Shown one piece after another: positions 1 through 64,000 of a stretch of DNA of 64,000 bases. The stretch's first letter is position 1; each line of letters opens with the position of its first letter. The DNA comes from Scatophagus argus. Lineage: Eukaryota; Chordata; Actinopteri; Scatophagidae. The DNA is taken from contig NC_058504.1 in NCBI RefSeq assembly GCF_020382885.2, positions 16,627,019 to 16,691,018 of the forward strand, written 5' to 3'. The position numbers were made by a program, and so were the translations under genes. Below the pieces are notes generated by a model. That model was not told the origin of the DNA, searched no databases, and saw only the letters and a list, made by a program, of their open reading frames with translations.

Positions 1-3000
1 GCTCATCACACCAGTCACCAGACTTTATACAACCCCATTTAATTAAGCTGGAAAAAGATCCTAACATAGACAGACTGCACTCATTGTTAAAGCCCTTCCC
101 GAACCTTTAAATGTCTGTTGTGCTAGACGTCCTCAAGACTGCATTGATCCTCTCGAGTACATTAACCTATCAATGCAGCAGGCACTGTGCATTATGATTA
201 AGCACATGGAAAACATCCACGTTCCTCACTCAGGGGTCAGAGAGAGGCAGCTACAGCAAACCACAAAGCACAGTGTGGAGAAAGTCTTGTCATTAATATT
301 GATGAGATGCAGTTCATGCTGTGCTGTACCTATCATGAAGCAAAGATACCATGATTAAGTGTGGTCAGCAGTATCACAGGGGTTATCAAGGCTGTGGCAC
401 ATCTGGACTATTGGTGAGTTCGAGGTATTGATAGGGACACATGGTTATATAAGGCAGGCTAGGGGACGAGGAAATAGCCAGCCACTGAGGTGCGGTGTAA
501 TTAAAGTGCAAGGGGCGCTTGTGGCGCTGGCAGGCTCCCCTCCACGTTTCCCATTGACTTTCAGCTGGACAAGGAAGGTCACCAGCAAGGTGTTTAGAGC
601 AATCTCCACAAATTGTTGGACTGAGGCTTGATAATCTCCAAGGCTTTAATGGATCTCAGATCTGTTTACCAAGTGAGTGCACCTTACAAAGTCATTTGGC
701 AATTGTTTTACCCTCTAACACAATAATAGAACTGGAATTGGCTTTTTGATCAATGACATCAGTGGTTAAGTTGATATATTCAATAAGCACGACAACCTTG
801 AGTCTCATAGAATTACTGTGTGTATATATATATATATGTGTGTGTGTGTGTGAATTGAAGACAGAGACGTGCAGCCTGTTTGTACTGTACTCCTAAACTG
901 TACAGAGTAATCCTGATTTCTCTCCAGGAGGCACTGTTTTCATTTTCTCTTCAGTATCTCATTAAATAGTTTTGAGTGCATTTGTCTTCAGTAGTTTGAC
1001 CTATAGCATGTTTGAGAATACTGAGAATAATAAGAATACTCATCGCCGCATGTTTTAGAGTCCCCAGACAGCTGGTTATTACATCAAAAGTAGTTATAAT
1101 TAAATAACTGCTGCATGGTACAGTAGTTTAAAATGTTCTGTCTTGTCATGTGTGAGACTTATTGAATTTTTACAAAGGATGGGCAAAGGAAGCTGTAAGT
1201 TTGAGGAGGAAAGGCACCCCGGTCTCTCTGCTTCAGAGCTGATCTGAGAACTGTAGTGTTTCCTCTGGTCTACTCTCAGGCGTTAATGGTTGAATGGATA
1301 GGATTGGACATGCCTGAAGACTCAACTAGCCTCTAGATTCGCTCCCAGCTAATCTCAACAGCCTGCATCTTAAGCTCAAATAAGCATAGTGGTCACTGCC
1401 CTCCCAATAATGTGAACAACTCCCAAGTGTAAAAGCCCCTTTCTCATTTGTCGCTCGTTTATCAGATAGTTATGTGGTTTGCTGAGAGAGAGAGATAAAC
1501 CAAAAGAGAAAGAGAGGGGTGGAAGGAGAGGGGGGGAGGGGAGATAACTGTGTGATGACTACAACCAGCCTTAAATAATGTCAGTTTGACAGCAACTGCT
1601 CTGACAGGAAAAATGAGATTCTAAAGTACACATTATTTGAGCAGCTAATAGTTTCAAATGTTATTGCCCATAAGATTGGAGGAATTCAGTCTCTCAGGCT
1701 GACACAAAGAGAGAGGGAAGGAGGAATGAGAAATATAGTTTCATACGTCTTTAACAAGAACTACTTATGACTTGTTACGCCGCATTGCAGTTCAGATGCG
1801 GGTGTGAAATATCCACCCTTTGGAGCCTTTTAAGACGGGATTCTTTTTTTCTTCCACTTCTTTGTCATCTTAATTTCACTGCAGCAATATCCATAATTCA
1901 CAACGAATTTTCCCGGCCTCCTTGTCTTTCCCATGTGAAAAAGTTTGGAGATGGATTCCCCCCCTAAGTTTCATAAAACAGTGTCAGATTCTCAGGCGAA
2001 CAATGAGAACACTATTACAAGACTTGGCACAGAAAAGCCTCAAAGGCCTTGGCACAAAAGCCAGTACAAATTGAGAAGATAGAAGTGCAAACTCATTAGC
2101 TTACCAGGTTTCCAATCACAGCATTTTTTTATATGCTGGATGTCTCAGTCTGCAGAGCTTGCATCTGATGAGAGCCATTTTTCTCAACTTCAAAGGATAC
2201 AGTTCTGCCTTAGAACTAGTGGCTGATGTCAGAACACATATGGCAAGATGTGTCTCACCTTAAAAGCTCCTCTGTTCTTTTGTTAATACATTTGGCCCAT
2301 AAATTCCACCATCAGAGAATGACATCCAATCCTCTACTTCCATTTTGTTGCTGCATTGGTGTACATTGCTGTTTTGAGAAAATTTGGTGCTTTTGCTACA
2401 GTCTGACAAACTTCTATCACCACATTTGCTTCAGGCGCTCTTGAGAGTGTGAATCTATCTGCACCCATCTAATACAAAGCTAAAACAAAGCCAATATATT
2501 TCCCAAATGCCATGCAATACGACACAGTAACAATACTTGATTGTGGGTTTAGGGGCAAAAGCAATTGGAAACTCGGATGAATCAGATGGTTTGATCTCAA
2601 CTCAACATGAACTTAGTGCGTGGCAAATTTGGAAAGACAAATCTGAAATAGTGTTTCATCTTCATATTCCACAAGACAATATCTATGATTTTCACCTGCC
2701 AGCACTACACGGAAAACAGCACCCAATCGCAAACTATACTTTAAAAATAAACTCTTTGTGATGCAGATGAAGAACCTTGTGGACAAATTTGACTTTCGAT
2801 ATGTAAACATTTGATATTTACTGTGCACCTTTTTTCTCTCTGGAAGTCTTTGTCCCTGCCATACTGAGTATTTGATCTGCAGTTTGAATATTATGATTGC
2901 ACTAAATCCTGGATTCATTTACGTAAGTGACTGGATTCCAAACTGCAGCCATATGCATATACAGACATTGCACCCCGGCTATCAACGTGCTCCACTTTTA

Positions 3001-6000
3001 ATCGTCCCCTTGGGTACACCATATGGGAGATGTTGAAAGATATACTGCTGTCATTCGTGATTCTGTCTCCTTTTTTTTTCTTAATGTGCTGCCTTGCACA
3101 GTGATGGTGTGGCTACGATATTACCCTGTTATCCCATTAAGGTTTGCACCTCGAAATCTGCAGCGTTTGTTTTCAGACAGCTCGTCTCCTGCACCTCTTT
3201 CATCCCATTCTGAGAGATGTTGCTCTGCAGTGCTGCACCACCATCTGCTGGGGAAAGAACAGGCAGAGAGTATTCTTTCTATCCCTCTCTCCCTCTCTGC
3301 CTCTCTCTCTTTCTTTGTATAGCAGAGATTGATTTCTCTGTCTGTCACTGATGACATTGTACGACTGCTGTGTTTAAATTAGCAGCAGTCTGATAAAAGA
3401 ATATAAATTGATCAAATCTCCCTGGACTTAAAATCTTATAATTGAATGACAAGTGCTGCAGCATGATATGGCCCAAAATTAACAATAACCTGTGACAGCT
3501 CCCATTAATGATATGGCTGTTGTCTGGCAGTGTAGGAGAGTACTTGATTCTGTGCGCAGCACAGACAGCCAATAGCCACAGCTGTCTCCTCTAAAAGACA
3601 GCACAACACATTATGTAACGCAATTATGCATCAGCATTAATAGAAGGCAATTGTGCAGGCAACCTGCCAGCTGGGATGGCTTTATATAACTGCCAAAAAT
3701 TGACAAATAAAAAAAAAAGACAAACAACCTTTTCCTGTAAGGAGCAAATTTGCAGACATACACATACACATTCAGCTGCATAAAAACTATAAGTTATGCC
3801 TCTGTTTATGCAGTCAGGCTTGAAACAGTTTAACAAATTGCTATGACATAATTGTAATATTGCTTCCAGTATGTCACATTGTTAATCTGTATAGCTTGGC
3901 TTACATTTTGGTGCTGTATATAGTTCAACTGCTGGTGAACGTGTCCCCCCATAGATTTACTGAAATAAGCCCACATGCATAAAGAAGAAGGAGAATAGCT
4001 CTGAGCACTTTGTATGTGCAATTAGCATAATGCCTTTTAATTTTAGTGTATCTGTTATTATACCCAAAGGACAGTTCCATCAGCAGACTATAGACATGCT
4101 CATAGTGTTTATAATGTATGCAGTGGATAAAGGATCACTAAAACAAATATGTTAACAACAAATGTTACATAAATTAACACACATTATCAAATAGTAGATG
4201 TATTCTTAAGAGATATGGAGAGGCCACAGCAACTTTCAAATACGGACGTGTAGTAACCAAATCACAGAGCACAAATCCTCTGCAGCTGTGAAACAGACCA
4301 CATTATGACATCCATAGTGAGTTTAGGCTTCAGTACATGTAATGAAAACCATGGCAAATGTGAGATGAGAGTTCATCTTGAGTCATTTTGGATGTCAGTG
4401 CTAAATTGCTGGTCGCACACATGCAAGGAGACACCGAGAGCTCAGGCTGCTCAAGGTGATGACAGCAGCATCCTGCTATGTCTAATAACAGCGACACTCA
4501 ATCTCCTGCAAACTTTCATATGCAAGTAAATATTTCATTCTGTGCAGCCGTGGGTATACATTAAACTGAATCGATTCATGTATGTCCTGGGTTGATATGT
4601 ACCCTGGTTAGTGCTGTGAATAATAATCACGCCCCTTGAAAAGATTAACAGTCTCTGCTGCCACCTAGAGGACTTCAGGGCTAGTGTACTTCGAAGGTTT
4701 ATTCGTCATTCTTAAAAACGTCAGGAATGTTTTCTCCTGAAAGACCTGCAGTAAGCACACCCTCTGCTTTTTATACAGCCGACTACAGAATGTTAATGCA
4801 GTCTGAAGCGGTAAATGTACCCAATCACTCATGATTCCTCGAAACAGGGAGCTAAACTCAGATGTGAAGTCCCCTCACAACCAGGGTTTTATTTTCACTC
4901 GGCTCCAGAAGGTAGATGCAGCGTGTATGCACAAGCCACAGGGAAATGACTTGCAGTCTAAACAGCCGTAAATTTCAGCTGTAGAATGGCCTTGGCCTAC
5001 TATGTCAAGATTTTATAACTGAGATTGATTGGAATTATATAATGTTTACCATGACTGACTGACTCCACTTAATGGATCTGTAAAAGGAAAAGCATCGTGC
5101 AGAAACTCGGGTCATAAAGAAGCCATGATAGATAAAAGGCAGGGTTCACTGGGGGCTGGAAGGACCGCTGCCGACCGAGAAATCTGACTGTGCCAGCGAT
5201 TTTAGAACTGCACACGGGGAACATTTTATTTCACATTTTATTACCCAGAATATAACACATAGCGAATCAGCTTTATTTTTGGCCTGCTGGGTCTGTGGAG
5301 CTCACACAGTCTACTTCAGATATGCCCTGCTATTCATTCACACTTAAACAACTGAGCACCAACCTGAGCAACCACAATCCTCTGCTGCGGACCACCGAGC
5401 AGATCGTCTGCAACAACTGGAGGTTAAGAAGCAGATGTTATTCAATTTTCAGGACTTTGATTTCAGATTTCAGCTCATGATGAGTTGTTTTCTTTAAAGT
5501 GCTGTGCAAGTTAATGTAGTGTAGTGAAAGGGTATTTGTTAAATGGATCAGAAAACCATGTCCTCAGTGGCTTCGGCACCGGAACTTTATATTGCAAACA
5601 GCGAGCTGTTCTAATTCAAATAAGGTAAGCCTGCTGAGAGGAGGTTTTTATAAGGAACTGTTCATTAGAGGGTTGTTAACTGGAAGGATTTTAGGAATTT
5701 TTCACAGAGGGGAGCCAATCAGAACCAAGTACAACTGTGTGTTTACTGGAATTAGTCCCATAAATTAGATCTTTTTTTTTTTTTTTTTTTTTTGAAGCTG
5801 CAGACACTTAATAATTAAAACAACATGAAGTTTAATCTGTAAACATTGTTTGAAAAATCCCTAAAAGATAATTATTTTTTTAAAGATCCGGATAAGACAG
5901 CTTGTCTGTCAGACAACACACTACCACATAGAGGCGTTTGTCAGAGAAAGACAAGACAAGACAAGACAATCTTAGAAGTAGTCAAAGAGTGGCAGAACAC

Positions 6001-7700
6001 TTTAAATTCCCCTGATCAGTTTCATTAAGTCTACTGCTCCTCAATGAAATGTGTTTGTTTGTCAGTTTAAAGCAATGTTTGATGTGTTTTGTTATTTCAT
6101 TTTCAAGATGTGAACCGATGATTTGAAGTTCAGACAAATTAAACTTGACTTGAGAAGTGTCTCAAATTGATGATGAAAAATCTGTTGATTTGCCTAAAGT
6201 GATTATTTGATTTTTGATCATTTAGACCACCAATCAACTCATTGCTTTTATCGGAAAAGTACCCCATGACTACCTCAGAAGTATTTGTGGGCTTGTTGAC
6301 ATTACATTCTTTTGGCAAATGCTTGTGTCCAGTTTTCCCAGCATGCATTGTATTTGTGTTAACGTACCAGAATCCTTCCTTACTTCTAGTTTAAATGATG
6401 TCACATGGTCAGGACTTGCTGTCACCTTGACCACAGATGTAAAATCAGTGATGCCAGTGCTGCTCAGTATGTGGATCTTCATGTCACTGCAAAAGCTGTA
6501 CCAGTTAGGGTGTGTGTGAAATGATCAAATAAACCTGAGAGAATCATTCTACCTGAAAACCAATGTGATGTCCGTATGAGATTACAGCTGAAGTGAATAC
6601 CTGTTAAGTGCATTGAACCTGGTAAACTGCCAGGGTGAGTCATTTATAGTGTGTAACAGTAAATGTTTTTACTGACTGGCTGACACAAATTGTTATAAGG
6701 AGCACCTGCAACCAAATGGGTCTGAGTGAACATACTTTTACAGTCATGTCACTAGCTTTGTCAGACCCCTTCAGGGACTTCAAAAAGTGTGGCAACAAAT
6801 TTAGCAAGTTTTTGGCCAAACATGAAGTACTTTCCTTTGAGGGGAGCATCCTACTGCTCAGTGAATCTGCAGATGTCCTCTGTACTGCAGCTTAGTCTCA
6901 GCTGCGTCCTGTGAAAGGACTCCACATAAAGTAGGCTGGCCCAGTTTTGTTTCCAGCTGAAAGAATGTTTTCCTTCTTTTCTTTCTTTCTTTTTTAAATG
7001 GTGAATATGTTCTTAACCAGGACGTTATCACAATTCTCACTTTGCCATCGCTTTCATTTTATCACAGTATTCGAAGTATTAAAAGTCATCTGGTGATATT
7101 ATTAAAAAAATTAAAAAATGTTGGTCATTCCTTTAGCCAAGTGATCAACTTAGTAGTGGTATTTGGTAGTGAGACTGTTTGTCAGCTCTTGGATTGGATT
7201 TTATTGATAGAGAACTCTTCATAAAAAGCAAACTCAGTGTGCTTTCTAATAAAATGCATGTGCAAATATCTATGCACTCACTTTGATAAGGAGCTAAATT
7301 TAACTAAAAGGAATGTTGTTCTAGTTAATCAAATTCATTTGGTCAGACTACTTTGAACATTCCTTTTTTAACAAAAGGTGCTAAGATGGAAGTGCCACAT
7401 GTTTGCAAGCACCCAGCTATAGAGTGTGTCTCTTACTATAATAACATAATGATGAGGTCTCAGCTCTTGTATTTATTATTTATAGGCAATGTCAACACAG
7501 GATGCTGTAAATGTAAATTGATTTGCATGCTATTATCACAAAAGGCCACAAGAGGGCAGATGCGGCTCATAAGAAAAGTCAGTCAGAGAGGAAACCAAAA
7601 TGATTCACCTGCGCCTGTGGGCTGAATGCGGCTTTAAAAGTGGACCTACTAAAACTTTATTAAATGTATGTAAAGTTTGCTTGCAATGTGCTGATGGAAG
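1..7700. other. Non-coding stretch with no supported gene
   Basis: I see no exon chain, no protein of a known family and no RNA gene here. The open frames are short (under about 105 codons), compositionally random and lack matching splice sites. Simple repeats are visible: a TA/TG run near 825-852, CT-rich sequence near 3280-3312, an 18-20 base T run near 5771-5791, and a short GACAA repeat near 5948-5970. The stretch may hold distal regulatory DNA of sncb or the far end of a neighbouring gene's untranslated region, but nothing in the sequence decides this. Confidence 0.55.
7546..7559 (+). promoter_or_regulatory. Candidate CTCF site
   Basis: CCACAAGAGGGCAG fits the CTCF core CCASYAGRKGGCRS at 13 of 14 positions; the fifth base is A instead of a pyrimidine. 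It lies about 200 bp before the RE1 site upstream of sncb. Single motif matches of this length occur by chance and within repeats, so binding is only possible. Confidence 0.25.
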
Positions 7701-7762
7701 ACTTTGGTTACCAGTTTCGTGTCAAAACCCACCCTGAAAAGCTGTAATATTGGCTGAAGCGG

Positions 7763-7783
7763 ATCAGCACCACGGACAGCGCC
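7763..7783 (+). promoter_or_regulatory. RE1/NRSE element (REST binding site)
   Basis: The 21 bases match the classic RE1/NRSE consensus at 20 of 21 positions; only the first base differs (A for T). Both half sites, CAGCACC and GGACAGCGCC, are intact with the canonical spacing. REST/NRSF binds such elements to silence neuronal genes outside neurons. The site lies about 450 bp before a CRE and about 570 bp before the candidate first exon of sncb, a neuron-specific gene, which makes sncb the obvious target. Confidence 0.8.
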
Positions 7784-8225
7784 TGACTCAGTGACAGATG
7801 AAGCTTTTGCCTTCATATTACTGTTCAGAGCCGAGATTAATTTATGGTCGCCAACGAATCAGACCTTGTAATGGACTTATGTAATTGATGAGAGGTTGAA
7901 TGACCTAATAACTCTAGAGCCCAAACGACAAAAAATATATTTAATGTAATGTTAATTTCCTCTCCTTACGAAACAAATACATGGTAAACTTCAGTTTTAT
8001 AGTGGTCGCACCCTCTTGCAGGATATACCACACAATGGACAGATGCCGGTAAATAGCCCCAGTCTGCCTACTCATGCTCGCCGAGACCAGATGAGACCGA
8101 ACAGGAAAATTCAAGGGTATGTAGCTATCAGGGGTTTCCTCAGACTGGAGGTGTGGGTGTGTGGGGGGAGGGGGTCGAAGGGGAAGAAGGAGGATTTTGC
8201 AGTCACACGCCCACTACTACGAGGA

Positions 8226-8247
8226 TGACGTCACTGAACGGACGTCA
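8226..8247 (+). promoter_or_regulatory. Tandem CRE sites, likely sncb promoter
   Basis: A perfect palindromic cAMP-response element, TGACGTCA (8226-8233), is followed 7 bases later by a second near-copy, GACGTCA (8241-8247). They sit about 100 bp before the end of a candidate non-coding exon and downstream of the RE1 site. The surrounding 8.04-8.5 kb is richer in CG dinucleotides than the flanks. This fits a CREB/ATF-responsive proximal promoter for sncb. Confidence 0.5.
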
Positions 8248-8269
8248 GACAAGGGGCAAAAAAAAGAGA

Positions 8270-8349
8270 AGGGTTGGTAGTTAACCCGTCGAGGCTGTAA
8301 ATCAGCTCAGTGAAAGATGGAGAAACGTGTAGCGTCCAGCGACAGCAGT
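8270..8349 (+). other. sncb: Candidate non-coding first exon of sncb
   Basis: Synuclein genes normally begin with an untranslated exon spliced to the exon carrying the start codon. A strong donor (GTGAGT at 8350-8355) ends a GC-richer segment just downstream of the CRE pair. Splicing from here would join the acceptor at 10571/10572, 13 bases before the sncb ATG. The 5' border is not visible; the start given is a guess. An alternative donor, GTAAGG, after the GA/GT-rich segment near 9.56 kb could serve a second first exon. Confidence 0.35.
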
Positions 8350-9336
8350 GTGAGTGCCGTTTAGTGTTAGACCTCTCTGGTTCTAATCTGGCCCTTTACA
8401 CAGCAGCGCGACCTGATGGAATGTTCGATATTTCACCCGAGGGAAATCGTGATTCGATCTGAGGTCATTCTGTCCTCTGATTGGTTGAAGCACATTCGCT
8501 GCAGTGACATAATACACGATATGCTCGTGACCGCATAGCGTTGAATGTTAATTAAATAAGTAAAGCAGATTGCACCGTGTGACTTTATGTGGACTAATGG
8601 CTGGCAGGGGAAAGTATTAATAGCACTGCACTGAAAAACCCGTCCGATATTGATGAATTATGAATTATTTAATTTACGGTCATTCAAATGATTACATTGC
8701 CTGACTTTATAGATGATTCTTTCTTTTCAGAACATCATTGAAGACCCCTAGCTTGACCATTTATATATTTATTTATTTTTTAAAAAGAAAGAAAGAAATC
8801 AGTATACATCACAGCCTTGAATCAACCCACCCCCATCTCTTACACAGAATGGTATCACCCTCAGATCATGCTACTGTTTGGTCAATACAGTTCTACGCAG
8901 GCCAGAATTGGAAACACTAAACAGGAGTGAGACGTTTCGTTTTAAAGGTCTTCCACCTGTGTCTTAATGGCTAATTGGGGCAGTTAAAAAATAAACCAAT
9001 TGACACTATACTTATGTATGATAGTTACATATCTTACATATCTAAAACCAGCAAGGGGGTGACTGCTGTTACAAAGTTAAATCCAAAATGGAATCCACGA
9101 GAACAGTCAGTAGGTCAAGTAGGCAATAGAAACGGTTAGTCCAAGCCTTTCCTATGCCCATCGCCACATTACAGACACATTACTCACAATGATTTTTCGT
9201 CATGAACACTGGGTCTAACTGTAGCAGGAGAAGGGGAACAGGAAGACACGGTGCGGCTCTGTGAAGCTCAATTTCCCTGCTTGTACCGGCTGACATGTGG
9301 GGGTGATCAATAGTGGAGGGAACCAGTGATGGTGGA

Positions 9337-9396
9337 GAGAGAGGGAGGGAGAGAGAGAGAGGGAGAAGGAGAGAGATGTGTGTGTGTGTGTGTGTG
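9337..9396. repeat. GA-rich and GT microsatellite
   Basis: A run of GA/GGA units passes directly into about ten TG repeats. It lies in the 5' intron region of sncb and has no coding content. Confidence 0.85.
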
Positions 9397-10584
9397 CTAT
9401 GATAGTCTCAGCTCACTCTGAAAAGGGACGTCCCTGTTGGTGGAGATCAGCCCGAGGAAGGCCCACCTAGTGATCATTTGAAAATATCTCCCGTTAGTTT
9501 GTCTCGACTGCGCGCCTGAATCATAAGGGGACAAGTAGAAGACTATCTGTAAATAGGTAAGGACTCCCATTTTTTTCTTGCATTCCTTTATCGTGTTATT
9601 TTTTCCAAGCATACAGGGGTCACCACCATTTGAGGACCGTGCATGTGAACGTCGTCACTTTAAGGCACTGGTTTCGGACCGTCCATTGAATAACTTAGCT
9701 TTCAACATAAATACACATGCATATAAATACTCCTGCTCACCGTATCAGATTACTGTTAGTCTATCCATTTGTGTATTTGAATGTAATACAGAGGCAGAGA
9801 AATTCAGTCAGGCACGGATGCAAACGTGAGAAATGGTCGACATCGTGAAATGGTACATGTAGTTTCTTTCTCGACCCGACGCGTGAGATATTGTGAACCA
9901 TCAGGGACTAATGCAAGACAATATTTCGAGCTGTCAAAATGTTGCCTGGTCTGTTTTATTCAAACTCAAACGACGTCCGCATGATTTTTACGTTCAAAAC
10001 CGTGATGTGTGCAGATATCATAGTGCACATCGTGCCTCCCTTCCCACACCAACGTTGTGTAGCTTTTGCAATACATGTCACTTTCCGGTATAATACGGTG
10101 AGCAGTCCGTTTTAACAAAAAGTGGGGGGGCCTGCGCCTTTTCCCGGTGCGCAGTCCTGTCATCTCGCTGCCATTGAGAGTAGCGTTACAAGCGAGTAAT
10201 AATTAATGAGCGACTCCGCAATTAACCATTTCATTGAAATCTTTTTGCCTTTGAATATTTCATGCCTTGACGAGAATGGCAAAAGCGGGTTGAATGCATG
10301 AGTGAACAGAAGGTTTTTACTACAGCCTGATAGCTGGACTGCAGTTCTATGGATGTACCACAGGGGGCGGTGCTGCCTTCTTTTGCCTTAACGTGTGGCC
10401 TTAGAATAGACCCATATCCATAGGGGGTTTGTAGAGATATTACATGGAAATATAATAATTATAGCCGCTTGTTAATGATAGGAGATATTACAGATGTTAG
10501 TGTGCATATCATTAGATCAAACTGACAGTAGTTACTGTGACTGACAGCGGGTTTGGTCCATCTCTCCACAGTAGCTCGGCCAAG

Positions 10585-13500
10585 ATGGATGTGTTTATGA
10601 AGGGTTTGTCTAAAGCAAAAGAGGGGATGGCTGTGGCCGCAGAGAAGACCAAGGAAGGAGTTGCAGTCGCGGCTGAAAAGACTAAAGAAGGAGTAATGTT
10701 TGTAGGTAAGAAGATCACAAATGTGTGCTTGCAGGTTATTTTTACATGCATGTCATACATGGGCCCACGGAGACCGCTGATGTTCCTGCTCTGTGTAGGG
10801 GCAGCAACGTATCAGCAGAGGGAATATTTTATGATTTGGCAGATGTAGCCTTTCCACATGACCTGGAACGAATGGCTAAATTATACGACGAGCTCCCTTG
10901 TTAGCACGATAAATAACAGAATCCTTCTGCCCTCACACTTGGAAGAAGCCAGCAGACTGGGCGTACTGCTTTTGACCATCATAATACTCCCTCATGGATT
11001 CCTCTGTGTAAGTATAGTTATTTTAACAGACTCAATGTGAGGTGTAAGCTAAAATGATAACATTTTATAGCGTACAACATGAGAGTTACTGAATGAACGC
11101 ACTCCTTTGATGAGTTTGGAGTAGCATATCATAGCAGCGCTAGTTTAATAAATCAGTCAACCTGACAGGTGACCTGTGTGTTTGGTTTGCTCTTGCAGGC
11201 CAATGCAGTATTTAGATTATCAGCATTTGTACCCTTTGTGTCAAAAACGGTTTATTGTCACAGCTATCAGTAGTCTTTGAAAGGATACGCTGGGCTTTTG
11301 ACGTAGATGACGTGATGCAAGGCTCTGAATGTCCTTATGCCCTCTCGCCTGACTTGACTGGGCCACAGGCAGGAGATGGAAACAGGGGTGGGGGTAGGGC
11401 AGCAGGATGGTGGGAGCAGCTCTTGCCACATGTCCGTGTATTGGATGGCAGCAGATTGTAAAACAGTCTAAGCCCACAGTCACCTCCTGCAGACAGACTA
11501 AAGGCCTCTGCTTTTGTCCTTTGCAGTGCAGCCTCATTTGTAATGGACACCATTACAGATATCTTCACAGATTTTGTGCTAAGCTCCCGAGAGTCTTATG
11601 GTCCCAGACTGTTTCTCTTGCTTTCAACCATTATTCAGATGAACACATGTGACGTGGAGGTGGATAGAAAGGTTCATAAAAAAGGGAAAATGTATAATGA
11701 AAACTGTAGTTTTAATCTTTTTGATCATCTTGCGTTCAAAGTGAAACACTAGAAAAGACACTTATCGTATTCTAGTATTATGTTTCACTTGTGAGTGCAG
11801 GGATATGCATAATTCAATAATCTGCGTTGCTGGGCAATAATTCAGGATTATTCTTTAATAGTGTCAAATGATTATGAAATAAAATTTTAGCGTCATGATA
11901 ACCAATGCTAGTCAGTTCTGTTGACTCAATACCAGCCATCAGCCATATTTTATAGCACCTAATTTGAGTTATATAGTTTGGTTTTATTATGTCTGGGGCT
12001 GCAACTAATGGTTGATTTTATAAGCGATTAATCTAGTAATTATTTTATTGATCACTCAATAATCTTTGGCTTTCTAAATGTAAAATAGTGAAAATAATCA
12101 ATACAATGAGTACGTGGCTGCCAGCTTTGTTTGTTGCTTGTCAACAGTCCAAAGCCTGAAGGCTTACTGTATAGAGTTTTTGTACCACACAATTAAGTGT
12201 AAGTAATTTCACTTGTTTTATTATGTTTGATTTAATATATTTCACCAACTTTATATATCTACTGGCAGTCTACAGTTGGCCTGTTAGGGGTGAATGGGGG
12301 GACAGTTAGATGACTCAGGGAGCTTTAATGGACCAGTCATTACAGATATTTATTTTGTCAGTTGTTGGGTTGTTGTCAGAGGGCGCACATTTCCAGTGAC
12401 ACCCTTGCTTGTTGGTCTGCAGTCACCAGCTCAGACCATTGATTCACTGACAGTATGTTTTTGGAGCATTCAAGCGTATTCCAGAAGAAGTAGTCACACA
12501 TGTCTTCATTTTGATGGAACCCACTTACTCTTACACATTTAGCACTGTGTAGTTGTCACTCATCACCATCAGACAGCCAAACATGTCAGCCTGCCAACAA
12601 AACACGTGCAGGCTTATTTCCATCGTCTCGTCTTGCCTTCTGCCTGTGGTACACAGAAAGGCAAAGGAGATTTTCTGCGTACTGCTTGTTGAGCGTGGTG
12701 GTGCCCTAGAAAGCTGCATATGATTTGCTTGAAGGTTCCTCTTGGAGGAGGGGTAAGAGTGATCTGATAGGTCTGTGGCCCACCTTTTGACAGCTGCTGC
12801 TGCTGCTGCAGTCCGCCCACCCAGCTGAGCTGAGCAGTCAAGCCTGAGTAAGGCAAGAAGGAGAGGCGGAAATGAGAAAACCCTGCTGTACTAGATGCCA
12901 CTGAATGTCACAGCTAATTCATTTGTCTCATTCAAAGAGCATCTATGTACTGTACTGACACAGAGGAGCACTGTATCTGCATAAGTGCTAATGTAAAGGT
13001 AACATCGTTAGGAATTCAGTCTTTTTTGGGTATTTTTCAGGTATTTTATAACAACTAAGGTGACTTAATTTCGTTTTTTCTTTTTTACTTGCCTTGAACA
13101 CTTTTCTCAAAATCATCAGATTGTGTTTTTATGTAAAAAGAAACAGCACAACACAACAACGAGCTTCAGTTAAAATAGCACAAGTCATTTGCAGTTATTG
13201 ATATTTCTAAATCCTATCCACCAGCTGTCATCCTTTTGTGTTAACTGTAGATGTAGTGCAGTAGCTGCACTTAAATGGATGCATCCCCTTAGATGTATGT
13301 TTTGCTTTGAGGCTCGTCTTTTGTAGTGATGGTTCTGTGCTTCATCATCATTTCATCTCTCCTTGGTTGGCTTTTAAAGGCCCTCCGGGACCAATAAGGC
13401 ATATGACTGCTCCACAGTAGAGAGGATGACAAGGCTTGAGTGATCAGGAGCAGTGAGCACAGAACAGGTTGCTCAAATAGCTCAATGGAAAGCAGAAATT

Positions 13501-16500
13501 GGCTGCAAAGTCGAACAACTCCTGACAGTAAAAGTGCAGGGAAACCCAGTTGCTGCAGTTGTGATTGTTCTCTAGTACATCTGGAGCTGTGGCACCCTGT
13601 CATTAAGAAAGCAAACTGATATTGCTTTGTTGAAATGAAAACTAACTGATTGGTCAAGATAGTTAAAAGTTAATCATGTTGGTTACATTTCACCGTTTAT
13701 CATGAGCGTTTATGAACAGGATTCAGCAGTCTGCAGTGCTCTTTGATTAAACGCAGATTTTCATCATGTTAGGCTGCAGTAGCATTGGTGTTTCATAAAT
13801 CATGCTGTCAAGGTAGTAAGAGAATAAGGCTCCCAGAAATGGTGCATTTAAAAAAGGTCCAAGGCAGGTTAAAATTCAGACTGCGTAAACTTTTGTTTAC
13901 ATGAATGGAAGCAGTGTTTCGGTGGTTAGTTCGGTGGAAGTTCTTGTATCTACATATACACAGACTCAGTTCATCTTAAAATGCTAAATGTGAACAAGTA
14001 AGGCACTAACATGAATTTCTTTTTTTTTCTCAATCCAGGTAGCAAGGCCAAAGACAGCGTGGGCACAGGTGAGGTTTCCATCTGTTTGTCAAACATAAAC
14101 ATCATCGTTGTAACAGTAAGACGCTTCAATTGATTACAGTGAAAAAACACTTGATCCTAACTAGAAAATGGCAACTGAGAAACATGTGAGGGCAAACATC
14201 TTGTGCAGGCTTTTAATCAGTCTGCTGCATCTGCTGAGATAATGTTACACATGTACATGATGTTTGTGTGTTTCTGCAGTGGCTGAGAAGACCACTGGAG
14301 CAGTCGGGAACATCGTTGCAGCCACTGGCCTGGTGAAAAAAGACGAGTTCCCTGCTGACATGAATGTATGTGCGCCCTTACAGTCACCATTAACACAATA
14401 ACATAACACACATAGTGAAGTGTAGCACACAGGCTTAGGTTCTTCAGTGTGTTCCTGTTATCAGACAAAATATTACACCCACAGGAAATCAGTCAGCTCC
14501 TCACAGTGAAATCACATTCGTGCTGACTGACGTGGTTCGACTCCGTTGTCTAGAAACGCAAACTGGCAAAACTGTATAGCCGAAGGTATGAGTATCAACA
14601 TCTCAGGCTGTAACTATCTGATGATTACTAACTAATGATTATTTATAACACAATAACTAATGGTTATATTAATATAACTATTAGACATTTCCCAATCTAC
14701 AAATTGTTTTTTTTGTCCTTCCAACAGTCCAAAAGATTAAGTTATATATTACATTTTCAACAACAAATGATAATTAGTACAAGTAACAAAGCACAGAAAA
14801 ACAGTGTTGTGTTGCTTGATAAAATTTTCTCTTGTCACTCACAAACTGTTTTCAGTTAGCTGAGTAATTCTTCATCCTTCAGTCCAAGCGGTACAGTTAG
14901 ATAATATTAGTTTTATAACTTGAACAAACCCTTTCTTATACATCTCCTTTCTTATGCAAAAGGCAGCAGAGATGCAAGTATACTTGCTTAAAATGCAGAT
15001 ATCCTTTATGCCGCAAATTGATAGAAAAGGTTCTTTAGATGGATATTCCACAAATTTAATGTTTAACTTTCACAAAGCTGGAAAAAAAAGTGATGAAAAT
15101 CAAAGTGGCTGATAGACATTTAATCCCTGGTGTTAGCCTTGTTTTAATTTGAAATTCATGTTATATTTAATTCAGTACATTGTACACAAATCCTCTTGGA
15201 CAGGTTTTCAGGCTCAGAATTTTTCCTTGGTTTGCCTTGTATTAGTCAAACTCAAAAACACTGGATGCTACGTTTCCCATAAAGGAACACAGTAGCATCT
15301 TTGTTGATACCCTCACAGCCCTGTAAAAATGAAGTGCCCCTTTAATTGCCTGAATGAAATAAAATGACTGCAAACGCTGCCATGTACTTGCAACAACAGT
15401 TTAGGTGTTCTTCTTGACCTGTTTATGTTTGTGAACATGTGCCTGAGGTCGGGTGAGAGACCTTGGTTCCAGATCCAAGGCTCGCTTACAGTTGGCCACT
15501 TGCTCAAAGGTGTGTTCGTTAAAGTCTGGACAGGATTGTGGTTGTAGCAGAGCCAGATTCAGACAGCAGTAATTAACATGTTCTGATGAATCTCTATGTC
15601 AGTGTGAAAAAGAGTTACTAGTTCACATCTCATCTGTTTTATTCCTTTGTTCTTTTCTTATTTCCTTTGAGTTCTGCTCTTGTGATGTGAACCCCTGAAG
15701 GCCTTTTTTAATTTCACAGCTTTCTGTCCTCACACAGTTTATTTACACTGATCTTGAAGACTGGAGGAGAGAGATGGAAAATATTTGACACAAACATAGA
15801 ACATGGAACAAATCAACATGGCTTGGACATTTGAGTGATAACACAGTTTATTCACAGATTATTTATTTTTTGCTGTCAGCATGAGGTCGCTGTCCTGTCC
15901 TAAGCCAGAGTCAGAAACTCTCCCCTGACAGACTGCTCTAATTGGCTTCTCGAAGCTGCTATCTGAGTGATAAAACTACTTATTTTGACACCCTGACAAG
16001 AGCCTGTTAAACATCGTTATGATGTGCAGGGTTACATTTTGTTCACTTCGAACTTGTGCTGGATTTGTACATCCTCTCTGTTTAACTGTATCCTGCAGAT
16101 GTTTTAAAGAAAAAAAAAATAACCAGTTTTTACACAAAGAGTCTTGTGTTACACGGTTTGAAGATTTGGTTTCTCTTGTGCTCACGTCTCGACTGAATTC
16201 GTGTGACCAATGAGACACAAAACGTCTGTTACTCCTCTGTTATAATCACATAAACAGCCCTTTTCAAGTTCACTTTATCTCAGGCGATGGTCCGTCTGAT
16301 TAGGTGTGTCTTGGTGGTGGTTTCCCATTGTGCTGCGTTTAAGGCCGTGGTAATCATGTTGGTGGGCTTAAAGCAATAGCACCAGCTCGGCAGAGTACAC
16401 AGGATTACTGTCTGTTCTTCTCTGACCTAATTGACTTGATTAGTGCTGGGTTTAAAAATAAATGTGTGGTGACCCACTAGCTTTGTTTTCAGGGCTCGCG

Positions 16501-18465
16501 GTCACAGGTGCAGCAATGATGGAGCGCTGTTTGCTTCAGGAAGCTCTCAGAAGGCGATCCAGTGTGTTTACACCCACTGTGGCTAAACAGTGCCAAGATG
16601 TCAAGTGTTTACATTAAAAAATATTAAAAGATAAGGTTGGAGAAATTAGATATTTTTCTTATTGTCAATCAAATCCATGAAAAGACCACATCAGCAATGA
16701 ATTAATCCTGTAATAAGTGTCATCTTTGTACTTTACATCCTGTTAAAACGGTCATTGAGCCACATTGTTGCCCTTGATGACATGTTTGTATACTACAATT
16801 AACGCAGGCCGCTAGAGTCATAGTCAACCAACAGATGCTGCCCTGCTGTAAAGAACCAAATGTGAACTGGTCTACAGGCAAAAATAGTCCCTGTTGCTTG
16901 ATTGTTTACATAACTTTTTATTGAAAACCACAGTGCCCAGCTGATTTAAGAAATTATTTATCCCTTTTTTAGAGAAATTTACATATTTCTTAGACCTCTT
17001 TATTAAAGAATTACGTCTTCAGATAAAATCCATCTGATTCGGGCTGAGGTGAGGTGAGAGAAGTACATCGGGGATGATCTTCTGAAAAATAAATATCCGC
17101 CAAGTCTGGCTAAGAGTGGACAGCCATGTGGGTGTAGGGCCTGTGAGGCTGAACTTAAGGCGCAGCTGTGTGTGTTTGAGCTAAATGTAAATGTCATGCA
17201 CGAGTAAAGCACATTAGTTTAGTTCAGCATGTTAGTATATTAAAATGTACTAATTGGAATTAAATACAAAATACAGCGGAGACTTTAGTTGAGTGTTGGA
17301 CACTTAAATGTTGGCCTGATGATGGTGCTACATCAAACGTTTAGGGAAAATATGAGAAAATGTTATTACAACTCATTCTGTGTGAATTTGGATTTGGATT
17401 TCATGGTAATCCATTAAAGAGCTGTTCAGATATTTCAGACTGGACCAAAGTGGTGGACTGACAGACCCAAGGACTTTTAACATTCAGTCCACTGCATGGT
17501 GAAAAGATTTTTTGTTATCTTTCATAATCTGGACTAAGATGGTAGAAATGACAAATATCCTCACTCAGGCTTGAAGATTTCTATGGCTTATATTTGTGTA
17601 TATTGATGTTACTTTATATTATTTTAGATTTGAATTTTTAAATAATCTTGTGTTGTACAAGAGGAGCAAGGACACATCACATTTCAGCCTACTAATCTGT
17701 TTTATTGTGCAACAGATAGAATATTTTTTTCATGCAATTGGCTTAGAGGGTCTTTAGGGAAGCGGAACAAAAACCTTCAGAACAGAAGTGTTTGTTAAAT
17801 CATCTGTTTTTTGTTTTTTTTTAAATACTCCATGACTAAAATGTAATCAAAATGCATGAGAGTCACAAACTTCTCTTTTTGTGAAAGAAGGAACATAAAG
17901 CATGATGATTTAATAATAATGCCTTATCTTTCAAGTTCAAGTAGCTACAAATATGTACAGTGGCCTTTCTTACTGTAGCTCTTTTGTCCTTCCCTCCCTG
18001 TCTCTGTCTCTGCAGCCTGAGGAGTATGGGCAGGAGGCCATGGAGGGCCAGGGAGAGGCAATGCTGGACCCAGAAGGCGAGACATATGATGAGACCCAGC
18101 AGGTAACCGGCCTACACGACACAAAGCGCGTACACATCTCCGCATTTGGCTGCGTAATTTGGTTGTATATAGCTTTTGTGTTTTTTATGAGAAAAAACTG
18201 TAAAGCTGTAGACTGCAGTCCAGGACGAACCCATTCACTTACAGTAAACAGAGGCTCATCAGTATTCACCAGCTCTGCATGCTTACGCATTTTAACTGTA
18301 CTGCAATTCACTAGCTCTTCACACTTGCCCTCCACTTCAGTCCTACACGAACACTACAGCTCACACTGAGGTGATTTTTCTCTGGAAATGAAAACAGAGG
18401 CCTAAACAAGCCAATTGCCACATAGTGAGTACAGTGAAAATAGCACCAGCTACCTACACTGAGCA

Positions 18466-18516
<51 letters not shown>

Positions 18517-19620
18517 ATGTGTGGAGGAAGGATGCAAGTCTGACACAGATGGTTATTTTTGGAATTTGGCTGTCAGGGCCGAGACAAACTGTGCACAACC
18601 TATTGCTGTGGAGACAGATTTTAAATACCGAAGAATAAATGAAAATATCACACAGTGCACATAATATTGAAATGTTTTACTGGTACATGCAGTGATTTAA
18701 GGCATAGCCACAGTTATGTTTGTAGAAACCTATTATACTCCTATTATAAAACCTATTATATATTAAAATATCCATAATCAGATTCGACTGGAGGAAGATT
18801 TAATGAAATTCAGCGCGATCTCTAATGTTCAGTTTGTTTGGTACATATGGTGGGATTTTCTTTTCATTCTCACTCACACTCTTGCATTAATCGGTTAAAG
18901 GACAAAAATGCAGAAATTCCCAAAGATGCAAATTAAAAGTGAATTTCTTTGAAGCAGCAGCTTGGATCATCCACGTCCTCCTCCATCTCTCTCCTACTCC
19001 TCCGCATCTCTTTCCCCTCCCCCATCCTTTGCTATGCGTGAGTTCTGTCTGAATGGGTGTGGTGATGACGCTCTCTGCCTCCGTGCATTGTGGGTAATGT
19101 CAGGGCCTCCCTGCATTGCTGTAAATATGGAGTCAGAGTGCTGCAGGGGGAACTAAGCCTTCTCATTGAGGATTTGGAGACAAGAAAAAAAATCTATATA
19201 ATCCAGTATCACTCTTGGTTTGTGAGCATTTCAGTTGACCCAGGACACATTCCTGGCTTTTTTTTTTTTAAATAATCATGAGCATGGAGGAGGTGTGTGC
19301 AGGGTTACAAGGATGCTGGGAATGTTCTCACGACACGTCCTTGAAGCTGGTGTAGGCTCATGCTGCCCTCTGCTGGCTGTGCAGAGACACTAACACAGTA
19401 GTGCAGCTTGCAGCTGCGATGGAGTGACATCACTGCCTTCAGCAGAGAGCAGTCATGTGCCTTTTATCATATCTATTCTTCTTAAACCGATTTCATTTGA
19501 ATGTAATGCGATTAAGTTTTAATTAGAGTCTTTAGCTTCTCTGTGCTGCAGACCCGCCTGTCTCTTAAAAATCACTTTTTCTTTTCCCAGGAGAGCCAGG
19601 ACTACGAGCCAGAAGCGTAA
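10585..19620 (+). CDS. sncb: Beta-synuclein, 5 coding exons, 117 aa
   Basis: Synucleins are small presynaptic proteins that coat curved, acidic vesicle membranes with an amphipathic helix and assist SNARE assembly. Coding exons are 10585-10705, 14039-14068, 14280-14365, 18016-18102 and 19591-19620, all with GT-AG borders; they sum to 118 codons including TAA. The N-terminus [14 protein letters not shown] and the 11-residue repeats with cores KAKEGM (10-15), KTKEGV (21-26, 32-37) and degenerate KAKDSV (43-48) are diagnostic. The acidic tail ends YEPEA, as in alpha- and beta-synuclein. Mammalian beta-synuclein has 134 residues; the missing ones fall in the repeat 4 to NAC part, leaving a very short hydrophobic core (residues about 55-69). 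The neighbour gprin1 supports sncb over snca. Introns hold repeats but no other gene. Confidence 0.95.
11995..12125. repeat. Decayed dispersed repeat with GATTAATC core
   Basis: The segment GGGGCTGCAACTAATGGTTG followed by GCGATTAATC and AATTATTTTATTGATC matches from memory a dispersed fish repeat probably derived from a non-autonomous hAT-type DNA transposon. It has no coding capacity. A related AT-rich piece lies near 14.63-14.88 kb in another sncb intron, and one near 39.33-39.38 kb. Confidence 0.5.
17427..17461 (+). repeat. Dispersed repeat piece, copy 1 of 2
   Basis: These 35 bases recur at 42232-42266 in the same orientation with one mismatch; the shared core is GGACCAAAGTGGTGGACTGA. 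The match shows both belong to one dispersed repeat family. The full element borders are not clear; similarity probably extends 100-200 bases upstream in both copies. Confidence 0.8.
18466..18516 (+). repeat. (GT)n microsatellite in sncb intron 4
   Basis: About 24 uninterrupted GT units. On the complementary strand it gives a run of CA and produces artefactual Cys-Val and Thr-His open frames that are not genes. Confidence 0.95.
19363..19376 (-). promoter_or_regulatory. Candidate CTCF site
   Basis: On the minus strand the bases read CCAGCAGAGGGCAG, a full match to the CTCF core CCASYAGRKGGCRS. It lies in the last intron of sncb, about 1.4 kb before the ADIRF-like gene. Whether it is bound cannot be seen from sequence. 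Confidence 0.4.
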
Positions 19621-20385
19621 ATGCGTCAGTCCGAGCCGCCATCCAACCAGCAGCACAATAATATTTCTAATAATAAAAAGGACAAATGCTGAAACTATTA
19701 CAATTATACCCCCGTTGCAAAAAAAACAAAACAAAACAACAACAGAAAAGCATTCCCACTGAAAAATGTTCTTCCTTCAAGACAAATCTTTTATTATTAT
19801 TATTATATATTGTAAATGTCATGTTATTAATGTAATGTGTTGGGTGTAGGTATTTATTGAGATGTAGGATTCGTCCGCTCTGTCTCACTTCCTTGATTCC
19901 CTCCCAATGAAATGAGACCAGAGCCGGACTTGTGACTTTGTACTTGTGTGTATCTGTATTTAGAAACGTGCAATAGATGTTCATCATCTTCCAGTGAGAC
20001 ATTGGGAGTGGAAAAAAATAAATACGTCCGGTTGCAAGCAGATATGGAAACAATAATAATATCCTCTTAAGTGTCGACAATGCCTGTTTGTTGGTTATTT
20101 ATTTTTGCATTTTTTTGCAAATTTCTTTGAACATTTTCAAAGTAAGAGTTTTTTACATTGTATCTTTATAGTTGCTTGTGAAATCATTCCAGTAAACTAT
20201 CTGTTAGAAATGAACAGAGTATACATGTTTGTGTGTGTGCGTGTGTTTGTGTGTACTGAAGATTTTAAAAAGTCAATATATTATGTCTTGAAATCATAAT
20301 GGTTGTCATATCAATATGTGCTTTAAATTGCCGGACTTGTCAATATAAAGTTTTATGTGTTAAGCCAGACATTCATTCCTCTGTA

Positions 20386-20391
20386 AATAAA
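20386..20391 (+). terminator. sncb: Poly(A) signal, sncb
   Basis: AATAAA about 770 bases after the sncb stop codon, followed by A-rich sequence. It is the last such signal before the ADIRF-like gene. An earlier AATAAA at 20017-20022 could give a shorter 3' UTR. Confidence 0.6.
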
Positions 20392-20787
20392 AAGTAAAAA
20401 AAGAAACCATTTGTTATTGTTCATATTTGTATATGTATTGATCATGTTTAAACTCACATTCGATCACTTAGATCTAAAACCTTTTGTAATTCTGATGTTT
20501 CTGCCTGTTGGTCTAAACGAGGTTTTCTTTTTTTGCTCACTCATGTCTGGGGGTTTGCCTAGAGGATGTGTAAAATGTGCTGAGCAGGCTCCGGCCCTTG
20601 GCAGGAAGCTGCCATAGCTGGGATGCCAGTCTGATCAGGCCTATTGGGGTGGGTTTTGTTTGGGTTAATCCGGCTGGAACGTGCAGGATTGGTGGTGCTG
20701 GGCTCAAACAGCGGGTATTAAACAGCCGCTCCCGATGCTGTCGGCTCAGATGGATGTTTGGACGCTGCACGGACAGAGACAGAAGCC

Positions 20788-21483
20788 ATGGCCTCGTTCA
20801 AGAAGTCCTTTGAGAGCCTGAAAGGCACCAGCCAATCGGCCGCAAAAGGAGTCACAGACAGTGCAGGTACAGAGCGCCAGCTGTAAGATGACGCAGGTCG
20901 ATGTGATGTGTGGTGACAGTGAAAAGGTCTTACTTTCACGATGGTTTGTCTTTATTGGTTGAAAAAGGAAACACTTGTTAGTCGAATAAATCAATTTATT
21001 TTTTCTGAAAAAGCAAAAGTAACTGCAATAGTTTTTCCTCCTGAGGTCAGTCACTTTTAATCCCTGTGATGTATTTACAGTGCAGGCAGCTCAAGAAGCT
21101 GTGCAGCAGGTGGCAGACTCCTCCAAAGAAACAGTCAGCACAGGTAAAGAGCAGATTCTTCTGTCTTTAAAGCTTCATGCTTATAATAGCAATCTTACTT
21201 TTAGAAAGGAGTGAGCTCCTGAAATGACTGAATCCTCTAAACGTACAGAATGTTAAATATACATTTAAATATGTGACTTACATGTGAGTTTGAGTATCTT
21301 AATCAAGCCTAATACCTTATGCATAATGGTGATGATTTGTTCTTTAAATTCTCTTCTGCTTCACTGTGTATCTTTGAAGCTGCTCAAGAAGCTAGCAGAC
21401 AGACTGAAGCAGTTATAGGAAAAGCTGCAGACAAGGCCACGGACACCATCAAGGAGTTTGGACAGAAACTGGAGACAAAATAA
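20788..21483 (+). CDS. ADIRF-like small helical protein, 3 exons, 81 aa
   Basis: Coding exons 20788-20866, 21081-21143 and 21380-21483 join cleanly with GT-AG borders and two phase-1 introns to give 81 residues. The start codon has a strong context (GCCATGG). The protein starts MASFKKSFESLKG and is almost wholly amphipathic helix, rich in Ala, Gln, Lys, Thr and Asp, with repeated stretches such as QAAQEAVQQVADSSKET and KAADKATDTIKEFGQKL. Length, N-terminus, composition and the C-terminal pattern resemble adipogenesis regulatory factor (ADIRF, 76 aa in human). In human, ADIRF neighbours SNCG; here the relative neighbours sncb, about 0.4 kb after its poly(A) signal. ADIRF promotes adipocyte differentiation, but the role of this gene is unknown. 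A generic apolipoprotein-like or LEA-like helical protein is the alternative. Confidence 0.75.
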
Positions 21484-21735
21484 TCCCTGAAAGTGAACGA
21501 TTTTAGTTGAAATACTGGAGCAAACTTGTCTAGTCATCCAGGCTGTAGACAAGTAATGATGTTGGGATGGATGTATGTTGGGGTCAGCCCTGGAAAAAAA
21601 AAAAAGACACATACAGCTAACATTCCAAAAAGAAATCTTTATAAATTGTCTTTTTTCTTATTTTCATCTCACTTTTTTTTATTTGTTATTTATTTGCTTT
21701 ATTATATATTTCATTATATGTGACCTATTTTGGGA

Positions 21736-21741
21736 AATAAA
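21736..21741 (+). terminator. Poly(A) signal, ADIRF-like gene
   Basis: AATAAA 253 bases after the stop codon of the three-exon gene, in AT-rich sequence. It gives a short 3' UTR. Confidence 0.6.
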
Positions 21742-23627
21742 AACAGATACCAACTTGTTGCTGAGGTCTGTAAAATGTGATATCCTGCTACACACCGTGG
21801 AGCTAACCCTGTTAGTAGCTGCAGACGTACTGCTTCCGTTTTTTTTTGTTTTGTTTTGTTTTTTTTTTATTGTTTTTATTTTTTGCGCTGTGGAGAGTGC
21901 TCAACAACAAATCACCACGGTCATTATTACAGACACACCACTGAGAGGATGGCCTTTGGCAGGCTGATGGCTCCTGATGAGGATGTGATCTGAGCTGTCT
22001 ACCTTCAGCTGCACACCTCCCTCCATCACACTAGTGGTTGCTAGGCAACAGATCTCTGTGGCAGCCAGTGATTGGTGGAGGCCTTTGAATTAATGGTGAG
22101 AATACCTCTGTCAGTACACAGTGTTCCGGCCAAACTGCAGCCCACCTCTACAGTAAAACCAAACAAGGGGAGACAAAAATCAGGCAAATATATAAAATTA
22201 TTTCCTCTGCCTCACGCAATTACTTGAGGCAGCAGAATCACCGAAGCTCAAGAGAAATATGCATGACAAAGTGGAGAGGCTGGAGGGAGGAATGAGTATA
22301 AAAGAGGTGGTGTTTTACAAGTGTTTGTTTGTGTGGGAGGCACAGCTCAATGTCCTCCAGGCTCCTTTGGCCGATGTCTCCTGCTCTTTTTTACATACTT
22401 TCACTGCTGCAGCAGATTGCTCACTTTTCACAAATGTTTCATTAATTTCTTTCCAAACTCAGTTTGCATTAATTTCCCCACGTCCCCCCATGACCCCAGA
22501 TACTCCACTGACCACAACTTTGACAGTCAACAGTGCCTTTTTGATCTCTTTACTTTTTTATTACGATGAGTTCCTTGCTCAGACTAATGTGGCCTTCACA
22601 GCGCATTGTCTGTCTTATTTAAAAGTAGTGGCGCATAATTAAGAGAAGTCCCTCTTCTGCCTACTTAACCCTCCCTTCAGGAGCCCTTATGCTGATCATC
22701 TGTCATGACATGAAAGCTTTTATCTCATTTTATGTTTCTCTAAAATTTCTCCACCAAAACCACAACAGTTCACCAATGCACAAGTTTAATCTCTCTGTAC
22801 ACAGTTGCAATTGTGTTGCTATGAGAACCTGGAGTTAATTACTATGATTTAGAGATGATTAGAGAGCTGAACAGAGATTTTGTCGTTACATTACCACACA
22901 GTGCCAGCACCCGACCGTGGTTTCCAGGGAAACTGGAAATGTGAAGCTTTTCAGTAGACACAGCCACAGCTTAAAGAGGGAGGACTGCCTAAGATAGATT
23001 CTTCTAGAGACAAACCTGTAGCCACTGCAATCACTATCAATCAACAGGGGAGGTAAACGGACAGATGTGGGTCCTGATCAACGTTGAGATTTGCTATGAC
23101 TGACCCAAATTTGAGAGACAGTTATGGAGCGACTTCAGTCTGACCTAAAGTTCTGAGGTATGTCTATTGCTCTCGACTGCAATTTGATTTGTCCTGCTGG
23201 TTTTCATGGTTAAATTTTGACAATCACTCTGGATTTCAGTGCATGACTTTGGCTTTATGTGATGATAGATTAAAACATAACTTGACTCTTGACTATGTGG
23301 ACATATTTTTAGGGTAGACAGGTGCAGGATCCATCAAACAGTCAAATGTTTTAAAATGCAATGTAATCACGTGTTTAAGAACAATAAATATCCCACATTG
23401 CAGTGTCCTAGAACATTAAACAAGCATGTGATCATTCTCATTAAATAGTAGCAGTGATGTAATTCGGTTAGATGTCAGTGTTTGGATTCTTGAAATTGTT
23501 ACCCTATGATGGAATATTTTTTATTACAGAAACAATTTTTTCCCTCCACTCATGCTGGGGTTTGTAGTCATATTTATGTATTACAAATAGCAAAAACAGT
23601 GTGTCAGTACTGTGTTATGCCCTGCAG
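21742..23627. other. Intergenic region and probable 5' part of gprin1
   Basis: No protein-coding exon is evident. A T-rich, TTTTG-type run lies near 21838-21882. A plausible donor (GTATGT after GAG, 23158) could end a non-coding gprin1 exon that would splice to the acceptor at 23627/23628. That exon's start and the promoter are not identifiable. Confidence 0.35.
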
Positions 23628-23650
23628 GTATTTCAACACTTAAATGCAGA

Positions 23651-25843
23651 ATGGGAAGTCTTAAGGATGAGATGAGAGGTCTCAGAGAGGACCACAAGCC
23701 TTGTGAGAAGGCAGATGATGGAGAGTGTCCAGGCAGCTCAGATGTCAGTGCTGTGCCTGAGGGATCTCAGATTAACACGAGTCAAGAGTCAACAAGCCAA
23801 GGGGGCTATGAGCCAGAACTTCACATGAATGCCAGCTACGATGAAGAGACAGACAAGAATCCAGTATCCAAGCGTCAAGAGCTTTTAGGAGGGCTTTGTG
23901 ACAACACTGACCAATCAGACTATCCTGGAGTTAAAGACTCCATGCAGACTGCTGCTATCCCTGTGGTACAACAACCTGAAGCTGAGAAAACAACAGCAGC
24001 TACACATGACACAACAATCTCTAACAGGTTCCTGAGTGATGGAGGGGAAGATGGTGAAATTCAGGGGGAAACATCTGAGGATAAAAACATGGATCATGGC
24101 CAAGATAAAGAAGCAGAAATTGAGAATATCTTGGTGCCCGTACCATCAACTCCAGGCCTCTCTGATCCGTGTTCCCCAGCTCCTGCTGGCCAGCACCACA
24201 TGCGCACACAGGTCAGCCTTGAGGTGGTCCAGTGTCACTCCGCAGCCACCAGCCCCATGACTCCTCCTGAGGGCGGACACTCTTTCTTCTTCCCAAGCTC
24301 TTTTGGGAGATTTGGAGCTGTAGCTGCTAACACGAAAGATGCTGAGCTACAGGTGGGTCAGCAGTTGGAGTACTGCTCTGTTGCCACATCCCCCATGACC
24401 CCAAAGACTCCATCGACCACAGCTTTCCCAGAGCTTATTGGTAGGGAGATGGTGCAGAAGGAGAATGTGAAAAAAGATGAGGGACAGAGAGAAAGTGACC
24501 CCTTGGCAAAAAGACCAATAGAGGCTAAGTCAGAGATAACTGGAGATTCGAAATTTACCACATCAAAAGAGCTGAGTGAAGCCTTCAGCTGCAGCGTGTC
24601 TCCAGAGAGTCTTTCCACTTGCCCTGCCACCGTTGGGTTAATATATTCACAAGTAAATCTGGAGGATAGCAATCAGCAATGCAAGCAGCCAAGGATGGGA
24701 AGTATGGATCAAGACATTACAATCATGGTAACTCACTATAACAACAATGATGAAGAAGAGTCATATTTGTATCCCATAGAACCAGAAATGGTCAAAATAG
24801 ATGAATATGAGGAACTCGGAGGAAGCAGCAGTGAAGTGAAGAAGGAGGACGGAAAGGAAAATATCCACAAAGAATATGCTGTTCCTGATGATGCACCAGA
24901 CAACTCAAGCACAAAGTCTCCACAAAGAACAACTGAAGAAGCCTCTGTTTCTGCTTGTGATGAAGCAAAAACAGGGGTGAAATGTGAAAATTCTGACGTA
25001 AAAGAAAACAGTGGTGGAAGTGAAGAACTTAGAGATGTTTCCGTGATGAAGCATCCAGTCCCTGAATCTCCAGCTCCCTTTGGGTGCCACAACATCCGCA
25101 CACAAGTGAGCCTAGAGGTGGTACAGTGTCAGTCTGCAGCTACCAGCCCCATGACCCCTCCTGAGGGTGACCAAGCCTTCTACTTCCCCAGCGGGAGGTC
25201 TACCACTGTGAGTGCAGCGACCAAAGACGTAGAGCTGCAGGTGGGTCAGCAGGTGGAGTTTCGCTCTGTCGCTACTGCACCTATGACGCCAAGAACTCCC
25301 ACCACCACAGTTTTTCCTGAGATAAGGAAGGAAACTAGTATAGAGGAGAGAATAGTGGAGGAGGAAGAGGACAAAAAGGAGCAGTGTGTGTTGGTGGACA
25401 AAGAAGAAGAAGTAGTGAAGGAGCAGGAGAAAGCCACTAAAGAGAAAGAGGTGGCAGCAGCTGAAGAGGACACAAAGGAAGAAAGAAATTGTAAGGAGAA
25501 AGGCGAGGAGCCGGTACAGGAGGTGAGCTGGGATGAAAAGGGGATGACGTGGGAGGTGTATGGGGCTGTGGTGGAGGTGACTGTCCTGGGCTCAGCCATC
25601 CAGAAACACCTGGAGAAGCAGGTCAAAAAGAGGCAGCCCTCCATGCCGCCCCCACCCCCACTCAACCCCTCAGCCATGCCCCTGTCTTCAGAGTGTACCC
25701 AGGAGGGTTCAGGACAGGGCCGGGCGGGTAAGAGGAGAGAGCGGGATGGGGAGGTGAGCCGACGCAGAAGAAACCCCTTCCGCCTGATAATGGAGAATAT
25801 GCAGCAGCCACATTGTTGCTCCAAGGCCCATACCACAGAGTGA
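23651..25843 (+). CDS. gprin1: G protein-regulated inducer of neurite outgrowth 1
   Basis: GPRIN1 binds activated Go/Gi/Gz alpha subunits at the growth-cone membrane and promotes neurite outgrowth. The 730-residue product is encoded by one exon. The family's C-terminal module is clear: WDEKGMTWEVYGA, then AIQKHLEKQ, a proline-rich stretch, RRRRNPFRLIMENMQ and a Cys-Cys pair near the end, the likely palmitoylation site. The middle is acidic and low in complexity, with a Glu/Lys-rich run before the C-terminal module. The RTQVSLEVVQC...SAATSPMTPPEG and ELQVGQQ...SVAT.PMTP blocks occur twice, about 300 residues apart. An in-frame ATG at 23612 would add 13 residues, but it lies before a good acceptor (TGCCCTGCAG, ending 23627), so I prefer ATG 23651 (MGSLKDEMRG). 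Position beside sncb matches human GPRIN1. Confidence 0.93.
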   Translation: MGSLKDEMRGLREDHKPCEKADDGECPGSSDVSAVPEGSQINTSQESTSQGGYEPELHMNASYDEETDKNPVSKRQELLGGLCDNTDQSDYPGVKDSMQTAAIPVVQQPEAEKTTAATHDTTISNRFLSDGGEDGEIQGETSEDKNMDHGQDKEAEIENILVPVPSTPGLSDPCSPAPAGQHHMRTQVSLEVVQCHSAATSPMTPPEGGHSFFFPSSFGRFGAVAANTKDAELQVGQQLEYCSVATSPMTPKTPSTTAFPELIGREMVQKENVKKDEGQRESDPLAKRPIEAKSEITGDSKFTTSKELSEAFSCSVSPESLSTCPATVGLIYSQVNLEDSNQQCKQPRMGSMDQDITIMVTHYNNNDEEESYLYPIEPEMVKIDEYEELGGSSSEVKKEDGKENIHKEYAVPDDAPDNSSTKSPQRTTEEASVSACDEAKTGVKCENSDVKENSGGSEELRDVSVMKHPVPESPAPFGCHNIRTQVSLEVVQCQSAATSPMTPPEGDQAFYFPSGRSTTVSAATKDVELQVGQQVEFRSVATAPMTPRTPTTTVFPEIRKETSIEERIVEEEEDKKEQCVLVDKEEEVVKEQEKATKEKEVAAAEEDTKEERNCKEKGEEPVQEVSWDEKGMTWEVYGAVVEVTVLGSAIQKHLEKQVKKRQPSMPPPPPLNPSAMPLSSECTQEGSGQGRAGKRRERDGEVSRRRRNPFRLIMENMQQPHCCSKAHTTE

Positions 25844-26080
25844 CGTAAGAAATGTAAAAGAAAAAAATCCTGTGCTGAAAAATCACATGACATCTGATGT
25901 ATGTGGCAGTGATACAGAGGATTTCACTGGGCTACTTCAGTGTGGCATTGTCTTGAGAAGCAGGAGACCTCCTCACAGGAGACAAAGAAGCACAAAAGCA
26001 ATTAATATACAACTACAACTACTAATATGGAGCGCTGGTCACTGAGAATCAGACACACAAAATGTTTTTTGTTTTTTTTT

Positions 26081-26097
26081 GGGGGGGGGGGGGGGGG
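26081..26097 (+). repeat. G homopolymer, 17 bases
   Basis: Seventeen G residues directly after a nine-base T run, in the 3' UTR of gprin1. The length may be unstable or mis-assembled. Confidence 0.9.
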
Positions 26098-26886
26098 TTG
26101 CTGCTGTTTTTCATGTTTCCATGCTTGGAAAAGGCTGATATATCAATGTCATCATGAGCTTTTCTCTTTGCTCGTTTTTCCCCAAGGCCAATCAATAGTC
26201 CATGAGTCATTTTAGCCATTGTTGCTTTTTTATGCACCTCCGACAATGTGAAGCACACTTCAGCTGAGACAGATGATGGCAGAGCGATGGTCTCTAATAG
26301 TGATTTATGACCTTATGGTCAGCCATTCAACCTGAAGGTTGTTTTGTTTTGAATGTATGGAAGTTAAAGTTGGCCTAAATGTTGCCTCGACGTGTGTGTA
26401 GGAGGAGTTTTTGCAATGAGTGCAGGTTTTTGAACATCTGATATTCTGCTTTTTGGATATGGCACAATGTTTTGACATGTTTGTATTGTGTAAAATATAA
26501 AACAAAGAACTGATGACAAGCATCATCATCATGATCATTTGAGGAAAAATAATAACTTCTGATTTGGAGTACTTTTATTCATTACTACTTACTGTACTTT
26601 TATGCCATTGTTAGTGATTCAGTTGTAAATTATATGATGAAACTTATTTTAAGTGTGTTTTGATTTAGCCGTTGTGCAGTGTCTGTGATGTTGGTGCTCA
26701 CACATTAAGTTCATGAAAGTGGAATTAAATCAACATTTGGAGAGATTGATTTTAATGACTGATTGCACTGGTTATACATTCATTTAGATGTCAGTAAAAA
26801 AAAAATATATATCTTTTCAATCTGAAGCTTGTTGGTTTTTATTTCAGCAACAAGTATCTCAAACCCAAAGCAAATAACAAATAACA

Positions 26887-26892
26887 AATAAA
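26887..26892 (+). terminator. gprin1: Candidate poly(A) signal, gprin1
   Basis: AATAAA about 1.04 kb after the gprin1 stop. An ATTAAA at 26724-26729 and another AATAAA at 27105-27110 are alternatives. The last would make the gprin1 transcript overlap the end of cdhr2. Confidence 0.35.
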
Positions 26893-27049
26893 ACACGCAT
26901 AAGGCTAACCATTTTGACTGATGTGCAGTCATAAATAATGATTTAATTCATACATTTACATTATGCAGTATTTTTGTTTCTTCTTTTTGGATTTTCTTTA
27001 CGGTAGCAATGAGACTTAGCATCATGTGTTGACGTGACTTATAATACCG

Positions 27050-27055
27050 TTTATT
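27050..27055 (-). terminator. cdhr2: Candidate poly(A) signal, cdhr2
   Basis: TTTATT on the plus strand reads AATAAA on the minus strand, about 180 bases after the cdhr2 stop codon. The gene pair gprin1/cdhr2 is convergent, so their 3' ends are close or overlapping. Confidence 0.5.
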
Positions 27056-27236
27056 TCAAAGCAAACCAAACAGTTTTTAAACTGTTTCTTAAAATATTAA
27101 CAAAAATAAAGTGATTCACATGTGCAACAAACAATTGTTTTGATTTGCTTTCCCATTGCTTCTGGTCAATTTGTTGTCTAGATAAAGCTGATGTGAGTTC
27201 AGTTTTACATGCAGAATTCAAGAGTCATCATTCCCT

Positions 27237-30200
27237 TCATAGATCTGTAGTGCTGAATGCATGGTTGTTATAACCCATGAGAGGATTGTCTGTGCCTTTC
27301 TTCTTGCCCTGCTCAGCCAGCGCTGCACTGAGAGGTTCAATGTACTCTGGTGGATCGTTCTTGTCCTCCTCCTCCTGGATCATCCACTGATGAGGAGCAG
27401 GCAAGTTTTTAAAATTAGACCATATTCTAAGAAGTGCAAATAAGGATGGACTTCAAAATGTAAACCAACCTTGGCAGATTTTGTTTGTTTGTCAGGAATG
27501 CTCATGTCATCGCCATAGTCCAGGGAGTTCAGACTTAATTGGGGAAAGAAAAGAAGGCGCAAAGTTATCTCCACATGTACAATTAATCATTTCAGAAAGA
27601 CAGCATTTGCACCTCTGCTGCACAGTGGAGGGTGAGGTTATGTGTCCCCGTGAGCTGCCACCACATCAAACTGTAACTGAGCAAATAATTGCTATCAGCA
27701 GATAGCATCAGATAGTCACAGAGAGTTTATCTTTACCTGACTTTGTCCACATCTGAGCTCTCCATGTCCAAGTCCAGGACCATGGCTGTGTCGATGTTGA
27801 GGTTGAGCACAGGATTAGCCCTGTGAGCAAATAATCATATACCCAGTCAGAAATATGTTATTTTTCATATCATTTATTGATTTGTTTATCTTATTAAGAC
27901 TGTTGTCTCCTGACCCCTCCATGGTGTATTTATTGGTTCCAGGCACCACGGGACCACTTTTCTGGTTGTCCGAAGTCACCATGGATGCAGAGTTCATGGC
28001 TTTAGATGCCTTCAGCTTCCTCTTATAACTGTAGCATGGAGTGAATCGGTCAGTAAACAGACATAGTACCCCTCTGATGTTTTTACATCATCTATGAGAT
28101 CAAGTGATGACCAGGAAGTGTGGATTTACCCTGATAAACTACATGGTTATTAATCAATTCTTATCCCTATCTTTATTCTAAATCCCTTTTCTTACTTTCT
28201 GCGAGTGCACATCAGGGAAGTTGTGAGAACAGCCAGTACGATGACAAGGCCTCCCACTATTCCCAGCAGGATGTACTTCACAGCGTCTGTATCTTGTTGG
28301 ACCACAGTAGCCTTCCCCTGAAACAGAAGTAAGAAATCTATTTTTAATATATTGTTCTCTGTGGATTTATAATGTTTCATTTACATGTCATAGTCAGATG
28401 TCAAAGTTTCTCAACATCTTACAAGAATCACTTAATTATGAATGAATGAATTACATGAATATATAACTAAAACAAAATAACATGCTATAATAGTCATATT
28501 TTGTTGTATCTTTATTTGTACATGTGCCAAATGATTACAATTCAAGTCTGAGACATTCAGTCATATCTTGCTATTCTGCAATAAACTCCCTTGTCATTAA
28601 ATTCTGATTACTATATTTTTGGAAATTGTAGTAAAACATCAAAAATTCTAATAGTGATTAATTAAACTAAAACAATATTTCAGGCTTCAAACCCAAAAGT
28701 TATGCCCCTTAGTTGCACATTCTGCTCCCAATTAAAAAAAATCACCTCAGCTAAATGAATCAGAGGCAAAATAAAATACAACACTGATTTTTTGTTCTCA
28801 GGCACAAAAAATGTAAAATGTGAAGAAACTGTCATTCATTTTAGCCTTCGAATGAAACTCAATATGTTGTGGTTTTGCTTAATATTTTGGACATTTCACA
28901 GGATGTATTTCTAGTGGTCACAGTTTTTCAATTCACTTGAATAAGTAATTTGAACATATAGAAGTTTTGTCTCCTCACTATCAGGTACAACTTGGTGCAG
29001 TTAACCCATGAAGACATGACAAAAAAACAGGCCATGTAATGTGTCTCTCATGAAGTTTCAACATGTAACCAGAAGAAACTATAAAATGACATAAAAGAGA
29101 CCCTTTCAGAAAATAAAATTTCAGCTCTACAGCTGCTTGTACTTACAATGTTCGTGAGGCCAACATCTTGCAGTGAAAGATAATGTTCAGGATCAGAAAG
29201 CTTCTCTTCCACTTCTGTACGGGTGAGAGCGGTCCCGTTGAAGTAGACAAAATATGCCATTATGATTGTGTTACCTGAAGCCCTGAGAGAAAAATATGAC
29301 ATACTTACACCAATAAAATGATGAGCCTAAATAAAATATTTCAGTCATTTAAAGACTAATCCCTTCTTGTGTTGCTGCTATGGTCTAAATTATCAGCAAA
29401 TAATGTATCCTCAAAGATATCATTGTTAACAGGAACACTGGCACCACCTAGTGGACAACAGGATATACCTGCAAGTGAAAATCTGATGATTATTTGGGAT
29501 TTCCTGTCAACACCAGCCAATGATTTCAAAGATTTAAAAGAATAAGATTTATAAGTTTTCCGACTTTATCCAGCTGTATAATTTATTCTGATATGTGGTG
29601 ATTTACATTTAGAGGTGATGACAAGAAAACTCACCTGGCTGTTTCTGAAGTGGCCGACTTGATTGAGACAATTTTAACAGAAGCCTTGGTGGCACTAGTA
29701 AGCGCCCTGGAAATGAAGAAAATGAATGAATGAAGAGTGAAAATGAATGAAGAGAAAGAAAATACCAAGTCCTCGATGAGAAGCAGTACAGATTTAAGTG
29801 TCAACTAAGTGAAAAGTCAGAAAACCTTCAACTCTCTTTTATAATACGTTATGTAGAAATGTACCTGATGATATTATCAATTTCTTCATCAACTTCTGCT
29901 ACAGATCTTGAAAATTCAAGTTCAACTTTGTATGTTTCATCAATTGTGAAAATCTGTAAAACAGAAAGAACAGAAGCATTAACACAAGCTGAAGTGTCCA
30001 TCTCTGTGTCTGCGGCACAGACAGGATCCTTCACTGTGGGACATGAATGAAAATGCAGTGACATGTCTGCTTGTGTCCTCACCTGCAGTGAGGTCTTGTT
30101 TGAGAGACCGCCGTTGTCAGTTGCAGTTACTGTTACCAAATACTTCCCTTTCAGTGTCACATCAAGCCCCTCAGTAGATCTGTGGAAAGTGAAAGAAATG

Positions 30201-33200
30201 CTGAGTGCAACCATAGATTAAAGATCCCCCAGACACAAACATGTATAAGCCCACACCCTCATCCAAAATACAAAAGGCCATAAAACCAAACTCTTTTCTC
30301 GCTTTGTAGTCATTTTGAGTCTCTCTCTCTCTCTCTCTCTTGTTGCCATGTCTCTTTGTAGTTGTTTTGTTTCTCCTTGTGGTCATTGTGATTGAATTTC
30401 CATCTAGAAATATTAACACTTCAACCAGAGGCTCTGGTCCAGGGGCCCGCTGACCCTTTGGCCCTCTTGGACTGTGTGCAGTAGGCCCATTCAAAATTCA
30501 TCCTTAAGTAAAAATGAAAGCTGACCCAAACACATGTTTTGAGCAGAATGAGATAGGCCACATGATTGATAACTTTGTACTCACTGGATCTCTCCAAAAT
30601 AAATCTCCTTTTGCTGTGTGGTCTTGGCTTTGAACAGAGTCCTCTGTTGATTTACAGTGCCGTCAATGTTCTCAAATTGGACTGCCGTTACTGTAAACTC
30701 AATGCCTCGATGTTTTTCAGAGTCGCGGTCCATCGCCTGAGAGCAGCAAAAGATACAAGCAAGAATGTCCAGACATCCTTTCACATACCCGATTAACAAG
30801 CTGAAATCATGGCATTGATTTGTTTTTTGTCCATACTCACAGAGACTGCTGCAACCGATGTCCCCTCACTTGCACTTTCTGACACCACAACTAAAATTTA
30901 AATGAGGAAAATCAACATTAAAATTTACAAAGCATAATAATATAATACACAAAAACAGGCAAAAATGACTAAATTCAGCCCAAAAGTGTCATATTTCCAA
31001 TTTTTACATTTGTTAAAAATGTAAAAACATTTGTTTTCCTTGCAGAACACAGGTGTTGCTAGTCTACCACTGCCTCGATATGTAAAAATGTTATTATTAT
31101 TATTATTATATATGTGTTATGTTAATGTTATTTGCTTTTGCAAATGTGTGACTTTTGTCTTGTAAATTATTATTGCAGCAGCAGAACATAAACCCTCATA
31201 TTTGGCAAAGTAAAATTTGTGTTTTTGTCAAAGGAGTTTAGTGACTTGGGTGAGAAGGATATATCGAGATTTTATTTTAGGTATGCCTTTTATGGGTGGC
31301 TGATGTACTCTTTGGTGCTGCCCCCTGTCTAAGGAAGTGCCTTCCTTAGCTTCCTAAAATGGTACTCCTGTTGCTTCTGAGGTTGTGCCAACATCTACTG
31401 CAGGTAAAACACACCAGTCGAAAAAACTGAACTAAGGTAAGAAATGCACTTGCTCACAAGACAAACAAACAAACAAATAATGTTGTTAAGTTAAAATTTC
31501 CTTGCAGTTGGACGATTTCACATATAAACTCACCAAAAACAGAATCTGAGTAAAGGAATTCTGGAGCGTTGTCGTTGATGTCTTCAATGTTGATCACCAT
31601 TTCTCCTGAAATATTGGATAAAAATAAGAGAGTAACATAAGATGTGTGTTTGTAGGTATGTGTTTGACAATCTTATGCTTTTACTGCTTTTATTTGATGC
31701 TCTTATGCTTTGTTATCGCTACACAACCTAGTGCTGACCTGTTGTGACACTGTTGTTCTCTCCTTTCTCTGTGTACTCATCCACCACCTGAGCCTCTATC
31801 ACCACTTGGTCACACTCTTCATAATCCAGCAAATGCTCTGGGTTGACTTTGACTTCTCCTGTTGGTTCCAGAATAAAGCTATTGCAGGGTTTCATGGAGC
31901 CACTGCATCTGCAATTCATGGATTCCAGCTCGTAGACCAGGGAGTGGTTTCCGTCTTTGTCGAACCCTACAAACCTCCCAACGACTTCACCACCGGTGGT
32001 GTTCTCCTTCACTGTCACAGGCGCTAATGGCTTGAACTCGGGCCTCTCATCGTTAACATCCAACACATTGACCTCCACCATCACTACAGCCTTCTTCTGT
32101 TCCAGATCTGTTGCCTCTACCTGAAGTTTATATTGCTTGTGGGTGCTCTCGTAGTCCAACTCAATGTCTGGGTCCACCATGATATTTCCCCTGTAGCCCT
32201 GCCCCTCCCCCTCTGCAAAGGTGCGAATGATAAAGCTACCAAAACTTCCTTCAATGATGCTGAAAGAGATGCGGTTAAAGTCTGTCGTTTGGTCCAAATC
32301 CTTAGCGTAAACAGAACCAACATATGCACCTGTTTGGATGGAAAAACACAGTTAAATCTGGTCACACAGTTGTGAACAGTTGAAAGTGTTTCAGAAAAAT
32401 AAATACTGACCTTTTTCCCCTTCTTTAACTGAGAATGTGTAAGAGGATTCTTCAAATTGTGGTGAGTTGTCATTGACATCCTGGGATGCATGAAAAGAAA
32501 ACTGTTATCATCCTCACCTGGAGTGGCAGCGTCAGTAGCAACACGGCAACAATAATTTGCTACAAACTGAAGACAACTTACCTCTATATTGATGATAACT
32601 TTGACTGTGCTAGACAGTGGGGGAGTACCCTTGTCAGTAGCGGTTACATTGAGTTCGATCTTCCCGTTCAGCTTTGGGTCCAGGGCCTCCAGATCAAGGA
32701 TCCCACTGTTTCTCAACACGCCGGTGTTCGGGTCAATGGTGAAGTTATCACTGTACTCACTTGGTGCAATTCCATACACTATTTGGCTGTTTTCTGTACC
32801 AGAGTCATCTGCATCTGTAGCCTGTTGACATGACAAACATTAGAAACAATGGTTAAGAAGTGCATTTCTTACTCCATGTTGCAAGTCCACTACATTACCA
32901 AAAGTATGTGACCACCCTGCTACAACAGCTTCCAGTTCTCTAGGAAATTTTTCCATAAGAATTTGGACAACTACTGTAAATGTATAAAATGTTGTATTAA
33001 AGCTTGTGTCTCCAGGGGGAGCTGCATGAAGCCTGGCAGTTGGGTCAAATCATGTTGCTTGAGTCAGCATCTGTTGGGGCCGAAGTTTTGAAAAGAGAAA
33101 CATCTGTGGCGATATTGGATGCTAGGAGCATAATGTAACTGAATCTTCGACTAAACTGTTTAAATTGTGTTGTCGGTAAAGTGAGTGCCAGAAAGAGTGT

Positions 33201-36200
33201 ATCTCTGGTTCAGCTGCATCAGTTGTTTTTTTTTGTCCATCTTGACTCATGGTAGCGTTTTTACTATTTCTGTCTTTTGAGACAGACACTTAATGTGTGT
33301 AAATTGAAGACACGCAGCAAGTATTTTTCAGTCATTCAAAACCTAGCTATGAGAGGGAAGTGTTTGCAGTTTTCTTACTGTTCTCTCACAGTTACCTCAA
33401 TCTTAAGCTCAAACTGTCCACCCTCTTCAACAAACACCAGGTAAGAGTCTCTGTTGAAGACTGGGGGCTGGTCGTTGATGTCAGTCACAGTGATCTCCAG
33501 GACTGTGGTGCCTGGCTTGCCATCTGTGTCTCTGGCCTGCAGAGTCGCTGAATACAGAGATCTGACCTCACGATCCAACAGGATTTGGTTTTTCACGTAA
33601 ATTTCACCTGAATGTGGCTTCACGTCGAAATACAGTAATCTGAAACAGAGATGCAGACTGTTCAGTGGCATGGACTGGGCACAAGGTAGACAGGGGCTGC
33701 ATTCAAATAACCGGAGAAAATGCAGTTTGGTCGAGTGTAGGCATACATGCTGTCTGGAAGAAGTCTGTACGTGATCTTGCCTTGATCCATTGTGTCAGGG
33801 TCCTCTGCCTGGGGGGAAAAGGACAATGTGTGCTCCTCTGAGTGCCATTCGAGAATTTCTTACAAACAAGCTCAAACTTTCCGTGGGAGAATCAAGATCA
33901 GAAAAGACTTACAGTAATTGTTTCTATTATTGTGCCATTAGGAGAGTGCTCAGCCACTCTCAGCTGATAGGTGTCTTGTGGGAATGTGGGGCTGTTGTCG
34001 TTGGAGTCCTTGATAGTAATAGAAACTGTAGCAGTGGACTTGAATGTGGATTCTTCATTATCTATAGCAATCACCTGCACCATAACACAAGTAACAGAAA
34101 CATCTGAGATTGGTGAAGGTCTGATGACGAAAACTAATGGTATTATCAGAGGCTTGTGGACTATATTTTAAAAAATATTCTTACTTCTACAACAATTTCC
34201 TGTCTTTCCTCAAAATCCAGTTTTTCGGGCTGCTTGACCAGAAGCTGAACAACACTGTCTGATACAGCAAGCTGAGGTTCCACAGAAAACACATCCTTGT
34301 CAGCTCCCTCTAGGATTAGCTGGGTTCTGGACGTCTGTGAAAAAAGTCAACAAAAATAATTATTCATTACCAATACTCTGAGCATCACAGGGAAACATGT
34401 GTTAGTTGCAGAATGTCGACCTTTTTGTGTTTTGTTGTTGTTCTTCTTCTTCTTCTTACCTTATCCAGATCTTTAACTGTCATGCCAATTGGAATAGCGC
34501 CTAATGAGTGTTCAAAGACCTCTCCTGTAAAGTCACTCGCTTCCACGCAGGACAGCTCGTCTCCAGGGTCTTCACACTTGTAAAACAGTGGCCTGTTGTC
34601 ATTGATGTCGATGATGTTGATCAGTACATCTGTTGTGATGCTGGCTTGGACCCCATGAATGTTCTGTTTTGACTCCATAGCCTAAAATTATAAATAAAAA
34701 CATCATCATCATCATCATCATCATCTCAACATTTGCCCAAATCCTCTCAATTAATTAAGATTGTCAAGACTCAAGAAGACTCAAGTGTTATTTTTTGGTC
34801 TTCAGATTCAGTTGTACTGCAGCCTTCACACAGCACAATACATCACCCCAGAGAAGTGACATATTTCCTTTTTTCTCCTCCTCTCAGTTGCTTCCCTGCA
34901 TGTTTTGAAGTACTTAAAGTGAGAACAAGGGCAGAAACTTCAATATATATTTGTTTAAAATCACACCTTAAATTTCACAGAGTGCAGCTGGCGTCTTTTG
35001 CTTTTCTCACACCCCTCATCAGCTTGTTTTCTGCTCTTTCACCTCCTTCTGAAAATAAAGAAGTAGCCCCCATGCTGAGCTTCACTCCCTGAGGTTCCTG
35101 GCCATGACACCTCTATTGGACCTGCGCTCTTCCCCTCATGCTAAGTCCTTTTTCATTAGAGGTGCAGACTGTCCTTCCTGTCTTTCAAACGTGTTCTTTA
35201 AGGTGAGAGAAAACACTTATCACTAAATATCTCTACTTTTCTGCCTCATTTTGATGCAAAGCTGTTGATGTATTTCTCTGAGCATTGTTCCCTACGCTTT
35301 TTGGTACTGAATGGGAATAATAGATTTCTTGCAGAGAGTTAGATGAGAAGATCTGTTTAGCAGCATCTCTAAATCTGTGTTATTATGATGTTGTTTCCCA
35401 TTAGTTTAATCCATACACAAACAGAAATGGAAAAACAACTTTTTGATGTTTAATGAAGAGCTGTGTGTTGGAAAATGTTTTTGGCTGGGTGCAGTGATTC
35501 TGTGCTGTCTTGTCGGCACCATGAGGATGCCAGGCAACCAGCACAAACTTGTGCTAGGTGGGTGTTATTAAACCTTGGACAGAGCCAGGCTAGCTGTTTC
35601 CCCTTGCTTCCAGTCTTTATGCTAGGCTAATCTAATCACCTGCATAGCCCTAACTGGATAGCATACAGACGTGAGAAGTTGTATCAATCTTCTTCTCACT
35701 CTTGGCAAAATGTTAAACTATTCTTTTAAATCAAGGTAAGCTTGAATTAAAGGAGAAAAACATTTATACAAGGGAGAAATTTGATTAACTACACAGAAAT
35801 GAGGATTGTGTACCTTTACAGTCAGGGTGACAGCGTCACCAATTAATTCTCTGTCAATTGCTGAAAGTACAGATATGACTCCGTCATCACTTGAGATTGT
35901 AAACAGGCCATCCACTGTGGAAGCTGTCAACGATGTCCAAAACACAAACAAGAAAATTCTTATTTACTCACTCAGTGCAAACAACAAATTATTTGAACTT
36001 CTTTTTTAAAAGTTGACGTGGCTCACCTTGAATGCTATAGATGATATCATCGTTGACTCCTGTGTCCCCATCTATGGCAAATACTCGTAACACAGACTGG
36101 CCCTGGCAAAGAAAACAAGAGTTTCTAAAACCAGAAGCAGTTGAAAGTCTCCTTATTTAAACACAAAGCCAAAGAGGACTGTAAATTTGTGTCGTATCAC

Positions 36201-39200
36201 ATCATGATTTGCAGAAGCTTCACCACACAAATAAGCTAAATCCTGGGCTCAAACAAGAACACGTAGTTACATGTACATCAGAATTAAAAGCAGACGTCAC
36301 ACAACAAAATATGAAAAAAAATGAAAATGTGTAAAGCATGTTTTTTGACTGAATACATTTGATGGTATACTGATAGTAAAACGTTGATTTCCTTTGAATT
36401 CACTGGAAATTAACAAAAACCCAGGCACATTTTTAGTTGCAGGAGTGTTAAAAATCCATTGGCACTCACCTCAGGAGAATGCTCTGCAACACTCCCTACG
36501 TAGGGAAGATTAATGAACTGTGGGTCCATGTCTGGGATGTCCACAACCGTAATGAAAGAAAAAACGATGTTTGACAAGTACGCTGTTTCATCAAAATAAC
36601 AACGGCCTCCACCATCCTGTTATGGGACACACAAGTCGGATGTAGAAATTCAAAAAAGTTCTTCTGCTTGTACAAGAGAATTTTTTAATAGAACAGAATA
36701 GAATAGAATTTTTATTTGTCTGACACCACAAGACAACAGAAATTTGTCTTCAACAGGGCTCAACATCATCACTACACACATACAAGGCATTAAAAGACCT
36801 AAGATCACATAAACCTGAACTAAAATCACACACATTGCTACTTAAAAGGACCATTAGTAAAATCATTATCAGGTTATAGAAATTCCTTTTCTGTTGAGGG
36901 CTGTGATTGCAGATGGAATGAATGATTTTTTGTAGATTGCATTTTTTGACCAGTGGGGCTTTGTATCTTCTGCCTGATGGGAGAAGACTAAAAGAATGAT
37001 AATACACCAGTAAAGTCACATTTTAAAATCATCATAGAAATATATCTACATATTTAGTGGTATCATCACTGTGACAAATTAAATTACAGCATGAAGATGT
37101 TATTTGGCTGGTTCAGAGATCCCTTTTCCCTACGTTCATGTGAAGAGAATCCCTTTATTTTGTACTCTCACTTAAAGTTTTCATGTTAAGAATAAGGTTG
37201 AAGCACTTGATATAAGGTTAAATATCTATATAAAAAAACAACTTGATTCCGTGCTTCACAATCCCAAATCAATCTGTAAATGTTAAAGAATGCTTTTTAT
37301 ATTAAATTATTATCAACATATCGTGCGTGCAAGTTGATTTAAGTGAGCTGTCACATAGGAAGAACCACTGGGACATCCGGGGACACAGTCCTATTTCACT
37401 TCTTGGACAGAGTTAGATGAGAAGATTGAAGCCGCTCTCATACTGGCCTGTTTTGTATAAAATGGGGATTGACTGTGGGCTAGTTCTGGGACAGGAGCAG
37501 TGAGCCAAGCCAGCTGTTTCCCCACTCTGCTTTCAGTCCTTATGATGGCAGTAGCTTTATATTTAGAATATATGAGGGGTATGCATCTAACTCTCAACAA
37601 GATAACAACTTTGAGAGGCCAAGGAATGTTTGCATCAATGATAAAGGCATCTTTAAATTTGATACTTACAGTTGCGTTAATCTTCAGCTGATAGAAAGTG
37701 CTCTGTGAAGTATAGTTCAGAGGGCCATTTAGTCTGACTTCACCAGTTGCTTCTACAATGCTGAACAGGCCGAATCCAGAATCTGGAGTAACCTAGAAAA
37801 TACAGTGCAAATGATGCTTCAGTGAGGTTTATGGAACATCATAATATAATATTAATCAATTACATGATTTACAGAAGAAAACTTACGCCATCTATGCTGT
37901 AAAAAACAACACCGGCACTTGAAGTGTCTGCATCTGTAGCCAGCACCTTAAACAGAGATGTACCTACAGGGGTGTTCTGATGAATCCGATGGGGGATAAA
38001 ATCAAAAGGAATAAAAGAGAAAATTTAGCATACAATGGTCTGGCAGCTTTAACAAACATGTAAGATAATTTTAGTAATGACTTGGTAAACTTATGCTTTT
38101 CTCTCACAGAGCCTTACAGTACGTACTAACAACATAACATGCTTTTTTTAGACAGAGTTTTAAAAAACTGATACACAAATGGATTAGGAAAATTGTTAAC
38201 TTAAATATAATTGTCTTACTTCTGGGATCGAGATATCATATGAAGCCTCCTGAAATGTAGGTTTGTTGTCGTTGGCATCTTGTAATATGATAGTTAACTC
38301 TGCTGATGTCTGGAAGACATTGCATGATGTATGAATGTAATGAACAAACTGATATGAAATGGATGATTAATACTGACTGAATGGTCACTTACAGGATTGG
38401 GACCATCAGACACAGTAACTCCGAGGTTCATTACATCACCAGCCTTGAATAAAAAAAGAAAGAAAGAAAAAATGAGAATGAGAATGAGAAACAAGAAATT
38501 GAGAAAACAAATACACAAACACAATCAAAATGAAACTGATGACACCTAAAGGGCATCTACTTCCTCCACTCCATACCTCTCTATCCAGATTCCTTACGAC
38601 TGATACCCTCCCAGTATAAGTGTCTACTGCAAAGAATCCGGCATTGGGCCCAGTGAGTGTATAGGTCAGCCTGTCATTATCTGCATCTGTTGCATCTATA
38701 GTAAACGCGAGGCTACCTGTGAAAATAAAGTCAATGGAACACACATAAGGAGTGTTTGCTGAGGTATAATGAATTAAGTGAAAACACACACACTCTTGTT
38801 TCCATCACTTTTGGGGACATTACATAGACTTACATTCATTTCCTGGAGGCCTAACCAACACCTAACCATAACAATAAACATTACTAATCCTAACCCTAAC
38901 CCTGACCTCAGCCTACCCTTAAAGCAAGTCTGCACCCTGATATTTAAGGATTTATGTTACTTGCATTTTTCTCTCATAAGTAAGACACGTCCTCACAATG
39001 TAACTGTATGAACATATTTTTGTCCCCACAACTACTGCATCGACACACACGCACACATACCTTTGGGGATATCCTCACACACTTGATAAACAAAAGTGTG
39101 GATCGTAGGGCTGGTGTTTGCTGCAGAAGCAAACAATACAAGTTAAGTGGTGATCTAAATACATAATGCCAAAAATCATGAAAATGAACTCAATACGCAC

Positions 39201-39264
39201 CATTACTTAAACTGATGAGGCACAACAGACACAATGACAACACACTTCCTGTGATTCCCCCCAT
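27237..39264 (-). CDS. cdhr2: Cadherin-related family member 2 (protocadherin-24)
   Basis: CDHR2 links tips of intestinal and renal microvilli by binding CDHR5 and anchors to harmonin and myosin-7B. I spliced 30 coding exons, high to low: 39264-39201, 39120-39061, 38716-38577, 38443-38393, 38309-38220, 37976-37887, 37792-37670, 36616-36470, 36102-36027, 35923-35814, 34681-34460, 34334-34185, 34074-33913, 33808-33747, 33639-33396, 32821-32582, 32480-32411, 32329-31739, 31605-31534, 30890-30841, 30736-30585, 30179-30083, 29953-29865, 29706-29635, 29282-29147, 28317-28196, 28028-27915, 27820-27737, 27533-27470, 27386-27237. All junctions keep frame, giving 1,297 residues (human 1,310). A signal peptide (MGGITGSVLSLCLLCL) precedes nine cadherin repeats, a membrane-proximal domain (about 1022-1120), one membrane helix (about 1135-1157) and a tail of about 140 residues ending STTDL, a class I PDZ ligand. 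Confidence 0.95.
28196..28317 (-). other. cdhr2: cdhr2 transmembrane exon
   Basis: This exon encodes a short juxtamembrane stretch, a hydrophobic helix with YILLGIVGGLVIVLAVL, and the stop-transfer residues CTRRN. The helix contains a GxxxG-like IVGG step. Four shorter exons downstream encode the cytoplasmic tail, and the last (27386-27237) carries the PDZ-binding end. Confidence 0.92.
30322..30345 (+). repeat. (CT)n microsatellite in a cdhr2 intron
   Basis: About eleven CT units between the exons at 30083-30179 and 30585-30736. No coding content. Confidence 0.85.
32888..33010. mobile_element. Possible Tc1/mariner end fragment
   Basis: ACATTACCAAAAGTATGTGA followed by CCACCCTGC resembles the terminal repeat of Tc1-like elements (a CAAAAGTAT core). 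No matching opposite terminus or transposase is visible nearby, so this would be a solo end or deeply decayed copy inside a cdhr2 intron. Confidence 0.35.
34701..34725 (+). repeat. (CAT)n microsatellite
   Basis: Eight CAT units immediately upstream (in the gene's direction) of the cdhr2 exon at 34460-34681. It lies close to the acceptor but does not interrupt it. Confidence 0.9.
35570..35735 (+). repeat. Dispersed repeat, copy A, in cdhr2 intron
   Basis: The segment carrying AGCCAGGCTAGCTGTTTCCC, CCAGTCTTTATGCTAGGCTA and TATCAATCTTCTTCTCACTC matches from memory a very common teleost dispersed repeat. A second, more decayed copy lies at about 37360-37550 in another cdhr2 intron in the same orientation, sharing GCTGTTTCCCC and TTTCAGTCCTTATG. 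Confidence 0.6.
36690..37015 (-). mobile_element. 3' end of a non-LTR retrotransposon (LINE)
   Basis: On the minus strand a broken frame reads LLPSGRRYKAPLVKKCNLQK and continues to IIHSICN. This resembles the extreme C-terminal coding region of Rex1/CR1/L2-type fish LINEs. It ends in an ATTCT-rich tail (minus strand, about 36690-36712), the kind of simple 3' tail these elements carry. It is a 5'-truncated, non-functional copy in a cdhr2 intron. Confidence 0.6.
38786..39060. repeat. Dispersed repeat with telomere-like CCTAACC units
   Basis: Inside a cdhr2 intron, a CACACA start and TTTTGGGGACATTACATAGA are followed by interspersed CCTAACC, CCTAACCC and CCATAACC units, then TTTTTGTCCCCACAA and another CA run (39042-39058). 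The arrangement matches from memory a fish repeat with degenerate TAACCC-like arrays. Confidence 0.6.
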
Positions 39265-39270
39265 GTCTGT

Positions 39271-40823
39271 CTGTAAAGAAAATTAATATGGAGAGATGAT
39301 ACATATAGTGGATTCACTGCTAATCAGTTAACAAAAAATTATTTGGCAACTATTTTAATAATCAATTAATCATCATATATGAAGCAAGACTATAAAAGTG
39401 CAATACTAGTGGCTCCGTTAGGCTGACCTCAAGCATTAGCAGGTACTGTGTATTGTAGAATTTCACAGCAATCTCTTTAATAGTTGGTAGATAACTAGTA
39501 TATAACTAGGTAGTAGTTTAGAACCTGTCAATAAAAAACAAAAATATAGATATTTTTTATGTTATGTTGTAGATGTTAAATAATGTGTTTCAGTCTGACT
39601 GAAAGTGGTAGACCAACCTATAGCCAGGCTAAACATTATGATCACCTCAGATCTCTCAAAGGTGAGGCTTTGCTGTTTTCTCTCAATTATATATTTGCAA
39701 ATTGAATATTTATGGCTTTTAGCTGTTAAATTGGCAGACTTCTTAGTAGACTTCTTAATTCTTAGTAGCCAAAAAGGAGGTTGTCTTAACACATTTTAGT
39801 AGCAAAATGTAAAACATTTTATTCCTCATTGTAAAACATCAGCATCATTTAATTTAATTAACACCAATGTCAAAACCAGATACATTTTGCAGCTGGACAA
39901 AATACTGAAGTTACTTGAAGGGAATCACACCAAGTAGATAACTGCTCTTGTCCTGATTTCTACCAGGGCTGAAATTTAACAGCACATTGTATATGGCCAC
40001 ACCCAAATAAGCAACATCACCTGCTGTGACATGACAGAGCAAAGTGCAGTAATATTTTGGAAAGTTTCATTACAGAGAGAACTGAGAAGAGCCAAGTTCC
40101 TGCACCGTGTGACATAAATACTGACGTTAGAGGTAATTAGACAGATGGTACTGGAAAATGTGTCTACATCATGTTTTACAGTGTAAGCAAGAATTGTGAA
40201 ATATTTTAATGAAATGTGACCAACATGTGGGGAAAAAAATTTTGAGAATGTCATTTCACTTGAGAACAGAACTCCTTAATTTTCCTGAGTTAATGTTGAT
40301 TCAAAATCAGTCAAATTTTACAGCATGTTCCCATCTGATTTTACAGTCATGATTCACTTGTAAGTATTAATTTGACATGTGTCTCGGGGTTTGTCACCTT
40401 CGAGGTTTTCAGGAAAGTTTAGGAGTTTATGTTAGTTATATTAATACAAATGTTGCCACTAGTTACATTGTTTACTTGGTGGAACGATTTTAATAATGTG
40501 ACTTGAGAATTAACCATTTGCTATCTCCATTAAATTCTAACGTGTAGTCATCAAAACTGAACTGAATCAAAAAATGAGTATAGGCTATACATGCATTTAT
40601 ACTGTAAAGTACAAGAAATTTGACCATGCCAGGTTGAAGGGTACAGCATGTACTTCCTGACTATCCAATGTCAGTAAATTACAGCACACATAAAAGAAAT
40701 ACATTTCTTTTACATTTTTTTTTACATTTCTTTCTTTTACACAGTCATAGTCACCAACCTATGAGATTACTAACAACATTTTAAAAAGGTAAATCTAACT
40801 TAAAATACAGCAGTCAAACTTAC
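39271..40823. other. First intron of cdhr2
   Basis: Between the exon with the start codon and the candidate 5' exon I see no coding sequence. A repeat piece with CAACTATTTTAATAATCAAT near 39.34 kb belongs to the GATTAATC-type repeat family also seen in sncb introns. Confidence 0.5.
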
Positions 40824-40890
40824 CAACCGACATTCACAGAGGAGCTTCTCCTTTCCTGAAGTCAAATGAGACCTTTGGCTCTTTATCCTC
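40824..40890 (-). other. cdhr2: Candidate non-coding first exon of cdhr2
   Basis: The minus strand has a strong donor (GTAAGT, 40823-40818) after a short purine-rich segment. It would splice to the acceptor next to 39270, six bases before the cdhr2 ATG. A GGATAAAGAG box further upstream (about 40882) could be a weak TATA element. The 5' limit is not defined by sequence alone. Confidence 0.45.
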
Positions 40891-43800
40891 CTAGTGATTA
40901 TCGTCTTGCAGTTGTAAACATTAATGATTAACATGCGCATGAAATGCACAGTCAATAACACAATACTAAACCTTCTCTCACCTTACTGATGGGAAATAGA
41001 TGAATTTTGAAAAACTCAAAATATCTGTCTGTTGTTTGCTCTCACACATGGCCACATTATGGATGTGCAAGCCTGGGTTAGTAATGAGAGACAACTCCTC
41101 ATGCCATCATTGGCTGACACCAGTAACACATGGCATTGTGCCATGCTGGGTCACCAACGTCTATACCAGAATCCAGGCACTCCTGAACTGCTCTTTTGTT
41201 TGATTGGGTGCTTCTGTTGTCATGGGAACAGCAGTATTCTCTTTGCTTCCATTGAGAAAACCTAACGTGGCTTTTCTAAAACATGTCTCATCAGAGCCAG
41301 TCACTGGACCAGTGCCTTTTTCAGAAAGCACAGATTCATGCACCTCCCTAATGAGCTCTTCCCAATAAGCCCTCCCCTTCTGTCTGCCCTCCTAATTAAA
41401 GAAAATCACACAAAGGATTACCTTCTCTTGTACCCACTCAATTCATTTGTACTCAAACATTTTTCTCAAAACAAAAGCACTCAGACAGAAAACAATATAC
41501 CAACAGTATATTGTTTTTCATTTCTGCTGTTTATAATAGAGGCACACGCGAAGGTAGAATGAAGGTACATGTGAAAACACACTTGGTGTATTCAGAAAAG
41601 TTTGTTCCCCAGTCAAACAAAAAAGATGTTATTTGATACAGCAAAGTGTTGAAATTTTGAAAGAATGCATTTACATTTTTGGTACAATAGGTGAAATGTA
41701 CTTGCTGCTCATTGTAAAATGTTCAGCTGTTACAGTGACAGTACCTAAAAGAAAGGGTGTTGCCTTTTTAAAAGGGATTCATGTGTTTTTTATTAGCTGA
41801 GAGTCATGCTAGCAGCTGAGGGTGTACTTTATGACAGCTGAGATGTAATGCTGACATCATCATTCTAATGACAACGATAATGCTAACAAGCTAAAGTTTA
41901 AAGAGTATATAGTGTTCACCATGGTTCATCAATCTTAGTTTAATGCGGTGTTGTTTGCTGATTAGCACAAAACACAAAGTACAGCTGAGGTTGGTTGGAA
42001 TGTCACTAGTTAAACAGGTATAATCCAATGGTTTGGTTCAAATGAAATTTTAATGGAGGCACTGCAGGAACTGTCAAGAGATCACCCCAAAATTACTGCA
42101 ATTCATCTTGAAGGGTGACATGAATGCCCACGTCAAAAGTCATGGCAGTTCATACAACATTTGTTTAGAAAACCACAAATGTTATCATGAATCATTATAA
42201 AAAGTCTCATGTCAGTCCAACTAATAGTTGTCAGATATTTCAGTCTGGACCAAAGTGGTGGACTGAATGTAACTGACCAACGGACAAAATGACATTTCCA
42301 TCCCGTAAAGGCTGTAAACAGGATAATACTGCTAATTTGCTAAACTGACCTTAATGTGTCGAATGGCAGAAAAACTATGAAAGTGGGTCAGAATGATGAA
42401 CACCAGGCTTTCTTTATTATCTCAGTTAGTTGAGCAGAATACTTGACCTTTTATGAGGAGGTAAAGAACAAACCAAAAGTTCACGCCAATAAATATTATC
42501 ATTCACATACTCAGAAGCAAGACTACTCTTTATTAAGGACAGACATCTCAGAAATCTTTTAGTAAAATCTTATCCAGTTAAACTTTGGTTTATGACTTGC
42601 AGGAATGAACATAATGCTGCCACTCTTGACACAGCAATAAAAATATATAAATGGGAGGGAGTATTATAAAACACTGCCAAAGTAGTTCCAGTACACAGAA
42701 ACACAGGTATATTTTAAAAAAAAACAGCAACAGCAAATAAACAAACCTAAATGGCTAAATGAACCTGGGTCAGTCAGGGTCTTGCTTTTCCACTGAGATG
42801 AGTAATGACGCACACTGGCCCGTGAATTAAGCGACATATTAATTTTGTAATGAGGAAGATAATGCATAAAAGAGGAATTGCAAAAAGGAATGAAGTAAAA
42901 GTAAGAATTGAACAGTTGAACAGTTGACTTGTGCCGATACATCAGGACATTGGAAGGCGTTGACAGTTATTGTGTCTGATTTTGACGGCATTGGAGAAGG
43001 GAGGGTCTCCTTCCCTCTTTTCCTTTTCATTGCCTTCCTTTTTAGTAGATGTGGTTGTAGTTCCAGTATTTTCTGCATTATTTGTCCTGTATATTTTCCT
43101 TTTCTTTTCATTGTGGAGGAAATGTACTTTCATTTCATTTTGACCAATGGGACATTTATCTGAAAGATATACTAAGTAGCTATTTGTGGATTAATTTAAA
43201 CTTCCCTGAGGTAAAATTAGCTCAACTTTGACTGGCTACAACATTACAACACTGTTTCCATTTTACCACATAATATGAGCCAATAATGCTGTATGTAATG
43301 ATATGACACTGTGGAATTAGCCATTCTGCTTAAGTACACATTTGAATGTAAGACCTTTATTTTACACTGCTTTTACTAAACAAAGGTCCAAACAACTTCT
43401 TCTTTTGTGTGTTGTTTTTTTTTCCAACAAGGTCTTTACTGATTATAACAACAACTTAACGTGTATGTATTTACTATATCTATACACGGGAATACAAGAC
43501 ACAAACATTTCACTACAACATCTGTAGCCATACACACAATCCAACCTCCACCCACTTACAACAAAATGAACTAAAAAAACTGGTTGAAGATCATATCAGG
43601 GTGATACACTTCAGTTTAATATTATTAGGATCAGATTGTAGTTTTTCTGTTTCTTTCTCCTCCCCTGCTTTCTCCCTCTGTGCGTGTGTGTGCGCGTATG
43701 TGTGTATGTGGACATTGGAGTCAATCTGGAGCGGAGCTGGGCGTTCCTGGGGAAAGTCTCCTGCGATTGCTGTCTTCACGCATCTGTGTTGCATTTAAAC

Positions 43801-44620
43801 GCAATCAGCTCCTAACGTCTGGTTGCTGGAAAGGACTGGCTCATCTGTACTTCTTCGCCACATTGTCGCTGCTCACCTGTGGTATCACATCAGGTCATTT
43901 TACAGTATCTTTTGCTTGAAGATTTTTCCTGTACTCATCCTGTACTTTGCTGCGTCCAGGTTCCCGCCCAGTTTCTGCTTCAGCTTCTGACCTGCCTGCT
44001 TGGACTCAGTCTCCGTCCTCCGCCAGCCTGCTTCGTGGGCTATCTGCTTCTTTTAATGCTAGACCACACACACTCGTCTCCGTCTGGTTCTCTTTGTTTT
44101 TGGACTCTGTTGTAGTGAACTTTCCCTGCCTGAAGTTTCTAGTACTTTGTTCACTTCAGTATTATTTCAGTAAACTTTGTGTAAACTGTGTTTCTGGTCT
44201 CAGTGTCTGCTCCTTGGGGTCTCAATTTCCTACCAAATATAACAAATATTAAGTATAAATGTTGAAAATAAAACACTTTGACGGATTTGGATGTCGCAAA
44301 GGTCTGCCTGCTTATATGTGTTATTTAAAAAAAAACAACACAAAAATGTTTTAATTAGCTCAAAGTTATTATGAAAAGTTTAGTGTCTAAAGATAATTAG
44401 ATAATGTGTTCTGAACAGACTCTCTTCCAGCTTCTCATAACTTCTTTATCTGATTACAATGCCAGGTGACAGGGTTTGCATACAGAAGCTTATGCATCTA
44501 GAATATTATGCCCTTTCAAAGACAGACCACCAGCATTACATTTTAACTTGTTGTTGTTTGTGGTGGTGTTGGGGGTGGCTGCTGATTTTGTTGTGTTCTG
44601 TTGAGGTTTGTCAACTGTAA
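40891..44620. other. Intergenic region, repeats only
   Basis: No gene is supported between the cdhr2 5' end and the LINE relic. The second copy of the GGACCAAAGTGGTGGACTGA repeat lies at 42232-42266. A TG-rich run is at about 43680-43708. The segment 43790-44250 reads like a retroelement leader or LTR-type sequence (CTGCTCCTTGGGGTCTCAAT near its end), but I could not find paired ends. Confidence 0.4.
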
Positions 44621-44639
44621 GTGATGATAACCAATTATG

Positions 44640-45230
44640 GGATATGCTGTATCAATCAATTATTTCTTCAAATGATGTCCACACTTAGGACTGCATGGGG
44701 CCTGTGTGAAAGCATTGACAACTTTGAATAAATCTTCAGGTTGGTTTTTCCTTTCTGCATAATTTGAAAGTTTAATTGAGACTTCAGATTTGTTTATCTT
44801 ATAGCATGAGATCTTTCCAGATACATTTTCCAGCGGCTTTGAGAAAAATAGTGATATTATCTGCATATAAACCCTGATGATCCTGCTGTGGTCATTCCTA
44901 TAATGTTATTCTGGTCTCTTACTGTAACTGTTAGTGGTTCAACTGGCATGATAGATAGCAGTGGGGGACAGAGGATGCCCTTGTCTATATCCTTGTTTTT
45001 TCTTGATAGTTTCTGAGATATAACTACTGGACAGTATCTCTGCATATGGTTTTGTGTGAAGAAATCGTACCCATTTTGCAAAGCTTTGTGGCCAAAATAT
45101 ACAAGAATTTTAAATATGTGGGGCCATTCAACTCCACTAAAGGATATAACAATATCCAGTGACGGTAAAGTAACGTCTGGCGCCCTCCTTGATAATGGGA
45201 TATATATTCAAATCCCTCTGACATTAAGGA
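44640..45230 (-). mobile_element. L1-type LINE reverse transcriptase relic
   Basis: On the minus strand broken frames give pieces in the order expected of an L1-like reverse transcriptase: CPPLLSIMPVEPLTVTVR (the conserved CPLSPLLF...EPLA region), then LYADNITIFL where the family has YADDIL, then SGKISCYKINKSE (compare SGYKIN). Frameshifts, stops and the D-to-N change in the catalytic motif show it is dead. Confidence 0.7.
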
Positions 45231-45547
45231 AACTTTGTCTGTCTTTGTCTGTCTGTTCCTATTGTCTTATTCCCTCAAAGCTTTAGCAAAAAATCTTACC
45301 TAAAACAATTATTTGGTTTACCAACTTTTTTGAAGCAGAGTAATCACAGCTCTCCTTAAGGAAAACTTCAGGATTCATATTATGACAGGATTCTTAAAAA
45401 CAGCCTGTAATCTGTTTTTAAATTTGATAAGGCTTTGTTTACTCTTTTTTTTAAACAGATTCCCTTAATACAAATAAACGCTTTTCACAGGCGACCCTGA
45501 ACTTCTGAGGCAGACTGACACGCTTTTTTCTGTCCATTACGGTAAAC

Positions 45548-45661
45548 ATGGCAGCATGGCGAGTCCTCCCTGCTGTGGAAATACGCAGAAATGGGGGGTG
45601 TAACAGGGAACTGCTGAAACCCAAAACAATCATACGGCTGGATATTCACACCCAGAACTAA
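45548..45661 (+). other. Unassigned 37-codon open frame
   Basis: An ATG in good context (AAACATGG) opens a 37-residue frame starting MAAWRVLPAVEIRRNGG and ending at TAA 45659-45661. The N-terminus is Ala/Arg-rich, like a mitochondrial targeting start. I do not recognise it and see no spliced continuation. It may be a processed-pseudogene fragment or chance. Confidence 0.15.
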
Positions 45662-46679
45662 AAAGTGGAGATAACGTGCAAAATGTCGGGGGTTGCAAAG
45701 CAATAAATACGTGTAATGTACAATCAGATTGTGGTGATAATGCGAGAGTCTAATGTTTAGCACCTTTTTTACAGCAGTGGTGAAATCCACGGAATGTTCC
45801 ACACGGGAACAGCTGTCCAGAGGATGCCGCACTTAGCCTAACGAGATGTGAACATTTCAAGGAAAATATCACTGATCAGATGTTTGCATATTAACAATCA
45901 GGTAACTACACTCCTCCTGTTGTTATTGCTTTGTTTGCTCGGTTGAGCTTCGGAGATTTACGGTGCGTGTATACGGGAGACGTTTCGACGGGTTATGAGG
46001 GTTGTCATCCTGCTCAACCTCCAGCCCCTCCTTGTTTTCCTGCAACCGAGAGCGATGTTGTAATGTTTACAATTAGTTTGTTTAGTTGCATACCGCCGCT
46101 GCTGTCATTTGAGGCTCTCGGGATTTCGTCAAATGCACACTTTGCGATGCTTTCAACAGACTGTATATGCTCCAATGCAGTGGAGCATTCAACACAAACA
46201 AAGGCATTATTTATTAACTCCTACTTGACAAATTGGGCCTGATGGGTAGATTAAAGGGCCAAACAACGCTTGATAGTCCACAGATGCAGCATCATATACA
46301 ATATTTTGTAGTTGCATTCGCTGGTCTTCAAAAACATAGCTGGGGAATGTCGTATAATAGCCGAAGAAGGATGTTTCCTGCTTGATCATGCAAGTGCAAT
46401 ATTACATAACTGGGTAGATGGATAGTCTACAGTAGGACACTGTGGCCTCAAGTGAGAGTCAGTGCATTTCACGGAATAAGTCCTGAAAATATAATTAATT
46501 CAAAGGCAATTTTACTTTTGGTCGAAACTGATAAATTGACCACTGATGTTTTTGTCTTTGAAGAGGGACAGGCTGCCACAAGTGAAGTTCTTTAGCATGG
46601 AAATTCCCAAACTTTTTATGTCAGTGATGATGAAATGTTTAAATAGCCACTTTTGAAAAGAGCTCGAAGTTTTCGGGTT

Positions 46680-47225
46680 ATTTTGTACTTACTGTGTATT
46701 TTCTTTTAGCGGCGGGATAACTTAGATCGCTTACTAAAAGTAAACGTAACGCAATACATCGCGAAGTAACGTCCTGTATTCGTGCTCTTGAGTAAAAGTA
46801 GAAGAGTATTAGCAGCAAAATACTCTTAAAAGTAGCCAAAGTAAAACTCATTACGCAGGATGATTGAGTATTACCAGTAATACCAGTAATACTCAATACT
46901 AACTTAATGCAAACTGATGCCCGAATATGTACCTACTAATCTGGACTATATACTGTCGGTTGATGTGGTGCTACAGTTTTAATTGCTTTACATACCGCTG
47001 CTTAGTTTAATTTATAACAGCGCATCACGTTGTATAAACTTATTTGGTATGGAAAAATCTTTACTTGAAAAGTAACTAACAGACAAACACATCATACTCA
47101 TACCCCAGAAATGTAGCACAGTAGATGGATAAAGTAGTATAAAATGGAAATACCCAAGTCAAGTACCTCACAATTTCACTTACTGCTTGAGTAAATGCAG
47201 CCCACCCACTTTCCACTATTGGTGA
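46680..47225. repeat. Decayed DNA-transposon repeat (TACTTGAGTAAA type)
   Basis: Pieces such as CTTGAGTAAAAGTAGAAGAG, AGTATAAAATGGAAATACCC, CAAGTACCTCACAATTTCAC and TGCTTGAGTAAATGCAGC, ending in CCACTTTCCACTATTGG, match from memory a very abundant teleost repeat derived from a non-autonomous DNA transposon. No transposase is present. Confidence 0.6.
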
Positions 47226-47439
47226 CTGTTATTTCAAAAACTCCCGTAATAATTAGCTGTGCTGCAGAGAGCAAGATAACATAAAACCGAGAAACAGTGT
47301 AAGAGTATTTTTTCCGTTCTATAATTAGGTTTACTTTTTACCTTCAATAGATGTTTGGTTAAGTTACATAATGTTTTCAACAAGCTTTTGGTAAACCTGT
47401 AAACCTCTCACTGAGCCACAAGAGGAACTGCTTGTTTTG

Positions 47440-47760
47440 ATACATAGTAGCAAAGACTGTCTGGACGTCTGCTGTCTGTGTTTGCTGCGTACTTATTGGT
47501 CACTCGGAAAACGAGGCGTGGTTTCGTCATAACAATGCATTTCAACGAACACACACGCGCCAATGAATGTTACCTATCGTTAGTTGGCTAACGTAAACTT
47601 TTACACGTATAACGGTATTCCTTGCTCAAGTAAACGCTGGTGTTTGTGAACAGGCCATTTAGCGGTTTCTGAAGCAAACGGACACCTTGTACAGCAGTTG
47701 GAAGCGTGTGTTAGCTGGCTGGCGTTAGCAGGCTAATAACGTTAGCTGCTCTGTTCGACA
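47440..47760 (+). promoter_or_regulatory. rnf44: Probable rnf44 promoter
   Basis: Just before the first-exon candidate, the sequence gains CG dinucleotides and carries an inverted CCAAT box (ATTGG, 47495-47499) and a direct one (CCAAT, 47560-47564). No TATA box stands out, which suits a broadly expressed ubiquitin-ligase gene. The transcription start is not fixed by the sequence. Confidence 0.4.
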
Positions 47761-47949
47761 TTGTCAAAAATCTGTTGGAGAAAACGGCAGTCGATCGATG
47801 GTCAGGTAACTTAACGCTACCGTCCATCGGGTGGTGATAGTCGGTTAGAGGAGATTACATGCAAGGATAACTTGATGGGACACAGCGTTGCGGAGGCTGA
47901 AACACCTGCTGTCTCCCCTTCTCACCGACCAAGCAAACTCGCTCAGAAA
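47760..47949 (+). other. rnf44: Candidate non-coding first exon of rnf44
   Basis: A strong donor (AAA|GTAAGA, intron from 47950) ends a GC-richer segment after the promoter-like stretch. It would splice to the acceptor ending at 49883, 28 bases before the rnf44 ATG. The left border is approximate. A small upstream ATG lies in the segment. Confidence 0.45.
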
Positions 47950-49539
47950 GTAAGATGTGGACTCTGTTGTTGGCCAACTCACATACCTAACGTTAAACCT
48001 GTTCATACAACGTTGGTCTCTGACTCTGACTTTGATGTAGCATGTTACATGCTTAGAGTATGCAGTGATAATTGAGCAGATGTAACGTGTACTAGCATGT
48101 TGGCTAAATAGCTTAGCCAGGGGAGTCCTTTTATGCTTGGACAAAGCGTTAGCCTAGCTTGGCTAAAGTGAGCTGCTCTCCTTCATCAGGAAACGTCGAA
48201 TTTGCACTGGCAGTGAGAAACCAACGGGCGCCATAAGGATAACATTTGTCATTTTAGGAACAGTGTGTACAGGGCTTTGCATAACACATGTAAGATACGG
48301 CGTAACGGCACAGTGACCTCCTAAATTGTAACAGTTATGGTAGCTAGCGGTCTTGCTTGCCCACCACGTCTTTTGTTGTTGCTTTGTCTTTTGAGCACAT
48401 GGCTTTCCATGTTTTTGTTCAACTAAGCTACAGCGACCCCTATTTAGTCTGTCTCCGTACATACTCTATTAATTACACTGTAACTTTAACACCTCTGAAG
48501 TCACGGTATTTTAGCATTTTGGTTAAAATCAAAACCTTTAACGGTCTTTGTAGAATTCGACAATTAAAAATACAACTAAGTAATGTGTGTAATTGAGGTG
48601 GGATACGATTTTAACTTTTCTTTTTATTAATTAAAAACGACATGACATTTGTTGTCAGTGACCTAGACTTTAATAAGTCTAATTAGACACCTGCAGGAGA
48701 CAGCGTATTGTTATTTTTCTTACATTTGATGATAGCACGATCTTTTTTTTTTTTACCACATATAGTACATGTAAGTGTAGCTTCCAATAGTGAAATAGTA
48801 TCTGATCGTCCTGCAGAGATTTTAGAGCAAGTAAATATGAATTTCAGTTCAAATATTTAAATCTTGTAAACACCCAGCAGTTACTTCACAAGAAAGAAAA
48901 AGCAAATATTATCCAGATAAATAACAAGAACAATCAAAGTTTTTTGCACTGCTGCTGTAATTGTCTTAAGTAATCTGGAAGTGAACTGGTCTTGTAGACA
49001 GACTCGGCATTCATGTATGTATGTTGACATCATTCAAATATAGAGAAACTGTGTGATCCATCTACCTATATAAAAATATTCAAAAACTGTACAAAGTAGA
49101 TTCTTAATATTTACAACTATATTGAACTAAATTCCTTTCCATGGAAGAAAAACTACACAAAGGAAAAACGCACAGTATAAAGCGACTACCGGTTTGTGCA
49201 AAGAATTGCACTGAAGGTTACCATATTGCACATGACCTGTTGAAGTTATTGCACATATTTATTGTACACATAATTACTGTGGTGAAGTTATTACACATGT
49301 AGTTATAGTTATGTAAGTTGTTTATTTACTCTTCCGATGTAATCACCGGTCACTAAAATAAATGTTTCCCTAAACAAAAAAAAGGAATGTGTGCTTCAGT
49401 AAAATATGAAGTGTGTGCTATGCTATGTAATTCCTAATTACAGTTAACTTAAAATTAGATTGCTTGAGATCAAATTTAAACCACCAAGTGGAAGAGTTGT
49501 CAGCAATGTCCAGTCCATATCCCATGAGTGCTCATCAGA

Positions 49540-49590
49540 GAAATAAGATAAGAACTTTATTGATCCCACAGGAAATGACCAACAAATTGA
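49540..49590 (+). repeat. LINE tail fragment (TTTATTGATCCC type)
   Basis: AAATAAGATAAGAACTTTAT followed by TGATCCCACAGG is the typical 3' tail of Rex1-like fish LINEs. A second copy lies at 50752-50805 (AATAAGATAAGATGATCC...TTATTAATCCC). Both are short remnants in rnf44 introns. Confidence 0.6.
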
Positions 49591-49911
49591 AATTGACAAT
49601 ATTTTTAGTATATAACTCAGTTTTACAACATTATATCAAATCATGCTGGGTGTGTGGTGTAACATGGATCTAAAAATCTTTGTGAATTTCCTACCACATC
49701 ATTTCTTACCTCATGACTTTCTGTAATGACCAGATTATGTGCTCAGTTGATAGTTTAAAGCTATAAAGGAGCTTTGTGGCATAAGAAGCAGGGTTCTTAA
49801 TTTGTCGCTTGGTGTGCTTTTGCAGGGTTAAGACAATCAGAGGCAACATACAAGTGCCTCTACTGTGTGGTTTCCTTTCCCAGAGTGTGACTCGTCTGCA
49901 CGACGTCACCA

Positions 49912-55851
<5,940 letters not shown>

Positions 55852-58800
55852 GAATGCTCTCTATCTGAGTGCTGAACTGGAAAGCTGCACACCCCAGTGT
55901 CTGTCCCAAAACTGGGGACACTTGCCACCCAACCTGTGCTCCAGTAAATATAGCTTAACCACCCACTACTCCTGCCCCTTCCAGGATTGTTTCTGGAGCC
56001 TGTTGTACCTCTGCTGTGCTTCATTGTCCAAGTCTCATGAAACCCACTGCCTATCACAGCCTTTAGCCAGAGTTCTGGGCTCGCCAGCCAGTTCTATCTC
56101 TGCCCTGTCGTTGCAGATTCCAAAGATTTTCCCTACAATGCATTATTTGCTGCTTTTGTTTACAGGGTTTCATTTTTCTTTTAGTGGATTTGGTTGTGGT
56201 GTTCTTAAATAGTGGGGGTCCTTCAATGGAAGAGGTGAGTCGGGGGAGGCTGCAGGATGCTGGGCTGGACACCTTGTGCAATTAGCAGAAAAAGAATAGG
56301 AGTACTTCAACATGGGTATCTGTGTTTGGAGGCGACGCCTGACCATCATAGATGCATGTTTGTGTAGGTGTTGGGCAAAGTGACTTGTTAACGATGTGCG
56401 TTCTGCAATAATGTATTGAACTTTTCAGCAGTTTTACCCCTTACTTGTTTTAGATTTTCCAATGCTATTGTGAAAGTGTGACTTGCTGTGGTTAAATGCA
56501 GATTCCGTTAAGCCTGAGGTCATGGACTGCAAGTGATGGGACGTGTGACTGTGGGGTCTTATTCTACCCCAGATTCTCCTCTCTGGAATACAGATCTGTA
56601 CAAAGGCAGTCGTGGATTAATGGACTGCGTCTTTTTGAGGTCAGCTGGCATAACTGCACAAGTGCTACATCCATCCTCCATGTCAGCATTGTTCCTCTGG
56701 CAAGTGTGTATGCTTATAGTTTGTGTGTGTGTGTGTGTGTGTGCGCGTCCATGCGTGTGTGTGTGTGTTTGTCCTGTTTACAGAGCCAATGCATTGTGTA
56801 ACCACTGGATACAGGGCAGCATGCTAGGATTTGCATGAACTGTTGATTCAGACTAGCAATATTTTAAGCATTGCCACCAAAATTATAAAATTTTAAGAAA
56901 AAAAAAAAAGAGAGGCAAAGAAGCATACTAAACGAACTGCCTGCTTAATCGGAGAGAGGGAAGACTAGCATGTGGTTCCACCCTGACTACGCTTAAGAAT
57001 GAGATTCCTCATCTGGAGGCTGTGCTGATGCCATGGAGCTCTGGAGGCCTGTGCAGAAAGCAATATGTGTGAGGGTGGCGAATTTAAAATGAACTTTCTT
57101 CCCCTTTTGGGAAGACTTGGCATTTTATTTGTTTGTTTGTGAGCCAAATCCAATATACAGATATAGCCTATACTGTTCAATATTTCAGATCTGCCTTCTT
57201 ATGACCTTGACAAGCACAAACCTATTACTAATCCTGAAAATACTTTGTCATTTCCACTTGTTTTAAAAGTATGTTTTTTTTTTAAAGGTTTATTTATTGG
57301 TTTTATCTTCTAGAGAAAATGCATTGAAGGAAACAGTTAGAGCACTAACGAAGTTTGCGTATGGTATGTGTTATATTCTGGTAACTTGGTCAGGTCATAG
57401 TCTTAGGCCATGGTAATGGTGTTGTAAAAGAGCAATTGTATGTATAGCTTCAGTGTGAATGCTTTTAGATAAAAATGTTTGAAGACAAAAGAATGTTGAA
57501 AACCCTTGTAGAAGTCACTGGTGACGCTCCGTGATACACCAGCTGTGTGTATGCCACACTGATCAGGACAGGGTTCAAAATGACGCAAAGTTGGAGTGTT
57601 TAGTAGTGTAGAAACACTGTTAGACTCCTATTTCCCCGTTTGCGTTCACACTAAAACAACAACAACGAAAACAGCATACATTTGGGGTGGGAGGGGAAAA
57701 GAGCAACAAAACGGACTTTTGCTTTGCATTCACTCTTGTCTCTTAAACTGCCCCAGTAAGCACTAACAGGCAGTTGTGACCTTTGCTTTTATGTGTAAAG
57801 GGATCTTGCCTTTTTCTTTACTTTTCTTAAGTGAATGTGAGTCTTCGATGTGTGTGCCACCTTCAAGTGAAAAAAAAAGAAGCCATTTAAATGAGTTAAA
57901 CCCACAGCTTTGAGAATTAACGTATGTGTACATATCTATTCGCTGGCATATATTGTAAGTTTAAAAAAAAAAAAAATCACTCAGGGCCTCTCGGTATATG
58001 AAAATAAAGGAGAACAGTCCATTTTGAATGGAAAGGATGCCATGAAAAGGGTATATCTGAATTTAGTCGTTTTCTTCAGCCCATAAATAATTTAATGTAA
58101 TCAATTATAATATTCAGTTTTGTCGGAAGTAGTAGATATTACATCATTTAAAGACAGGCATGCAAGAAAAAAAAAGACATCAGTACAATATATTGTTAGT
58201 ATTCACTGAAAAGAGGCAATGTACACTGCAGCTCATTACAGTTGTATTATTCAAACCTGTTTGACCTTTGTTCTTTTACTCAAACCATATTTTCAACATA
58301 GCAGTTGTGATCCCATTTCTAAATGCACTGCAGTGCGCACTATTCTACCTAATTCACACCCAAAGCTACTTCAGAGGTGTTTGCATGACTTTAAAAAAAT
58401 AAACAAAAAAAAGTAAAACAAGTGTGTTATAGTGGAGGATATCTCAAAATCTGGTGGGGACCTATTTAATGGTGCACAATATGCATGCTTGTCAACCAGA
58501 TCCCAACTGATTTTTAGCTCTAGTTGGCTTTGGGTTCAAGGGGTTTGGATCTTAACGCTCAGCTGATAACTGCCATGCATTGTACTGCACACATTTGTAA
58601 TAGAACTGAATGACTACAAGATTTTATTGCGCTAACTTCATTTTATAGGACAAAAGCAAAAAAAAAGAAAAAAAAAACAGATAAAAAACTGGTCTTGGAT
58701 CCAGAAATTCTTACATAACATTGTGTTACTGTTAATGCCCTAACGACTGAAAATTACATGCTCTGAAACTACTGTAGTTTATCAAAAGCCATAGTGAAAA

Positions 58801-59788
58801 GGTGCTAGATGTTCTGCTTTTAGGTATGAAAACTCACTCGCGTGAATGCAATAGTTTGTCATGGATCCCATGTATTCTTAAAGCATGTTATACTAATACC
58901 CCTAAACAATGTCAGTGAAAATCAATATAGTTTAAGGGATTTTAAAAAAAGAATAAAGTGTTGTCATACTTATTTCAGTGTAGTACTGTACCTGCCTATC
59001 AGGCTCTTGCTCTCAGTGTATCAATATCTTAAAATGTATTGTTCACATATAGATACCTTAATTCATGTTAATGGTTAGCACTATTCTTTTTGGAGTAAAT
59101 ATTTAATTGACAATATCCAGCTACCCTATTGAATAAAAAGAGAACCTCCCCTTAAGGCATAGGTAATGAGGTAATTTTTAAAGACAACTGAGAATAGAGT
59201 CTTGTAGTCTTTCTGTTAAGTTATTGAATAATCTCACAGCTTGTGTGGTGCAAAAATGTGTTCCAATAAGCAGCTAAAATTTATTTAGGATTTGTGATTG
59301 ATTGCTCCGTAGACGCCATTTATTGTTTACCAATGAATTTTGCTGTGGTGGGATAGTGGTTTACTGTTCTTACTCTCCCTGGCCTCTAGGGGTCCTTGCC
59401 TGAACACCAGACTACCCACCCGCCAACAGAGCCAGGGGCATGTGTTCTGTGTTAGGCAGATATTTTGCTTTGGTACTTGCACATTTACAGTTACCTCATT
59501 TTTTCCATGTTTGTATTGGGGGGTGGGGGGGGAGAAAACAACTAATATATATTATATATAGGAAATGGTTCTTATTAATGTTATAATTTTTCATTCCATT
59601 GGAATCATATTGTTTGTAGCATTTAACATAACTAGTTAGTGTATTATATATACATCTGTATACTGTTTGAAATTTTTAAGATTTGTACTTTTTTTAAATG
59701 AAAGTTGCTAGTTATGCTTTACCAAGTAGTGCAATCATATTTTTTTTTAATTGTTGTGGCTGATTTGAAAGGGTTGTTCACTAATAAA
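55852..59788 (+). other. rnf44: Long 3' UTR of rnf44
   Basis: After the stop codon no further coding exon appears for almost 4 kb. The stretch holds a TG microsatellite (about 56721-56770), A and T runs, and poly(A) signals at 58003-58008 and 59783-59788. Long untranslated 3' ends are usual for this gene family. Alternative polyadenylation is likely, since both signals are canonical. Confidence 0.6.
59783..59788 (+). terminator. rnf44: Distal poly(A) signal, rnf44
   Basis: AATAAA in AT-rich sequence followed by T/G-rich sequence (TGTATGATG). A proximal alternative is at 58003-58008. Confidence 0.5.
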
Positions 59789-61045
59789 TGTATGATGTAT
59801 ACCAATATCACACTTGTCTCATCTGACTGAAGATGAAAGATTAAAATGCAAAATGCTAAGCCCTCAGTGTACTTAAATTGTCATCCTTGTTGAATTAGCT
59901 CTGTCATTTTTCAAAACTAGACAGAAAAAAACTTCTTATATGATGCACTGGTACCACAAGTGTTGTAAATTTTCAGTAAACCCACATTTTCAAAATGTTT
60001 TTAATTTATAGTTGGAAAATTACATCTTTACATGAGCCCATTTAGATGTTACAGGCAAAACAGGCATCTATGAGTAACCACAGGCACACTATGGGCAGAC
60101 TTGTACTATACTAGATAAAGCCACATGTAAAAGCTGTGGCCTGTTAAATATTGTAGTTTTAAAATTCATGAGCTTGAGGCAGTCTGCTTTACATAGTAAC
60201 CAACCTGCATTTGGTCATTTTAGGACATGGATGAGTCAAAAAAAAAAAAAGTACATTTGGGGTTTTTAAATACCTAAGTTATGTACAGATCATGGCTCAT
60301 TTAAAACAGGGTTCCCATAATTCCTCTATGTCCAAATCCACCAACCTAATCCCTGAAGTAGCACGTTTGCTCTCCACACCACATAGATTAACAATCGCAG
60401 TAGCCAGCAAACCCAATTCTAAACCACTTCTGTGTCAGACACTGTGGGGGAAGCATGTGTAAACTTAAGGGCAAAAGGAAGTTGAATTAGGACACGTGGA
60501 CCAAACATCAATTCTTTGACATAAAACTAGCCAAAGCATTCACACAACCACAGAAATCCATACTTGTCCATGCTGCATTTTGTCTGTATCAGTAAGTATT
60601 AATACAACTTTTCTTCCTCAGTTGCCCAGACATGAACAGAACTGGGATATGCTTCTGGTTTTGCACAAAGCTATGCTACTATTTCAGTACAGTTCAGAAG
60701 ATGATTAATCCTTTGCTGTAACACTTAGTGGTGAGGAAGGACAATGATTAACTTGTACAGACAATGGAAAACACACTTCTTTGTCCATATGTATACAAAG
60801 ATGAGTTCAAGGAAGGACTTCAAGAAATATTTATTTGATAAAATTCAAGACTTTCCAGGCTATTGGGAACCCCGTAAACACAACCAAACAAAGACTGGAT
60901 GCAGGGTGGTTTGTTTTTCCAGGTTAGGATTTTATCTCAATGATCCCTTGTGCATAATGGCCATTTAGCAAAAAGAAGAAAAGAAAAAGAGGAGGGTGGG
61001 CATTGGAGGAAAATGTGTTTCCATGTAGAGGAGGTATGTCAACTA
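59789..61045. other. Convergent intergenic region and 3' UTR of faf2
   Basis: rnf44 and faf2 converge here. No coding exon is present. A minus-strand AATAAA (plus TTTATT, 60830-60835) about 210 bases after the faf2 stop is the best candidate end of its transcript. Confidence 0.5.
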
Positions 61046-63990
61046 TTAATCGTCCGTGAGGTCCTGAACAAAAAGAACCTCAGAGCGGCTGAGTCCCGTC
61101 TCTTTCAGCGTGGGAGGGTTGGGCTGCTCCTCAGTCGGGAGGCAGGGCAAGACTCGGCGAGGGAAGTTTGTAACTATCTGAAACTTCTCCGGGGATTCTT
61201 TCAAAGAGAAAATGAAATCGTATATTACCTGTGAAACAAAGAAATGGCAAAGTGAAGAGGTTACTATGGTTACTAGGATGAACAAATTAATTGGGGACAA
61301 GTTTATTGATTCATTTGAATAGGATAGACATCATGGTCAATCTACTACTGAACACCACAGGATAAGACTTATGTACCGGTGGCGGCATACACAGAGCCTT
61401 GATTCAGAGTGATGCTCACCGTCAGAGACTGCCCAAACAAGAATCGTCTCTCTACTCGTGTGTCATTGGGCAGCTTAAACACTATTTTGACACTTTCTGG
61501 GTCATCTGCAGGTGGCTCTGGGGGAAGACATTCTGACTTCCTCTCCTTCTCCTCTTCCAGCGTCTGGAGTTACACAACAAAAATGGACAGCGTTAATCAA
61601 AAGAAAGAATTTGTGTACCGGTACATTGAGACAACTCATCTCATTTAAATAATTCATTACCTAAAGTCTCCAACATAAATCTAGTGGAAATAAGACTCAC
61701 TCGTCGTCTTCGCTCCTCAGCAAGAGCAGTCTGTCGGACCTTCTCCTCCTCCTGCCTTAGCTGCTCCTCCTCCTCCCTTTTCTTCCGCTCCTTCTCCTGA
61801 TCAGCACGAAGGGAGGCCAGATAGGCCTCATCCTGCTGCTGTCTTAGCACTTGGGTTTGGTTCCTCTCCTCCCTGAAACAAGCATGTGCCTGTTTTTAGA
61901 AACTCTGAAACTTTGCGGTACACCAGCAATAACTATAGAGATAAATTAACCTGGTTAATGAAGCCAAGTTTTATTCACAACTTATCGAGCTTAGTACCAA
62001 AGTGAAACCACATGAAGTGTAAGTCAACCTTTAAAATCAGTGTAAAATGTCACATCTTATATGTTTTGGACTGTAACCGTGAAACTGAAAATAAAGTGAA
62101 CACCTTGACCACAAGCTGTCACTTTATCACAATTCACAAAAACCATTCCAAAACGTAACTTCACCTCAACACCATTGTAAATGATGATGACATGTCTCTC
62201 TTCCAGCAATCTAGTGTGAACTTTTCGACTTTTCCAGTACCGTTCAAGGCGCTCTGACATCAGGTGTGTTTGGTTGGCATCCATGATAAAGGTGAGCTGA
62301 TTGATGAAGTCCTCTGGCTGAATGAGACCCTCGAGTCTGCCCACCACTGTCATCCTGCGGTCCTTCAGCATTATCATGGCCAGGAATGGGTAGGTGTTCT
62401 CCCTCAGTGCTTGGGACACTGAAACACACCCATGTACACTTAAATATGCTGCTACCATACATTTCATTAATTCAATTAGATCTCAACCCCAGGGTAACGT
62501 TAGCATTTTTTAACAAAACTCTTAAGGCTGTCTGTCATTTTGACAGATTAAAGGCAATCAGTTATTACTTTAAGTAATTAACATGTGCAACACTGTCAAC
62601 ACTTTCACATGGAGCCCACGCAACATGCGTTCATACTATAAAAAAAAAAAGTCTGTGGTAGTCAACTCAGGACACAGAATCAATTTGAAGCATTTCTAAT
62701 TTATGTTCCTAAATATTCCCATAGGTGGATTAAATAACAACAAATTCTCATACCTCTGTAACCCTCAGGCCTGCTGGTTGAGCATGCCCAAAAAAGCATT
62801 CGTGTGTTGAGGAAGGTTATGACCTCTTCTGTACATAAGGTGGAGCTGGGAAGCGACAGATCAGCAGAACAAAACAAACCATTTAACATGGAACACTCCT
62901 TTCATGCACACATGGATATAAAACACAAAGTTTATATACACTAAAGCTTATGTGCAGCATAACAAGTGGCAAAGACCAACCAGATTGCAACTTCAGAAAA
63001 TATAAACTCAACCAACTATTTAAAACAGAGCAACAGTGAGGCTCTTTGTAATAACTTCTGATGGCTGATGAATAAGGTAGTAAATACCATACCGGCAAAA
63101 CTCATCAGTGTCTTGATGATCCTCGCCATGAAGGTACACTAATAAGTAGCGGAGTTCCCGTTTGGCATCGTTCAGTGCCTGTACATTTCAGGGTGAACAC
63201 AAACAATGTGAAAACATACTGCAATTGCAACTGAAAAATTGTGGGTTTCTATATGGTTGCTGGCACTCTCTCTCTGGTCTCACCTGGCTGTATGTTCCCT
63301 GGTAAAATACAGGGTGTGACCGACCATACTTCTCCTCAAAACTATGAATGAAGGACACAACATCTCCAACAGGGTCTGTCACACGACCTCGAGGATCTGG
63401 CCTGATGAACCGCAGGGCAAACCTTAAAGAGAAAAAAATTGGAGAATTCAGGCAATTTCCTTTACTTACAAATTTACCTTCCAAGTTTAAATCACTGTGC
63501 TTCAATTACCTGAATATATCCAGAAGTGTGTAATATGTAAATCTGAAAGGTAGCATTATCAAGTAGTAACTCCATCCTAGTAATCCCTGAAAAGAAGAAT
63601 GCAGTCTATTACCATTTAATCAGCAGAAAATAAATACAAAACAAAATTCCAAGATGGTGTTTCTACATTTTGTGCTATAAAATTCAATTAAAATGAAGAC
63701 ACCACTTACACTGAACTTTCCGTTAAGTAACATACAGTGACCTTATTTATTATTATGTTAGAACGGTATCTATTAATGACAGAAATATACAGACAAAGGC
63801 TCAGTAGAACTGGCTATCTGTCAGGAATCTGTAGCAGTTTTAGAGTTTGTAAGAGAGATCCAATACTTTATTTTGTGCAGTGCGTGGAGATTATATCCTA
63901 AAGCATAAACATTAAAAGAGCCTTCAGACCTACCCTGGGTTGTGGCCTTGAAACGATGTAACTATATACTCTATGGTCTGCTGTATTGAC
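61046..63990 (-). CDS. faf2: FAS-associated factor 2 (UBXD8), 5' end outside window
   Basis: FAF2 sits in the ER and lipid-droplet membrane, recruits p97/VCP for ER-associated degradation and senses unsaturated fatty acids. Exons in the window, high to low: 63990-63934, 63586-63510, 63422-63284, 63178-63093, 62845-62754, 62418-62241, 61872-61701, 61563-61420, 61228-61046. They splice in frame to 375 residues; human FAF2 has 445, so about 70 N-terminal residues with the UBA domain are beyond the edge. In order: VNTADHRVYSY; the membrane hairpin GLLGWSYYLIMLPFRFTYYT; the UAS thioredoxin-like domain (FIHSFEEKYGRSHPVFYQGT to MDANQT); a Glu/Lys/Arg coiled coil (61701-61872); and a UBX domain with FPRR, the loop that docks on p97. 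The stop follows LFVQDLTDD. Confidence 0.96.
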
Positions 63991-64000
63991 CTGCAATGGC

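Follow-up and report, generated by a model that had tools for sequence, protein, structure and literature searches.

The sncb locus and its ADIRF-like gene

The window, by which we mean the whole stretch of 64,000 nucleotides analyzed here, contains a beta-synuclein gene (sncb) followed on the same strand by a small ADIRF-like gene and a gprin1-like open frame, and further along by a cadherin-repeat gene and by RNF44-like and FAF2-like exons. The features are as follows, in window positions.

10585-19620, + strand: sncb (beta-synuclein), five coding exons; Pfam PF01387 Synuclein, E 2.5e-31
20716-20721, + strand: TATTAA box, candidate promoter element
20788-20866, + strand: ADIRF-like coding exon 1, 79 nt; 26 complete codons and the first base of codon 27
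21081-21143, + strand: ADIRF-like coding exon 2, 63 nt, equal to 21 codons; phase 1-1
21380-21483, + strand: ADIRF-like coding exon 3, 104 nt including the TAA stop
21736-21741, + strand: AATAAA, candidate polyadenylation signal
23591-25843, + strand: gprin1-like large open frame; Pfam GRIN_C PF15235, E 8.6e-34
29849-38804, - strand: cadherin-repeat gene, taken as cdhr2 from its position; open-frame borders serve as its outer limits
55575-55685 (approximate borders), + strand: RNF44-like RING exon, with a RING motif at 55581
61400-63505 (approximate borders), - strand: FAF2-like exons, recognized by motifs

The coding exons of sncb lie at 10585-10705, 14039-14068, 14280-14365, 18016-18102, and 19591-19620, and the last intron carries a TG microsatellite (18468-18515). 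The sequence-only reading had placed a three-exon ADIRF-type gene on the strand of sncb, about 1.2 kb past the stop codon of the latter, and its coordinates proved exact: the stop ends at 19620, and the ADIRF-like gene starts 1168 bases downstream. Its three coding exons (20788-21483, + strand) are bordered by AG/GT splice sites, join into a frame of 81 amino acids, and are separated by two introns that are both in phase 1. The TATTAA and AATAAA elements, both called from sequence only, are consistent with a separate transcript for the ADIRF-like gene, which may thus be under its own promoter.

Beyond gprin1, the assignments are based on domains and motifs. The cadherin-repeat gene shows cadherin motifs and matches Pfam Cadherin in one exon (E 1.3e-14) and, below the cut-off, in another (E 0.0053). 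One FAF2-like exon matches Pfam FAF1 below the cut-off (E 0.017), and another has neither a Pfam nor a PDB match; the names RNF44 and FAF2 were given to the window exons from motifs that we presume to be characteristic of these genes. Regular expressions for eIF4E, clathrin, UNC5, and other neighbor motifs returned nothing usable in the window, leaving its positions 1-10 kb without annotation, and no EIF4E1B exon was recognized upstream of sncb by this approach. In cattle, the gene order given in the available part of PMC7655849 is FAF2, RNF44, CDHR2, GPRIN1, SNCB, and EIF4E1B, with no gene listed there between GPRIN1 and SNCB. The window order SNCB-GPRIN1-CDHR2-RNF44-FAF2 is this order reversed, so the neighbors of the SNCB locus are conserved, and the ADIRF-like gene, located between SNCB and GPRIN1, is the addition relative to the cattle order as given in that source.

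Similarity to human ADIRF and the predicted helix

The comparison with ADIRF rests on two sequences, the fish protein and human ADIRF, the latter in a provisional sequence whose last 18 residues are printed in an accessible passage of PMC10749094. The two proteins (81 and 76 residues) resemble each other over their full length, with 37% identity to this provisional sequence and a local alignment score of 99. When the fish protein was shuffled, neither full shuffles nor shuffles within the 11-residue register ever reached this score (2000 of each), and class-preserving shuffles did so in 5 of 2000 cases; shuffling human ADIRF gave 0, 0, and 3 of 2000, respectively, and shuffling both proteins gave 0 of 1000 in each of the three modes.

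The exon structure points in the same direction. The junction of exons 2 and 3, which splits the codon of fish residue 48, aligns without gaps with residue 42 of human ADIRF. According to the portion of PMC6964862 available, mouse has lost a segment, termed the promoter and first exon, that codes for residues 1-42 of the 76 in ADIRF; judged from this residue count, the junction is common to both genes, although human ADIRF would have a single first exon up to residue 42, whereas in the fish gene two coding exons precede the junction. In ungapped comparisons with human ADIRF anchored at this junction (20000 shuffles in each mode for exon 3), exon 3 matches at 10 of 34 positions (full-shuffle P printed as 0.0000; class-shuffle P 0.0032) and exon 2, right-anchored, at 9 of 21 (P 0.0006 and 0.18, respectively).

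As a profile check of the ADIRF likeness claimed from sequence, a phmmer search was run with the one provisional human query against 3405 open reading frames of the window: exons 3 and 2 ranked first and second, with scores of only 11.3 bits (E 0.11) and 7.9 bits (E 1.3). A tblastn search of the window with human ADIRF likewise returned exon 3 as its best match (E 0.43). Class-shuffled versions of human ADIRF, however, had their top match among five exons (the three ADIRF-like exons and two of sncb) in 45 of 60 runs, with exon 3 scoring up to 9.3 and exon 2 up to 8.0. Because shuffled queries so often top the same exons with similar scores, rank alone proves little, and we rejected it as evidence for ADIRF, considering it driven by composition. 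No ADIRF model surfaced in Pfam for either the fish protein or human ADIRF. The top Pfam match of the fish protein was Apolipoprotein (E 0.0011, far below the cut-off), as expected of an amphipathic repeat. The PDB sequence search with both proteins gave chance-level matches only (E at least 0.27), and the NCBIfam search yielded nothing relevant.

The 81-residue protein has a net charge of 0, lacks proline and cysteine, and can be divided into 4 + 7 units of 11 residues. Its hydrophobic moment peaks at 96.5 degrees, that of human ADIRF at 97.5, and that of FAM25A at 96.0 (0 of 1000 shuffles in each case), all near the value for an 11/3 helix (98.2 degrees). AlphaFold2, run on the single sequence, returned one helix over residues 2-80 (mean pLDDT 86.3, pTM 0.39). 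The protein is predicted to be capable of folding into a single long amphipathic helix whose period is near 11/3. Judging from this pattern, it would most likely be disordered in solution and fold into a helix on lipid or membrane surfaces. The proposed disorder fits the accessible text of PMC9692912, where ADIRF is one of the heat-stable proteins predicted to be disordered. ADIRF is not generally regarded as a lipid binder; it is described as nuclear and adipogenesis related in the parts of PMC7973578 and PMC6964862 available.

Other synuclein loci in the same genome

The assembly examined, from one species, comprises 570.7 Mb in 48 contigs. A genome-wide synuclein search produced eight exon matches in four genes, which we typed from sequence as the window gene on contig C12, an alpha type on C20, and gamma types on C21 and C10. 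Both sncg genes lie near glud1, represented on C21 by thirteen tblastn matches spanning 14613288-14628244 and on C10 by a first coding stretch at 567242-567484. Two sncg-glud1 neighborhoods thus persist, convergent on C21 and on the same strand on C10. The second coding exon of the synuclein genes varies in length: it measures 30 nt in sncb (14039-14068) and in the snca candidate (near C20:6768421), 42 nt in the better sncg candidate on C21 (near C21:14639154), and, in the candidates on C10 (near C10:589658), either 30 or 42 nt. Losses of four residues in this exon have been described in some fishes (PMC10451939, in the section available).

None of the three 40-kb blocks around snca and the two sncg genes contained an ADIRF-like exon when queried with an ADIRF/FAM25A profile, the fish protein, human ADIRF, and FAM25A (lowest E 1.2). 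With tblastn, the best E values among the matches listed for these blocks were 0.84 for fish ADIRF and 0.99 for human ADIRF, and several of the best matches in the blocks were the synuclein exons themselves. When the whole genome was queried with the fish protein (E<=10), only its own three exons were found (4 candidates scored), and a pattern scan of the genome contigs matched 323 stretches, 0 of which were confirmed. As evidence for the absence of ADIRF elsewhere, these searches have limited power, since human ADIRF finds the fish exons at the 11.3 and 7.9 bits given above. FAM25 gave a single reported profile match in the genome (E 7.79, 16.1 bits, C16:9663831-9663950), which is probably due to chance.

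Origin of the gene and its possible relatives

Taken together, we consider it likely that the gene is a genuine member of the ADIRF family, most plausibly the SNCB-side ohnologue of human ADIRF. The ancestral block would have carried a synuclein, then ADIRF, and GPRIN further along, and the synuclein-ADIRF couple would predate the vertebrate genome duplications. ADIRF copies would then have been lost differentially, the fish keeping the copy beside sncb and losing those at the two sncg genes and snca, and humans keeping the one on the SNCG side. An ancestral couple of this kind had been proposed by the sequence-only reading and is supported here by the ADIRF similarity, the junction match, position, strand, and neighbors; its further suggestion that this fish retains the sncb-side copy agrees with the finding of no ADIRF-like exon near either sncg gene, which fits loss of the other copy. 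Fish and human thus seem each to have retained a different copy from a single ancient gene pair.

Alternatively, the gene could be the true orthologue of human ADIRF, relocated from the SNCG side by a DNA-level rearrangement; retrocopying is disfavored by its introns. That a single ADIRF-like gene was found in the genome (in a search of limited power), with none beside the sncg genes, would suit such a move, with which the two-sequence comparison is also compatible. Relocation would nevertheless require the gene to land by coincidence on the same strand of the paralogous spot, after a synuclein and before GPRIN, and we regard it as very unlikely. We find it more improbable still that a teleost-only gene for an amphipathic helix came to resemble ADIRF by convergence. 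While helical patterns inflate alignment scores and Apolipoprotein is the top Pfam match, below its cut-off, the ADIRF score was reached by so few class-preserving shuffles (5 of 2000), and the apoA-I, apoC-III, and PLIN4 controls score 26-48 against both ADIRFs, compared with 99 between fish and human ADIRF; junction and locus also agree with ADIRF.

A broader reading, which we hold to be doubtful, would trace ADIRF, FAM25, and the synucleins to tandem duplication of a single gene with 11-residue repeats that sat in the ancestral block before the genome duplications. On the FAM25 side, the top Pfam match of human ADIRF (provisional sequence) is FAM25 (PF15825; E 0.002, 18.8 bits, cut-off 27), with Apolipoprotein next (E 0.0021), and hhalign aligns the ADIRF profile with FAM25A at E 2.7e-4 and a probability of 41%; the FAM25A score was reached by 6 of 1000 class-preserving shuffles for each of the two ADIRFs. 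On the synuclein side, fish ADIRF, human ADIRF, and FAM25A score 78, 57, and 72 against human gamma-synuclein, with five controls at 28-51, and the class-shuffle P values of exons 1, 2, and 3 are 0.0003, 0.35, and 0.006. In both the ADIRF-like gene and sncb, the first and second coding introns are in phase 1. Moreover, a 7-residue deletion has been proposed for all synucleins (PMC10451939, in the section available); if it fell in the second coding exon, as we infer, the 42-nt sncg exon on C21 would be restored to 63 nt and so be as long as ADIRF-like exon 2, although this comparison is post hoc. At the N terminus, 5 of the 11 residues after the methionine match human gamma-synuclein (local-shuffle P 0.0032), but residues 2-14 give a class-shuffle P of 0.43 against synuclein, and the N-terminal tests range from 0.43 to 0.61. 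Against the four fish synucleins, the scores fall to 46-55 for fish ADIRF, 48-61 for human ADIRF, and 44-52 for FAM25A, with the PLIN4 control scoring 29 against sncb and 56-58 against the other three. Only one of ten anchored synuclein tests of exon 3 has a class-shuffle P below 0.05 (0.033), and two do so with full shuffles; against the window sncb, the class-shuffle P values of exons 1, 2, and 3 are 0.16, 0.19, and 0.61. The hhalign probabilities against synuclein are 1.7 and 4.9 percent, and the fish protein matches neither Synuclein (PF01387) nor FAM25 (PF15825) in Pfam at E<=10. Synuclein homology of the ADIRF-like gene was thus tested and not established; we claim none, because the fish synucleins weakened the signal and the anchored exon tests mostly fail. 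SNCG, MMRN2, ADIRF, AGAP11, and FAM25A appear as candidate targets around one human lncRNA in the available text of PMC5354744. ADIRF and FAM25A, both near human SNCG, resemble each other weakly and may be diverged tandem relatives.

To return to the ohnologue reading, the part of PMC6964862 available states that ADIRF lacks clear paralogs and is missing from mouse, rat, zebrafish, and lamprey, and the titles and accessible passages of the open-licence papers searched on ADIRF with synuclein, FAM25, or teleosts describe no ADIRF ohnologue. If the sncb-side gene is such a second copy, ADIRF would be as old as the synuclein block, what is called "adirf" in a fish may in truth be a hidden paralogue and not the orthologue, and fish could still be useful as models for an ADIRF-type function. 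The gene would extend the reconstructed ancestral synuclein block by one member and raises a testable question on synuclein origin. It is tempting to speculate, although the odds seem to us to be against it, that synuclein, ADIRF, and FAM25 in the SNCG neighborhood are leftovers of a tandem array of helix genes built on 11-residue repeats, of which the fish gene would be a surviving member on the SNCB side; synucleins would then gain named relatives beyond their own family.

Compared with human ADIRF (APM2, C10orf116; 10q23), the fish gene is alike in protein length, exon junction, near-11/3 amphipathic pattern, and location downstream of a synuclein, and we take the human gene to share the strand of its adjacent synuclein as well. 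It differs in that it adjoins sncb and gprin1, whereas the human gene adjoins SNCG and GLUD1, and in that its protein has 2 and 4 additional residues near the N terminus and a different C-terminal tail. FAM25A (human 10q23) is likewise a small helix protein of near-11/3 periodicity and aligns over the ADIRF core, but it is 29% identical to the fish protein and has 11 extra columns near the C terminus. With the synucleins (PF01387), the fish gene shares 11-residue units, its place as a neighbor, and the phase-1 first two coding introns; in contrast to them, its protein has no KTKEGV repeats, no acidic tail, and no significant profile match to the family.
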